Assembly (NCBI RefSeq): GCF_037975245.1
Contig: NC_092569.1
Coordinates: 6,008,501-6,072,500, forward strand
DNA length: 64,000 nt
Origin: Apostichopus japonicus
Taxonomy: Eukaryota > Echinodermata > Holothuroidea > Aspidochirotida > Stichopodidae
Direction: 5' to 3'
The notes under the pieces are model-generated. The model ran no database searches, had not been told where the DNA came from, and worked only from the letters and a program-made list of their open reading frames with translations. How positions within the stretch are numbered: the stretch's first letter is position 1; every line of letters begins with the position of its first letter. This document shows, piece after piece, positions 1 through 64,000 of this stretch. The position numbers and the translations under genes were made by a program.

Positions 1-17
1 TAATATTGTATTAGGCC

Positions 18-408
18 CAAGGGCGTAGGAACCGGGGGGCTGGGGGGGGGGGGCGCCAGCCCCCCCCCAGTGAAAAATGTGGAGGGGCGGAAGTATCATT
101 CCGCCTCCCCCCCCCCGCTTTGCAAGTCAGAAAACCCCTTTTTCATTTCCAAATGAGAAAAAAATCTCATTTGGAGCACCAAATTGCATCTAAGGCCAGG
201 TGAAAATGCAAAATTATATACAAAATGGAGTGGGTGGGTTGAAGTGTGCTATATTGAACCAAATTGCATCTGAGGCCCCCTGGAAATGCAAAAAAAATCC
301 AAAAGGGGAGGGGGACACGGAGGGGGACACCCCTCCCCTTAGACCCCTCCCCCAGGCCGGCCATCAGTCTTCAGCCCCCCCACTCAAAAGTACCTTCCTA
401 CGCCACTG
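18..408 (-). mobile_element. hAT-like MITE, copy 1 (family shared with 25847 and 45350)
   Basis: Non-coding element of 391 bp with imperfect terminal inverted repeats, CAAGGGCGTAGGAAC at one end and TTCCTACGCCACTG at the other. An exact 8-bp target duplication ATTAGGCC lies at 10-17 and 409-416. The interior has long G and C runs and a central inverted segment (CTCATTTGGAGCACCAAATT). Two further copies in this window lie in the opposite orientation. The 8-bp duplication points to hAT-type transposition; no transposase is encoded. Confidence 0.9.
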
Positions 409-416
409 ATTAGGCC

Positions 417-853
417 TACATGAATTAATTGTGATCGAAAAAACCCAACATTCTCGTACCATTCTGAATATCCCGGCATACTTCATTTATTTCGCACCAT
501 AACGATTAAGTTATATATCCTGAAATTCTTGCACAGATTTGAATAGATTAGTCTTATATACATACCTTTGATCCGATTTTATTTAGCTGGACTTTCCTCT
601 GACGTCACGACAGATAACGGCGAATTATGGTAAAGTTACTGTGAGACCTACAATACCTGTATGGTGACGTCACACATTTTTCATGTGAAATATTTTTACT
701 TCGAAATTTAATGGAAACCAATCAAATATATTTATCAAAACTATTGAGATCGGTTTATACTTAATGAAAGTTAAATTTAAACATACAGATGCGGTTAAAC
801 TAGAATAGATTAATTCCCATATAAACATTTTTGTTTTTGTTTTCTCCTTTCAG
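417..853. other. AT-rich stretch, no gene recognised
   Basis: Contains TGACGTCA-like motifs near 601 and 665 and ordinary AT-rich sequence. It ends in a pyrimidine tract and CAG at 851-853, the acceptor of the next feature. If that exon is real, this is intron. Confidence 0.4.
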
Positions 854-1000
854 GGAAAAGGATTTCAGAAGACATTTTGGCTACTATGTCATGTTTGGGA
901 AGCAGACAACAAACTGCAACTGAATTATTTTGATGAATATACATACACGGTACACAAAAAGTCTTTTAGTTTACCTCTAATTTCTCTCTCCTTTGGATGA
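854..1000 (+). CDS. Probable last exon of a membrane guanylyl cyclase
   Basis: Directly seen: a pyrimidine-rich tract (TTTTCTCCTTTCAG) ends at 853. An open frame follows and reaches TGA at 998-1000, giving 48 codons. The first residues read GKGFQKTFWLL. Receptor guanylyl cyclases end their catalytic domain with a conserved KGKG....T(Y/F)WL segment, so this fits the domain end plus a short divergent tail (HVWEADNKLQ and onward). The remaining exons would lie left of the window. An alternative is that a donor at ACG|GTACAC (near 951) continues the gene. The call rests on about ten residues only. Confidence 0.38.
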   Translation, partial: GKGFQKTFWLLCHVWEADNKLQLNYFDEYTYTVHKKSFSLPLISLSFG

Positions 1001-3095
1001 CGGATTTCGGATTTCGTCACAATGACGTCATTAGTCATTTTCGTATACTAATGTTCTAATCGTGTGTAGTGTCAAATACATACCACTATATTGGCTTATG
1101 TTTTTTATATGTGGATTTTTTTCCATTAAATAAGAGAACGGTTGAGAGTTTATCATTTGAACAAATCTGGAGTACCCTTCCTCAAATCAAATTTGTTTTT
1201 TCTTTGTCATTTATGCAAATGTTTTACTAAACTGTGTTTACTAGTCTGTACCATACAAAAAATAACATATTAATTTGACTGTTTCTTGGTCCCAAAGGTT
1301 TGTGATTATCCGGCAGTCTTAATCATTTTATTGATGATCGCAACGGTCCTGATGACTGCCAGGATTTATAATAATATTTTTGAAAATCGTGGTCATTCCT
1401 CTATACGTGATGTGTGTGTCTACCGTGAAAGTAGTACAGGCTTATTGGCAGTACCGGATTACCCGATAAGAATATGAGGCGAGGACCAAAGCGACCGGAG
1501 TTTCCCAGGCCAATTGTCACAAGGTCAAGAGGGCCCCATAGGTCATCTAGGGTTCTTCGTGAATAATACTTCACAAGATATACCAAGTTTCCATTTTTTT
1601 TTGTGACTGCCAAAGCGGTGTATGGGACAAGCATATGTGGTATGTTGGATATAGAAGGATCAAACGTTTGTTCTAATTAGGTAACAGCTGTAAATTTATC
1701 ATAGAAGGGCAAATATCGCTTAACATGTATTGTTGTTATGTCATAGGGATACAACTTCAACTCTTATCATCTGTGTTGCTAAGAAGCATTTAGATCCTCT
1801 ATGACAATGACAATACGAAGCATGTGACCAATTACTGTGAAATAAATCATCGAACCTACCTGGGCCTTACTACTCGTGTCCATTTAATTTGTGGACTCGG
1901 ACTTGAATCTGCTGGAATCCACTACAGTCGCAGAAAAGTTTAGTAGGGTGTAATGTTTAAAAGTTTTTCATGGCTTATAGATAACTATTTGGTGTTTCAT
2001 TTGAAAAGATTGATCCTTTTAAAACAATAGTCAAACGACTTTCTCGAGATATTAAAAATGCAAGAATCTAACAAAATAATTTAAACTTTATTATTTTCGT
2101 GCAGAGAATGTTAAAGTTACAAATGCAGCAATTTTGTTCTTAATTATTTTAGTTTCTTAATTAATTGAGTGGCACCTGTGAAAGGTCTGCATTACTCGTA
2201 TTACTTACATGTCTACAAATTATGCGAAATAAAGTACGATATTGGAAAAGAAAAATTTAATTTCACTTAATCTTAAATTAAAATATTGCTGTACAGTAGA
2301 TTGCCAGATAGGGAGAAGCCGGTCCTACCGGATAGCACGTTGAGTATATTTATGGCTTCCATGTTTAAAAAACGAAAAATTACATGAAAGAATTTTTTAA
2401 ATATTTTAAGAAGTGTAAGTATACTTTCAGTCACTTCTTGTGCTTTGCCAAACAGTCTTTTCATGATATGACCTATAAACAGAAAAGCATATACGTTAAT
2501 TGTTCCTTTTTATATCTGTTCTTTCTTTGCATATGATTGTTTTAATTGTTACCCGCCCCCCCCCCCCCCCATGGCGACAGCTATAAATAGATAAAAAAAA
2601 TATAGAAGGCAAATTCTTCATATATTCATATACCAATATATCGAACTTTCGGAGGCTCTTGTTCTTTATTTATAAGTTTTAGATGCGGTATATTTGTTTA
2701 TTTAAAAGAATTCGATTTTCATTTAATCTCGATGCATGGAAAATTGATATCGGGGACCCGTGTGAATCTTTAGGGGGAAAATGAAAACTTGAGTGACTGG
2801 TGTTAGCTGAAGCGATGACCGCGGTTATGAAGTCTTCAAGTATATACATATATTTCTCAACACACTTGCATGCTGTAATTTTAAAAACCATATCAAGCGC
2901 CTTACGTGGAAAAGAAACATTTCTATGTACAATGTTCCTCTAAGACTCTTGAGGTGTCACCTACTGGCAAACTGGGGTGCCTACTCAAGTCCTCTATAGT
3001 TGATGTAACGTTCATCTGTTAATGCGCTTGGGTGGTGACTTGTTCAGTCGAATGAAAATTTGGGTGCATGCGTACCTGAACTTACCCGCAGAAGT
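1001..3095. other. No gene recognised
   Basis: AT-rich sequence with a poly-C tract near 2552-2570. Open frames are short and show no family motif. I see no convincing exon, RNA gene or complete element. Confidence 0.4.
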
Positions 3096-3099
3096 ATTC

Positions 3100-3106
3100 A
3101 TGTGTA

Positions 3107-3146
<40 letters not shown>

Positions 3147-3290
3147 GAAAATCGTAATGAGTTGGAAAATCCAGAACAGTGAAAAAACTTTCAGCCTCAA
3201 CCGGGATTCGAACCACGGGCCTTCCGCTCTGTACGCGGACACCCTAACCACTAGGCTATGGACGCTGATTGTATGTCCAGAGGTTCGAAA
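3100..3290 (-). mobile_element. tRNA-derived SINE with TA-repeat tail
   Basis: On the minus strand an A box TAGCCTAGTGG (3248-3258) is followed by a B box GGTTCGAATCC (3204-3214), the internal RNA polymerase III promoter layout of a tRNA. After the tRNA-like head comes a unique body (TTTTTTCACTGTTCTGGATT), then a TA repeat (3111-3144) as 3' tail. The same body recurs at about 60088-60175, which identifies a dispersed SINE family. The head is not a functional tRNA because it lacks a proper closing acceptor stem. Confidence 0.7.
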
Positions 3291-3305
3291 CCGGTAAGGA
3301 AGATC

Positions 3306-3353
<48 letters not shown>

Positions 3354-3361
3354 TATATATA
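3306..3361. repeat. (TA)n microsatellite
   Basis: Almost uninterrupted TA dinucleotide run with one AA interruption near 3350, next to the SINE. Confidence 0.9.
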
Positions 3362-4770
3362 GGGGTAGTGGGGACTCATCAGGCGAATTCCTTCCTTTTG
3401 TTCTTTGTCTATATATCTTTTACCCGACACGTTTGTGGGGTATAATATTTGAACGAAATCAATGGGTAAGTATACACGGGGTAAGTGGGAGAATTGTGGC
3501 TTCACAACACATACTGTAGTATAAAACGCTGAATATAACTAATATAAAAGTAACCATGGATGCAATTTTATGTTGCTTTAAAGTTGTTTCCGCATGTAAT
3601 ATTATGTTTTATACGGTAGATATTTGGCTTGTAGACTAATTATGCGCCTAATTTATACAGTCTAAATATGCCTCAGAAAGCACCAGAAGACGTCAACAAT
3701 TTTAACAAACCCACACAACCTGTAGTTTGTTCATTCTAACTGTGCAAGCGTGCCGTTGTTTCCAGCTGGGTCACGTGATACACACGAAGAAACATACAGC
3801 ATTTGACGCACTTTATTTGTACAAATATGAAGTAAGATGTAACGTATAAGACAGAAGCCTATATTCTATATTCTAGCATTTTTTTTATGTAATTGGTGAG
3901 ATTGTCTTAATTATAATAATTTTATGAGTTTGAAGCAAAACGTTGAATTCCTCATTTGTCAGATTCAATGAGTTTGTCATTTCGCTGCAAATTGATAACA
4001 TATTAATTGAACGATTAATCATTTCGTTGAAAATTGCGACTAAGTTTACATAAAGATGTTGACGGTACCTTGACGTGTCCATACTATACACTAACATAAT
4101 ACAACAGAATTCGAACGTGTTGTAGGCTATCACTCAGACACTGTGTATGCATATAGTGTGGAACACGAATCGCGTGCTTGTGGCATAGCCAAATGAGTCA
4201 GTTTGGACAGCGCATGCGGTACAAATCCATCATTCATGTACAGAAATCACAAAGTTCTTGTCCACTGACTGAACTCGCGATTTATCAGAATTTTACATAT
4301 AGGGAGGAATAAAAGAGTTGTAACAAATTATGACCCAGTATAGGTAAGTGGTTTAAAACTTTGCACAAGTAGGGGGACATTTGATAATGTGTCCCCCTAT
4401 CTCAAAAAGTGAGGGGACATGCCCCCCCCCCCAGGATTGACGTCCATGCTTTGAAGAATCATACGAAAGTAGTCTAACTACTATATCTACAGCTTGTTAC
4501 ATAGTTGGTAACGAATGACTTTATTGAGTATAGTAGAGATAACATATTAAATTTTCTTTAGATTTGCCTTTCACTATTCTGTTGCATATATATTAATTCA
4601 TTATATTTTTTGAAAAAATAACTTAAGTATGCATATTTATGATCTCAGTAAGTGCATCCGCTCGAAAGGTAAACCATTGTCGGTGACAAGGCATATAGAA
4701 TAATCAATTGCAGTGATTTTTTGGTCATACATTTAGATATTTCTAAGACTTTATTGTGGCTATTTTGTTA
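3362..4770. other. No gene recognised
   Basis: AT-rich DNA. A short G/C-run inverted segment (GGGGGACAT...ATGTCCCCCT) near 4370-4430 may be a remnant of a MITE. No coding signal is seen. Confidence 0.35.
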
Positions 4771-4775
4771 CACAG

Positions 4776-7700
4776 AATTTATCCGATTAAAAAATTTAAT
4801 GCAAAACTATATCCAACTTTCATTTCCTCATCCATTCTAATAGGGGTAATGGTAGGGAATATGGTGCCCTTCAGTACATTTATCCGATTTAAATATTGAA
4901 TGCAAAACTATATCCAACTTTCATTTCCTCATCCATTTTAATAGGGGTAATGGTAGGGAATATGGTGGCCTTCAGTACATTTATCCGATTTAAATATTGA
5001 ATGCAAAACTATATCCAACTTTCATTTCCTCATCCATTTTAATAGGGGTAATGGTAGGGAATATGGTGCCCTTCAGTACATTTATCCGATTTAAATATTG
5101 AATGCAAAACTATATCCAACTTTCATTTCCTCATCCATTTTAATAGGGGTAATGGTAGGGAATATGGTGCCCTTCAGTACATTTATCCGATTTAAATATT
5201 GAATGCAAAACTATATCCAACTTTCATTTCCTCATCCATTTTAATAGGGGTAATGATAGGGAATATGGTGCCCTTCAGTACATTTATCCGATTTAAATAT
5301 TGAATGCAAAACTATATCCAACTTTCATTTCCTCATCCATTTTAATAGGGGTAATGGTAGGGAATATGGTGCCCTTCAGTACATTTATCCGATTTAAATA
5401 TTGAATGCAAAACTATATCCAACTTTCATTTCCTCATCCATTTTAATAGGGGTAATGGTAGGGAATATGGTGCCCTTCAGTACATTTATCCGATTTAAAT
5501 ATTGAATGCAAAACTATATCCAACTTTCATTTCCTCATCCATTTTAATAGGGGTAATGGTAGGGAATATGGTGGCCTTCAGTACATTTATCCGATTTAAA
5601 TATTGAATGCAAAACTATATCCAACTTTCATTTCCTCATCCATTTTAATAGGGGTAATGGTAGGGAATATGGTGGCCTTCAGTACATTTATCCGATTTAA
5701 ATATTGAATGCAAAACTATATCCAACTTTCATTTCCTCATCCATTTTAATAGGGGTAATGATAGGGAATATGGTGCCCTTCAGTACATTTATCCGATTTA
5801 AATATTGAATGCAAAACTATATCCAACTTTCATTTCCTCATCCATTTTAATAGGGGTAATGGTAGGGAATATGGTGGCCTTCAGTACATTTATCCGATTT
5901 AAATATTGAATGCAAAACTATATCCAACTTTCATTTCCTCATCCATTTTAATAGGGGTAATGGTAGGGAATATGGTGCCCTTCAGTACATTTATCCGATT
6001 TAAATATTGAATGCAAATCTATATCCAACTTTCATTTCCTCATCCATTTTAATAGGGGTAATGATAGGGAATATGGTGGCCTTCAGTACATTTATCCGAT
6101 TTAAATATTGAATGCAAAACTATATCCAACTTTCATTTCCTCATCCATTTTAATAGGGGTAATGATAGGGAATATGGTGCCCTTCAGTACATTTATCCGA
6201 TTTAAATATTGAATGCAAAACTATATCCAACTTTCATTTCCTCATCCATTTTAATAGGGGTAATGGTAGGGAATATGGTGCCCTTCAGTACATTTATCCG
6301 ATTTAAATATTGAATGCAAAACTATATCCAACTTTCATTTCCTCATCCATTTTAATAGGGGTAATGGTAGGGAATATGGTGGCCTTCAGTACATTTATCC
6401 GATTTAAATATTGAATGCAAAACTATATCCAACTTTCATTTCCTCATCCATTTTAATAGGGGTAATGGTAGGGAATATGGTGGCCTTCAGTACATTTATC
6501 CGATTTAAATATTGAATGCAAAACTATATCCAACTTTCATTTCCTCATCCATTTTAATAGGGGAAATGGTAGGGAATATGGTGCCCTTCAGTACATTTAT
6601 CCGATTTAAATATTGAATGCAAAACTATATCCAACTTTCATTTCCTCATCCATTTTAATAGGGGTAATGGTAGGGAATATGGTGCCCTTCAGTACATTTA
6701 TCCGATTTAAATATTGAATGCAAAACTATATCCAACTTTCATTTCCTCATCCATTTTAATAGGGGAAATTATAGGGAATATGGTGCCCTTCAGTACATTT
6801 ATCCGATTTAAATATTGAATGCAAAACTATATCCAACTTTCATTTCCTCATCCATTTTAATAGGGGTAATGGTAGGGAATATGGTGCCCTTCAGTACATT
6901 TATCCGATTTAAATATTGAATGCAAAACTATATCCAACTTTCATTTCCTCATCCATTTTAATAGGGGTAATGGTAGGGAATATGGTGCCCTTCAGTACAT
7001 TTATCCGATTTAAATATTGAATGCAAAACTATATCCAACTTTCATTTCCTCATCCATTTTAATAGGGGTAATGATAGGGAATATGGTGGCCTTCAGTACA
7101 TTTATCCGATTTAAATATTGAATGCAAAACTATATCCAACTTTCATTTCCTCATCCATTTTAATAGGGGTAATGATAGGGAATATGGTGGCCTTCAGTAC
7201 ATTTATCCGATTTAAATATTGAATGCAAAACTATATCCAACTTTCATTTCCTCATCCATTTTAATAGGGGTAATGGTAGGGAATATGGTGCCCTTCAGTA
7301 CATTTATCCGATTTAAATATTGAATGCAAAACTATATCCAACTTTCATTTCCTCATCCATTTTAATAGGGGTAATGATAGGGAATATGGTGCCCTTCAGT
7401 ACATTTATCCGATTTAAATATTGAATGCAAAACTATATCCAACTTTCATTTCCTCATCCATTTTAATAGGGGTAATGATAGGGAATATGGTGCCCTTCAG
7501 TACATTTATCCGATTTAAATATTGAATGCAAAACTATATCCAACTTTCATTTCCTCATCCATTTTAATAGGGGTAATGGTAGGGAATATGGTGCCCTTCA
7601 GTACATTTATCCGATTTAAATATTGAATGCAAAACTATATCCAACTTTCATTTCCTCATCCATTTTAATAGGGGTAATGATAGGGAATATGGTGCCCTTC

Positions 7701-8920
7701 AGTACATTTATCCGATTTAAATATTGAATGCAAAACTATATCCAACTTTCATTTCCTCATCCATTTTAATAGGGGTAATGGTAGGGAATATGGTGCCCTT
7801 CAGTACATTTATCCGATTTAAATATTGAATGCAAAACTATATCCAACTTTCATTTCCTCATCCATTTTAATAGGGGAAATTATAGGGAATATGGTGCCCT
7901 TCAGTACATTTATCCGATTTAAATATTGAATGCAAAACTATATCCAACTTTCATTTCCTCATCCATTTTAATAGGGGTAATGGTAGGGAATATGGTGGCC
8001 TTCAGTACATTTATCCGATTTAAATATTGAATGCAAAACTATATCCAACTTTCATTTCCTCATCCATTTTAATGGGGTAATGATAGGGAATATGGTGGCC
8101 TTCAGTACATTTATCCGATTTAAATATTGAATGCAAAACTATATCCAACTTTCATTTCCTCATCCATTTTAATAGGGGTAATGATAGGGAATATGGTGGC
8201 CTTCAGTACATTTATCCGATTTAAATATTGAATGCAAAACTATATCCAACTTTCATTTCCTCATCCATTTTAATAGGGGTAATGGTAGGGAATATGTTGC
8301 CCTTCAGTACATTTATCCGATTTAAATATTGAATGCAAAACTATATCCAACTTTCATTTCCTCATCCATTTTAATAGGGGTAATGGTAGGGAATATGGTG
8401 GCCTTCAGTACATTTATCCGATTTAAATATTGAATGCAAAACTATATCCAACTTTCATTTCCTCATCCATTTTAATAGGGGTAATGATAGGGAATATGGT
8501 GCCCTTCAGTACATTTATCCGATTTAAATATTGAATGCAAAACTATATCCAACTTTCATTTCCTCATCCATTTTAATAGGGGTAATGGTAGGGAATATGG
8601 TGCCCTTCAGTACATTTATCCGATTTAAATATTGAATGCAAAACTATATCCAACTTTCATTTCCTCATCCATTTTAATAGGGGTAATGATAGGGAATATG
8701 GTGCCCTTCAGTACATTTATCCGATTTAAATATTGAATGCAAAACTATATCCAACTTTCATTTCCTCATCCATTTTAATAGGGGTAATGATAGGGAATAT
8801 GGTGCCCTTCAGTACATTTATCCGATTTAAATATTGAATGCAAAACTATATCCAACTTTCATTTCCTCATCCATTTTAATAGGGGTAATGGTAGGGAATA
8901 TGGTGGCCTTCAGCACATTT
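4776..8920. repeat. 101-bp satellite, about 41 units
   Basis: A unit of 101 bp begins at TTCAGTACATTTATCCG and ends with GGGAATATGGTGCCC. The first and last TTCAG anchors (4870 and 8909) are 4039 bp apart, which is 40 periods minus the one base missing in the unit near 8074. Units are nearly identical. Two positions toggle between two states: GGTAGG or GATAGG, and GTGCCC or GTGGCC. Rare variants are GGGGAAAT and a G-to-T in ATGTTGCCC near 8296. The left edge (ACAGAATTTATCCG) is degenerate and the right edge stops in CAGCACATTTTGG. No long open frame crosses the units. Confidence 0.97.
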
Positions 8921-9359
8921 TGGAAGGTTGCTAAAATACTGAAATGAATATCAGGCAAAAGCCTATGTCAAAGGAAACATCTATCAGTCTTACACAATTT
9001 CAGCTAAAGTATGTTTTTCATACGATTCAGATACAGGTTGCCATGGCAACAAATTAAAAATTAAATATTGAAAGTAAGAATGTGGTAAGTAGTAACTTGC
9101 AACAGCTGCAATGCAGAAATAACAAAAAACACTTATGAAGCTTCATAATATATTAATTGAAAATGAAATTCATGAAAAAATCACACAGCCAACATCTGTT
9201 AAGAATAAAGACTGAACAATTCAGCACACGGCTGTAAGGAATCATACAATGTCTGCAATGAGATGATATAAAACTCTTGAGCACTCATCAGAAGTAAAGT
9301 TGAATTTTCCAAATAGCCCCACCACAATCTTCATGAAACCAAAAACCCACACAACTGAT
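8921..9359. other. No gene recognised
   Basis: AT-rich spacer between the satellite and the transposase remnant. Nothing identifiable, apart from the possibility that it is non-coding 3' sequence of that remnant. Confidence 0.35.
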
Positions 9360-10060
9360 ACTCCACCCATTCTACCTGCAAGTCTTTGTCTTCATAAAGA
9401 AAAATTCCACAGTAATTGAAAGGATCATCGCCGGCTCCCATTGGAACCTTGGAATGTGAGGCCTTTTTTCACTCTTTCTTTTTATCTTTCGTTGGCTTTG
9501 ATTGAGCCTTTCCTAGTGTAAGCATCTTTTGCTTGAGCTTTTGCTTCCATTTGTTTCACTTCTTCCAAGTACACTGCTGTTGTCAACTCTCCAGACTTGT
9601 GCTGATGCATGCGTGGTGTTGTTCTTTCTCGGCTGACCTAAGAACTGGTGAAACTTCAATGAAAGCTAATCTGAATTTCACTTTCCCAATATTCATGCTG
9701 TTTATAAGACCTATCTGATTGGACTGTAGTTGACTAGGTCCTGTCTTGAAATGGGGAATCTAAATTTAATCTATGACGAGGCCCAGATGACCCTCCATTT
9801 GAATTATAAGACCTATCTGAGTAGACTGTAGTTGACTGGGCCCTGTCTTGACATGGGAATCTAAATATAAGCTATCAGCAGACCCACATGAGTCTCCATT
9901 TGAATTATAAGACCTATCTGAGTAGACTGCAGTTGACTGGGCCCTGTCTTGACATGGGGAATCTAAATAAATATCAGCAGACCCAGATGACTCTCCATTT
10001 GAATTATAAGACCTATCTGACTGGTCTGTAGTTTAGTAGTATGGTAGTTTAGTTCTTGCT
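9360..10060 (-). pseudogene. Decayed pogo/Tigger-like DDE transposase C-terminal region
   Basis: The minus strand, read in pieces, gives a lysine/alanine-rich helix (LEEVKQMEAKAQAKDAY). It is followed in another frame by KAQSKPTKDKKKE and a stop at 9469-9471. Then comes MGAGDDPFNYCGIFLYEDKD with a downstream EWVEYQLCG. Pogo/Tigger transposases end in a charged helix followed by a C..C...D/EW..C..C zinc motif (CGxC...EWIQC..C), and this looks like a damaged version. Upstream (9700-10025) the same strand carries an in-frame serine-rich repeat (SNGESSGSAD...). Frameshifts and missing cysteines show it is broken. Confidence 0.42.
9700..10025 (-). repeat. ~100-bp tandem repeat, about 3 units, coding-like on minus strand
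   Basis: TTATAAGACCTATCTGA recurs near 9703, 9806, 9906 and 10005, so the period is 99-103 bp. On the minus strand one frame reads SNGESSGSADIYLDS then CQDRAQST then VYSDRSYN and repeats. Small length differences throw later units out of frame. It probably lies in the linker of the transposase remnant. Confidence 0.75.
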
Positions 10061-10374
10061 GCTAGGGTTATAGCATGTCATCGGTAGTCTATTTTTCTTT
10101 AAAAAAAGAGTATTAATATGCAATAACTCGCTAATTGATACCAAAGATTATACAAACAAAAAAACAAAATTCTGAATGATACGCCACACAGTGAACAGTT
10201 ACATGTAAAGAGTTAATTTAATAGAAATATGTCATACCACTTGCTACGCATTCATTTCTTATTAATGGCTTGGTTTGGGTGCACTCGGGGTGCACTCTGT
10301 ACGATCATAACACCTGGCCCTTATTGACAGTTATACAAAGCCAGTTTATACGCATTCACACATCAGTAGAATCA

Positions 10375-10520
10375 CTGTGGTCGAGTGGTACGGACTTTGG
10401 TCTTGTGACACAAAGGTCAGGGGTTCTATTTCTGCCTTCGCCGGAGTGAGTCCTAAAAGGATGAAACCGGTCGTGAAGTGAAATTTTTCTGGTGTGTTGA
10501 TCTTTATTGGTTTAATATAT
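10375..10520 (+). mobile_element. Degenerate tRNA-derived SINE-like element
   Basis: An A-box-like TGGTCGAGTGGT at 10378-10389 is followed about 40 bases later by a degenerate B box GGTTCTATTTC. Then comes a body containing GATGAAACCGGTCGTGAAG and a TA-rich end near 10510. The spacing matches a tRNA head. The B box lacks the consensus CGAATC, so this is probably an old or diverged copy. Confidence 0.45.
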
Positions 10521-12940
10521 ATGTATACATCTCTACATTTGTATATATTTATATTGCGTCTGCGTGTGTATATACATATTAATGATGATATTTTATTTGA
10601 CGTATATGGTTATGACATTTTTGGGGTAAACAATGAGAAGGGTGTCCTCCTCACATATAGTGATTTGTATTATACCTCAGCGAAAAATTGGATCAGAAAG
10701 CTAAAACCTATTTCGTTAGATATGTTATGGACTATATCGATTACCCATTGACCCGATGGAGCACCCTTGGAGTGTCGTCTTCAAGTGGTATCTTATTTAC
10801 CCAGGTACATGCAGGTAAATATATATGATGAAAAATATATATACTGGTATAAAAGATCAGTATCTGGTTACCACGAAGCTAGCTTGCCCCATATTTCGAA
10901 GGGTTGAAGCAGTAATGTCTGAGTATAGACGACGGTATGCCTCGAGGCTATTTGAAATACTTTCTTAACTTCTTAAGTCCGTGGCCATCCCTGTTGTTGA
11001 ATTAGCGTGTACGAATGAGCAATGAAAATACACATGCAAATCCAACCATCCTCATAGGCCTGTGAAAATGAGATTCATGCGATGAGACTAAATCTCTGCC
11101 AAACAGCTATAAGTAAATCATGTTTCAATTTGTGAGATATCACAGTTTATACGGTTCCCTTAAACAATTGATGAAGATTTGAGAAATATCACAACATTGA
11201 GTCACACTTGCCTGATCTTTTTACCATTGTAATTTATTGTTGCAATGTTAATCTTCTGTAACAGGGAGGATATTCGCAAAATACTGAATCTAAAATGTGG
11301 AAGGTCTTACAATATCACCTAATTATGCATGGCACTGGTTTTATTGTCAACATTGTTATCGTTCTACCTTGAATAAGGAAAATCAATGGGGAAAGTACCG
11401 GGTTTTTTTCCCTGCAAGTGGCACTAAATATGTGACATTACACAGATTAACAAAATGTCAACCACTAACACGTAGCAAAATCCCTATAAAATCTCTCAAC
11501 AGGAAAAATATATGCTTTAAATATTTTAGTGTTCACCGCAAATATCTCTAAAATATAAGTTAGTTAGAAGCGATGGCAATGTTGTCTCTCCTTGAAAAGA
11601 ATTGTCTGGTGGGCCTTGGAAGTTACCTTAACAAAGAATAAATAATTTTCTAAACATTTTTTCAAACTATGAGAACGCCTGATGTTGCGTTTGACAGAGA
11701 AACGATTTTTTAATCGTTAAGGATGGATATTTCAAATATACTTTTAACAGTAACGAACGTGACGTCATCTTCGCAAATGCAGATTGCGACATAACCCACA
11801 CTCCATACAGTATGATATACATATGAATACAGATTAATTTCTTCCTTAATTTTCGGTGAAATTTCTTGTAAATTATATATAAAAAACCTTTAAGACTTCA
11901 TATATGAAGTGCATCGGTGATTTTGTGATTTTTGTGTAACATAAGATCAGTTTGGACAGCAGACTCTTCGTTGTTTATTCATTGCGCTGTCCATCTCCGA
12001 TGCGAAGAATGTTCGCATGTAGGAAACTCTAACTTTTACAATCGGCCAGTTCTGCGTAGCATAACTTCTTGGTACTACATTCTGGTCTGACATCGATTCC
12101 GCCGATACAGTTTAAAGCTTCCTTTTACTGTAAAGTTGATCCGTGAATTTTATTACAGCGATTTCGAAAAACGGTTTAATTAAGAACTGTGGTTGAGTGT
12201 GAGAGTGTATTATGTGCAACGTTATATATGTACCAAGTGGGCATGATAGGCTGTATACGTACGTTCGCGAGGTGTACGTAATATAATAGGCAATCACCTG
12301 TACATGTAAACGCGAGAGTGTATGTGCTGCGGAAATGGGAGTGCTAACTTCAAGTCGCTCGATTAGCCTATTTGCCTGCACTACGTCATTCACCCAAATT
12401 GATGCGTTCGTTTTGTTGAGAAACTGGTGAATTTGGAAACCAGATTTCTAGAAGAAGAAAACGTTCAACGGGGACAGTTGTCAGTTGTCACATATTAAGA
12501 AGAAAAAAAAATACGAACTACGAGGACAATTTATCCAAAGCTTCCACAAGACAATTCTTTTAATATCTAACACATTCTTCGCCAGAAAGCTAAGACAATG
12601 TTTGTAATTCAAGCTGTCCCGAAAGCAAAGTATTTCTCGAAACATGATATCTTGGACCCCGGATGATGTAATGTGAACTCATTATCTTAACGTGGAGGTC
12701 CTCAAATAATTTCAACACGTCTCTGATGAGAAGTAAACAAAACAGACTTGACTTATACCGTGAAATGAATGAAATGAGGGGAGTGGGGGGGGGGGGGGCA
12801 ACACTATTCTCCTTCCTGCATAGTGTTAGTTGATTACTAAGGATTAATCCAACAGGGAGTTTCTAAGGCTTTTTAATTTCTCTCATAAATTAAGCATTTA
12901 TTACAGAGAGTTGTCGGCGTGTTTTTGAAGCTGAATATAT
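10521..12940. other. No gene recognised
   Basis: AT-rich DNA with a poly-G run near 12784-12798. No reading frame here shows a recognisable family motif. Confidence 0.35.
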
Positions 12941-12944
12941 TGAA

Positions 12945-15895
12945 AACAGGAATAGGTATCGAGACATTACTAAATCCTGTTTTTTTAGACTATGATATAT
13001 CAAGACAATCATATATATATTGAGAATTGGACTAGGAATAGAAACATTGCTAATCCTGTTTTGTATTTTAGACTATGACATATCAAGACCATAATATATA
13101 TTGAAAACAGGACTAAAGGTATAGAAACATTACTAATCCTGTTCTTTTTTTAGACTATGATATATCAAGACCATAATATATATGGAAAACTGGAATAGGT
13201 ATAGAAACATTACTAATCCTGTTTTGTTTTTAGGACTATGACATATCAAGACCATAATATATATGGAAAACTAGACTATAGGCATAGAAACATCACTAAT
13301 CCTGTTTATTTTGTAGACTATGATATATCAAGACCATAATATATGTTGAAAACTAGACTAAAGGTTTAGAAACATTACTAATCCTGTTCTTTTTTTAGAC
13401 TATGATATATCAAGACCATAATATATATGGAAAACTGGACTAGGGATAGAAACATTACTAATCCTGTTTTTTTTTAGACTATGATATATCAAGACCATAA
13501 TATATATGGAAAACTGGACTAGGTATAGAAACATTACTAATCCTGTTTTTTTTTAGACTATGATATATCAAGACCATAATATTTATGGAAAACTGGACTA
13601 GGTATAGCAACATTACTAATCCTGTTTTTTTTAGACTATGATATATCAAGACCATAATATATATGGAAAACTGGACTAGGTATAGAAACATTACTAATCC
13701 TGTTTTTTTTTAGACTATGATATATCAAGACCATAATATTTATGGAAAACTGGACTAGGTATAGCAACATTACTAATCCTGTTTTGTTTTTAGGACTATG
13801 ACATATCAAGACATAATATAAATTGAAAACTAGACTATAGGCATAGAAACATCACTAATCCTGTTTATTTTGTAGACTATGATATATCAAGACCATAATA
13901 TATATGGAAAACTGGACTAAAGGTATAGAAACATTACTAATCCTGTTCTTTTTTTAGACTATGATATATCAAGACCATAATATATATGGAAAACTGGACT
14001 AGGGATAGAAACATTACTAATCCTGTTTTGTATTTTAGACTATGACATATCAAGACCATAATATATATTGAAAACAGGACTAAAGGTATAGAAACATTAC
14101 TAATCCTGTTCTTTTTTTAGACTATGATATATCAAGACCATAATATATATGGAAAACTGGAATAGGTATAGAAACATTACTAATCCTGTTTTGTTTTTAG
14201 GACTATGACATATCAAGACCATAATATATATGGAAAACTAGACTATAGGCATAGAAACATCACTAATCCTGTTTATTTTGTAGACTATGATATATCAAGA
14301 CCATAATATATGTTGAAAACTAGACTAAAGGTTTAGAAACATTACTAATCCTGTTCTTTTTTTAGACTATGATATATCAAGACCATAATATATATGGAAA
14401 ACTGGACTAGGGATAGAAACATTACTAATCCTGTTTTTTTTTAGACTATGATATATCAAGACCATAATATATATTGAAAACAGGACTAAAGGTATAGAAA
14501 CATTACTAATCCTGTTCTTTTTTTAGACTATGATATATCAAGACCATAATATATATGGAAAACTGGAATAGGTATAGAAACATTACTAATCCTGTTTTGT
14601 TTTTAGGACTATGACATATCAAGACCATAATATATATGGAAAACTAGACTATAGGCATAGAAACATCACTAATCCTGTTTATTTTGTAGACTATGATATA
14701 TCAAGACCATAATATATATGGAAAACTGGACTAGGTATAGAAACATTACTAATCCTGTTCTTTTTTTAGACTATGATATATCAAGACCATAATATATATG
14801 GAAAACTGGACTAGGGATAGAAACATTACTAATCCTGTTTTTTTTTAGACTATGATATATCAAGACCATAATATATATGGAAAACTGGACTAGGTATAGA
14901 AACATTACTAATCCTGTTTTTTTTTAGACTATGATATATCAAGACCATAATATTTATGGAAAACTGGACTAGGTATAGCAACATTACTAATCCTGTTTTT
15001 TTTAGACTATGATATATCAAGACCATAATATATATGGAAAACTGGACTAGGTATAGAAACATTACTAATCCTGTTTTTTTTTAGACTATGATATATCAAG
15101 ACCATAATATTTATGGAAAACTGGACTAGGTATAGCAACATTACTAATCCTGTTTTGTTTTTAGGACTATGACATATCAAGACATAATATAAATTGAAAA
15201 CTAGACTATAGGCATAGAAACATCACTAATCCTGTTTATTTTGTAGACTATGATATATCAAGACCATAATATATATGGAAAACTGGACTAAAGGTATAGA
15301 AACATTACTAATCCTGTTCTTTTTTTAGACTATGATATATCAAGACCAAATATATATGGAAAACTGGAATAGGTATAGAAACATTACTAATCCTGTTTTT
15401 TTTAGACTATGATATATCAAGACCATAATATATATGGAAAACTGGACTAAAGGTATAGAAACATTACTAATCCTGTTCTTTTTTTTAGACTATGATATAT
15501 CAAGACCATAATATATATGGAAAACTGGACTAGGTATAGAAACATTTACTTATCCTGTTTTTTTTTAGACTATGATATATCAAGCCCATAATATATATGG
15601 AAAACTGGACTAGGTATAGAAACATTACTAATCCTTTTTTTTTTTAGACTATGATATATCAAGACCATAATATATATGGAAAACTGGACTAGGTATAGAA
15701 ACATTACTAATCCTGTTTTTTTTAGACTATGATATATCAAGACCATAATATATATGAAAAACTGGACTAAAGGTATAGAAACATTACTAATCCTGTTTGG
15801 TATTTTAGACTATGACATATCAAGCCCATAATATATATGGAAAACTGGACTAGGTATAGCAACATTACTAATCCTGTTTTGTTTTTTAGACTATG
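12945..15895. repeat. 79-bp minisatellite with higher-order repeats, about 37 units
   Basis: The unit is about 79 bp and begins at GACTATGATATATCAAGACC. Starts fall at 13477, 13556, 13634 and 13713. Unit types differ (ATATATGG or ATATTTATGG; GGTATAG, GGCATAG or AAAGGTATAG; different T-run lengths). Blocks of units recur as a set: the block at 13479-13691 is repeated at 14850-15062, 1371 bp away. Each unit contains CATTACTAATCCTG, a T run and TTTAG, which on the plus strand resembles branch point, pyrimidine tract and 3' splice site. Confidence 0.95.
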
Positions 15896-18800
15896 ACATT
15901 ATCGCCCCATGGAATTGTAAAAAGTGGAGTATAGGAATGCGTTGAAATCTTGATCGGGCCACATGCATGTGTAGATTATTGTGTTTACATTTGTGTAATG
16001 AACATGCTGACATTGGCGGTTGCAGTGATTTGACGTTAAATCGTTCGCGCCATAAGAGCAGCAGAAAATAGATTTCTTTCTTTCGATTTCGACAGCTTTT
16101 CACCATTAAACTCACTTGGTCAGAGTGCATTTCGGATAAGAAACATTGAATCTACTTCGGAATTTTGTTTTCCGATATTCATCAGCAAACACGTATTGAG
16201 ACTTTAAAGTCTGTACTTTGTGTTTAGGTTGTCACTATGGTAACCTGAATGTATTATCTGTTACCTTAGCAAACGAAAAATTGTACTAGGAATGATAAAA
16301 CTGAGTAGAAACTCAAGCATGTTTGAAAATGAGAAGTATATATGTTATACGCTACAGTTAAATTCGTAGGATACAATATTTTAGGTAGAGTTTTCTTAAA
16401 CGGTTAATAACTCGCTTATTTTTAATATCCAAACACTTGAAACGGCATTGGTCACTTACCTTGGGAGCTGTGCAAATACGTGTTAATATTATAAGGTTCG
16501 GTATAAAAACAAACTACAGCTGTTTAGTAGGTAATATAAATACAAATATCGGTCCTATTACTCCCTCAACAGTTTCCTCGAATACACACCAGATGTTTTT
16601 GTTTGAATAAATTCATATCAATTGGAGGTAAATTGTCTATTTTGTCAAATTAATATTCGCTGAATTCACATCAAAGGTGAAACACATCAAGCCATTTGGG
16701 TGCGAGTGTGCGTATTCTTGTGGGTAAGTGATTTTCCTATACTGCGGGCAAGGTATTTAAACTTTAAACGACAAGGTCGCGGAGCAAGTTGATATCTTTG
16801 GTTTATATATTTTTGCTGTTTTTTTTATATTAAATATTTGCCAAGATGTGGACTACCCATAATACCCTTCTGCGACTACAAAAAGGGAAGGTCAGCCTAG
16901 TTGATGGGCGGGGGAGGATGGAAGCGGGGATGGTGCTGAGGTTTTAGTTTGTGATGCATGGCTTTATGCATACTAGGAGAACAGCAATACTATGACTACA
17001 CGAAACTCTGCCCTTCAAAGCATCCGTTACTTGCCATCGATAATTGTGTTACATCCTCCACTGCAGGCTTAGTTCTAAGAAAGTCCAACTAAGAGATTTA
17101 TAATGCAGTGAGCTCGATCTCGTTACCCATGATGCTCCAGTAATACAACATGTTTCCTTTCCAAACTGTGCCATCTGTTGCTCTTTCTGGTCCGATGTTG
17201 CGCACTCACTAATAATATTTCAAGCTTCTGTATCTCAAGTTCTATCCCTGTAATGGTCAAGTACGGAAGCGTGGAAAGGACATCACGTTGTCGACTTATA
17301 CAAAACATCAGATTCTTTTTTACCGTTTTACAAACTTAGTACATGTCGTCAATACGGTAATTATCAGATATTTTGACGAAGTAAGTGTGCAAAACGGTTT
17401 CGTATATTTTACGTTTTGACGAGAAACATTAATTGTGCAAAATGGGTACTTTAAGATTTTTGACATTTTGCAATGTGTGTAAGTCGTCAATGTGCATGTC
17501 AGTTCTACGCTTCCGTAGTAAAGTATCCTAACAACAGATATAAAAGTCGCAAAATACAACTTGGAAGGAACTAGGCCTACATATGATTTTACGAAATTAA
17601 AGGCACGTAGCAAGTTAGAGGGGAAGCATTGTGGGACAACTATGCTGTCTCTCTAATGCATTGGTTACAAATCAATCAATTCAGTTCAATCAAACGTATC
17701 ATTCTAATAGCCTCGATCACCAGTAACAGATTAGATCATTTCTAGTTGCTCGTTTGTGGTAATCTGGAATTCACTATATATGCTACTAGGAACGACTACA
17801 ATACTGTATTGTTATATACAGTAATATATCCCAAATTTTCGCACACGTTAATTTCCACGAATTAATGCAGGGACAACCATTTTGTTGAAAATAACTCGGT
17901 GATTATACGGTAAATATCACGATAAGTGATCATTTTAGTTCCAGTTTGCTGTTTAGATTTCTTGCAACTTCAGTAACATGTTACATATACGGCCTTCTAC
18001 ACTCAACCTTTCTCAGATGTCCTACATTTGATATTTACATCGAAATAGAAACAGCAACATCATTCAGTACATAATTCCGTACGTAGTAAGATGATAGGAA
18101 TGTGCTGCGAAGAACCAACTCACTGGTTTGAAGCCAATACCAACGTTAATTAATTTAATTTCAAGATACCATTAAGCATTACTGGGACTATTCTACTGTA
18201 GTGAAAGGGTATGGAACAAGACCAGGAAACACATCCGTTTTACATAAATGTAGATTAAAAATATATAGATCCAGTTTGGATTGACCTGTGACGTACAACG
18301 ACAGCGATTGCAGCATGCATGCTCCAGTTGTCAACCGTGCGTAGTCGCGACAGACGTTATAATCTTCGAATTTGACTTTCGGGTCCTGGCTCCGCGCACG
18401 TGGGTTCCGCATGACCTGATGTAGGGTGGCAGGCGTTCGTTTCGACCACCTTACTATCTCAACTATTGGGATGTAGTACTCCACGGCACTGCTAAACCAT
18501 TCCAGTAAAGTAAATCAGACTAGTTTGCTGAGTGGGCAGCTGTAAAATTTGTTGCCCATGCAGTGGTTATTTTCTAATTTACTTGGTGGGCAACATTGGA
18601 CTTTCCATGCAGAATACAATTTTAAAATAGTCATTTAAACATCGTTCAGCAATTCACTACGGTATCTATCGGCTACTTACATGGGAAACCCATTGTTGGG
18701 CGCAACATTTCCCTTCATTTCCGAGTGTGAGAAAGCAGGGCAGGGTGATTGTAAGATGTTTCGTCGGAAGTATCTGGGAAGTATAATGATATGGGCCTTT

Positions 18801-20393
18801 CTTCTCTCCAGTGTGCTATTTACGTATGACGTCACTATAATAGAGACTAAGCAAATATTGATTTGACTTCGAATTGCAAATAATTTTCACTTTGTAGTAC
18901 TTGACATGATATGCTAGCCTGATCGTGCTAATGGATTGGATTGTTAATGGATTGCAATTAATGGAAGTTAGTATACAAAGGATCAATCGTCTTCCAAGAT
19001 TAAGACAATATACCTTGCTTTCGGAGCCCTTTATCCTTTATATAGTCTTGTAATTGACTGTATTCTGCAAACTAAATACACCTGCAGCAACTGCTCGTAA
19101 CAACAAATATTCCGCATGTGCCTTGTAGAACTGTTTTATGTTTCCTAGCGTTGTTGGTGAAACACAATTTTAGGTATGGTTAACATATATACGACACTAT
19201 ATTGTTTTATATAAACACATGTTTATTGTTTTATAACACCAGATTGTTTAATAATTCGTGTTATATAAACACGCGTTATAAATAAACCAATCAATGATTA
19301 ACGCAAGGTGGAGGACTATAAAGACAATATTATAACGGTGTATCTTCGCAAGCAACAGAGACGTCACGTAGATAGACTCATGTTCAGAGGCGTTTTTCCT
19401 TTTCCGTTTAATAGTGGTCGTTCCGGTAGTAGCGAAAGGAAGCAATCGAGTCTTTTCGACAAACAAAATAATGCTTGTCATATCCCTGATATATGTTTGG
19501 CATTTAATACGGTACCGAGAGATCAAAATGATTACTACACACAATAATATAAGTCCGACCTATACATTAGCAAACATTCGTAAACTCGCGATGTGTGTAA
19601 CTTATCTTTGTACCTCTCTCTTTAATTGGCAAAAAATAATATGATGTTTATATGTATTTATAGGTGTAACATCTATGCCATACTAAACGAATAACATGTA
19701 TAGTCGGTGGTCACGTTATACTCCTTACCAAAACCATTCAAGGACACAGAAATCATTGGCATTACCATGTAGTACAACATAGTTGTGCCCACTTTCGAAA
19801 GGGGTAGCAAAAGCCAACTCCACGCCTCCATCCAGCCCCCCCCCCCATCTCTCCCTTGATACGTCTATGTTTTAGTATTGCGTCCAGCAAAAGAGGAAAG
19901 TTTGAAGACTGTTCCAGCTTGCTCCTCAGGACAGGCTCAATTTTTAATATTAAGCAATGTTTTATACTTATATCGATGAACTCCAAACAAGCTGCCAAAC
20001 CAGTGATCCGTTGTTCATTCATACTTAGTAAAGATTCCTAAATCCTATTGGTCCATTCAGGTCAGCTGACCGTGGTTAATCCTGTGAGTAACGCACGGTA
20101 AAATTACGGGGCATCACTTGTTTTGTTTTATGATTTTTCCCCCACACAAATGGTAGTGTATCCGGGTGTTAATGCTATCGCTGGATGCACTCGGGCTCCG
20201 CCCTCGTGCATCGCTTGCGTTATCCCCCGATCGTGCATTAATCCTGTGAGTAACGCACGCTAGACCGTTGATTAACCCCTTATTAAAGGATGTCTTTAGC
20301 CACAAAATTAAGTTTGATATGTTGTAGGCTGTTAAAAGCCACTGTTATCAGGTTGCACTTCTATAACATTTGTAATTTGTTTTAGAAATGACC
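15896..20393. other. No gene recognised
   Basis: About 4.5 kb of AT-rich sequence without a convincing exon, RNA gene or complete element. Two direct copies of a 21-base motif containing CCTGTGAGTAACGCACG lie near 20077 and 20239, flanking a GC-rich patch (CACTCGGGCTCCGCCCTCG). Confidence 0.35.
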
Positions 20394-20401
20394 CTTTAGA
20401 C

Positions 20402-20807
20402 CAGGGTTGTCCAACCTACGGCCCGCGGGCCACAGTCCGGCCCGCCGCAGGGTTGCGTCCGGCCCGCCAGAGATGCTCTACGGTGCGAAATTCTGGTGTC
20501 CAGATTTATTGATAACAGTTTGAAGCTATATAATCAATCAATCAAACCTTCTGGGTAAAAAAAAAATGCATACAGGTCAGTTTGTGTGACACTCTCAGCG
20601 GACGGGGGGGGGGGGGGGCGGCTAGACTTTATTCATCTGTTTTATCAGGAAGGAAATAAATCAGTGCGCTACGCGCGCAATGCTCATATTTTGTTGCCTT
20701 GGGTTTCGGGCAAAAATTCGAAAAATCGAGCGTAGGGTTCATGCGGCCCCCTCCTTCATCATAATCATTCCATGTGGCCCTCCTCTGCAAAAGGTTGGAC
20801 AACCCTG
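20402..20807. mobile_element. hAT-type MITE with 8-bp TSD
   Basis: A 406-bp element starts CAGGGTTGTCCAACCT and ends AGGTTGGACAACCCTG, a perfect 16-bp terminal inverted repeat. The flanks carry the exact 8-bp duplication CTTTAGAC (20394-20401 and 20808-20815). Sub-terminal CGGCCCGC-rich blocks are typical of hAT non-autonomous elements. No transposase is encoded. A poly-G run lies near 20605. Confidence 0.93.
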
Positions 20808-20815
20808 CTTTAGAC

Positions 20816-21287
20816 AGCTGAGGCTCATCAATTAAAGTTACTGGACTACTAGTCTAACGCACAGACCCGTTAGGTCAGTTCCTGAGATGCAACACAAATC
20901 TCAACGAGAAGAGAGTTTGGAGTCCTCCAAATTAATGTATTATAAATTATTTTGTCAAAGACAAATGGTGTTGAATGCCATGCAATGGTGCTCTCTTATT
21001 GATATGTAGATAAGATAACATGTTTTGGAGAAGTTAATTTGAATATATTTAAACAATGGATCAACATTAACATTTGAGAGATTTAGCTTATTTATAGGTG
21101 AATATCTTAAAACCGAGCAGCTATACAGAAACGTTTCCAGCTCTTACCTTTTTCTGCCTAAAGTCATGGCATACTCATCAAGAGTCGATATGAATCCGTG
21201 AGCTCTCTCATGAAAAGTTCCAAAGAAAGTAAACAATTCGACACATAACTTCCTGCACACGTGAGCGACCCAAGTATAAAACAAAAG
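20816..21287. other. No gene recognised
   Basis: AT-rich spacer between the hAT MITE and the tRNA gene. Nothing identifiable. Confidence 0.4.
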
Positions 21288-21361
21288 TACCCCTGACGGG
21301 ACTCGAACCCGCAACCTTTGAATTAGAAGTCCAATGCGCTTTCCGATTGCGCCACAGGGGC
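21288..21361 (-). tRNA. tRNA-Arg (anticodon UCU), intronless
   Basis: The minus strand folds as a full cloverleaf. The acceptor arm is GCCCCTG with CAGGGGT (one G-U pair). The D arm is GCGC...GCGC. The anticodon stem TTGGA/TTCAA encloses the loop CTTCTAA, so the anticodon is TCT, reading AGA. The T arm is GCGGG-TTCGAGT-CCCGT. The A box (TGGCGCAATCGG) and B box (GGTTCGAGTCC) are intact, and the sequence resembles metazoan tRNA-Arg(UCU). Many animal UCU genes have an intron after the anticodon; none is present here. On the transcribed strand no T run follows closely, so it may belong to a dispersed or decayed set, but the folding looks functional. Confidence 0.9.
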
Positions 21362-21610
21362 GTTGTATTTAATAGGCAATCCATTGAAATATACCATATA
21401 ATGACGTTCCCAGTTTGACACTAAAATTGAAGAGGCGTTATAGCGTTCTACAAGTTAGGCCAATCTTTGAATAATATCAACAATCTTTGAATAATACTTA
21501 ATTTAATGTGTTATGTTGATTATATAAGATAAATTTAACATGATTTGATTGAGTTATTCATATTTGTAAAATAATGTTTTAATATTAACATTTAAGCCGG
21601 CACTTAGGAG

Positions 21611-22123
21611 CAAGGGCGGCGGAACCGGGGGACACAGGGGGCACGTGCCCCGTCCCCCACTTTTCCTCAGGTTAAAAATGTGCCCTTTTTCTACATAAAA
21701 CTTGTACTCTTGATCACCTTATTAGGTCAGCGATATTTCAGTAAGAGATCTAATCCTAATTTAGAACAAGTAATGAATTTCTGTGGGTCAAAATCAAAGC
21801 TATTTCATTTGCTTTCATGCATGTATCCATCGCATTTGCAGGGACTTGGACTTTATAATGATTTCACCTCATTTTGTCTCGAAAGAAAACTTGTTCCTTC
21901 TTTCCCAATTTGCACATTGGATATTGCAGTGCTAGTATGCATTTTTCCTTGGGGGGGGGGGGGGGTGGGGGCAAGTTGATGGAGTGACGTGTATTCGCAA
22001 ATAAGATAATACAATAGAGTTATAAAGGGTACTAAATATCAGGCTGCATCAGTCCAATCGAATTTCTGCAAAGTGCCCCTCGACGTCGGTGCCCCCAGAT
22101 TAAAAGTGCTTCCGCCACCCTTG
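21611..22123. mobile_element. hAT-like MITE, second family, 8-bp TSD
   Basis: A 513-bp element begins CAAGGGCGGCGGAACC and ends CTTCCGCCACCCTTG, terminal inverted repeats with one mismatch over 14 bp. Exact 8-bp duplications CTTAGGAG lie at 21603-21610 and 22124-22131. The interior has GTGCCCC-rich ends and an AT-rich middle without a transposase. An open frame at 21680-21979 lies wholly inside and shows no family motif. Confidence 0.92.
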
Positions 22124-22131
22124 CTTAGGAG

Positions 22132-23345
22132 CCGACGCCATCATCGATTTAGCCTTCAAGGAGCATTGTAAAGATATCGCAAATTATACAAGGTGAAGAT
22201 CAGGAAACCCGAACAGCTACAGCTAGGGGACACACACCCAACCAACATCTGTGGTCTATGTGACATCTTTGTGAAGAAGAACTCCCCGAAACAGCTAAGA
22301 AAATATCGCTAAACTTGAGAGATAGCATATATAGTTTAACAGTGTTGTTTGCGGGCTATCATTTTTTAAATCTGTGACGTCATAGTGTCACTAGGATCTT
22401 AACTTTTTTTCATTCTCTCTGTTTTCGAGGAGCGTTACAAGTGTTGCCACAGAAACCATTGCCATCATTTAATCATGTTAAGGGGTTCAATACTTTAGAT
22501 TCAGCATCTGTAAAACCCATCTCCATCACGCCCAAACAAACATTGCAATATTAAAATAATGAATAGCATAAAGAATTGAAACATAAGTGGCTGAATGATG
22601 ATGTCATATTAATTCTTTGATCAAGTATTCAGCTTTCAGTATGAAAGAAAAACACGTTATAATGGAATCAGATTTGTCTTAGCTTTTTGTGGAAGTTGTT
22701 CATCACTGTTATCTATATCAAATAGACTAATAATGAAGGGTTTGTCTCTACTTTATAGCCTGGGGTGGGGGGGGGGGTTGAGAGTTCACAGGCTGTAAGA
22801 GGATAGATTTTGTTAGTGAGAGAGAAAGCGAGGTAGGCATCAATTTCATATTAAGGCAAAGGTGATGTATGTAAACCAAAATGGAGCCCAAGTTTACTAT
22901 CATCAAGTAGTCAATGAACTTGAAGGAAACCCAGACTATAATGAAACCGTTTAAAGACCTTTCGTTTTGAAGTTTATTGTTGATAAAACCTGTTAATGAC
23001 GAACTTTATAGTTACTTATCATCGACTGTTGGGATAGCAGTCATACTATAATAGGAAAAGAAAGTGAAAATGGAAAAGTTGGTGATGCAAGTGATATCGT
23101 GAGGGTTGTAATAATTAAGTAATTTAATATAAACATGCCAATTAACAAGTTGTATACATCCAATAAAGAACACATTTGGTTAATGTGATAATCAGTTTCA
23201 CGATAAAATGTTCGCACGTTGTAACTCAACCCTACGGCCCTACCGTGCTTGCGTCTGCATGTAATTTTACTATACTCCAATGACAACTTCCCACAAAACT
23301 ACGAACTTTCATCAGAATATATTGTAACAGTTGTGAGTTAACCAT
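22132..23345. other. No gene; contains a diverged dispersed repeat (about 22370-22760)
   Basis: The stretch with CTGTGACGTCATAGTG, GGTTCAATACTTTAGATTC and GGAAGTTGTTCATCACTG resembles segments at 53700-54870 and, in reverse, 57930-58450. It is therefore an old interspersed repeat. A poly-G run lies near 22766. No coding signal is seen. Confidence 0.5.
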
Positions 23346-23348
23346 GAT

Positions 23349-23834
23349 GTGCTACACAACTCATATTGAATTAGATTTACTCTTTACAATAGCGATGGTC
23401 AACGAGGGCCTTTCATGAAAGGATCCGTCATTTTGACATTAGAAATAAATTATGAAAAGATTGACAGCAATTGATTTAATTTCGCTGAACTAGTTTCATT
23501 CATTAGAACAATGAGAGTAACATCTCACAAGGTGACAAACACATGTCTCGGAAGAAACAATTTTAACCAGTTTTTGTTTCAAGATAAGTGCTACACAACT
23601 CATATTGAATTAGATTCACTCTTAACAATAGCCAATAGTAGTCATATAGAGGGGTCGTTTTTGATTGTCATACGTTTGAAAGTGTCCGTCATTTTGTCAT
23701 TATAAATGAATTTGTCAGCAAATTATTTCATTGCGCTGAATTAGTTTCCTTCATTAAAATAATGAGGGTAACATTTACATAGATGGAAACACATTTTACG
23801 TAAGAAACAATTGAATCCGCTTTTATTTCAAGAT
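23349..23834. repeat. Direct tandem duplication, 239-bp period
   Basis: GTGCTACACAACTCATATTG occurs at 23349 and 23588. The sequences after each copy align to TTTCAAGAT with moderate divergence. This is a two-unit duplication just 3' of the first GPCR gene. Confidence 0.85.
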
Positions 23835-24113
23835 CTGACTCTGTAAGGATTTTGAAATTGTCTTATTGTGACAGGAAAAGTCGGACCATGTTTTAAGTTT
23901 CCTTTTATAAGCGTCCTCTCATATTCTGCATTTGATGTTTTACTAATTCCAAGCGAGTAGCCAGGACGAGCAGGTGACCGAGTCTCTCCGAGCATACTGG
24001 TGTGTCCACCCACCCCAACCCACCCCCTTCTGTGACACCATCATGTTTGCAAGTATTGTGCCCCTCCGTAACTTATTGGTGCCCCTGCTCAAGTTGTCAT
24101 TGCACCTCCAACT

Positions 24114-25325
24114 CTATGGGCTATTGGCCCGTCTAACCCAGAGGTCGTCTGTGGCATTCTCTCTTTTAAAAACCTTTTTTAATCCATTCTGGAAGCTTCT
24201 GTATTTGAGTGTATATATGATAGGGTTAGTACAGACATTACTGGCGGCTAAAAGGATCGTAAGTTGGTGGAATGCTCCATTCCAATCATGCCTCACCGCA
24301 ACATTGTGGTGAAAATATAGAATTTGATTGGGTGTCCAGCAGGTGATGTAAGTCATACAAACAATAAACATCGTTACCAAAACGTTTCTTCTTGCTCGTT
24401 CTTTGGCAGCCCTCTTCCTTTTCCTAGTTTGACGTTGAGTCAACTTATAATTAGAAACTGTCTCATCAACATCATCATCATCATCATCACCAGCAGCAAC
24501 AGCATTATCATCAGTTCGACAAACATCTGATACCGGTTGTGTTGTCACTTGGAGGACGTAATCAAAATTGGAAGAGGCAGGGCCATATGTGGCTGATGTC
24601 GCCAATGCCACTGATCCTTGCACATCTTGATCAAGTCCGTGCCCATGTTTGCTTGGCTTTGGTCGTAGTGCTTGGAAAATGGAACTGTAAACGAACGTCA
24701 TCAAAGCTACAGGAATGATCAAAGTAGAAAACAGAGTAATATATCCAACGACAGGCACATTTTTAACGCTGCAGCCACCGAAACTTTCCTGACTTATAAA
24801 AAGGAAATAAATCCTTTGAAGGAACCCAATCACCCAAGCAAATGCGCAGACGATCCGAGCTTTGCTTCTGCTGGCTCGTTTCCGGTACACGTGCGGAAAT
24901 ACCACAGCCAAATATCTTTCAATCGTAAGGAATACTAAGTTAGTGGTAGACGTGGAAGCTACAGCCCAATAGAGAAACTCATTGAACCATATTTTACACA
25001 GAAACTTTGCTGCCATTGGGTTCCTCGGCATCCGCTCAAGTTGGTTTGGGTCACTTCCAGGAAAAACAAAAATGAGAAAGATTAGGACAGATCCAATGAA
25101 ATCAACGATGGATTGGTTTCCAATCAAAATGTTTGTAGTAATCCGGAGTTGCGGAATCTTATAAAAGACGAAGAGAACAGTACCGTTATCAATTATGCCA
25201 AGAAGAGCAATGATAACGAAGAAGAACTTGATAGGGGAAGGCCCTGTCGAAGACGACGCATCTTGATTTTCTTCCGTGACATTAGCAAGACATATTGTCC
25301 CACTCGTTACTAGTGCATCCATCAT
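24114..25325 (-). CDS. Single-exon rhodopsin-class (class A) GPCR, paralogue 1
   Basis: Intact 403-residue receptor starting with ATG (MMDALV). Seven hydrophobic segments lie at about 33-57, 66-89, 113-137, 157-178, 191-217, 313-337 and 352-374. Class A signatures are DNGTV in TM1 (46-50, with D where G is usual), NQSIVD in TM2 (70-75), Cys110 and Cys185 for the extracellular disulfide, ERY at the end of TM3 (136-138, replacing DRY), CWTP in TM6 (329-332) and NPIIY in TM7 (367-371). An N-glycosylation site NVT is at 15. The third intracellular loop is long (about 220-311), with a run of aspartates (280-286) and a basic end (RKRKRAAKERARR). Family knowledge: such receptors sit in the plasma membrane and signal through G proteins. 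The ligand cannot be read from the sequence; a peptide-type receptor or a member of an expanded echinoderm intronless group is plausible. Confidence 0.95.
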   Translation of the reverse strand: MMDALVTSGTICLANVTEENQDASSSTGPSPIKFFFVIIALLGIIDNGTVLFVFYKIPQLRITTNILIGNQSIVDFIGSVLIFLIFVFPGSDPNQLERMPRNPMAAKFLCKIWFNEFLYWAVASTSTTNLVFLTIERYLAVVFPHVYRKRASRSKARIVCAFAWVIGFLQRIYFLFISQESFGGCSVKNVPVVGYITLFSTLIIPVALMTFVYSSIFQALRPKPSKHGHGLDQDVQGSVALATSATYGPASSNFDYVLQVTTQPVSDVCRTDDNAVAAGDDDDDDVDETVSNYKLTQRQTRKRKRAAKERARRNVLVTMFIVCMTYITCWTPNQILYFHHNVAVRHDWNGAFHQLTILLAASNVCTNPIIYTLKYRSFQNGLKKVFKRENATDDLWVRRANSP

Positions 25326-25838
25326 TATTTACTAGCTCAACCAAACGTAACCGTTATATTACAATATGTATGAAAAGCGAAGGTTCTTTGTGGTCTAACT
25401 GAGTTGATCATAGACGAATCCCTTGCAGGAAATGCTTGGCTAGGTTACAACGTTTATGTCGTATACAGTTTCATTTCCCCGATTGAAAGCAATCATTAAC
25501 TTATCACTGAAGTATACCTTGTGTATAACTCCCATAAATGTTAAATGTCGGTCAGCATTGAATGGCTGCATGATAATAAAGTGAGCCTATGCATTGCTAA
25601 TGATGGAGATTATCCACAGCTTTTCCCCCAGATATGTTATTTTAACGAACGACGTTAGATTGCGAGATCAGAATGCATGCCAGTCACACTTCCGATATGT
25701 AACAATTCATCAGTCAGAAAGCCAGTTTCATTTCACTTTAAGTTTCCACATTAGAATATAACGTCAATAAACTGCATGGGGAATTCCCCACTGTTGTTAT
25801 CAGAATAGACGGATAGTGGCCTTCGAAGCCTGAGAACT
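25326..25838. other. Upstream region of GPCR 1
   Basis: Sequence 5' of the receptor start codon, reading on the minus strand. I cannot place a promoter or 5' exon with confidence. Confidence 0.3.
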
Positions 25839-25846
25839 GCAGGTTA

Positions 25847-26214
25847 CAGTGGCGTAGGAAGATACTTTTGAGTGGGGGGCTGAAGACTGATGGCCGGCCT
25901 GGGGGAGGGGTCTAAGGGGAGGGGGTGTCCCCCTCCCCTTTGGATTTTTTTTGCATTTCCAGGTGGCCTCAGATGCAATTTGGAGCAATATAGCACACTT
26001 CAACACCCACTCCATTTTGTAAACTTAATTTTGTATTTTCACCTGGTCTTAGATGCAATTTGGTGCTCCAAATGAGATTTTTTTTCTCATTTGGAAATGA
26101 AAAAGGGGTTTTCTGACTTGCGAAGCGGGGGGGGGGGCGGAATGATACTTCCGCCCCTCCACATTTTTCACTGGGGGGCTGGCGCCCCCAGCCCCCCCGG
26201 TTCCTACGCCCTTG
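25847..26214 (+). mobile_element. hAT-like MITE, copy 2
   Basis: A 368-bp element with CAGTGGCGTAGGAAG at the left and GGTTCCTACGCCCTTG at the right. The exact 8-bp target duplication GCAGGTTA is at 25839-25846 and 26215-26222. Its body matches copies 18-408 (inverted) and 45350-45724, including GATGCAATTTGG blocks and G/C runs. Non-coding. Confidence 0.93.
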
Positions 26215-26222
26215 GCAGGTTA

Positions 26223-28965
26223 TAACGGCCACCAAATCGACTGTATTAATAAGTGTAGCGTGGGTCGTACCACATAATCAAGACAGTCCTTCATTGCATC
26301 CAGAAAATCTTGCGAAATTTAAATAGTGGCTTCCGGTAGGTGTTTTTGTTTTATGTTAATCCACATTATGAGTTATACCATGATAAACCACAATTTATAA
26401 AAAATAGACAAGTTAAAGCAATTCAATGGTCGTAACGAAGAGTATACATGAATGTGTGCACCGTCCACGATTCGAGAGTATTAATTTAGCACATTCTTGC
26501 GTTTAGAGCTAATTATAGAAATAATTGATAGTTTATATATACCCCAGAATGCACCATTGGACGTCTTAATGTTCAAGTTTTGTACCCCCCCCCCCCCTAC
26601 GTCCTACATCGAAGTCGCCTTCGAGGGTTAAACCCCTCCTATATTAAATTCCTTCATTTCCTCTGGCCCTTCCATAAAAGTTAATCCCTTACATAAATCA
26701 GTCAGGGATTTTCCCCCTCCCAACCCCCCCCCCCCCTTGATTGAATAATGAACAATGAGGTAAACGATATACTTCTGAATCATCGTTTGTGGAAAGAGAA
26801 ATGTACTGCGGAGGACTTGATGCATAAATTGAGTGCCATCCAAAGTAATATGAAGTCGTGAGTTTTGTCCCATGAACTTTCGACACCACCAATTGACTAA
26901 TGATCACGACTTAGGTTAATGGGAATGATACTTTACTTTCTAAACCAGTGAAATTACTTTTTTTAAGAACGGAACGGGGTGCTAACCAGTGACCTCAATG
27001 ACACATATTTGACAATCATAGTTGATACACATTTGACAAATTCTTTGAATGGGGTTGGGAGGTGGAGATGGTGGGGAGGTTGGAGAGGGTGGGGGTTGGG
27101 GTGGAGAGAGACAGGGTGCCGGTAAGGTTGTCAGTGCTTTTTTTATAAATATGTAAAGAGGCTTTCCTCTGGCTGAGCGGCAGGACACACAAGAGTTTCG
27201 TTTATCTTAAAACAGTATACACGCGCGCCTACAGTATATATGATGATAACCTGTACGGTACTGATAGCGTCGCACTCATTTGTCGTAGGTACTTTGTGTT
27301 ATAGCATATCAGACATCTGTTTATGATGCCTGTATTATAAATGTGAATGGCAAGTCTTCTAACCTTATCAGCAGGTTTCACTCAATGCAGATAGAATGTC
27401 AGGAAAACGGTAAACATATAATAAATGAAAGGTTTAGGAACAGCTTAGGACAAACATATATTTATATTAGCTTCATTTCGTTCATTATTTACATTACGGA
27501 TAATGTTAAAGGAATTGATTTAATTTAAGCTTAGTTTAACCAATGCAAATAATATATTATCGAATTCAAGATTTACAGACATCTGGTTACAGTCAATACA
27601 TTTTATGTAACTAGATATTCTTTCATAAAGCCGCATATCCATATATAATGTAAGAATCTTACTGAAAATAATAACTTGTTATCTATTAATGGATGCTTGA
27701 CCTATCTAACAGTTATGATATACATAATATTGTAAAGCCTGTACATTACATAAAATAACTTCAAATTATATTTGTGTACATCATGAAATAATTATCAAAA
27801 CTGAAACAAACAAAATTATTTGGTTGTACATGAGAAATGCATGTAAATTATAACTGGTTTCTTTTTCGTTAACCGAAAATCGGTAACGCATAGCGAATCA
27901 TTTTGGTCGCTTCAGTTGTTCAGACTAGTGTGTTTATGCAAACATCATACCATGGCGCGCTGTTTATGCCACCTTATTTACATGTATACCTACATAACAT
28001 TTTACGAATATTTCGTGTTGTTGTAACTCATCATTGATACGTCCATGTTACTCTTGATGCAAGTTGATGGAAGGACCCAGCTGATGAATTACAAAGCGTT
28101 ATACTAATGTGTTCGCTGAACAATGCGTTTTATATAATGTCTCTTCCACGGCGTAGCATCATCCCCACCCCCCCCCTCCCCCTTCATTGCAGGCTCGATT
28201 GAGATTGGTCTAGAGGAGACGTTACGACCATGAATCAGTTGATTTACGTAAAATGGCTATAGGTCGCAAAAGTAAAATGACCACTATAGAGTTTATACAG
28301 TGAAAGTACTTTACGCTGCATAATAACATTTGACACAGCAAACTGACTTCTTCTTGTAGAATAATGATTAATTGTTGCCATGGATCTAAATGGTGCGTAA
28401 GCAGGTAAGTGTTTTCCATCATATAATAAGATTACATGGAGATATAATGAGTTTACACCATCGAATAATGCTTTTACATGGACGAATAATGCATGGACAT
28501 GGAGGTATCATAAAGTTAAAAATAGTTGATTTTATTACAATATCTTATGCGGTTACAAGTTACAAGGTGGCTTAAAAACGCGCCATAAAAATCATATAAA
28601 AAAGTACATGTAAGGGAAATATAACCTACAATGGTGAAGCCTATGTCTAAGCCCTTTCGTTATACTTATGTGTTGGACCCTCTACAGTCTGTCCACATTA
28701 TAATCACAATTAGGTTGGATTGTAAGGGTACTGCTACAGTGGCGCAACCGCATAGACTTTTCGGGGGCTTTAGACCCTAGAATAAAGTCAATGGCTTAGC
28801 CCGCTCTCCCCTCCCCTACCCCATTTGCAGACATAATTTTGTGTGTTTCAACGCTTCAAATCTTAACGCAGGTGGTTTTGGTTTGCAACGTTAGCATCTC
28901 TACACAGTAGTACATTTGTCACAAACCAGCTGTATTATCAAGATGTATGTTGCATTGACGTCATA
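26223..28965. other. No gene recognised
   Basis: AT-rich DNA with C runs near 26585, 26720 and 28160 and a GGTGGGG-rich patch at 27050-27110. No coding or RNA signal is seen. Confidence 0.35.
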
Positions 28966-28969
28966 CCTT

Positions 28970-29052
28970 TATAGCATGATAGCATCACTATAGCATCACT
29001 ATAGCATCATTATAGCATCATTATAGCATCATTATAGCATCATTATAGCATC
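28970..29052. repeat. 11-bp tandem repeat (ATAGCATCATT)
   Basis: About seven consecutive copies of ATAGCATCACT or ATAGCATCATT. Confidence 0.9.
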
Positions 29053-30113
29053 ACAGGACATCCATGTTGCCACCAAATATGCTAGAAAACCTAGTAATGG
29101 TCACTTATGTTCATAGTTTTCATAAGCACCCTCAAAGCATTTTGTCTCAGTGGGAGGTTTTAAATGTCTCACTGAACAATCCAGAATGTTTAGGAATAAC
29201 TTGAAGAGTCATTACCTCAAGGAAAGTACTTTCAAAAACTGTTTTGCAAGTTCTAACTTTGAGGACAATACCATTGACCTTCACAACCTCCAGAAGTCAT
29301 TGACTTCTCTCAACAAACAGAAAAGGTGATACCATAGGCCTTACTATACAGCCATATCCGACTTTTACAAACCTATATACATGGCAGTTAGCATAGTGTA
29401 CAAGACTCGGGCGGAAGTTATCACTGTAATCTTGCAATGCTAGGCACTACTGCAACACGGTGGATTGTGCAGAAATATAAATATATATTAAGTAAAACTG
29501 CTTATGGTACGAAAATACACATAGTTATCTTACTTAACAAAATGCAGCCAACTGGCCTTAAAAAAGCCAATTTTGCGTTATGAAAACAATTTCATCGAAA
29601 CTGCAGAGAATTGCTCAATGTCATCTTGCAATGGATCAGACTAAAGCACCCTGATTCTTGGATTTTCTTTTTCTTTTTATGTTGGTCACAATTAAAAGTG
29701 AGGTTTACTAGGTGGGAAATTTAATCAATTTGAATCGAATGTTAAAATATCGTGACATGTAAACAGGGAATAGGAAAGCAATAACATTTTGACTTTTATT
29801 CCATCAGCTACGATGAGACTTTGATGAGCAAAGGCGTAGCAATTGGCGTTCACAATAGGTACGACATTTTGAGCCAACTGACCACAACTGCCAATCAAGA
29901 AAAAGTGTGAGACGGAGTATCTTTATCTCACACCACCCCTCCCCCTCCCACTCCCCTTTTCTTTTTTACATTTAGGCTAAGGGATTTTGTCAAGTGTAGT
30001 TTCGAAGAAGCAAGATTGAGGGGTCACAGTTCTCACTGTTGAACCGGGGACCCTGACTGAACCTTAGTAACACCACTATTGAGGAGCTTATGAACTATAT
30101 TGTTATGGGATTG

Positions 30114-30115
<2 letters not shown>
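29053..30115. other. No gene recognised
   Basis: Spacer downstream of GPCR 2. AT-rich with a pyrimidine patch (CACCCCTCCCCCTCCC) near 29935. Part may be 3' untranslated sequence of the receptor. Confidence 0.35.

Positions 30116-30155
<40 letters not shown>
30116..30155. repeat. (TA)n microsatellite
   Basis: Uninterrupted TA run about 100 bp beyond the stop codon of GPCR 2. Confidence 0.95.
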
Positions 30156-30157
<2 letters not shown>

Positions 30158-30258
30158 CTTCTTTTAATATGAACTCAAAGCAGCTGCTTCAACTTCGAGA
30201 ATTTGAAGTGTTCCGTTTCAACACACTATATCTGCCGATCGTGTCCGTTACTTCGAGT

Positions 30259-31401
30259 TCAGACTCCCGATAAACTGGAAAGCCCTGTTGAACTGGGAGC
30301 GTCAGACCTAAACACTTTCCTCAATCCACTTTGGAAACTTCTGTATTTGAGCGTATATATGATTGGGTTAGTACACACATTACTGGCGGCTAAGAGGATC
30401 GTGAAGCGATGAAACGGTTCGGTCCAGTTATGTCTATGGACCACGTTATGGTGAAAATATAGAACTTGGTTTGGAGTCCAACAAACAAGATACGTGACGC
30501 ATACGATAAACATCGTACTTAGTACGTTCCTCCTTGCACGTTCTTTCGCAGTTGGCTTCGACTTTTTCAAATGAGCTTGAGTTTGGGGCTGCTCGGTCTC
30601 TTGTGGGTCAGACACATATTTCTTTGCTGGGCCAGCAGCAACACTTTGAGAAACGGTGTGCACTGCCGTCTGGGTGTCACTCGATGGCAAGTTTGGGGGT
30701 CGGTCATTACTATCATGCTTTTGTGGTTTCAGTGCTTGGATGATTGAGGTATATGAGAACAACATTATTCCTAAAGGAATCACAATGGTAGTTACCAGTG
30801 TTAAGTATCCGATCACTTGCTTCCTTTGCTGGGGTAGTCCACGGCTAGAACAGTCGCCTCCTGGTATAACCCGGCGTGTGAAGAGAAAGTATACTTTGAT
30901 TAGTGCCCCAAGCAGCCAAGCGAATCCACATACTATGAAAGTGTTCCTTTGATTCGCACGTTCTCGGTACGCGTGTGGAAATTTCACGGCAAAGTACCTT
31001 TCCAGGGTAATGAAAACTAAATTGGTAGTTGATACAGCAGTCAATGCCCAATAGATATATTCGCTGAACCAGATTTTACAAATAAAGTTTGCCAGGGTGT
31101 GGTTAGTCGAGTCCAAATCGGCCAAGTTAACGTACGGTAGGACAAAAGTCAGAAAAAGAAGTAGGGATGAATTGAAATCCACCACGGATTGATTTGCTAT
31201 CAAAATGTTAGTAGTGACACGAAGCTGCCGAACTTTATAAAATACAAATAACACTAACCCGTTACCGGTCATTCCTAAAATTGCAATCAGGGTGAAGAAA
31301 ACTTCCATAAAAATAGGTTTCCTCTCAATACTAGCTTCAGTTGGATCCTGTTGAATTGATCCATTCGTAGATGCTGTTGTCCATGGTGCGATAGCATCCA
31401 T
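30259..31401 (-). CDS. Single-exon rhodopsin-class (class A) GPCR, paralogue 2
   Basis: 380-residue receptor from the ATG at 31399-31401 (MDAIAPW). An upstream in-frame ATG exists at 31420-31422, but MDAI aligns with the start MDAL of the paralogue at 24114. The frame remains open further 5' without another ATG. From that start: GNGLV in TM1 (46-50), NQSVVD in TM2 (70-75), Cys108 and Cys184 for the disulfide, ERY (134-136), CWTP (307-310) and NPIIY (345-349). The third loop ends KERARRNVL and the helix-8 region is KYRSFQSGLRKVF, almost identical to paralogue 1. It lacks that paralogue's aspartate run. The two genes lie in the same orientation about 5 kb apart, a tandem duplication. Ligand unknown; plasma membrane G-protein signalling is inferred from the family. 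Confidence 0.95.
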   Translation of the reverse strand: MDAIAPWTTASTNGSIQQDPTEASIERKPIFMEVFFTLIAILGMTGNGLVLFVFYKVRQLRVTTNILIANQSVVDFNSSLLLFLTFVLPYVNLADLDSTNHTLANFICKIWFSEYIYWALTAVSTTNLVFITLERYFAVKFPHAYRERANQRNTFIVCGFAWLLGALIKVYFLFTRRVIPGGDCSSRGLPQQRKQVIGYLTLVTTIVIPLGIMLFSYTSIIQALKPQKHDSNDRPPNLPSSDTQTAVHTVSQSVAAGPAKKYVSDPQETEQPQTQAHLKKSKPTAKERARRNVLSTMFIVCVTYLVCWTPNQVLYFHHNVVHRHNWTEPFHRFTILLAASNVCTNPIIYTLKYRSFQSGLRKVFRSDAPSSTGLSSLSGV

Positions 31402-34400
31402 TCTAATCTGTCGGTATAGCATAAACTTAAAACGTTTTCGATTCAACGACTCAACACGACCGTATTCCGCAACGAACGGTTTGACAATGAAGTGCCTGTT
31501 GGTTTATACAGCATCGTTATACCTCGAGTTATACTGGTAGACCTATATACGCTCGCAAAATTTGGCAGTGTTATAGTTTAGTCAATAAATTCGCAAGGTG
31601 AGAATAATCGGTGTCACGTCCGTTTTGAAGACCTTGCAAGGAAAGCAAGTGTTTATAAAGAGTGATTACGTAATGTTTGTTTGTTTATTTCCATTATTAT
31701 TATTAGCACATTTTCATCCATTTAAAATTCCAGTTTTGACTAAAATAGTTAACAGTATAACGTTGAACTGGCAGAGCTTAATAAAATCCTTGTTAGTATT
31801 TTCTCACCGCTAAGCTCGGTCGGTTTAATATAAAACTGGTCTCTAGTGGAATGTGTGGTTGTGTCACGTCAAGATTCATTAATCAAATATAGGCTACGTG
31901 TGCCTTCAGGGAACCTGAGATGAAACACGGAGTAATACTGTATAACTGAATTTGTTAATTGTGAATACAAGTAGTTCAAGAAGATGTTTGAATGATCAGA
32001 ATACTTATTTTCAGATCGATTCTTGTCAACTGACACTCATGTTGCTAAGCAGATAAGATATCACGCTATGTATGGTAGTCGTGATGAAACGAACTTCCTT
32101 CAAGTTTGACCGAAACTTCAATCATTATTTATTAATGTAACAAAGGTATTAATGCCAACCCCCCCCCCACCCCTCTCCCCAGCCATCGCCATTTCACGGG
32201 TATTATAAACAGATCCATACCAAAAAAAAAAATGTAAAAAAAGAAAATTGGTTCGAACTGCGATGTCTATGTAGATTTGGAGGTCAATACAACACTCCAT
32301 TTAGTCCAGTGTGTGATGTCATATCATCATTAGAATATTTCATTGTTCTTTAATAAAACGTCCATTATCAAGTTTAAAATCGTTTTTACAAAAAGCGATG
32401 TGGGAATCAGTTTTGCCTAAGATATCGATGACCGATATACTACGTAAGCCCCTCCCGACAATATACAACTCCTTCCCCTCGACACATGCACATATACAGA
32501 GAAATGAGTGTTCATTGGTAAGTACTGTGTACCTTCATCCTACAATGGAGGGTGTGGGAAGCAAAGGATATTCTTGTAGTCTACAAATCCCTGTTGTGCA
32601 CTACCAAAACTGACAGGAAATTAAACCACATGTATAATTAAAAGCAATCAATCCGTCTCTCCAGCTGAAATGACAAAAGTGGGTTGCAACCGGCCAAAGG
32701 TTGCGACAAAGTACATCGTTTTCACATTTCCAGACGTATTCGTGGCGCAGACGCTCTGCTTTCGTCAAAATCGTTCTTTTCAGTTGAGAAGACATCAAAC
32801 GCTGCAGCAAACGGACGGAGATTGTGACAAAATTAATCGTTTATAAATTTGATGCCATTAAGTCCACAAAACATCAAAACGTGTACGAAAATTGTGAAAG
32901 TGAGAACGCATATTTCAGGGTTATGATAATTACGCTGAAAGCTAAAAATAAATTTATAAGAGAAACCAGAACAATTGTCATATTGTTTTTAGCTTTATTT
33001 CAAACTCTGGAGTATAGAATTCAACTATTGCACAATTAGTCACTCACCATAAAAAAACAAACTCAAAATGAAAGTGGAAATTACAGAGCATAAAGAATTA
33101 AGTTAAAGCTATATCTTGAAAGGTGATACCATTTATTCTTCTGCAATATCATAAACTATAAAAAATCCATATATAGCCGTTTATAAATATAACATAAATT
33201 GCACACCTTGAATATTGCACAAATACTGTATACTTACTGAAAGCGAAAATTCCCAAAGTCATTGCACAGACCGGAAATAATGAAATAATGTGAATAAAAA
33301 TAACAGGATGTCATTTTTCACTTGGCTAAATGTAGTGACTTATTTATTTCTCATTCTGCTTTCCTATCCTGGATTCAAGTTTGAACAGGCCCGGATCAAG
33401 ACTTCTGTTTTTTTCCTTAGCCTTGTTCAAACCAAATTTTGATGTTGTACCTCAGGTCTTACATTAGATTTTTAAGAAAAAAATAAACACGTTTAAATTG
33501 TAAAGAATAGGTATAACATTGTAACACATTTAAACACAATATATACTTTTTAAATGATGCAAGCAAATAGTATGTTGTTATAACCAATCTTCACCGTGTT
33601 GCTGAGTAAGTTTACCTGTTCGACAAATTAATCATGTTTGAGGGTATGTTAATACAAAGATCCGACCTCAATGATGTACAGTAATTTAAAAGCATTAATA
33701 CTGAAATTATTAATTGAGCAAAATTATTGTTGCAATAACCTTGGCGCAGAGCAGTGAACGGAAATCCATGCTTTTCTCCCACCATCACAAATTTGATCTT
33801 CAAAGAAGCTTTTGTTGACTCAAATTTGCAGCCTTTAAAATCATTTCCGTTTATTAATATAAGACATTTTATTACTTCAGGAATCATCCTATTAAGCCTT
33901 TGGTGTTTTTGCTTATGTGTATAAATTATCTGTGACATTTTTTTACATCAAAAGAAAGTAAATCAACAAAAACAACAAGGTAAACACTCCACCTACTCTA
34001 CAGAAAGACATCCAAAGACCTAAATAAATCAAATTAAATTTAAAAAAAGATAACTTTCCTTAAAAAATGAATAAACCTATTTCACTCAAGATGGAACAAA
34101 ATCAAGCAAGCAACACAATCAAGTACTATGGTATTATATATAGAATACTAAAGATAAAAACTTCTGTAATCATTTGGCACATAACACACTGTAGAAAGTA
34201 TGCAAATTCGATATCAAGGAACATTTAAAAAATATTGCATTTTTCTTAAAATCTTCTCTCATTGCTTTGAGCTATCTAAACCTATAACGACTGCTTTTTA
34301 TTTACTTTCTAATTCTGGTACTGGTTGAAATCACTACCCTCACATACAACCTCCACATTCCCAACCCCCCCCCCCCACCATCCTTCCACACATATGAGAC

Positions 34401-36022
34401 TTAAGCCCTGAAATTCCTGGCGAGATATTCAGTAAATGTAAACACAGATCTTGAAGAATTGACATTATAAATTCAACACTAAGAAGGCATCGCATTCCCA
34501 ATTAATCTTGGCCCCTTCTGAGGTTTTAAGGCAGTCAAATGGTGTCTCCAGTCATTTTGTTTCTTCATTTTGTTTCTTCCTTCATTTTGTTTGGTAGCTG
34601 TTGTTGGTTACGGACATGGCCTACATAAGAATTGTGAACTACATAAGTACAAGCATGAGACTAACTTCACAGTAATTTATTAATTGTCGTCGAATTAGTT
34701 AATATCAGAAAACGTAAATCAAGACACGATAGAGGTATACATTTATAGAACACATTGATTTAACAAGAAATTAAAATACATTTCTAAAATCATACCATTT
34801 ATAATATGGCTCTGTTTGTAACATGGGTCTGTTTGTAAAATGGCATTATTTGTATCACAAAGCTTGTTTCTTAACATGATACTTTTGTAACATGATGCTG
34901 TTTGTAACATGACTCTTCTTGTAACATGATGCTGATTTTAACGTTTCACTGCTTGTAACATGCTACTCTGTTAACACCATTCTGCTTAAGTTATCGTGAC
35001 CACAAAGAGAATTAGGTGGCTTTTAACACCACAATGCCTCACCCCACGACATGGCAACATTCAACCCCTGGTCATTAGTAAATTGTCACAATTAATTGTT
35101 TGTTTTAATTTGGATACTGAAAAATAGTACTTTTTTTCTTTAAGTACAACCACAAGAATTGAGAGACACATTTAGTGTCAAAGTGGTTAAATCCAGTAAC
35201 ATGATGTATATATTGACCTAATTCAACCCAAATACAGAAAGTGCATTGACTTACCATTACGTCAATTGCTTAAAAATTGTTAATAAAGAATAAGAAACAT
35301 AAATCATATATTTGTGTAAATTTTGTATACAGAGTTGCAAATGGCAAGTATTATGAAAATTTTTGAAGGTAAGTAGAACGGATTTAAGTTTAACTCCTTC
35401 TAAACACAAACAGATCTTTAAGAAAAATTCAACCGTCATCATGGCAATAAACGATAGTCAGGACTGGGTTAACTTAAAGTGACGTATTCAGTCTACAATT
35501 TAATTCACAGTAACATTACAGTACATAACATTACAAGTTTAATTGCAGTGTCAGAAAGATACAATAATTTTGTAACTTGTGTCACACATCACACAAAGTA
35601 ACGACAACTTTTTTAACTGCCGCTTGAATTGTGCCCCTTGTGGAGGAGAAAGTGTTTTGATTCAACCTTTTAACAGAGTGTTCAGACAACCTATGGATCA
35701 GCTCACTATTCACAATTTTATGGTAATATTTATCATTCCAAGACAATATGAACCTTTAGTTGGTATTTGCTGAAGAGCCAGTAACAACTTCGCAAACAGA
35801 CTGTCCCACTAAATTGAATAGCCAGCCTCAGATTTCTCCAAGTGTGTACATTAATAATCTTTATTTCTAAATCCTACTACCATAAGATAACATTATCTTC
35901 TGAATGTTCTACAGAAATGGAAATTAAACCTATTGTTGGACGGGACAGACTCATATTTAAATTGTGATAAATCTCTTTTTAATCTCTAAGTCTTTCAAAA
36001 GCAGACCAATAAATGACAGGAA
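31402..36022. other. No gene recognised between GPCR 2 and the CACHD1-like gene
   Basis: Very AT-rich. It contains upstream sequence of GPCR 2 at the low end and possibly 3' untranslated sequence of the CACHD1-like gene at the high end. A degenerate series of TGTTTGTAACATGATGC-like motifs lies at 34800-34985. A C run lies near 34365. No exon is recognised. Confidence 0.35.
34800..34985. repeat. Degenerate short tandem repeat (about 18-25 bp)
   Basis: Repeated TTTGTAACATG with variable spacing, seen about eight times. Confidence 0.6.
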
Positions 36023-36028
36023 TTTATT
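36023..36028 (-). promoter_or_regulatory. Candidate polyadenylation signal AATAAA for the CACHD1-like gene
   Basis: First AATAAA that I find on the minus strand after the stop codon at 36600, about 570 bases downstream. AT-rich sequence makes chance occurrence easy, so this is only a candidate. Confidence 0.3.
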
Positions 36029-36464
36029 GTTTGGGCAATAAGGATTGTCACACCACAAGGATGTGAAACAGCTGGGCCCTACGAAAAAAATGAAATGTAA
36101 AATAAACAAAACAATACACTGCATATGCTAGAACTACTACCTTCTATGCTAAAACCAGAAAACTGATATGGATATTACCAAATATGACAATAATCAATTC
36201 AGCCATAAAATTTATAGTCAATGAAAATTTTTAAGATAAATATACCCTGTACAAATGAGTCACAAGGTGACTTGATAACTGGCCACACCTAGAAGATGAA
36301 CTGCACAAACCCTCATGTTAAACACCTCAACTCTTCACAGTAGCCAATCTGCAGAAAAAGGTATCCTTTTCAGAACAGTAATTATGTCAGATGTTTTAGA
36401 AGAATAAACGTTTTTTTTTTTTCGATGGCATTAGTGTTGCTCAGACTTTCAGGTCACCCTGCTG

Positions 36465-36467
<3 letters not shown>

Positions 36468-36506
<39 letters not shown>
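36468..36506. repeat. (TA)n microsatellite
   Basis: Uninterrupted TA run just 3' of the CACHD1-like stop codon, probably in its 3' untranslated region. Confidence 0.9.
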
Positions 36507-36512
<6 letters not shown>

Positions 36513-36599
36513 ATAAGATGGAACCGTTGTTTAATTTTAAGGGTTAATAGATAGCGTGGTACGTAGGGTAAGAATGTCATCCCACTTTTTCATAAAACG

Positions 36600-36813
36600 C
36601 TAAATATACCCGATACCCGATATGAAGATGACACCGAGTAGCAGCAGTAGTAGGAGGAGGAGAGATGGTGGGTGGTCAGATGCAGCGGTGTACATACAGG
36701 GCATCTTAATCTCCTCCACCTTGGGACATTTGCCTCTATCCTTCATTGGTACTGTATCATCGGTGTGGGCACAGGTACCATTGATGATTCGGAATGCTCC
36801 TGTGGCAGCCACT
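36600..36813 (-). CDS. CACHD1-like exon 12 of those seen (terminal)
   Basis: Acceptor TTTTAATTTCAG on the minus strand. The first base completes an Arg codon and the stop is TAG at 36600-36602. It encodes VAATGAFRIINGTC, a cysteine-containing segment (GKCPKVEEIKMPC) and the final hydrophobic stretch of leucines then GVIFISGIGYI. Small residues (TAASD) precede it and could hold a GPI omega site. Confidence 0.92.
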
Positions 36814-39800
36814 CTGAAATTAAAACAAACGGAAACCCTCATTATTATTCACTCGCTGTAAGATTTCTGGAGGGGTGAGGGTGAGGTGGGGGTGGGGGAT
36901 TGTGTTATCATCACACATCAAACATAGGCATATTTGGAGTCAATCTTGTAATATGCAAATTAGGGTGGGTCCAGGTGCAGTCAATTCCTAGTGAATATAT
37001 GCTGATATGCTGTTTGTTTTGAACATGGCAGAACCATTCCAGTAATAATATGCTGATGCAATGAAACATTACTAAACTTGAGACTAGTCTGCATAACTCT
37101 GCAGCTATTACATAATAGACTTACCTGTTCGTTATCTTGCAATTGAAGTTAAACATTGAGCTCTCTTTGATATTTCTCCAGTTCTCGATGACCAATAAAT
37201 ACAAGTTTGTCTTCGGGAGGGCAGTTATGTAGTAATAACCGGACTTACAAGGCCCCGATACGTTGCCAACGAGAAGACCGTTTGGACCTGTAGAAGGAAG
37301 TCACAAACATTTATTCTTTCAAAAAGGTATTTTCTGTTTAATAGGTTGCAAGGCTTAAAGGGACATTCCAGTGGCTAAAGTTGATTGCTTTATAAAAGTG
37401 TTGGAAATTTTCTTCACCTAAAGGTCAACACCATATCCTCATTGTAATGTAAATGTAATGTAAATTAAATCTTCTATAGCGCACTACGCGCGAGGCATCT
37501 GTGCGCTTTACAAACAATCTAGAATATACAATGACATAAAACAGTAAATACAAAAAACAATAAATGCATATACTATATACAGATATACACACGAATATGA
37601 GATCGAAAAACGATTAAAAGCACTGGTGAAGAGTAAAGCGATAAAACAGATTGACTACAAAATCTACAATTTGAATGCTAAAAAGTGAAAATTACAATTG
37701 AAGCTTGAACCTAAAAACCAACACGTTTTTTCATTGCAGTTTCTAAGGCAAATATATGCATTTTTCTCAAATTTGATCGCATTTTGTGAATGCATCGGGC
37801 AACGTAGCAGAGTGAATGATGTCATCATCGCAGCAATTCAGCAGAAAATATGTTGATTTTTCTTTATAATATTCAACTTCAAATAATATTCAAAAAGCAA
37901 AATAATATTCCTACCAAAGAAAAGGTTGAATTTGGATGAAATTCTACATACAGAGAACGATGACAGTTATGCAAACATTGTAAACGTAACAGGTTTCAAG
38001 GATGAATCGACTCAAAGGCTATGATAGGAAAATAAAATATTATGAAGAACGATTGTCATTAAGACATCACAGACGCCCCTACAGTGATCCACTCCAGGGA
38101 AGAATCAACCGTATCTTGAATGTGTTAAAGTAAGTTGGCCTGACGTTTCCATCCTAGCAGGATCTTCTTCAAAGGCTAAATGACAAGTAACAGTAACAGA
38201 AGGGACAAAAACATGCACAGAATACAGACAGGTTAATGAGCATGGTGTACACAAAGTCTTAGATGTAAAGGGGATTAGTAGACAAGGGATGGAGAGAAGA
38301 AAGCAACAGGGGAAGAGGAGAGGTAGGAGATAAACAGTGGAGGGACAAAGAGAGGATTAAGGGAATGGGGTAGGGAATAAACTGCAGAATTATATTTTGT
38401 CAGTCATTCCACTGAGTAAGGTAACCGAAACCTTAATAGCAAAATATGACTAATTCATCACAATGACGTAATCACCATAATCATCTGCAAATGTTTATAG
38501 CAACCTTGTAACTAAATGGTATATACTTATTGTATTAATATAAGTAAAACATGTAATAAAAGTAGCTACTAATGGTTAATGTAATATAATTAAGTAAGCC
38601 TAAAAAATATAAAAACATGTTTAAATATAAACCTTGGCCATTTAAGGAAACATTGCAGAAATTAAAAAAAAAAGAAAATTTTGGTTTGTTCCAAATTATT
38701 CCTAGTTAGAAGACCGTACTGTAATGTTAGACATCCCAGCTGGGCGATCGTATGCGTTGAAGAACCACTTATCAACACTATATTATAGTTCATACTGTCA
38801 GAAGTTACACGTAATTTCAAGATCCCAACACTTTTCAAGTTCTGTTTCGTTGATGTTTTTCGCATGGTAAGTAATTAAGCAATAAAGAACAAAAATGTGA
38901 ATCTAACAGATAAAACCGTTTCTTGAGTTAGCAAAATGATAATGAGATAGTTTTCAGTTAGTAGTGAAAAATGTATCTTTTCTATACATGAGTCATATCT
39001 TCTGCCACGGGACAATCCCTTTAATTATATATCCGACAAAAAGTATTTGAAACAAGCGGTTTCCCTATAATGTAATCAAGAAAGAGACCTAAAGTGGACA
39101 CAATCAGATGCTCCCATTAAGGAAGTTGTTAACCTGTTTAATCTGTTTGCTTGGTGTCCCCAAGCTTTAATTTTGATGTTTTTGAAACTGTTTCGCCTGC
39201 GAATCTTTGAACGACATGGGCAGGTTTGGATGATCTGCAGTGTAATATTACGACTGTTATACGTTGCAAATTGTTGCTCAGGAAAACTTTATCTTTCATT
39301 TGAAGGCCAAGTATGACACCAATCAATGTATCTCAGTATATATGACTTATTACCCATGAATAGACTAGATATAGCCAATCAATGTTTCATATTTTTTTTG
39401 ACTATTTTTACTTCACTTGAAACTTCCAAGAAGTGACCTTAGGTCAAAACTGTCTTTATGCCACCATCCAATATCTATGATTTATTTCCTTTATATCTTT
39501 ACAATTTCCTGTATTAGTCTGCAGTCTTGCATTTCATCCATCCAAACCATTGCCGGACAAAAAGTCTTAGGTAGAAATCTGATATTTGAGGTGAATTTTG
39601 TTATTTGTACCTTATAGTGAAAAATGGCTCTTCAAACTGCCTGCCCATGGTCAATCCAGTAATACAATATCTTCAGGGTACCACTTCAAATAACAGATGG
39701 CATAAATAGCTACGTAAACTGGAAAATGAAGATACCCTTCATCGCATAATAATAATCAAAGGAAGGAACGAGTAGGTCCTAGCAGGCGCGTAGTGAGGAA

Positions 39801-42800
39801 TTTGCCAAGGGCGAACCTGTAGACAAACTATCAGAGCCGTAGATTCAGCATTGAAAACTATCTAAGTGTAGCGCCACGATGGGTCGGCGCGAAGCGTACA
39901 AGAAAATTTTGGCTGAAAATGCCTCCCAGATCGCTGAAAATGGCACTTCCCAGGCCTTGTAAGTTGCATCTAAGCCTTTTCTATTTTGAATATACTAGCG
40001 ATATCATGAAAACGTACAAACAAATATGCTCAAGGGGGGGTGGTCGCCCCTTCGTCCCCCCCTTGGCTACGCGCCCGGATCCTAGCCAGTGGTAGGTCAT
40101 GTGACCGTTCGACATTGCATCTTGTGAAGCATGCAATCGTGCATTCTTTGTGAGGGGATTGACCCAATAGTATGGTCCCCGAATAGTTTTGTCGGTTTTG
40201 AAGATATCTTAATGATACATATCTTTGTAGTATTAAAATTAGAGATTATTTTTAGTTGACTAATGCTTGTATTTTCAAAGTAAAGATAAATATAAACCAT
40301 AAGAACACTTTGGCATGATACATGCATTATACATGGAAAACCCTGTCCAGACCAGTTTTCCTGTTCAAGAGCTAAATATAGCTGCAGGTTGAGTAATTTC
40401 AATGTTGAACATGGTATTCCATTATTATATTTGATCGACACATGAGGAGAATCTGTTAGACATTGTCATAATCTTACACAATAGGAACAAACAAACATTC
40501 CAAATACCATGAATTGATCATTACATTGTGTCCCTAGGAAAGGCACATTATCTCCATTGCCATCCCTTCACCCAGGTGTATAAATGGGCACCTGTGAGAT
40601 CAACTGTCAGTTGGGAGCTGTATAGCTGCTGTCAAGTGGAGGGATTGTCTCTATGTTTGACAGGTTATCGTTGACCAGGGTAATATTGTGATGCGCCTTG
40701 AGCACCATTATCGGTGGATATGTCTGCGCTTTATAAATCCTCAATATTATTATAATAAAATAATAAAAAATAAATAATAAACAAATCAACAAAATAAAAT
40801 GAAATGAAATAAAATAAAATAAATAATAAAAAAATAAATAAAAAATAAAAAATTATTGAAATAAGTTGGTTTTAGTGATGTCCATGGTCATTAAGGGGGG
40901 AGGGGGTGTAGGGAGGGACCAGTCTGCACCAGAGTAACCTGTTTGTCGCTGAACGGTCAAAATGCCTATGTACAGTAATATGTCCAATCAATTTGCATCG
41001 GTTTTGTGCACCATCATTCCTTCTGAAGATCCATTGTTCAACCACAGTAATATGATATGGTTTCTATTCCATCTGTGGGAGGTTATGTAGAAGAATAATT
41101 TTTTCTTTCCTGTGTTTGTGTGCTTTATTTTGCAACAATGGCATTTCATCACAAACAGAACATTTGTATATAAAGAGTTGTTCACAAACATTAACCAAAC
41201 AAGAGCAAAGTTCACAATACATAAGAATGCATCATCACCTGAACTAAATCTATTTTTAAACAGATGAACTGTACCAATGAAACAGAACACCTTTTTAGAT
41301 GGTTTGAGCCAAACTAAATCTATTTTTAAACAGATGAACTGAACCATTGAAACAGAAAACCTCTTTAGCTGGTTTTTAGCCGAACTAAATCTAGTTTTAA
41401 ACAGATGAACTGTACCATTGAAACAGAACACCTCTTTAGATGGTTTGAGCTGTATAAATCGGTCAAAGGTAGAACGACAGCTCACAATGGTCAGGGTAGA
41501 CAAGACTACGATATTCCGGACATTTGAAGACCTACACTGAATAAGATCAGACCATCACAAGGAAACTAATACCTTTAAAATGCCATCAATTAACTGTTCT
41601 GATGGGCAGTCATGGTCAATTAAGTCAACTAGACATGGTTGTCATCTAATGTGAATGAAATCAGCTGACTGTTTCTCTTCAAATACAAAATAGTTTGGAA
41701 ATAAAAGAGAGAAGTTGATCAGCAAACCGCTTGTAATTTTTCACTGTGGGATCTGTTAGAGATATTTACCTACTTGTTGCTAATTGGAGAGAGTCAATGT
41801 TAGCATCAGCCTGTTTGTTTATATGTTTGTTTATCTGTTTGTTATCTCATTTCTCTATTCATTAACAAGTCCTGGTAGTCTTATTATGGTTCTTATTACT
41901 ATCTAGTAGTTTATTGCAACTTTCATTAAATAATCAGGCTTAAATTTAAAGGTTGTCCGATCCTCCATGACGACCAAAAATCAGGTCGGACAACCTAAAA
42001 CCCGGCCTAGGTCGTTCGACGAACGACTTGCCTATTTGCAGTAAGTATTCAACATTTGAACAAACTTGGAAAATCCCTATTCTTTAAAATGCTGCAATGT
42101 ACATGCTGTATTCTGGGCTTACCCTCTGTCTCTGGAAATGATCGCAAACAATTATAGAAATCATTTTTCACTACCAGAGAATTCCCGCAACCCAACATAA
42201 TTAATCATGAGCAGTGTCATATGACACTATAGACACCACATAAAATGTCTAGAACTCTACACTACAGTTCTGTCCAAGATTTGTCGATCTTCGTAAGACT
42301 AGTCACTGAGAGTAAGACTTAATGGCATTGAAGACTCGCCCCAAACCGCGTGCCGTGCTCTGCAAAAGTTAACTTTCCATTGCTTGCAAGTGAAGTTTTC
42401 TGCTTGTATCTACAAAATGCAGACAGTAATGAAACGTGATACCTTGTTATCTTTTACCTATAACTGAGATGTCCATCGCTGCTATGTACACTGTGTTGTG
42501 GGTATTGACGGTAGCTGTATGTATTGACTGTACACTAGAGTCTAATTACCGACGGTAGCAAGCTGTGTGTGTATTTTCTGGGATCGATGGTGGTGTCTAA
42601 CACTTCTGTTACACCTCATTCAAAACTAGGTCAGATTACCGGCATGAGACGTTTCTTTGTGCGCGAGTCTTCACACCCTTTAAGCCTCAGGCGGATAGAC
42701 TAGGCCTGCATAGCCTAACATCACATTACTTACCTAGAAGGCTACATCAATACATTTTAGTATTACTTTAGGGCTCTCGCAAGGCGGCCATTTTATTAAT

Positions 42801-45800
42801 CCAGGTACTTTCATTCGGACAACCAAACAATCCTTGGGACAACCAAATTATGAAGGCAGAGTTGTCCGAAGGACAACTTTAAAATTTTCCTAGAAATGAG
42901 CCCTAATAATGTACTTTAGTTTGTTTGCAAAACACATTTGCATACCAGTTCTCTTAGTATCATCTCATGTCTGTGGTTTTTTATCATACCGTGTTGCTGG
43001 GATCATCTGTCGTGCCACATGATATGGATTCAGTATTTAGACATATCACAAAACTATCGAGTTGTGTTGTAGTTTGGTACTGCAAAATACCCTGATATGG
43101 TTGGTGTATAGACACTTCACAACAAGTACGAGTAACTGTATCCCTCTCTTCCTGTTGAATTATATTCCATACCTGGCACCTCTATGTGTTTCTTGGCTAG
43201 TATATAACTGCATTTACTTCAGTCACATTTATAATATGATTAGACGTTACATTGTGTTACAACAACTTTTTAACTTTTGTTAGAATATATTTTCAGAAAT
43301 TTATCTGACCCGATAAAATCAAGTCTCACACCCTGATTGACCCTAAGAGATCTTCCTACATATCCACATCAAAATGACTGTTAAGTACTGAGTACGCAAC
43401 CATCCAATTTCAAACGCATCCAATTTCAAGGTAGAAAACTGGAATTGAAAATTTTTTAAAAATTAAAAAAAAGGAAGAAAAACAGGATTTTGTGCTGTGG
43501 TAAGTTTCAAGAAAAGTCACCCAAGATAAAAGCCTAGGGATGCAAACCAGACAACTGAACTGATTCAATCTAATCCCCAGTCCCCCCCCCCCTTACATTG
43601 AGACTTTGATCGTATGATCATGATGATATCACATTAAATGTGTGTCACGAGTCCCTTGTAAAGGGAAGAGATACTGTATGCCGTGTTTCCTTGAAAATTC
43701 ATTTGTGGCTGCTTTGTTTCGGAGAGCAAATGGGCCGGCTCACTTCACGAGATCTATCACATTCAAATTGTAACTTTGGTATAAACAGAACCACAAAATG
43801 AATAATTACAAACAGAATAATTTACCGAGGGCACTTTCGTTGACGCTGTAGACCACAATGTCCTGGATACAGCTAAACTTGCTGGAGAAGGAAGGAATGG
43901 GTCCCTTGGTCCTCAAGAAATTATCAGATTCTTCGGGATTCTTGGGAAGTCCTTCCAGAGAGACCTGAGAAACAAACAGAAGGGTCATTGGTTAAGGGAG
44001 GTGAGGAAGACAGAAGTTTCTCGGTAATCGTGTGTGATCATCTTTCCATTCTCCAGCACATTGGTTCCCGGACAACTCCCCCCGGACGAACTCTCCCCTG
44101 GACGATTTCCCCCCGGACGATTCCCACCCGGACAATTGCCAACCCTGAAAATTGCCCCACTATTGCCCTCCAATAGTGCATTGTTTGAAAGAAAAAAATA
44201 TGAAAAACAAAATATGGCATATTTATTCTCTCTCACAAGGTGGCTGACATAACCCAGTCAGCAACAGGACAACTTTTGCTGTACAATGCCAAGTAGGGCA
44301 GAGGAAAACTGGCTATAAAAATACTACTGACCTATGTTGAGTATTTAAGGTGTGATTAAAAACAGAAAAACTTTTATAACTTCTGTAGCAAATCAGTACA
44401 AAACTAATTTGGGCATTTTCTTGTTTGTTTTAATCTCAAGCATAAATATTTCTGTATGAAGAAAATAAAACTGCAGACACAACCAACTCTCTGTAATATT
44501 GGATAATATCAAACAAATTTGAAGAAATAGTACTTACTATTATACTGTGGTAAAATACCTGAACACATCTTGTAATGTAAATACACCAGCTATGTGGTTA
44601 ATCATACTCTTACAAACTGTTAGTACTTTAACAGGAGTGGTGTAAACATTGACAGAGAACACAGTTCTCAGAATCTCTTAAATAAATCAAAACCAGTGAC
44701 TTGCACATACCTTACCAACATGAAAACAACCCCAGACGGCTTCACGATTAGCTACGTATGTTCATTGTATGTATTGTACAAAAGTCATCAATGCTAGTCT
44801 CATTAACTAATCATTCAAAATACAGATTTAGAAGGTGTTTCTGGTGGCTCTAAATTTTGATTGCTTAGCAATGTTGCTGAAAATTGTCTGTAGGGGGAGA
44901 CCCAAACCTTCATAGCATTTTGTATCACAAAGGTATAAATTTTTCAACCTTTTTTTTTTATATTTTGAAAATGCATCTGGCAATAGCAGAATGACTGTTG
45001 TCATCAGGCAAACATTCCAAATATTTCAGGTTTCAAGGATAACTCAAAAAGAAGATGATAATATCCTTAGTAAAGCTTTTGAAGAGCATTTGCCCAGATG
45101 ACATCACAGACCCCCTACTGTGATCAAACTTCCTGGAGTAGTTGAAGGTTTAGCCAGTTAAAATAGAGTTACATTCAATCAAACATCTCTTGAGTTAGGG
45201 ACCAGATATTAAACTTGGGGTTTTCAAATAGCAGTTTGAAATAGTTTCCTTTTCAGTATATAAGTTTCACATTGTCACCAGAAACATCCTTGAAAATATC
45301 AGCATAACAAGGACAACTAGACCAATGGTACCTGATCAATCATAAAAGACAGTGGCGTAGGAAGGTACTTTTGAGTGGGGGGGGGGGCTGAAGACTGATG
45401 GCCGGCCTGGGGGAGGGGTCTACGGGGAGGGGGTGTCCCCCTCCCCTTTGGATTTTTTTTGCATTTCCAGGTGGCCTCAGATGCAATTTGGTGCAATATA
45501 GCACACTTCAACAACCACTCCATTTTGTAAATAATTTTGCATTTTCACCTGGCCTTAGATGCAATTTGGTGCTCCAAATGAGATTTTTTTCTCATTTGGA
45601 AATGAAAAAGGGGATTTCTGACTTGCGAATCGGGGGGGGGGGGGCAGAATGATACTTCCGCCCCCCCCATATTTTTCACTGGGGGGGCTGGGACCCCCCA
45701 GCCCCCCCGGTTCCTACGCCCTTGATAAAAGATAGTCACTCTCCATAACAGAAAACTAACTGAGTGAGTTCATTATTACAGTTTATTAAACTGCACTCAG

Positions 45801-48800
45801 TTGTTTCTGCTGGCAGTGGAGTGTGTAATTTTATACAGTCCTCCAGAGCCGTGATATTTTGAGATTATCAGTCAAACCCTATGCCTGCATATTCTTATCT
45901 CTCAATTACGATACTCCGCTAAATGTTGTGTTCAACAAATCTGATACCTACCCTTGGTGCAGGCTTTGTGATACTGCAGGTGCCCTGGAAATCTATCTGT
46001 TCCTTTCGGACAAAGAAGTTATGTTTGTAGATCAGCTCGTGCATGATTTCTCCCTCCCTGGTTCCGAGAGCGACTCCGTTATAAGCGGCAGTGTTGAGGT
46101 CGCTGACATTCAGGAACACTGGGTCTGTGATGACATTGCCCGAAACATCGAAGAGGTAGCATCTAACAAACGGGAACAAGAGAGAGAAACTATGAAAATA
46201 GCTGGTTTTTTTAAGCAGCAGAATAACTACTTCCCTTATTTTCATCCGATTTAAATGATATTGGTGATACACATTTAACATGCAGGAATCAAGGTTGTAG
46301 CTCCCTTCATAAAGTAATAAGCACAGTGGCAGTAATGTCGACCAGAAGCAAATTCTGCATTTCAGTGCAGACGATGTTGCAAAATTAATCAAAACTTGGT
46401 GCAAATGCAGCAAAAGAGATGACAGCATATCACATTATCTGTTTTATAAAATACTTAATTACGTTTGGCTACCTCCACCCCTAGGATATACCAACTGTTT
46501 GGAGCGTAATGAAGTTAGCAAACGACACTGACCTAGTCTGACAACCTGGTTCACCACTGGGACAGTTGTAATGCTGTCCGCAGGAATAGGGCACATCGGG
46601 GTCTTGCATGATGTTGTAAATCTTCTGATGGAAGTCGGTGTAGAGCAGATCAAGTGAAGTGACCGCCTCGACCTTGACCGATGAACATCTGGTGTGAGTT
46701 GTGTCGCCCGGGGCAACACTCTTGTAGCAGTAACCTAAACAGAATTAAAGCAATATGTAGGGGTTAACTGTGATATAAGAACGATGTTATATTAACACTG
46801 AAGAATCAGATAAAAGTGAAATCATCAAGAAACAGCATATTCTAAGCTCCTATAAAGCGTCCCTTCAGTGTCCCCCGGAGAATATTACACTACTGACACA
46901 AACAGCTGCTAACTTCAATCTGTTTATGTCTCACATTGGAAGCTGTTATCAATTTTAAAGGGACAAGAGTATTACACTACTGACACAAACAACTGCTAGC
47001 TTCAATCTCATTATGTCTCACATAAGAAGCTGTTATCAATGTTAAAGTGACAAGAGATGTTACATAGTACACACAAGCAGCTGCTAGCTTCAATCTCATT
47101 ATGTCTCACATAAGAAGCTGTTATCAATGTTAAAGTGACAAGAGATGTTACACTGCAGACACAAACAGCTGCTAGCTTCAATCTTATTATGTCTCACATA
47201 AGAAGCTGTTATCAATGTTAAAGTGACAAGAGATGTTACATAGTACACACAAGCAGCTGCTAGCTTTAATCTCATTATGTCTCACATAAGAAGCTGTTAT
47301 CAATGTTAAAGTGACAAGAGATGTTACATAGTACACACAAGCAGCTGCTAGCTTCAATCTCATTATGTCTCACATAAGAAGCTGTTATCAATGTTAAAGT
47401 GACAAGAGATGTTACATTGCAGACACAAGCAGCTGCTAGCTGCAATCTCTTCATGACTTACATCAACAGCTGTTATTACCGTTTTCAAGTGTCTATTCTA
47501 TAGCTGCCTATTCTTGGATTAGGTTGACTAAATATCTCTAAATAAAAGTCAACCCATTTTTAAGTAACCAGCATATATGCTACCCACCTGATTGGCAGTC
47601 CTTTGAACTGTGACATTTGCACCCTGGTGGCTTTTTCCCGCTACCCTGGCATTCTTCTTGGGTCACATTTGGCATGCCTTCATACACAGCTTGTGATATG
47701 CTGATGATCTTTCCCACACCAGCGGCGTCCATGTAGGCCATTGACATACTGGTACGATCAGGATTTTTTATCACTCTCTTGTACCATGGTCGTCTGGGGT
47801 AGGGTTAAATAATTAGGGAAAGAAGAGTTCCTCATGATATTGTTTAGTTTGTATTTTTTGAATCATTTGACAGGCAACCAAACTGACGTTTCCTAGTGAT
47901 AAAACCTTATCATTCTTAATCTTGAGGAGGAAAGTTTTCTTAAAATCTTCATAGCATTAAAAAGAAATTATTACTATGCATATGTTTTATTTATATAGAA
48001 TAATCTGATAGGATCCAAACACGAGAAAATATGAAAAAGGCAATACTTGACAACAGCACAGACAATTCTGAATAATTCTTAATAATAATCCTTGATAATA
48101 TGCCTCCTGCCAATCTCAATTACAATCTATTTAGAATTGCTAACATTGCAAAAAGTTACAAATATCAATTCCAAATCGATTAATGTATTCAGCACCCTCT
48201 GCTGAATATGGTCCATCCTCCCTCCCAAGCCACACCCTACCTCTCCAGTGCCCCCCCCTCACCTTCCATTCTCCATCTCCAGTACCCATTCACTCTTTCT
48301 AGTCCCAACCTCCCTTCCATCTTCAGCTCTCCTTTTAGACAAACTCCTCCGCACCCACATGTCCCCTGCCCAGTCACATATTCCCTGCCCAGTCACACCC
48401 TCCCTCCCACCCTCAGTAGATACTACTGCATGACCTATGACATCTTACTTTGTGGGGTCATACACCCCACCCTCAGAAAATACAACTGCACGACCAATGA
48501 CATCTTACTTTGTAGGGTCATACACCCCACCCTCAGTAGATACTACTGCATGACCTATGACATCTTACTTTGTAGGGTCATACACCCCACCCTCAGTAGA
48601 TACTACTGCATGACCGATGACATCTTACTTTGTAGGGTCATACACCCCACCCTCAGTAGATACTACTGCATGACCGATGACATATTACTTTGTAGGGTCA
48701 TACACCCCACCCTCAGTAGATACTACTGCATGACCGATGACATATTACTTTGTAGGGTCATACACCCCACCCTCAGTAGATACTACTGCATGACCGATGA

Positions 48801-51800
48801 CATCTTACTTTGTAGGGTCATACACCCCACCCTCAGTAGATACTACTGCATGACCAATGACATCTTACTTTGTAGGGTCATACACCCCACCCTCAGTAGA
48901 TACTACTGAATGACCGATGACATCTTACTTTGTAGGGTCATACACCCCACCCTCAGTAGATACTACTGCATGACCAATGACATCTTACTTTGTAGGGTCA
49001 TACACCCCACCCTCAGTAGATACTACTGCATGACCAATGACATCTTACTTTGTAGGGTCATACACCCCACCCTCAGTAGATACTACTGCATGACCAATGA
49101 CATCTTACTTTGTAGGGTCATACACCCCACCCTCAGTAGATACTACTGCATGACCGATGACATCTTACTTTGTAGGGTCATACACCCCACCCTCAGTAGA
49201 TACTACTGCATGACCAATGACATCTTACTTTGTAGGGTCATACACCCCACCCTCAGTAGATACTACTGCATGACCAATGACATCTTACTTTGTAGGGTCA
49301 TACACCCCACCCTCAGTAGATACTACTGCATGACCGATGACATCTTACTTTGTAGGGTCATACACCCCACCCTCAGTAGATACTACTGCATGACCAATGA
49401 CATATTACTTTGTAGGGTCATACACCCCACCCTCAGTAGATACTACTGCATGACCAATGACATCTTACTTTGTAGGGTCATACACCCCACCCTCAGTAGA
49501 TACTACTGCATGACCAATGACATCTTACTTTGTAGGGTCATACACCCCACCCTCAGTAGATACTACTGCATGACCTACGACATCTTACTTTGTAGGGTCA
49601 TACACCCCACCCTCAGTAGATACTACTGCATGACCTATGACATCTTACTTTGTAGGGTCATACACCCCACCCTCAGTAGATACTACTGCATGACCGATGA
49701 CATCTTACTTTGTAGGGTCATACACCCCACCCTCAGTAGATACTACTGCATGACCAATGACATCTTACTTTGTAGGGTCATACACCCCACCCTCAGTAGA
49801 ACTACTGCATGACCGATGACATCTTACTATGTAGGGTCATACACCCCACCCTCAGTAGATACTACTGCATGACCCATGACATCTTACTTTGTAGGGTCAA
49901 ACACCCCACCCTCAGTAGATACTACTGCATGACCGATGACATCTTACTTTGTAGGGTCATACACCCCACCCTCAGTAGATACTACTGCATGACCAATGAC
50001 ATCTTACTTTGTAGGGTCATACACCCCACCCTCAGTAGATACTACTGCATGACCTATGACATCTTATTTTGTAGGGTCATACACCCCACCCTCAGTAGAT
50101 ACTACTGCATGACCAATGACATCTTATTTTGTAGAGTCATACACCCCACCCTCAGTAGATACTACTGCATGACCAATGACATCTTACTTTGTAGGGTCAT
50201 ACACCCCACCCTCAGTAGATACTACTGCATGACCAATGACATCTTATTTTGTAGAGTCATACACCCCACCCTCAGTAGATACTACTGCATGACCGATGAC
50301 ATCTTACTTTGTAGGGTCATACACCCCACCCTCAGTAGATACTACTGCATGACCGATGACATCTTACTTTGTAGGGTCATACACCCCACCCTCAGTAGAT
50401 ACTACTGCATGACCGATGACATCTTACTTTGTAGGGTCATACACCCCACCCTCAGTAGATACTACTGCATGACCGATGACATCTTACTTTGTAGGGTCAT
50501 ACACCCCACCCTCAGTAGATACTACTGCATGACCGATGACATCTTACTTTGTAGGGTCAAACACCCCACCCTCAGTAGATATAATACAACACCTAATTAT
50601 ATTCCAGCCATTTGATTGGTCAATTGCTCGTCGATTGCACGCAAAATCCACTCTATTGCATGCTATGATGATAGAACCATGCGTTATACTATTTTGATAG
50701 CACTTTTTTCAATGGTAAGAGAGCAGAGAAACCTGTCTGTTCAAAACAATCTGTTGCATGAGTGCATTTTACATCCAATTATATCCAAATTTGAAGGTGT
50801 TGTATAAAACAAATAATGAATGGTTTCCATTCGTGCAATAGTGCAAATATTTCATTCGTTGAAAGATGTAATTTGTTCCATTCAACTCGGCTGCGCCTCA
50901 TTGAATGGAACATTCCATCTTTCAACTCATGAAATATTTGCACTATTGCACTCATAACCATTCATTATTTGTATACTACTGCATGACCGATGACATCTTA
51001 CTTTGTAGGGTCATAAGCTCTGGAGGACCTATGTCCGGGATATGTCCGGAATACTCCACTCCTACATCCGATGTATGTCCACTTCACTTCCTTCAAGAGA
51101 GGTGAGTTTCTGTTCCTCCAGACCTCCTCGATTTGAGACGTTATCAAAACATCGGCCCTGAGGGAACAAAGAAATTAAAGTTTCAAGTTAGCACTTTTCA
51201 CATTTAAACTGTGCAAATATGACAAACTAGAGAAATGTTCACTACTGCAACTTGGTTTTTATTGCCTCAAATGTACCCTTTTTTTTTTTCTTTTACTCTC
51301 TCTCCATCACCAAGCATCATAATATAATATTTGCATATATTCTGTGACAAAGCAAGCACTAAACAGATTGAAAAAAAACTTTCTGGGGCTTTCACAAGAA
51401 GTTCTTTAATAGAGGTAAGCAGCCACATTTGGATATGTTGAAAGACTAATAGCTACTAGGACTTATTTCCACCTTGGGTAGCAATCCAATTAACAATTTA
51501 AGCTCCTAATAAAATTGACCGACCAACTCAGAAGAGCATTTCAGGTGAGAAAAGTTACAGTATGTTGATGGCACATTACTTTTAGATGGAAAGAACTTGT
51601 ACTGTTTAAAACTTATTTCTATAAGAGCTTTCTAGCTTTGTCTTCAAGCTTGGCTCTGATTGGCTGATATGGTATCATATGACCATACTTGTTATTCTGG
51701 CTATAACTTACGGTAGATTTCATTAACATGATAAAATCCCTGGTAAGGTAACATTTGTGGAGGGTAAAATGAAGATTGATTGTTGCTTGGTGACTAGATT

Positions 51801-54800
51801 TGGGTCTAGATTGCTAATACATCACAAACAGATAGCCTATAATGACAAATCCTTTCAAAGTTGTCTGATGCAAATTGCCTTTATTCGCTCAACAATAGCA
51901 CTTGCTCGATTAGATGATACATCATAACGTTACTTCAACAAGGAGAAGCGATACTGTTGTTTCCTCTCTAAAATACTTCTGAACATTGTCATTGGGTCCT
52001 AATATTACAGGTGATATTTTTAAGTTTCTTACAACCTTAACAGTAACCACACTCGACAAGAGGGCCCAATGAAATCACTGAGGGCAATATAGCAGAACCT
52101 TTAAGATCAGTCATCATTGGGCTGGCCAGCCTAACCAGTTACAGCCAGATACAAAAGGTGGCAAAATAATTGCCTTCTCCTGCTGATTATTATAAATAAG
52201 CACCAGAAAACCAATGCTGCCAACTGGTTCTCCAGTGTGTGTGAAGATTCATTCGATTACCTGTCGGATAATTTATTTAACCCCCTTCCCTTAATCCTCT
52301 CTTTGTCTTGCCACTGTGTATCTCCTACCTCTCCTCTTACCCTGTTGGTTTCTTTCTTTCTTCTCTCCATCCCTTGTCTACTAATCCCCTTACATCTATC
52401 TCTTTGTGTTCACCGTGCTCATTAACCTGTCTGTATTCTGTGTATGTTTTTGTCCCTTCTGTTACTGTTACTTGTCATTTAGCCTCTGAAGAAGATCCTG
52501 CTAGGATCGAAACATCAGGCCAACTTACTTTTACACATTCTCTTACACAGGCTCTCTAATGGATAAGCAGTTTGCTAACAGTTTTATTTTATTTAGATAT
52601 ATTATTAGTATACTGTAAACATACAGCATACATACAATGCATATATATCGTAGAAATAATGATGACTGCATCAAACACTGAAGATGGATTCTTGTAGTGT
52701 GGTTTGCAGGTATGCAAAATCGTTATAAACCTGGAAACTTCTTTACGATATATGATTGAAGAGCAAAGTTATCTACACCACAAGCTGACTTACTTTAATT
52801 TAATGAACTTGATACTGTCGTTAACTGGTAAGACCTAATTACCGAGCAATTCTGACTTTTGTTTTACAGAAATAGCTCTTGTACCCATAATGCACTAGCT
52901 ACCTCTGAGACTTCCGAACCAGTTTCATTACGACACACACAATTGCCGTCTGCTATATAAGATCTTCTTGCTATCAAGAATCTTTTGTTTTTTTATAATA
53001 GAGCCTGTCAGCTTAGGGTTCAACAAACGTTCACTTTAATCAATCTCTCCAGGAATCAGAACGAGTTAGATCCAGTTTCAGATCTCGCTAGCACTAGAAA
53101 GTTATTAAGTGATCAGGTTAAGTTATCGGCACCAGACTCGCTGGTAGGACGAATAGCTTAGGATGATGAGACTTGCCTCGTGTTTTTCTCAAACCATCCT
53201 CCATTATTGCATCCGAGGTCAGGGTCGTCTTCGTTCATAAATTTGTGAGCTCGGATCGTCTTGTTGGTGAGATCGGCGTCGAACAGAAACTGGTTTGGGT
53301 TACAGTAACATTTCGGCGCCAGACGAAACGAGGACCACAGGTACGAGACCCGGAGATTCGGGTACTTGGGCTCGTCAAACTTCACGTCGAGTTTATCAAA
53401 TTCACCTACAAAAATGAAGATACACGGAGTGGTCCCAATTGTTTGGCAGACGAAATGCAGGAAGACATGAATGAAAGATTAAAAATGGAAAATGTTCAGA
53501 AGAATTGTCAGATTTAGTAAAAAAACAATTTGTTGGAAATGTCAAAGTTTAAAGGGGACACAGACCAAAACCATCATTTTAAGGTTATATGGAATAGAAT
53601 TTATTTGTGGACATCCCCCCCCCCCCCCCAAAAAAAAAAACAACTAGAGAAAAATCTTCCCCCGTTTGGGAGATATCCATGTGATACGCAAGTCACGTCT
53701 ACGAACTGTCATTTTATAAATCTGTGACATCAAAGGGCCAGAAAATCTGGAACCATTTACTTTAATTTTCGCTGTTTTTCTTTATCATAATTTCAGGGTG
53801 AAATTTTAACACAATGACACTGAAATTAGGTCAGATTGAGAGGTTCAATATTTGAGATTCAGCATTTGCAAAAGCCATCTCCATCACAGCAAACAAACAC
53901 TGTAATAAATAAAGGAAAGCAAAGAGAAATGAATCCATGTGGCTTAATAATGTCACATTTAATATTTTAGTATCAGCATTTGCAAAAAGCGATCTTCATT
54001 ACAGTAAGCAAACACTGTAATAAATATTAATAAATAAAGTAAAGCAAAGAGAAATGAATCCATGTGACTTAATAATGTCACATTTAATATTTTAGTATCA
54101 GCATTTGCAAAAAGCGATCTTCATTACAGTAAGCAAACACTGTAATAAATATTAATAAATAAAGGAAAGCAAAGAGAAATGAATCCATGTGGCTTAATGA
54201 TGTCACATTTAATATTTTAGTACCAGCATTTGCAAAAAGCGATCTTCATTACAGTAAGCAAACACTGTAATAAATATTAATAAATAAAGTAAAGCAAAGA
54301 GAAATGAATCCATGTGGCTTAATGATGTCACATATAATATTTTAGTACCAGCATTTGCAAAAAGCGATCTTCATTACAGTAAGCAAACACTGTAATAAAT
54401 ATTAATAAATAAAGGAAAGCAAAGAGAAATGAATCCATGTGGCTTAATTATGTCACATTTAATATTTTAGTACCAGCACTTGCTAAAAGCGATCTTCATT
54501 ACAGTTAGCAAGCACTGTAATAAATATTAATAAATAAAGGAAAGCCAAACGAAATGAATCCATGTGGCTTAATAATGTCACATTTAATATTTTAGTACCA
54601 GCATTTGCAAAAAGCGATCTTCATTACAGTAAGCAAACACTGTAATAAATATTAATAATAAGGAAAGCAAAACGAAATGAATCCATGTGGCTTAATAATG
54701 TCACCTTTAGACTTGATCAAGTCTCAGACTTGTGTCTTAAGGAGTATTCAATCTATGATATCTCCTGATTGGAATGAGTTTTTTCTCAGCTGTTTGGGGA

Positions 54801-55431
54801 AGTTGTTCATGACAGTTACCTCTATCACATAGATAAATAATGATAGTTGGGTCTGTTTTTCCTTTAAGGAGATTCATATACTTATTGTATTATTATATGA
54901 TGTGGCTGGCTAGATTAAAAATATACACAAAATGTGGACGACAGGTACTGCATCTTCCAAATGCAGGATGAACTGGTTGATATTTTTTTTACAGATTCTT
55001 CCTCAACATATTTTGTTCTTATTCCTTCTGTTTCCTGTGCAAGAAAGTTCTGCATTCCTACATTTAGCTTCAGGATTCTCAAGGGTAATATGAGGGGTAG
55101 CAGGAGATGGGTGGGAAGGCGCTCCTGGTCACCCTCACTGTTTATCCATTGTAGTCAAATGAGGGTCATAAAATTTCTTTACCATCCAAGACTTAACTTG
55201 GATCATGCAAAAACCCAAATTCATACCTTTTTTTCTAACTCATCAATGGTGCCATTTTAATTGAATAAAAAAAGTTGACTTAGTGCAGAACTTAAGTCTT
55301 GATATATCATAGTCTTAGAAAAAAGACAAAAATTGGGCGCAATCAATGTATCTCTAGCTATTCCAGTTTTTCAAGATATTCACTTTCAAAAGACTAACTC
55401 TTTGGAATTGAATTTTCCTTTAAGTCTACAA

Positions 55432-55491
<60 letters not shown>

Positions 55492-55504
55492 GTGATGGTG
55501 ATGG

Positions 55505-55556
<52 letters not shown>

Positions 55557-58500
55557 GATGGTGGTGGTGATGATGATGATGGTGGCTACTCAGTGACAGG
55601 TTTAATTATTATTCATGTTAATACATTGTTTAATAAATTCTAATACCTCAACCGAAAGACGTTCTTGTAACTTCATATCAACAACAGAGCATCCTTGTGT
55701 GATATTCAATTCTACTTGTCATTTGTAGCCATAAGAGTTTTACGTTTGCCCGTTGAATTCTCTTGTGTTGCATCTGAGGAACTGACCTAATTGGTCTGTG
55801 TGTTAGACTAGCATGTCCAGTCACTTTAATTGATGAGCCTCAGCTGTCTAAAGGGTCTTTTCTCAAAATTGGAAAATGTCACAGAAATACAACCCTGGAC
55901 TGATGGAAGTGGTTTAAACAGGTCTACATCAAATCAAAATTAATTGTGTTTGTCAAGTCATCCTGTAGTGAACTTAAACTGTCAGTAAAAGTAGAAAACT
56001 TTCTTTTTTTTGGAGGGGGCGGGGAGCCAAAAAAGGAACTATGATATCATTCACATTATGCGCATCCAATTTACAGAAACAAAATAAGGATCCATAAAAT
56101 AAGAGATAACTTGGCAAGAACAGGACAATATTTGCAAATGGCGGTCATAGTCATTTTGACCACTTTCATAAATCGTTGTCATAGAAACGTTTTACTCACC
56201 TGGCAGAGCTTTTTTGGCTGCGTCTCTGCTATATTCGATCAATAAATTGAAATAGGATGTCGGAAATTTCTCTTTCGTCTCCGGTTCGACTACTATTCTT
56301 AAGATCTGGCGGCCGAGAAAGTCGAGAGAGAAGATTAATGAAAACAGTATTTAGAAAAGATGATAGCAACTTTGTATAGTGGTACAGTGCCTTGTGTAAT
56401 TGACAGCCATTTGTCTTTTAACCTGAGCATTGGCGCTGGAGATGATCAGATTTAAAAGGCACTTATTTTAACAATTTTATTGCAGTGAAAGCAATATTGG
56501 GGATAAACCCCCCATGGCATGTTCTCAACACTTCAATATAACAATATTTTATTAGGTTGTTTGTAGTTGGAATGTCAGTTCACATGCAAACATTGTTAAA
56601 ACAAGACTACCTTAAATGAGCCTGAGAGTGTGACTAGGACTTCTCAGACACTGCTTGGCCAAAAACTAGGTAAAGGGGTTCCTTCTGCAAAGGGGACAGG
56701 GTCCCACTTTCCCTTTGAAAACTCATATGTGTATGTCAAGTGGTGTCACATGTTTCAGCTTTTCCAACAGATGCATCAACCCATAGCTAATCAGGGATGT
56801 GCCCAGGATTTCCTGAGTGCCAGGGTATACTGATCGCCGTCCTGGGGGAAGGGTCTAAGGGGAGGTGTGACATTTTTTTGATTTTGAAGTTGTGTACAGA
56901 GCTAGTGAAGTGTGATACTGCATGCTGCAGATTAAAGCCACGCCTACTCCATATCTCAGCACCTGTGTTTACGTGAATTTGACAAATGGGGGTAAACGAG
57001 GATACATGTGGCCCAATTTATGTTGAATATAATGTTATGAATGTCGGTATTTTATCCTGGCAATCCTCCATAGTTATTGTAATGTGCAACTTACTTGTCA
57101 GAGAAAAAATATATTCGCACAGAAAATTTGGAATGTGAAAAAGTTAGTTAACTAGCGTAGAAGTGAAAAAAAAACATATATAAAATATAACAAATAAAAC
57201 ACTTGTTGGTATCCTCAAACCTGTTCAAGGATTACTTTACACTGATGGCCACTGACTAAAAAGTGCAACAATTATTTGACATACAACTCGCCTTTTTCTC
57301 CTGTTAGACCATTTATTTTTCAAAGCTCAATATTTCATAGAAATGCTCTTTAGAGTAAACCACTGTCACGATGTTTTAACTGCCTTGAACGTTTTCCTTC
57401 ATTGTTTTCTTTTAACGTTTTTATTACTTTATTAATTGATTTTGCTATTCAGTCTTTTTGCTCCCTGTTTGTACTTTTACATATTAACTTTTCATTCTTT
57501 TAGGATATTGATATTTTTAACTTCGTGTTTGCTTGCATCGATAAATTTGTTTGTTAACTTTTAATGGAATAAAACTAAGATGAAAGTAAATAGAGTTAGA
57601 AATTACCTCGTCGGATGGTTTCAGAACAAATGCAAACGAGTAGACGGAATCTTTTACTCTGTCGTAGAAATATGTCACGGACACGCCGTTTTTATTCAGA
57701 GTTTTAGAACCCTTCTTCCCTTCCTTCATATTTCTCTCGACCTCTGAGAATTCTTCCGGTTTTCCGGCCGTCTGCTCAAGTTTTGAGATCGGGATGAACA
57801 TTGGATCATCCATGAGCTATGAGGGAAGAGGCAAAGAACAGCATTAATGTTCTCATATTTAAAAGAGGCCACACAGCGAAACATCATTATTAATCTATGT
57901 GATCGAGACAACTTCACCAAACAGTTAAGAAACAAATGATTCCATTTGGGGAGATACCAGAGATTAAATGTCATTTTTCACACGCGAGGCCAAAGACTTG
58001 ATCAAGTTTATATATGACATCATTGAGCCACATGTGCTTATAAAGGTTTTTCGATGTCTTTCATTTCTCCTGTACATGATTTATTTTCAGTAATAGAGAT
58101 TAACTATGCAAATGCTGAATTTAAATATTGAAGCTCTTAACATGACCTACTTATGGCAATTGTTTCATTTCATTATTAACCCTGTTAAAATTTAATCATT
58201 TTATAATATAAACGTATAAAAACCAAGAGAAGGGTTTCACTTCACTTCAGATTTGAATGGCACTGTGACATCATAGTTTTACAAAATTACAGCTCCCAGA
58301 CCTGCCTTTTAATAACAGATATCATCCAAAATGGAGCAAGATTTTTTTCTTAGGTGTATTGGGGGCAGTAGTTGTACTTCACAAGGATCTCTGTCACATA
58401 AACTAAAGATGATTAAAGGGTTTTGTGTCTCCTTCTAACTTTCTTTGGTTTTTACTTCAAACATCAATCACGGTCCAACTCTATCGTTCTGAGTATCATC

Positions 58501-61500
58501 TAAGGCAAGTCAAACAAGATAGAAGAGCCTACAGTTTAGGTACAAAAAATAACCCCATTATTTCATGAGGACTACATCATATCATCAAACTAATGTTTAT
58601 CTAGCCCCAGTCCACTCATATCAGGACTACAATGATATAATTATTAGGTTGAGTTGTTCAGTATGGTAACACAATTCTATCGTAAAAGAACAGATCATAC
58701 ATGTGACATATAGTAAAAATGTGCTGTGCAGCCATGTCTGATGCTTACTAACATTAGGCATGAACCTGTTACAAATATTACCCCTTCGAAACCCTAGATT
58801 CTATCTAAGAATGGTAAGAAGCCTTCCCTGTTTCTTTCAAACTATTTCAAGCAGCATTTGGTCACCACTTGCAATAGTTTTTTTTACTACACAAATCAAC
58901 CATTAATATTGGATATGACAGCACTTGATCAACTTAAACATCCTCCTTGTTTAGATATGTAAGTATGATCAATATGCTTCAGTACAAATGGAAAGCAGTA
59001 AGTGAGGAGAGGGGGAGGAGGAGAGGGGGAGGAGGAGAGGGGGAGGAGGAGAGGGGGAGGAGGAGAGGGGGAGGAGGAGAGGGGGAGAGGGGGAGGAGGA
59101 GAGGGGGAGGAGGAGAGGGGGAGGAGGAGAGGGGGAGGAGGAGAGGGGGAGAGGGGGAGGGGGAGAGGGGGAGGAGGAGAGGGGGAGGAGGAGAGGGGGA
59201 GGAGGAGAGGGGGAGGAGAGGGGGAGGAGGAGAGGGGGAGGAGGAGAGGGGGAGGAGGAGAGGGGGAGGAGGAGAGGGGGAGGAGGAGAGGGGGAGGAGG
59301 AGAGGGGGAGGAGGAAGAGAGGGGGAGGAGGAGGAGAGGGGGAGGAGGAAGAGAGGGGGAGGAGGAGGAGGAGAGGGGGAGGAGGAGGAGAGGGGGAGGA
59401 GGAGAGGGGGAGGAGGAGAGGGGGAGGAGGAGAGGGGGAGGAGGAGAGGGGGAGGAGGAGAGGGGGAGGAGGAGAGGGGGAGGAGGAGAGGGGGAGGAGG
59501 AGAGGGGGAGGAGGAGAGGGGGAGGAGGAGAGGGGGAGGAGGAGAGGGGGAGGAGGAGAGGGGGAGAAGGAGAGGGGTTGAAGTTAAGTGTGGCTTTAAG
59601 TTTTTCCTTCTTTTAAAGGCATACAGCAAGAACAAGAAAACCATGACCATGGTAAAGGAATTATAAGCATATTTGAAAGAGAATTTTTTTTTTGACTAGC
59701 AGGAATCTATGAATATATTACCTAGCCTCTATGGAATAAATCCAGCCCTTTTGGCTATTTTTTTGCTTTCAAGAACCCCAAATTGCAAATTGTCTCCTCT
59801 TTAAGAGTAGACCAACCTACCACAGGACAAAGAGCTCAACCATTAAGCTAAGCTTGCCAATAGTCACTTCATGGTTGGGTTCTACATTTTCTACATACCA
59901 TGGATACAATTACATATCAAATCGTTCATACAACATGTTAGCTAAGTACTGTTAAAAAATAAAGTAAACAAGGAGGAAAATATAACTCATGTCATATGGA
60001 AGTAGAAAAACCTGGAATGAGTACTTGCAATGAGTACAAATTTATATATATAGATAGAGAAAGATAGACAGACAGACACATAGAAAGTCCCTGTGGAGGC
60101 TGGAGGTTGTTTTTCACTGTTCTGGATTTTGCAACTCACTACAGTTTCAACTGACTACAGTTGCAATATATATATAAATAAATATATAAATAAATATATA
60201 TATATATATGTATATATATATATGTATATGTATACGTATACATATACTATCTCTCTGTCTATCTGTCTGTCTGTCTATCTTTCTCTCTCTATATATATAA
60301 ATATATCTATATACATACATACATATATATATACATTCATACATACATACATACACGCATACATACATACATACATACATACATACATACATACATACAT
60401 ACATACATACATACATACATACATACATACATACATACATACATACATACACACATACATACATACATATACGGTACCATATATTTGACTAATAATGATG
60501 CATTTACCTTGCTACTGGCCTTCATTCTTGGGTGAAATATCGTAGCTCCTTCATTGTCAATCAGGAAGGCATACACGCTGCCCCACTGTTCATTATTGAT
60601 GATCTGCTCAATTTCGTCCAAGGTTGCATCTACACCGACCACACCGATGACACTGTATAGAATGTCAAAGATATAATGTGGTTTGCCTTTAGACATTCGT
60701 TACGAAGATTTGAAGTTCAATATTGAAGTTCAATGATCGAGATCATTACTGGAAGGCAATTTGACTGAAGGGGGCACAGTAATTGTTTATGAGGGTTCCG
60801 CAATTTTGAAGGGTATTGTTCTATGACAAGTGGTGGGGAAACCAATGTCATAAGTGGCGTCTATAACATCAGTTTATACAGAACCCTGAGTACAGGATAT
60901 TACAGTTTAATGATGCTTGCTTTATAAGTCTGCTACAGAGATAAAAGGTTGGCAGGATTCACTAAAACAGCAAGGGAATAACATCATATGGATACTACCT
61001 TAGGTAAGTTCAAAAAGTAGCTGTGATGTGAATTGTGAGAGTGGGCAGTTTCTGATACGATCATGTCTTCATTGTTATAATTCACACTTAAACATACGAT
61101 CACTAAGATGGAGCCTCTACAGCCATTGACACACAATCGAACTATCATAAAAATAATATACCAAAATGAATATTGCGTTCAAGATCTCTTTCACAAATAT
61201 TTCTAATAAATAAATAATATATATTTGCATAGCTCTTTTACATAAAAGAATATCTGAACATTTGTGCACTTTACACGAAAATAGAGAATTCTTTGTTTGA
61301 AAAGCAAATAATATGATATATATCAAATGCCAATCAAAACACAAACAATTAGCTGGACTTTGCTGACTTTCCTGTTACATATTAATTAAGATGTTTTGGT
61401 TACGTACTACACTCAGCCGATCAACCAATCACCACTCTTCAAGTGACGGGTCAGTCCACGATCACGTTAATGTATTTGCAGTCTGGCGAAACCTTTAATG

Positions 61501-63250
61501 TCCAGAGACATTTTTGTATGTCATTACATACAACATGTTAACTATGTATTTTACATATAGGTACTGTATCGTTGCATTAACAGTCCAGCATGATATCACC
61601 AGATTCCTGGCAAGTTCTATGCAAAACTTACTTACACCTGTTACTTACACACTTCTGACCTTGTTTACATTGACCAGGGCAATAAAAATTCAATCCTAGC
61701 CAGACCAGTACTATCTGTCAAGAAATACTCTTTGGCAAAATGGCAACTTGCAAGAAACAAAGAAATCTCCCCTAAGTTAACCAAGTTGGTAGTATTCCAT
61801 ATCTTCCGGTCAATCCCAGTCCCCAAGCATCTAAATACGGTTTCATACCTTCCATTCACTTTACTGATAACAGGTTTAGCTACTGTCACCATCAATCCCA
61901 GTCCCCAAGTATCTAAATACGGTTTCATACCTTCCATTCACTTAACTGATAGCCGGTTTAGCTACCGTCACCATCAATCCCAGTTCCCAAGCATCTAAAT
62001 ACGGTTTCATACCTTCTGTTCACTTTACTGATAACAGGTTTAGCTACTGTCACCATCAATCCCAGTCCCCAAGCATCTAAATACGGTTTCATACCTTCCG
62101 GTTACTTTACTGATAGCCAGTTTAGCTACGGTCACCATCAATCCCAGTCCCCAAGCATCTAAATACGGTTCCATACCTTCCGGTTACTTTACTGATAGCC
62201 GGTTTTGCTACCGTCACCATCAATCCCAGTCCCCAAGCATCTAAATACGGTTTCATACCTTCCGGATACTTTACTGATAGCCGGTTTAGTTACTGTCACC
62301 ATCAATCCCAGTCTCCAAGCATCTAAATTTGGTTTCATACCTTCCGGTCACTTTACTGATAGCCGGTTTTGCTACCGTCACCATCAATCCCAGTCCCCAA
62401 GCATCTAAATACCATTCCATACCTTCCATTCACTTAACTGATAGCCGGTTTAGCTACCGTGACCATCAATCCCAGTCCCCAAGCATCTAAATACGGTTTC
62501 ATACCTTCCGGTTACTTTACTGATAGCCGGTTTTGCTACCGTCACCATCAATCCCAGTCCCCAAGCATCTAAATACGGTTTCATACCTTCCGGTTACTTT
62601 ACTGATAGCCAGTTTAGCTACCGTCACCATCAATCCCAGTCCCCAAGCATCTAAATACGTTTTCATACCTTCCGGTTACTTTACTGATAGCCGGTTTTGC
62701 TACCGTCACCATCAATCCCAGTCCCCAAGCATCTAAATACGGTTTCATACCTTCCGGATACTTTACTGATAGCTGGTTTAGCTACTGTCACCATTAAAAC
62801 CAATTCCCAGGCATCTAAATACGGTTTCATACCTTCCGGTTACTTTACTGATAGCCGGTTTAGCTACCGTCACCATCAATCCCAATCCCCAAGCATCTAA
62901 ATACGGTTTCATACCTTCCGGATACTTTACTGATAGCTGGTTTAGCTACTGTCACCATTAAAACCAATTCCCAGGCATCTAAATACGGTTCCATACCTTC
63001 CGGTTACTTTACTGATAGCCGGTTTAGCTACCGTCACCATCAATCCCAGTCCCCAAGCATCTAAATAGGGGGCAGTCCACAGGATGTCTTTGTTGAATGT
63101 GTTCATTGACAGAAACTCAAAGTAATTGCTCATCTGAGATATCAGATTTTCACCATCGTAGAGCTTGAGCAGAGAGCCGTTGTTGTTGCATGCCAGCTTG
63201 CCGGGGAACTGTTCACCATCGTCAACGGTCAGATAGCTGAAGATCCTGGC
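36600..63250 (-). CDS. CACHD1/alpha2delta-type VWA-Cache family protein, C-terminal 12 exons (5' part off window)
   Basis: Twelve exons, 5' to 3': 62997-63250, 60508-60652, 57607-57816, 56200-56305, 53195-53405, 51002-51157, 47588-47793, 46533-46734, 45952-46162, 43826-43964, 37125-37287, 36600-36813. All use GT-AG and every phase matches, giving 738 codons and a stop. Landmarks from the first residue seen: WTAPYLDAWGLGL (58-70), GVVGVDATLDEI (88-99), AFLIDNEGATIFHP (113-126), TYIGCRSGVFRTYPG (336-350), RPWY (362-365), then MAYMDAAGVGK. These are hallmarks of the Cache regions of CACHD1, Drosophila CG16868 and calcium-channel alpha2delta proteins, which are cell-surface proteins that modulate voltage-gated calcium channels. 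Residues 718-738 form a hydrophobic tail without a cytoplasmic end, suggesting a GPI signal. The VWA domain and signal peptide would be right of the window. Which member of the family this is remains open. Confidence 0.9.
37125..37287 (-). CDS. CACHD1-like exon 11
   Basis: Acceptor TTCCTTCTACAG, donor AACAG|GTAAGT. Phase 1 in, phase 2 out. It encodes GPNGLLVGNVSGPC, then KSGYYYITALPKTNLYLLVI, ending NFNCKITNR across the junction. The upstream intron (37288-43825) is the longest seen and carries several repeats. Confidence 0.92.
37440..37560. repeat. Dispersed repeat fragment with TATAGCGC motif
   Basis: TCTATAGCGCACTACGCGCG followed by TGTGCGCTTTACA resembles the 3' part of interspersed repeats common in marine invertebrates. 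Only one copy is seen here, so the call is tentative. Confidence 0.35.
38090..38405 (-). mobile_element. Dispersed retroelement-like fragment, copy A (matches 52260-52563)
   Basis: The reverse complement aligns over about 290 bp with 52260-52563, sharing CCATCCCTTGTCTACTAATC, CTGTTACTGTTACTTGTCAT and TGAAGAAGATCCTGCTAGGA. The hairpin GATCC-loop-GGATC flanked by TGAAGA and GAAAC recalls the 3' regions of Penelope-like elements, some of which carry hammerhead-ribozyme motifs. No reverse transcriptase is visible. Confidence 0.6.
38406..39783. other. Intron sequence, nothing recognised
   Basis: Part of the 37288-43825 intron. AT-rich, no element or exon identified. Confidence 0.4.
39784..40079. 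mobile_element. MITE-like element with 7-bp TSD
   Basis: Left end AGGCGCGTAGTGAGG and right end CCTTGGCTACGCGCCCGGA form short inverted termini (GGCGCGTAG/CTACGCGCC). TCCTAGC occurs at 39777-39783 and 40080-40086 as the probable duplication. It lies inside an intron of the CACHD1-like gene. Confidence 0.72.
40540..40860 (+). mobile_element. SINE-like element with A/T-rich tail
   Basis: Contains GGAAAGGCACATTATCTCC, TTCACCCAGGTGTATAAATG, GGGCACCTG, then GATGCGCCTTGAGCACC and CTGCGCTTTATAAATCCTC. It ends in a long AATAAAATAAA-type tail. This order is typical of SINE 3' bodies widespread in marine invertebrates. The exact 5' end is uncertain. Confidence 0.6.
41239..41455. repeat. Tandem repeat of about 72 bp, three units
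   Basis: AACTAAATCTATTTTTAAAC recurs three times, each followed by AGATGAACTG, ACCATTGAAACAGAA and TTTAG(A/C)TGGTTT. This creates a spurious open frame on the minus strand. Located in the 37288-43825 intron. Confidence 0.9.
41935..42895. other. Possible inverted-repeat element in intron
   Basis: TTAAATTTAAAGGTTGTCCG near 41940 and GGACAACTTTAAAATTTTCC near 42870 are similar in inverted orientation. GGTTGTCCG and CGGACAACC motifs occur inside both ends. The element could be a diverged ~950-bp MITE, but no clear target duplication is seen. Confidence 0.35.
43826..43964 (-). CDS. CACHD1-like exon 10
   Basis: Acceptor GTTTGTTTCTCAG, donor CCCTCG|GTAAAT. Phase 0 in, phase 1 out. It encodes VSLEGLPKNPEESDNFLRTK, then SSKFSCIQDIVVYSVNESAL. 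NES is a potential glycosylation site. Confidence 0.92.
44060..44150. repeat. Short CCGGACRA-rich repeat
   Basis: Five or six copies of a 14-17 bp motif (CCCCCGGACGAT, CCACCCGGACAAT) in intron 43965-45951. Confidence 0.75.
44151..45349. other. Intron sequence with a diverged dispersed repeat (about 44930-45170)
   Basis: The segment CAGGTTTCAAGGATAACTC...GATGACATCACAGACCCCC resembles 37990-38090 (CAGGTTTCAAGGATGAATC...AGACATCACAGACGCCCC), an old interspersed family. The remainder is unrecognised AT-rich DNA. Confidence 0.5.
45350..45724 (+). mobile_element. hAT-like MITE, copy 3 (intronic)
   Basis: A 375-bp element with CAGTGGCGTAGGAAGG and GGTTCCTACGCCCTTG ends. The exact 8-bp duplication ATAAAAGA is at 45342-45349 and 45725-45732. 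It is highly similar to copies at 18 and 25847, so the family is fairly young. It sits in intron 43965-45951 of the CACHD1-like gene. Confidence 0.93.
45952..46162 (-). CDS. CACHD1-like exon 9
   Basis: Acceptor TCCCGTTTGTTAG, donor CCAAGG|GTAGGT. Phase 2 in, phase 0 out. It encodes CYLFDVSGNVITDPVF, NVSDLNTAAYNG, TREGEIMHELIYKHNFF and TCSITKPAPR. CYLFDVSGNVI matches the place where family members have a C-x-L-x-D-x-x-G-(F/Y)-(L/V)-(I/V) strand. Confidence 0.92.
46533..46734 (-). CDS. CACHD1-like exon 8
   Basis: Acceptor AATTCTGTTTAG, donor ACTAG|GTCAGT. Phase 1 in, phase 2 out. It encodes YCYKSVAPGDTTHTRC, VEAVTSLDLLYTDFHQKIYN and a cysteine-rich end (YSCGQHYNCPSGEPGC). Confidence 0.92.
46900..47460. 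repeat. 88-bp tandem repeat, about 6.5 units
   Basis: CAGCTGCTAGCTTCAATCTC recurs near 46903, 46989, 47077, 47166, 47253, 47342 and 47431, followed by AGAAGCTGTTATCAATG and GACAAGAG. It fills most of intron 46735-47587 and includes no exon sequence. Confidence 0.93.
47588..47793 (-). CDS. CACHD1-like exon 7 (RPWY, second Cache region)
   Basis: Acceptor AACCCTACCCCAG, donor AATCAG|GTGGGT. Phase 2 in, phase 1 out. It encodes RPWYKRVIKNPDRTSM, MAYMDAAGVGKIISISQAVY and then a cysteine-rich insertion (GCKCHSSKDC). RPWY followed by a (P/A)Y(M/L)DAxGxG strand is the clearest family signature in the gene. Confidence 0.94.
48412..50582 (-). repeat. 60-bp minisatellite carrying the exon 51002-51157 splice donor, about 36 units
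   Basis: On the minus strand each unit reads TATGACCCTACAAA|GTAAGATGTC, then a variable AYCGGTCATGC, ATCTACTGAGG and GTGGGGTG. The first 14 bases of the unit equal the last 14 bases of exon 51002-51157, and the next 28 equal the start of its intron, including 5' splice site AAA|GTAAGA. Units are almost identical. Variable bases are concentrated at the CATNGGTC site (A, G, T or C). One base is missing at 49801. The 60-bp length keeps all plus-strand frames open, producing long artificial reading frames. Confidence 0.97.
50583..50973. mobile_element. Composite insertion splitting the 60-bp array: MITE plus foldback
   Basis: Two parts are visible. At about 50584-50806, ATACAACACCTAATTATATT and AATTATATCC...GGTGTTGTAT form inverted ends of a ~223-bp element. 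At about 50812-50972, CAAATAATGAATGG...AATGGAACA and its reverse (CCATTCATTATTTG) form a foldback with arms of about 75 bp around CTCGGCTGCGCCTC. Array sequence resumes at 50974 (TACTACTGCATGACC). The insertion therefore happened inside an existing array, separating the real splice site from the rest. Confidence 0.82.
50974..51015 (-). repeat. First array unit overlapping the genuine 5' splice site
   Basis: This 42-bp segment matches the 60-bp unit and includes the real exon end and donor (exon base 51002, GT at 51000-51001). Identity with the array stops at 51015 inside the exon. Confidence 0.93.
51002..51157 (-). CDS. CACHD1-like exon 6 (second Cache region)
   Basis: Acceptor TTTGTTCCCTCAG, donor ACAAA|GTAAGA. 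Phase 2 both ends. It encodes ADVLITSQIEEVWRNRN, EVKWTYIGCRSGVFRTYPG and RAYDPTK, which joins RPWY of the next exon. WTYIG..(S/N)GVFR.YPG...YDPT(K/R)RPWY is characteristic of the family. Its 3' end seeds the 60-bp array. Confidence 0.94.
52260..52563 (+). mobile_element. Dispersed retroelement-like fragment, copy B (matches 38090-38405)
   Basis: Homologous to the reverse complement of 38090-38405. It contains CTGAAGA, a hairpin GATCC-TGCTA-GGATC and GAAAC, then CAACTTACTTTTACACATTC. It lies in intron 51158-53194. The motif resembles Penelope-like element 3' sequence; no coding domain remains. Confidence 0.6.
53195..53405 (-). CDS. CACHD1-like exon 5
   Basis: Acceptor TTCATTTTTGTAG. Phase 1 in. 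It encodes EFDKLDVKFDEPKYPNLRV, LWSSFRLAPKCYCNPNQFLF and HKFMNEDDPDLGCNNGGW. The donor is taken as GGATG|GTTTGAG because only phase 2 keeps the next exon open. The alternative CAA|GTCTCA 36 bases further gives phase 0 and a stop in the next exon. The 3' boundary is less certain than the others. Confidence 0.85.
53870..54705. repeat. 125-bp tandem repeat, about 6.8 units, expanded from a dispersed element
   Basis: GAATCCATGTGGCTTAATAA recurs with a 125-bp period (53931, 54056 and onward), with CAGCATTTGCAAAAAGCGAT and ACAGTAAGCAAACACTG. The flanks (53700-53870 and 54705-54870) continue the dispersed repeat also seen near 22370-22760, so the array is a local amplification within one copy. Intron 53406-56199. 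Confidence 0.92.
55431..55588. repeat. (ATG)n trinucleotide repeat with GTG interruptions
   Basis: About 50 triplets of ATG with GTG blocks, in intron 53406-56199. It gives an artificial poly-Met frame. Confidence 0.95.
56200..56305 (-). CDS. CACHD1-like exon 4
   Basis: Acceptor GACTTTCTCGGCCGCCAG, donor CTGCCAG|GTGAGT (strong). Phase 0 in, phase 1 out. It encodes ILRIVVEPETKEKFPTSYFN and LLIEYSRDAAKKALPG. Confidence 0.9.
56780..56900. repeat. Diverged fragment of the 18/25847/45350 MITE family
   Basis: CTGGGGGAAGGGTCTAAGGGG matches the interior of the MITE family (CTGGGGGAGGGGTCTAAGGGG), but both termini and any target duplication are missing. Confidence 0.5.
57607..57816 (-). CDS. CACHD1-like exon 3
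   Basis: Acceptor CTTCCCTCATAG, donor GACGAG|GTAATT. Phase 0 both ends, 70 codons. It encodes LMDDPMFIPISKLEQTAG, FSEVERNMKEGKKGSKTL and VKDSVYSFAFVLKPSDE. The last strand corresponds to the Y(S)xAxVLP segment of alpha2delta proteins. Confidence 0.93.
57930..58450 (-). repeat. Old dispersed repeat, inverted relative to 53700-54870
   Basis: The reverse complement contains GGTCATGTTAAGAGCTTCAA, ATTCAGCATTTGCATAG and a GACATCA-rich end, similar to 22370-22760 and 53700-54870. Intron 57817-60507. Confidence 0.5.
59002..59575. repeat. Pure purine 15-bp minisatellite (GAGAGGGGGAGGAGG)n
   Basis: About 570 bp without a pyrimidine on the plus strand, unit mostly 15 bp with 9-, 12- and 18-bp variants. 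Such mirror-type purine tracts can form triplex or G-quadruplex structures. It lies in intron 57817-60507, where the transcript (minus strand) would be all pyrimidine. Long open frames on both strands are artefacts. Confidence 0.97.
60088..60175 (+). mobile_element. 3' fragment of the SINE at 3100-3290
   Basis: GGAGGTTGTTTTTCACTGTTCTGGATTTTGC corresponds to the SINE body without its tRNA head, and again runs into TA-rich repeat. It is a 5'-truncated copy in intron 57817-60507. Confidence 0.65.
60308..60470. repeat. (ATAC)n tetranucleotide repeat
   Basis: About 38 copies of CATA, with TA- and TCTG-rich simple sequence to the left (60160-60305). It ends only 40 bp from the donor of exon 60508-60652. 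Confidence 0.95.
60508..60652 (-). CDS. CACHD1-like exon 2 (first Cache region)
   Basis: Acceptor TGACATTCTATACAG, donor AGCAAG|GTAAAT. Phase 2 in, phase 0 out. It encodes VIGVVGVDATLDEIEQI, WGSVYAFLIDNEG and FHPRMKASSK. GV.GVD...(D/E)(I/L) and (Y/F)(A/V)F.ID..G....HP are core Cache-region motifs of the family. Confidence 0.95.
60653..61799. other. Intron sequence, nothing recognised
   Basis: AT-rich intron between exon 60508-60652 and the 82-bp array. No element identified. Confidence 0.45.
61800..63067 (-). repeat. 82-bp minisatellite made from the exon 62997-63250 end and its splice donor, about 15.4 units
   Basis: Each unit consists of 71 bases equal to the 3' end of exon 62997-63250 (TTTAGATGCTTGGGGACTGG through ACCGGAAG on the minus strand) plus 11 bases from the start of the intron (GTATGAAACCG). 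The first unit is the exon itself. AAG|GTATG recurs every 82 bp at 62994, 62912, 62830 and on to 61846, giving 15 donor copies. The outermost copy near 61797 has lost it (AAGATATG). Units differ by scattered substitutions. Confidence 0.96.
62997..63250 (-). CDS. CACHD1-like exon 1 of those seen (first Cache region)
   Basis: Acceptor TTTTTATCTCCAAATAG. Phase 0 in. The chosen donor GGAAG|GTATGG gives phase 2, which joins the next exon in frame (TGS-VIGVVGVD). It encodes ARIFSYLTVDDGEQFPG, SNYFEFLSMNTFNKD and WTAPYLDAWGLGLMVTVAKP. Using the next donor copy 82 bp downstream would shift the frame and meet a stop (AGTAGCTAA) inside the unit. Confidence 0.93.
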
Positions 63251-64000
63251 CTATTTGGAGATAAAAAGCATATGAAAATTAACAAATTTGAGTGAAACAT
63301 TATCATATGTGGACTTTAATTCCAGTAGTTATTGAATTGCATTTATACACTGTTTTTTATCTTTAACTGGTGGGAGCGAGAATGATGAGGGTATGGCAGT
63401 AAATTTTCTTATTCAAGAAGGAAGAATGCTATAACAGAAGATCTTTTCTAAATGTAGTTAAACTACACAAGTAATTGTTCCTATTGTGATGACTATATAA
63501 TGAAACAAACACTGCTAAATATGCTTAAATGGAAAACAGACAACGACACAAACAACAAATGGGTTCTTCTATGCAGCAATGGCTAGGTTAGCTACATCTA
63601 ACATGTCCTTAACATGACAAAAAAATAAAAAATAAAAATATATATATATATATATATATCTTAATAAAAGTGAATGGAAGGAGACTTTTATTTCAAATAT
63701 AATCAGTGGCTCTAAGCCTCCTTCATTTGGCTAATAAGTTTACAAACCAGGCAGTACTCCAATAATTAAAAATAAATTACAAAGTTAACTTCTATTAAAC
63801 AATGCTATGTAAAACGCATTTGGAAGCGTCCAAAACTATTGATATTTACTTCAATGTTTGACATGACCCTTGACTCAGTAGAGCTAATAACCGAGATTGT
63901 TGGACAAAAGATTTTGATTGAGCATCATCGAAAAGAATTATCAAGATCAGCTTCAAAATCTGCCCTAAAATATTCAAATCTATTTTCCTGAAGTTGCCTT
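63251..64000. other. Intron, no further exon recognised
   Basis: Sequence 5' of the first exon seen. AT-rich with a (TA)n run at 63639-63659. The VWA-encoding exons are presumably beyond the right edge. Confidence 0.5.

Follow-up and report, generated by a model that had tools for sequence, protein, structure and literature searches.

In the sea cucumber Apostichopus japonicus, a tandem array of 5' splice sites within one intron of a CACHD1-like gene is very probably an intronic minisatellite that spans an exon boundary, a type known in amphioxus as a 'mirage'. It would be tolerated and roughly neutral, with the donor joined to the exon as the one in use. The window, that is, the whole stretch of 64,000 nucleotides that we analysed, was examined for exons, repeats and homology, and the genome (671,581,487 bases in 35 contigs) was searched for related sequences. 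Positions below are those of the window, and a slash in a motif marks a splice junction.

Exons of the CACHD1-like gene lie on the minus strand between 45.9 and 63.3 kb. A composite of 398 aa, assembled by hand with the exon ends as understood at that stage, has VWFA and cache domain-containing protein 1 as its top match (PDB 8s7c, E 2.7e-27), with weaker matches to bacterial Cache sensors and to alpha-2/delta-1; in Pfam, MCP-like_PDC_1 lies above the cut-off for this composite and dCache_1 under it. Further exons of the gene are found beyond 45.9-64 kb, one of them at 37125. The coding exon to which the array is joined has 156 nt (51002..51157, minus strand) and is flanked by introns of 2019 and 3208 bp, as calculated from the coordinates. 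The preceding coding exon (53177..53405, minus strand) has a GC-AG donor, GAG/GCAAGT, which matches in phase the acceptor CAG/G of the 156-nt exon. The latter ends in CCT ACA AA/GTAAGA, a phase 2 donor according to the spliced reading over both neighbouring junctions, and is matched by CAG/A CGA CCA TGG at the next coding exon (47588..47793, minus strand), which starts A CGA CCA TGG (RPWYKR) and has the donor CAG/GTGGGT. The spliced frame is open over both junctions of the 156-nt exon (..EKNTRADVLITSQIEEVW..SSRAYDPTKRPWYKRV..), with the K codon of AYDPTK/RPWY split by intron 51001-47794. Since the three joined exons (53405-53177, 51157-51002 and 47793-47588) read as a single open frame (..KNTRADVLITSQIEEVWRNRNSPLLKEVKWTYIGCRSGVFRTYPGHRSSRAYDPTKRPWYKRV..), the donor AA/GTAAGA is correct and in phase 2. 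The sequence-only reading had placed the end of this exon at the same donor and the start of the next exon at 47793, and both placements are borne out by the phases and the open joined frame. A genome query for a paralogue of the array exon pair gave its own two exons only (2 matches, 5 first-look candidates).

The 14 exon bases 51015-51002, together with 28 intron bases, match a 60-bp unit and constitute a truncated first copy joined to the exon (50974..51015, minus strand; identified by unit comparison). The intronic match is 29 bases if the base common to the flank duplication of the insertion described below is included. According to TRF and a list of the units, 36 further copies occupy 48406..50581 (minus strand) of intron 51001-47794, which brings the total to 37; TRF itself reports a 60-bp unit, 36.3 copies and 97% matches with a score of 4072, and one unit has 59 bp rather than 60. 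The proposed unit length, the copy number of about 36, and the share of 14 exon and 28 intron bases in the unit therefore all hold. Searching the genome with the 25-mer core of the unit, at most 2 mismatches being allowed, we found 37 places, all at the array locus, and none with the backward control. The array is predicted to be transcribed because it is located inside an intron. Rfam at gathering scores had no match in 45000-64000, and the RNA fold of two units has a z of -2.75, a value of no evident significance.

The copy joined to the exon is not continuous with the array. The two are separated by an insertion (about 50582..50973) of 391-392 bp, its limits set by eye, with ATA or TA duplicated at the flanks. 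An inverted-repeat search revealed a hairpin with 40-nt arms of 93% identity. When the inner 381 bp were used as a genome query, 885 first-look candidates were obtained, and the 40 of these that were scored have 96-100% identity over at least 377 of the 381 bp. The insertion reads as an abundant MITE-like repeat, separate from the array unit. It is presumably younger than the array, since it interrupts a unit.

The donor itself is less uniform than the sequence-only reading had claimed, which described a site close to the U1 consensus in every copy. The 9-mer AAAGTAAGA is intact in 30 of the 37 copies. Three copies have AAAATAAGA, in which the GT is lost, so that GT is retained in 34; three have AAAGTAATA, in which G+5 is lost, and one has ATAGTAAGA, with a change at -2. 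Comparison of the units column by column, with the truncated first copy and the 59-bp unit left out (35 of the 37 units), shows that 14 of 60 columns vary. The nine donor columns contain 6 minor letters in 315 cells (0.0190 per cell) and the other 51 columns contain 33 in 1785 (0.0185 per cell). Because 20 of these 33 sit in a single hypervariable column, the donor is if anything a less conserved part of the unit. Nothing suggests constraint or selection on the extra donors, although the statistical power of the comparison is low.

These counts bear on the role in splicing or premature polyadenylation that had been implied for dozens of U1 sites. Under such a role, the 34 GT copies would recruit U1 snRNP and thereby block premature cleavage and polyadenylation or tune splicing. 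The array does lie in sense orientation directly after the exon, with AAAGTAAGA kept in most copies; however, the donor columns vary like the others, within the low power just mentioned, and the GT has been lost in three copies. The other donor array of the gene has a different donor, AAG/GTATG, with a poorer fit to U1 as judged by eye, and an array over an acceptor is present elsewhere in the genome (both described below), which weakens the case for a U1 function further. We therefore regard a functional U1 platform as highly unlikely.

Each of the 37 copies has a TAA at its donor that is in frame with the exon, so the block to read-through that had been proposed is confirmed. This would also suit a regulatory role, in which a fraction of the transcripts would be spliced from array donors, take in the TAA and undergo decay, with the copy number setting the protein level. 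Classical in vitro work, as cited in PMC9225289, found a preference for the donor nearest the acceptor, and this older intron-centred rule would favour the last donor of the array, contrary to our preferred explanation; the TAA would then truncate the protein. On the other hand, the parts of PMC9225289 that we cite report, from minigenes and a genome-wide analysis, that among equal competing 5' splice sites under exon definition the upstream one is favoured. Amphioxus mirages are reported as leaving the mRNA undisturbed in the passages of PMC3087553 and PMC3902484 that deal with this point, and the array donors here are without measurable constraint. Regulation by poison splicing is accordingly very unlikely in our estimation.

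The preferred explanation of a tolerated minisatellite would instead begin with a 60-bp tandem duplication straddling the exon end (14 exonic and 46 intronic bp), which may have grown to about 37 copies by slippage or unequal exchange. In a later step the MITE would have landed in the first copy. The exon-joined donor would be used through exon definition of the 156-nt exon, and the remaining array donors would be mostly silent, because exon definition is expected to favour the upstream of equal 5' sites. An array donor, if used, would bring in the in-frame TAA and lead to a truncated product or a target of NMD. The array would be tolerated and roughly neutral because the first donor is used and the others are mostly silent.

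Adjacent units differ by 1.44 mismatches on average compared with 1.71 for all pairs (permutation p 0.0076; the same 35 of 37 units). This likeness of neighbours is as predicted by local amplification. It also bears on whether the assembly has multiplied one unit artificially. Tandem arrays can be misassembled, and PMC3087553 reports a genome draft in which a mirage was assembled wrongly. Nevertheless, the variation in 14 of 60 columns and the relatedness of adjacent units argue against an artefact, the published A. japonicus assembly is described as built from HiFi reads (PMC10344927), and arrays of different sequence are found on other exons. An artefact is extremely unlikely.

The same gene has another such array, and the sequence-only reading was right in counting two donor minisatellites here. 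Array 1 (61810..63067, minus strand; TRF and phase) has an 82-bp unit in 15.3 copies, begins within exon 63250-62997 and likewise spans the exon end and its donor. The donor AAG/GTATGG is fixed by phase with the next exon start at 60652, giving the joined frame ..KPAISKVTGSVIGVVGVDATL.., and AG/GTATG occurs in 15 copies. An alternative donor for this exon, TCA/GTAAAG, was ruled out by phase with the next exon. Two more large arrays in the gene, at 46896-47476 and 53903-54709, overlap no recognised exon. We placed these four arrays at random among eight exons within 45.9-64 kb, omitting placements that destroy an exon. The probability that at least two span a donor was 0.06, or 0.015 with an overlap of at most 80 nt; both values are rough, as approximate limits had to serve for four of the eight exons, and the gene extends past the modelled span.

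In order to find donor arrays elsewhere, the whole genome was scanned for three occurrences of AGGTAAGT spaced 43-73 bp. The scan gave 341 places, and among the places listed there are at least 14 arrays, on contigs C2-C5. By eye, 8 of the 14 listed arrays start on the 3' end of a coding exon with its own donor, and for the other six (L028, L041, L053, L056, L057 and L058) we saw no exon. The eight peptides differ in their Pfam matches, with the cut-off reached by four of the seven that could be scanned: a PTP exon (L030; Y_phosphatase, 2.3e-10), a KRI1 exon (L042; Kri1_C, 7.9e-29), a talin-like exon (L055; VBS, 5e-05) and an ENTPD-like exon with about 42 array copies (L059; GDA1_CD39, 1.8e-13). 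A class-C-GPCR-like exon (L054) remained below the cut-off (7tm_3, 0.093), the exons of L023 (VQVEEDEYRNFPHRLSSSFVDDETDG) and L040 had no Pfam match, and the 46-nt exon of L025 encodes 15 aa, which is below the scan length. The L055 peptide also matches talin-1 in PDB (2kvp, 2e-4); an engineered repeat protein ranks above it, with a score that arises from repeated weak stretches. The finer names for the ENTPD-like, KRI1 and talin-like exons are those that we presume to apply, Pfam giving the families alone. Units in the eight arrays have 33-66 bp. For seven of the arrays, 8-44 nt of the TRF span belong to the exon; in L030 the span begins 16 nt downstream of the exon, even though the same 9-mer recurs 12 times.

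A mechanical exon score gave a null fraction below 0.1 for six of the eight arrays judged to be anchored, with 0.25 for L025 and 0.46 for L059, and it rated L058, judged non-anchored, high despite a poor polypyrimidine tract. The share of 8 out of 14 is a judgement and no measured rate, because the mechanical score agrees for six of the eight and rates L058 high. Inspection by eye of the seven single AGGTAAGT sites in 104 kb gave one clear exon donor.

Arrays over acceptors were sought with three occurrences of TTTTNCAG, which gave 796 places compared with 464 for the backward motif. Among the matches listed, one interspersed satellite dominates. We examined seven of the nine other arrays listed and omitted C1:8048998 and C2:13934958, which repeat units of an examined array. 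One of the seven (L066) is anchored by eye on an exon, which is NDUFB2-like (Pfam NADH_B2, 3.4e-08), and the anchoring of L069 is ambiguous by eye. The genome thus holds a class of boundary-spanning arrays, over donors and an acceptor.

A further explanation is a bias in birth, by which the 5' ends of introns, through R-loops or conflict between replication and transcription, would seed minisatellites more often than other places. The occurrence of two donor arrays in one gene fits with this. Against the neutral reading, the anchored share of 8 in 14 arrays looks to be above that of 1 in 7 single sites, although the numbers are small, and a donor bias is possible. However, the three-AGGTAAGT places number 341 against 438 for the backward motif; we dropped this comparison as an enrichment test, as places do not equate to arrays and the backward motif, which falls in tetranucleotide-like repeats, is a poor control. 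Random placement in the CACHD1-like gene, with its 0.015-0.06, and the existence of an acceptor case also speak against a donor bias, which we consider unlikely. The wider proposal appears distinctly unlikely: that 5' splice sites are the preferred birthplace of minisatellites in this genome, by a transcription-linked process at exon-intron junctions, and that donor arrays form a standing genome-wide class which would force a choice among dozens of equal donors and feed intron growth.

Introner elements are dispersed insertions, each of which creates an intron. The present unit resembles them in being a repeated sequence that bears splice signals; unlike them it is confined to one locus, where all 37 places of the unit core lie. 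With ordinary intronic minisatellites the array has in common its unit length, the likeness of adjacent units and its position in an intron, but it starts in the exon and its unit includes the exon end and the donor. Duplication across a splice signal is shared with intron gain by tandem duplication of AG/GT segments (the Rogers model cited in PMC3087553; PMC2812944), for which human internal tandem repeats offer a comparison in the cited part of PMC2812944. Unlike such gain, the array makes no new intron or exon; the old intron just grows, and as read from the sequence, the single intron 51001-47794 would join coding exons in frame with the repeat inside it.

Amphioxus mirages are described as minisatellite-like tandem duplications of an exon/intron boundary that affect both donors and acceptors (PMC3087553, PMC3902484). 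Like those in Adh3, the globin genes BflGb6 and BflGb9, TnC and PGBD5 (the last two reported in PMC3902484), the present array spans an exon/intron boundary, with 14 exonic nt, the donor and intron sequence in the unit and the exon set by phase and homology, and its units carry splice signals, GT being present in 34 of 37. The passages of PMC3087553 cited here suggest regular splicing despite mirages, from Adh3 data and globin RT-PCR, report length instability that is even somatic, and consider mirages perhaps general in cephalochordates. The 59-bp unit and the likeness of adjacent units, seen in one assembly, are in keeping with such instability. There are differences as well: the host is an echinoderm and not a cephalochordate, the first copy is split from the rest by the MITE, and the copies number 37 here and about 42 in the ENTPD-like exon's array, compared with 6 and 3 in two BflGb6 haplotypes of amphioxus (PMC3087553). 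The genome is neither amphioxus nor vertebrate by its COX1 on contig C35, in which table 2 leaves no open frame longer than 300 codons. Of tables 2, 4, 5, 9 and 13, table 9 gives the best reading, with N for AAA, I for ATA and S for AGA at sites taken to be conserved; echinoderms and flatworms share this table, and the COX1 has a holothuroid look.

Among the matches listed from the open-licence literature, there was no mirage from an echinoderm. Judged by their sequence, the sea cucumber arrays extend the known mirage kind to another phylum. As mirages are known from few amphioxus genes, their putative presence in several echinoderm genes indicates that the kind is more widespread. The arrays would also serve as natural constructs in which about 4 to about 42 near-equal 5' splice sites follow one another, so that ordinary RNA-seq may allow a direct test of the proximity rules, both cross-exon and cross-intron.

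In the consensus unit of the 60-bp donor-spanning array of the CACHD1-like gene (window 48406-50581, minus strand), GGGTGGGG is located about 37 nt past the unit's own donor, and the exonic ACCCTAC is its predicted pairing partner. The array-unit GGGTGGGG is shifted away from the exon-joined donor by the MITE-like insertion (window 50582-50973), for which 96-100% identity was obtained in 40 scored genome copies, with 885 first-look candidates. The opposite strand of the array (plus, window 48184-50615) reads as an open frame of 20-aa repeats containing CMTNDILLCRVIHPTLSRYY, which a single TGA and a deletion of 1 bp interrupt; this frame is likely due to chance.

The same gene has a GC-AG intron at window 53177 (minus, donor GAG|GCAAGT), whose phase agrees with the exon at 51157. 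Upstream of the gene, a multi-kb block recurs in L061-L062, the same open frames returning after about 4 kb. The window also contains two reading frames, each open for about 400 aa (24114-25328 and 30259-31503, minus), that match rhodopsin-type GPCRs (7tm_1). In the whole assembly, positions 14745-31219 of contig C29 hold pieces of COX1 with internal TGA, which the mitochondrial copy has too, and this contig perhaps includes mitochondrial DNA.

TRF also reported further large minisatellites with units of 36-163 bp, both in the window (4777-8920, 12935-15896, 46896-47476 and 53903-54709) and in the genomic stretch L060 (4658-6055 and 6818-9837); a cursory look showed none of them crossing the end of an exon. 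An acceptor-spanning array with a unit of about 43 bp is found on the NDUFB2-like exon of locus L066 (C1:21417700-21418540, minus).
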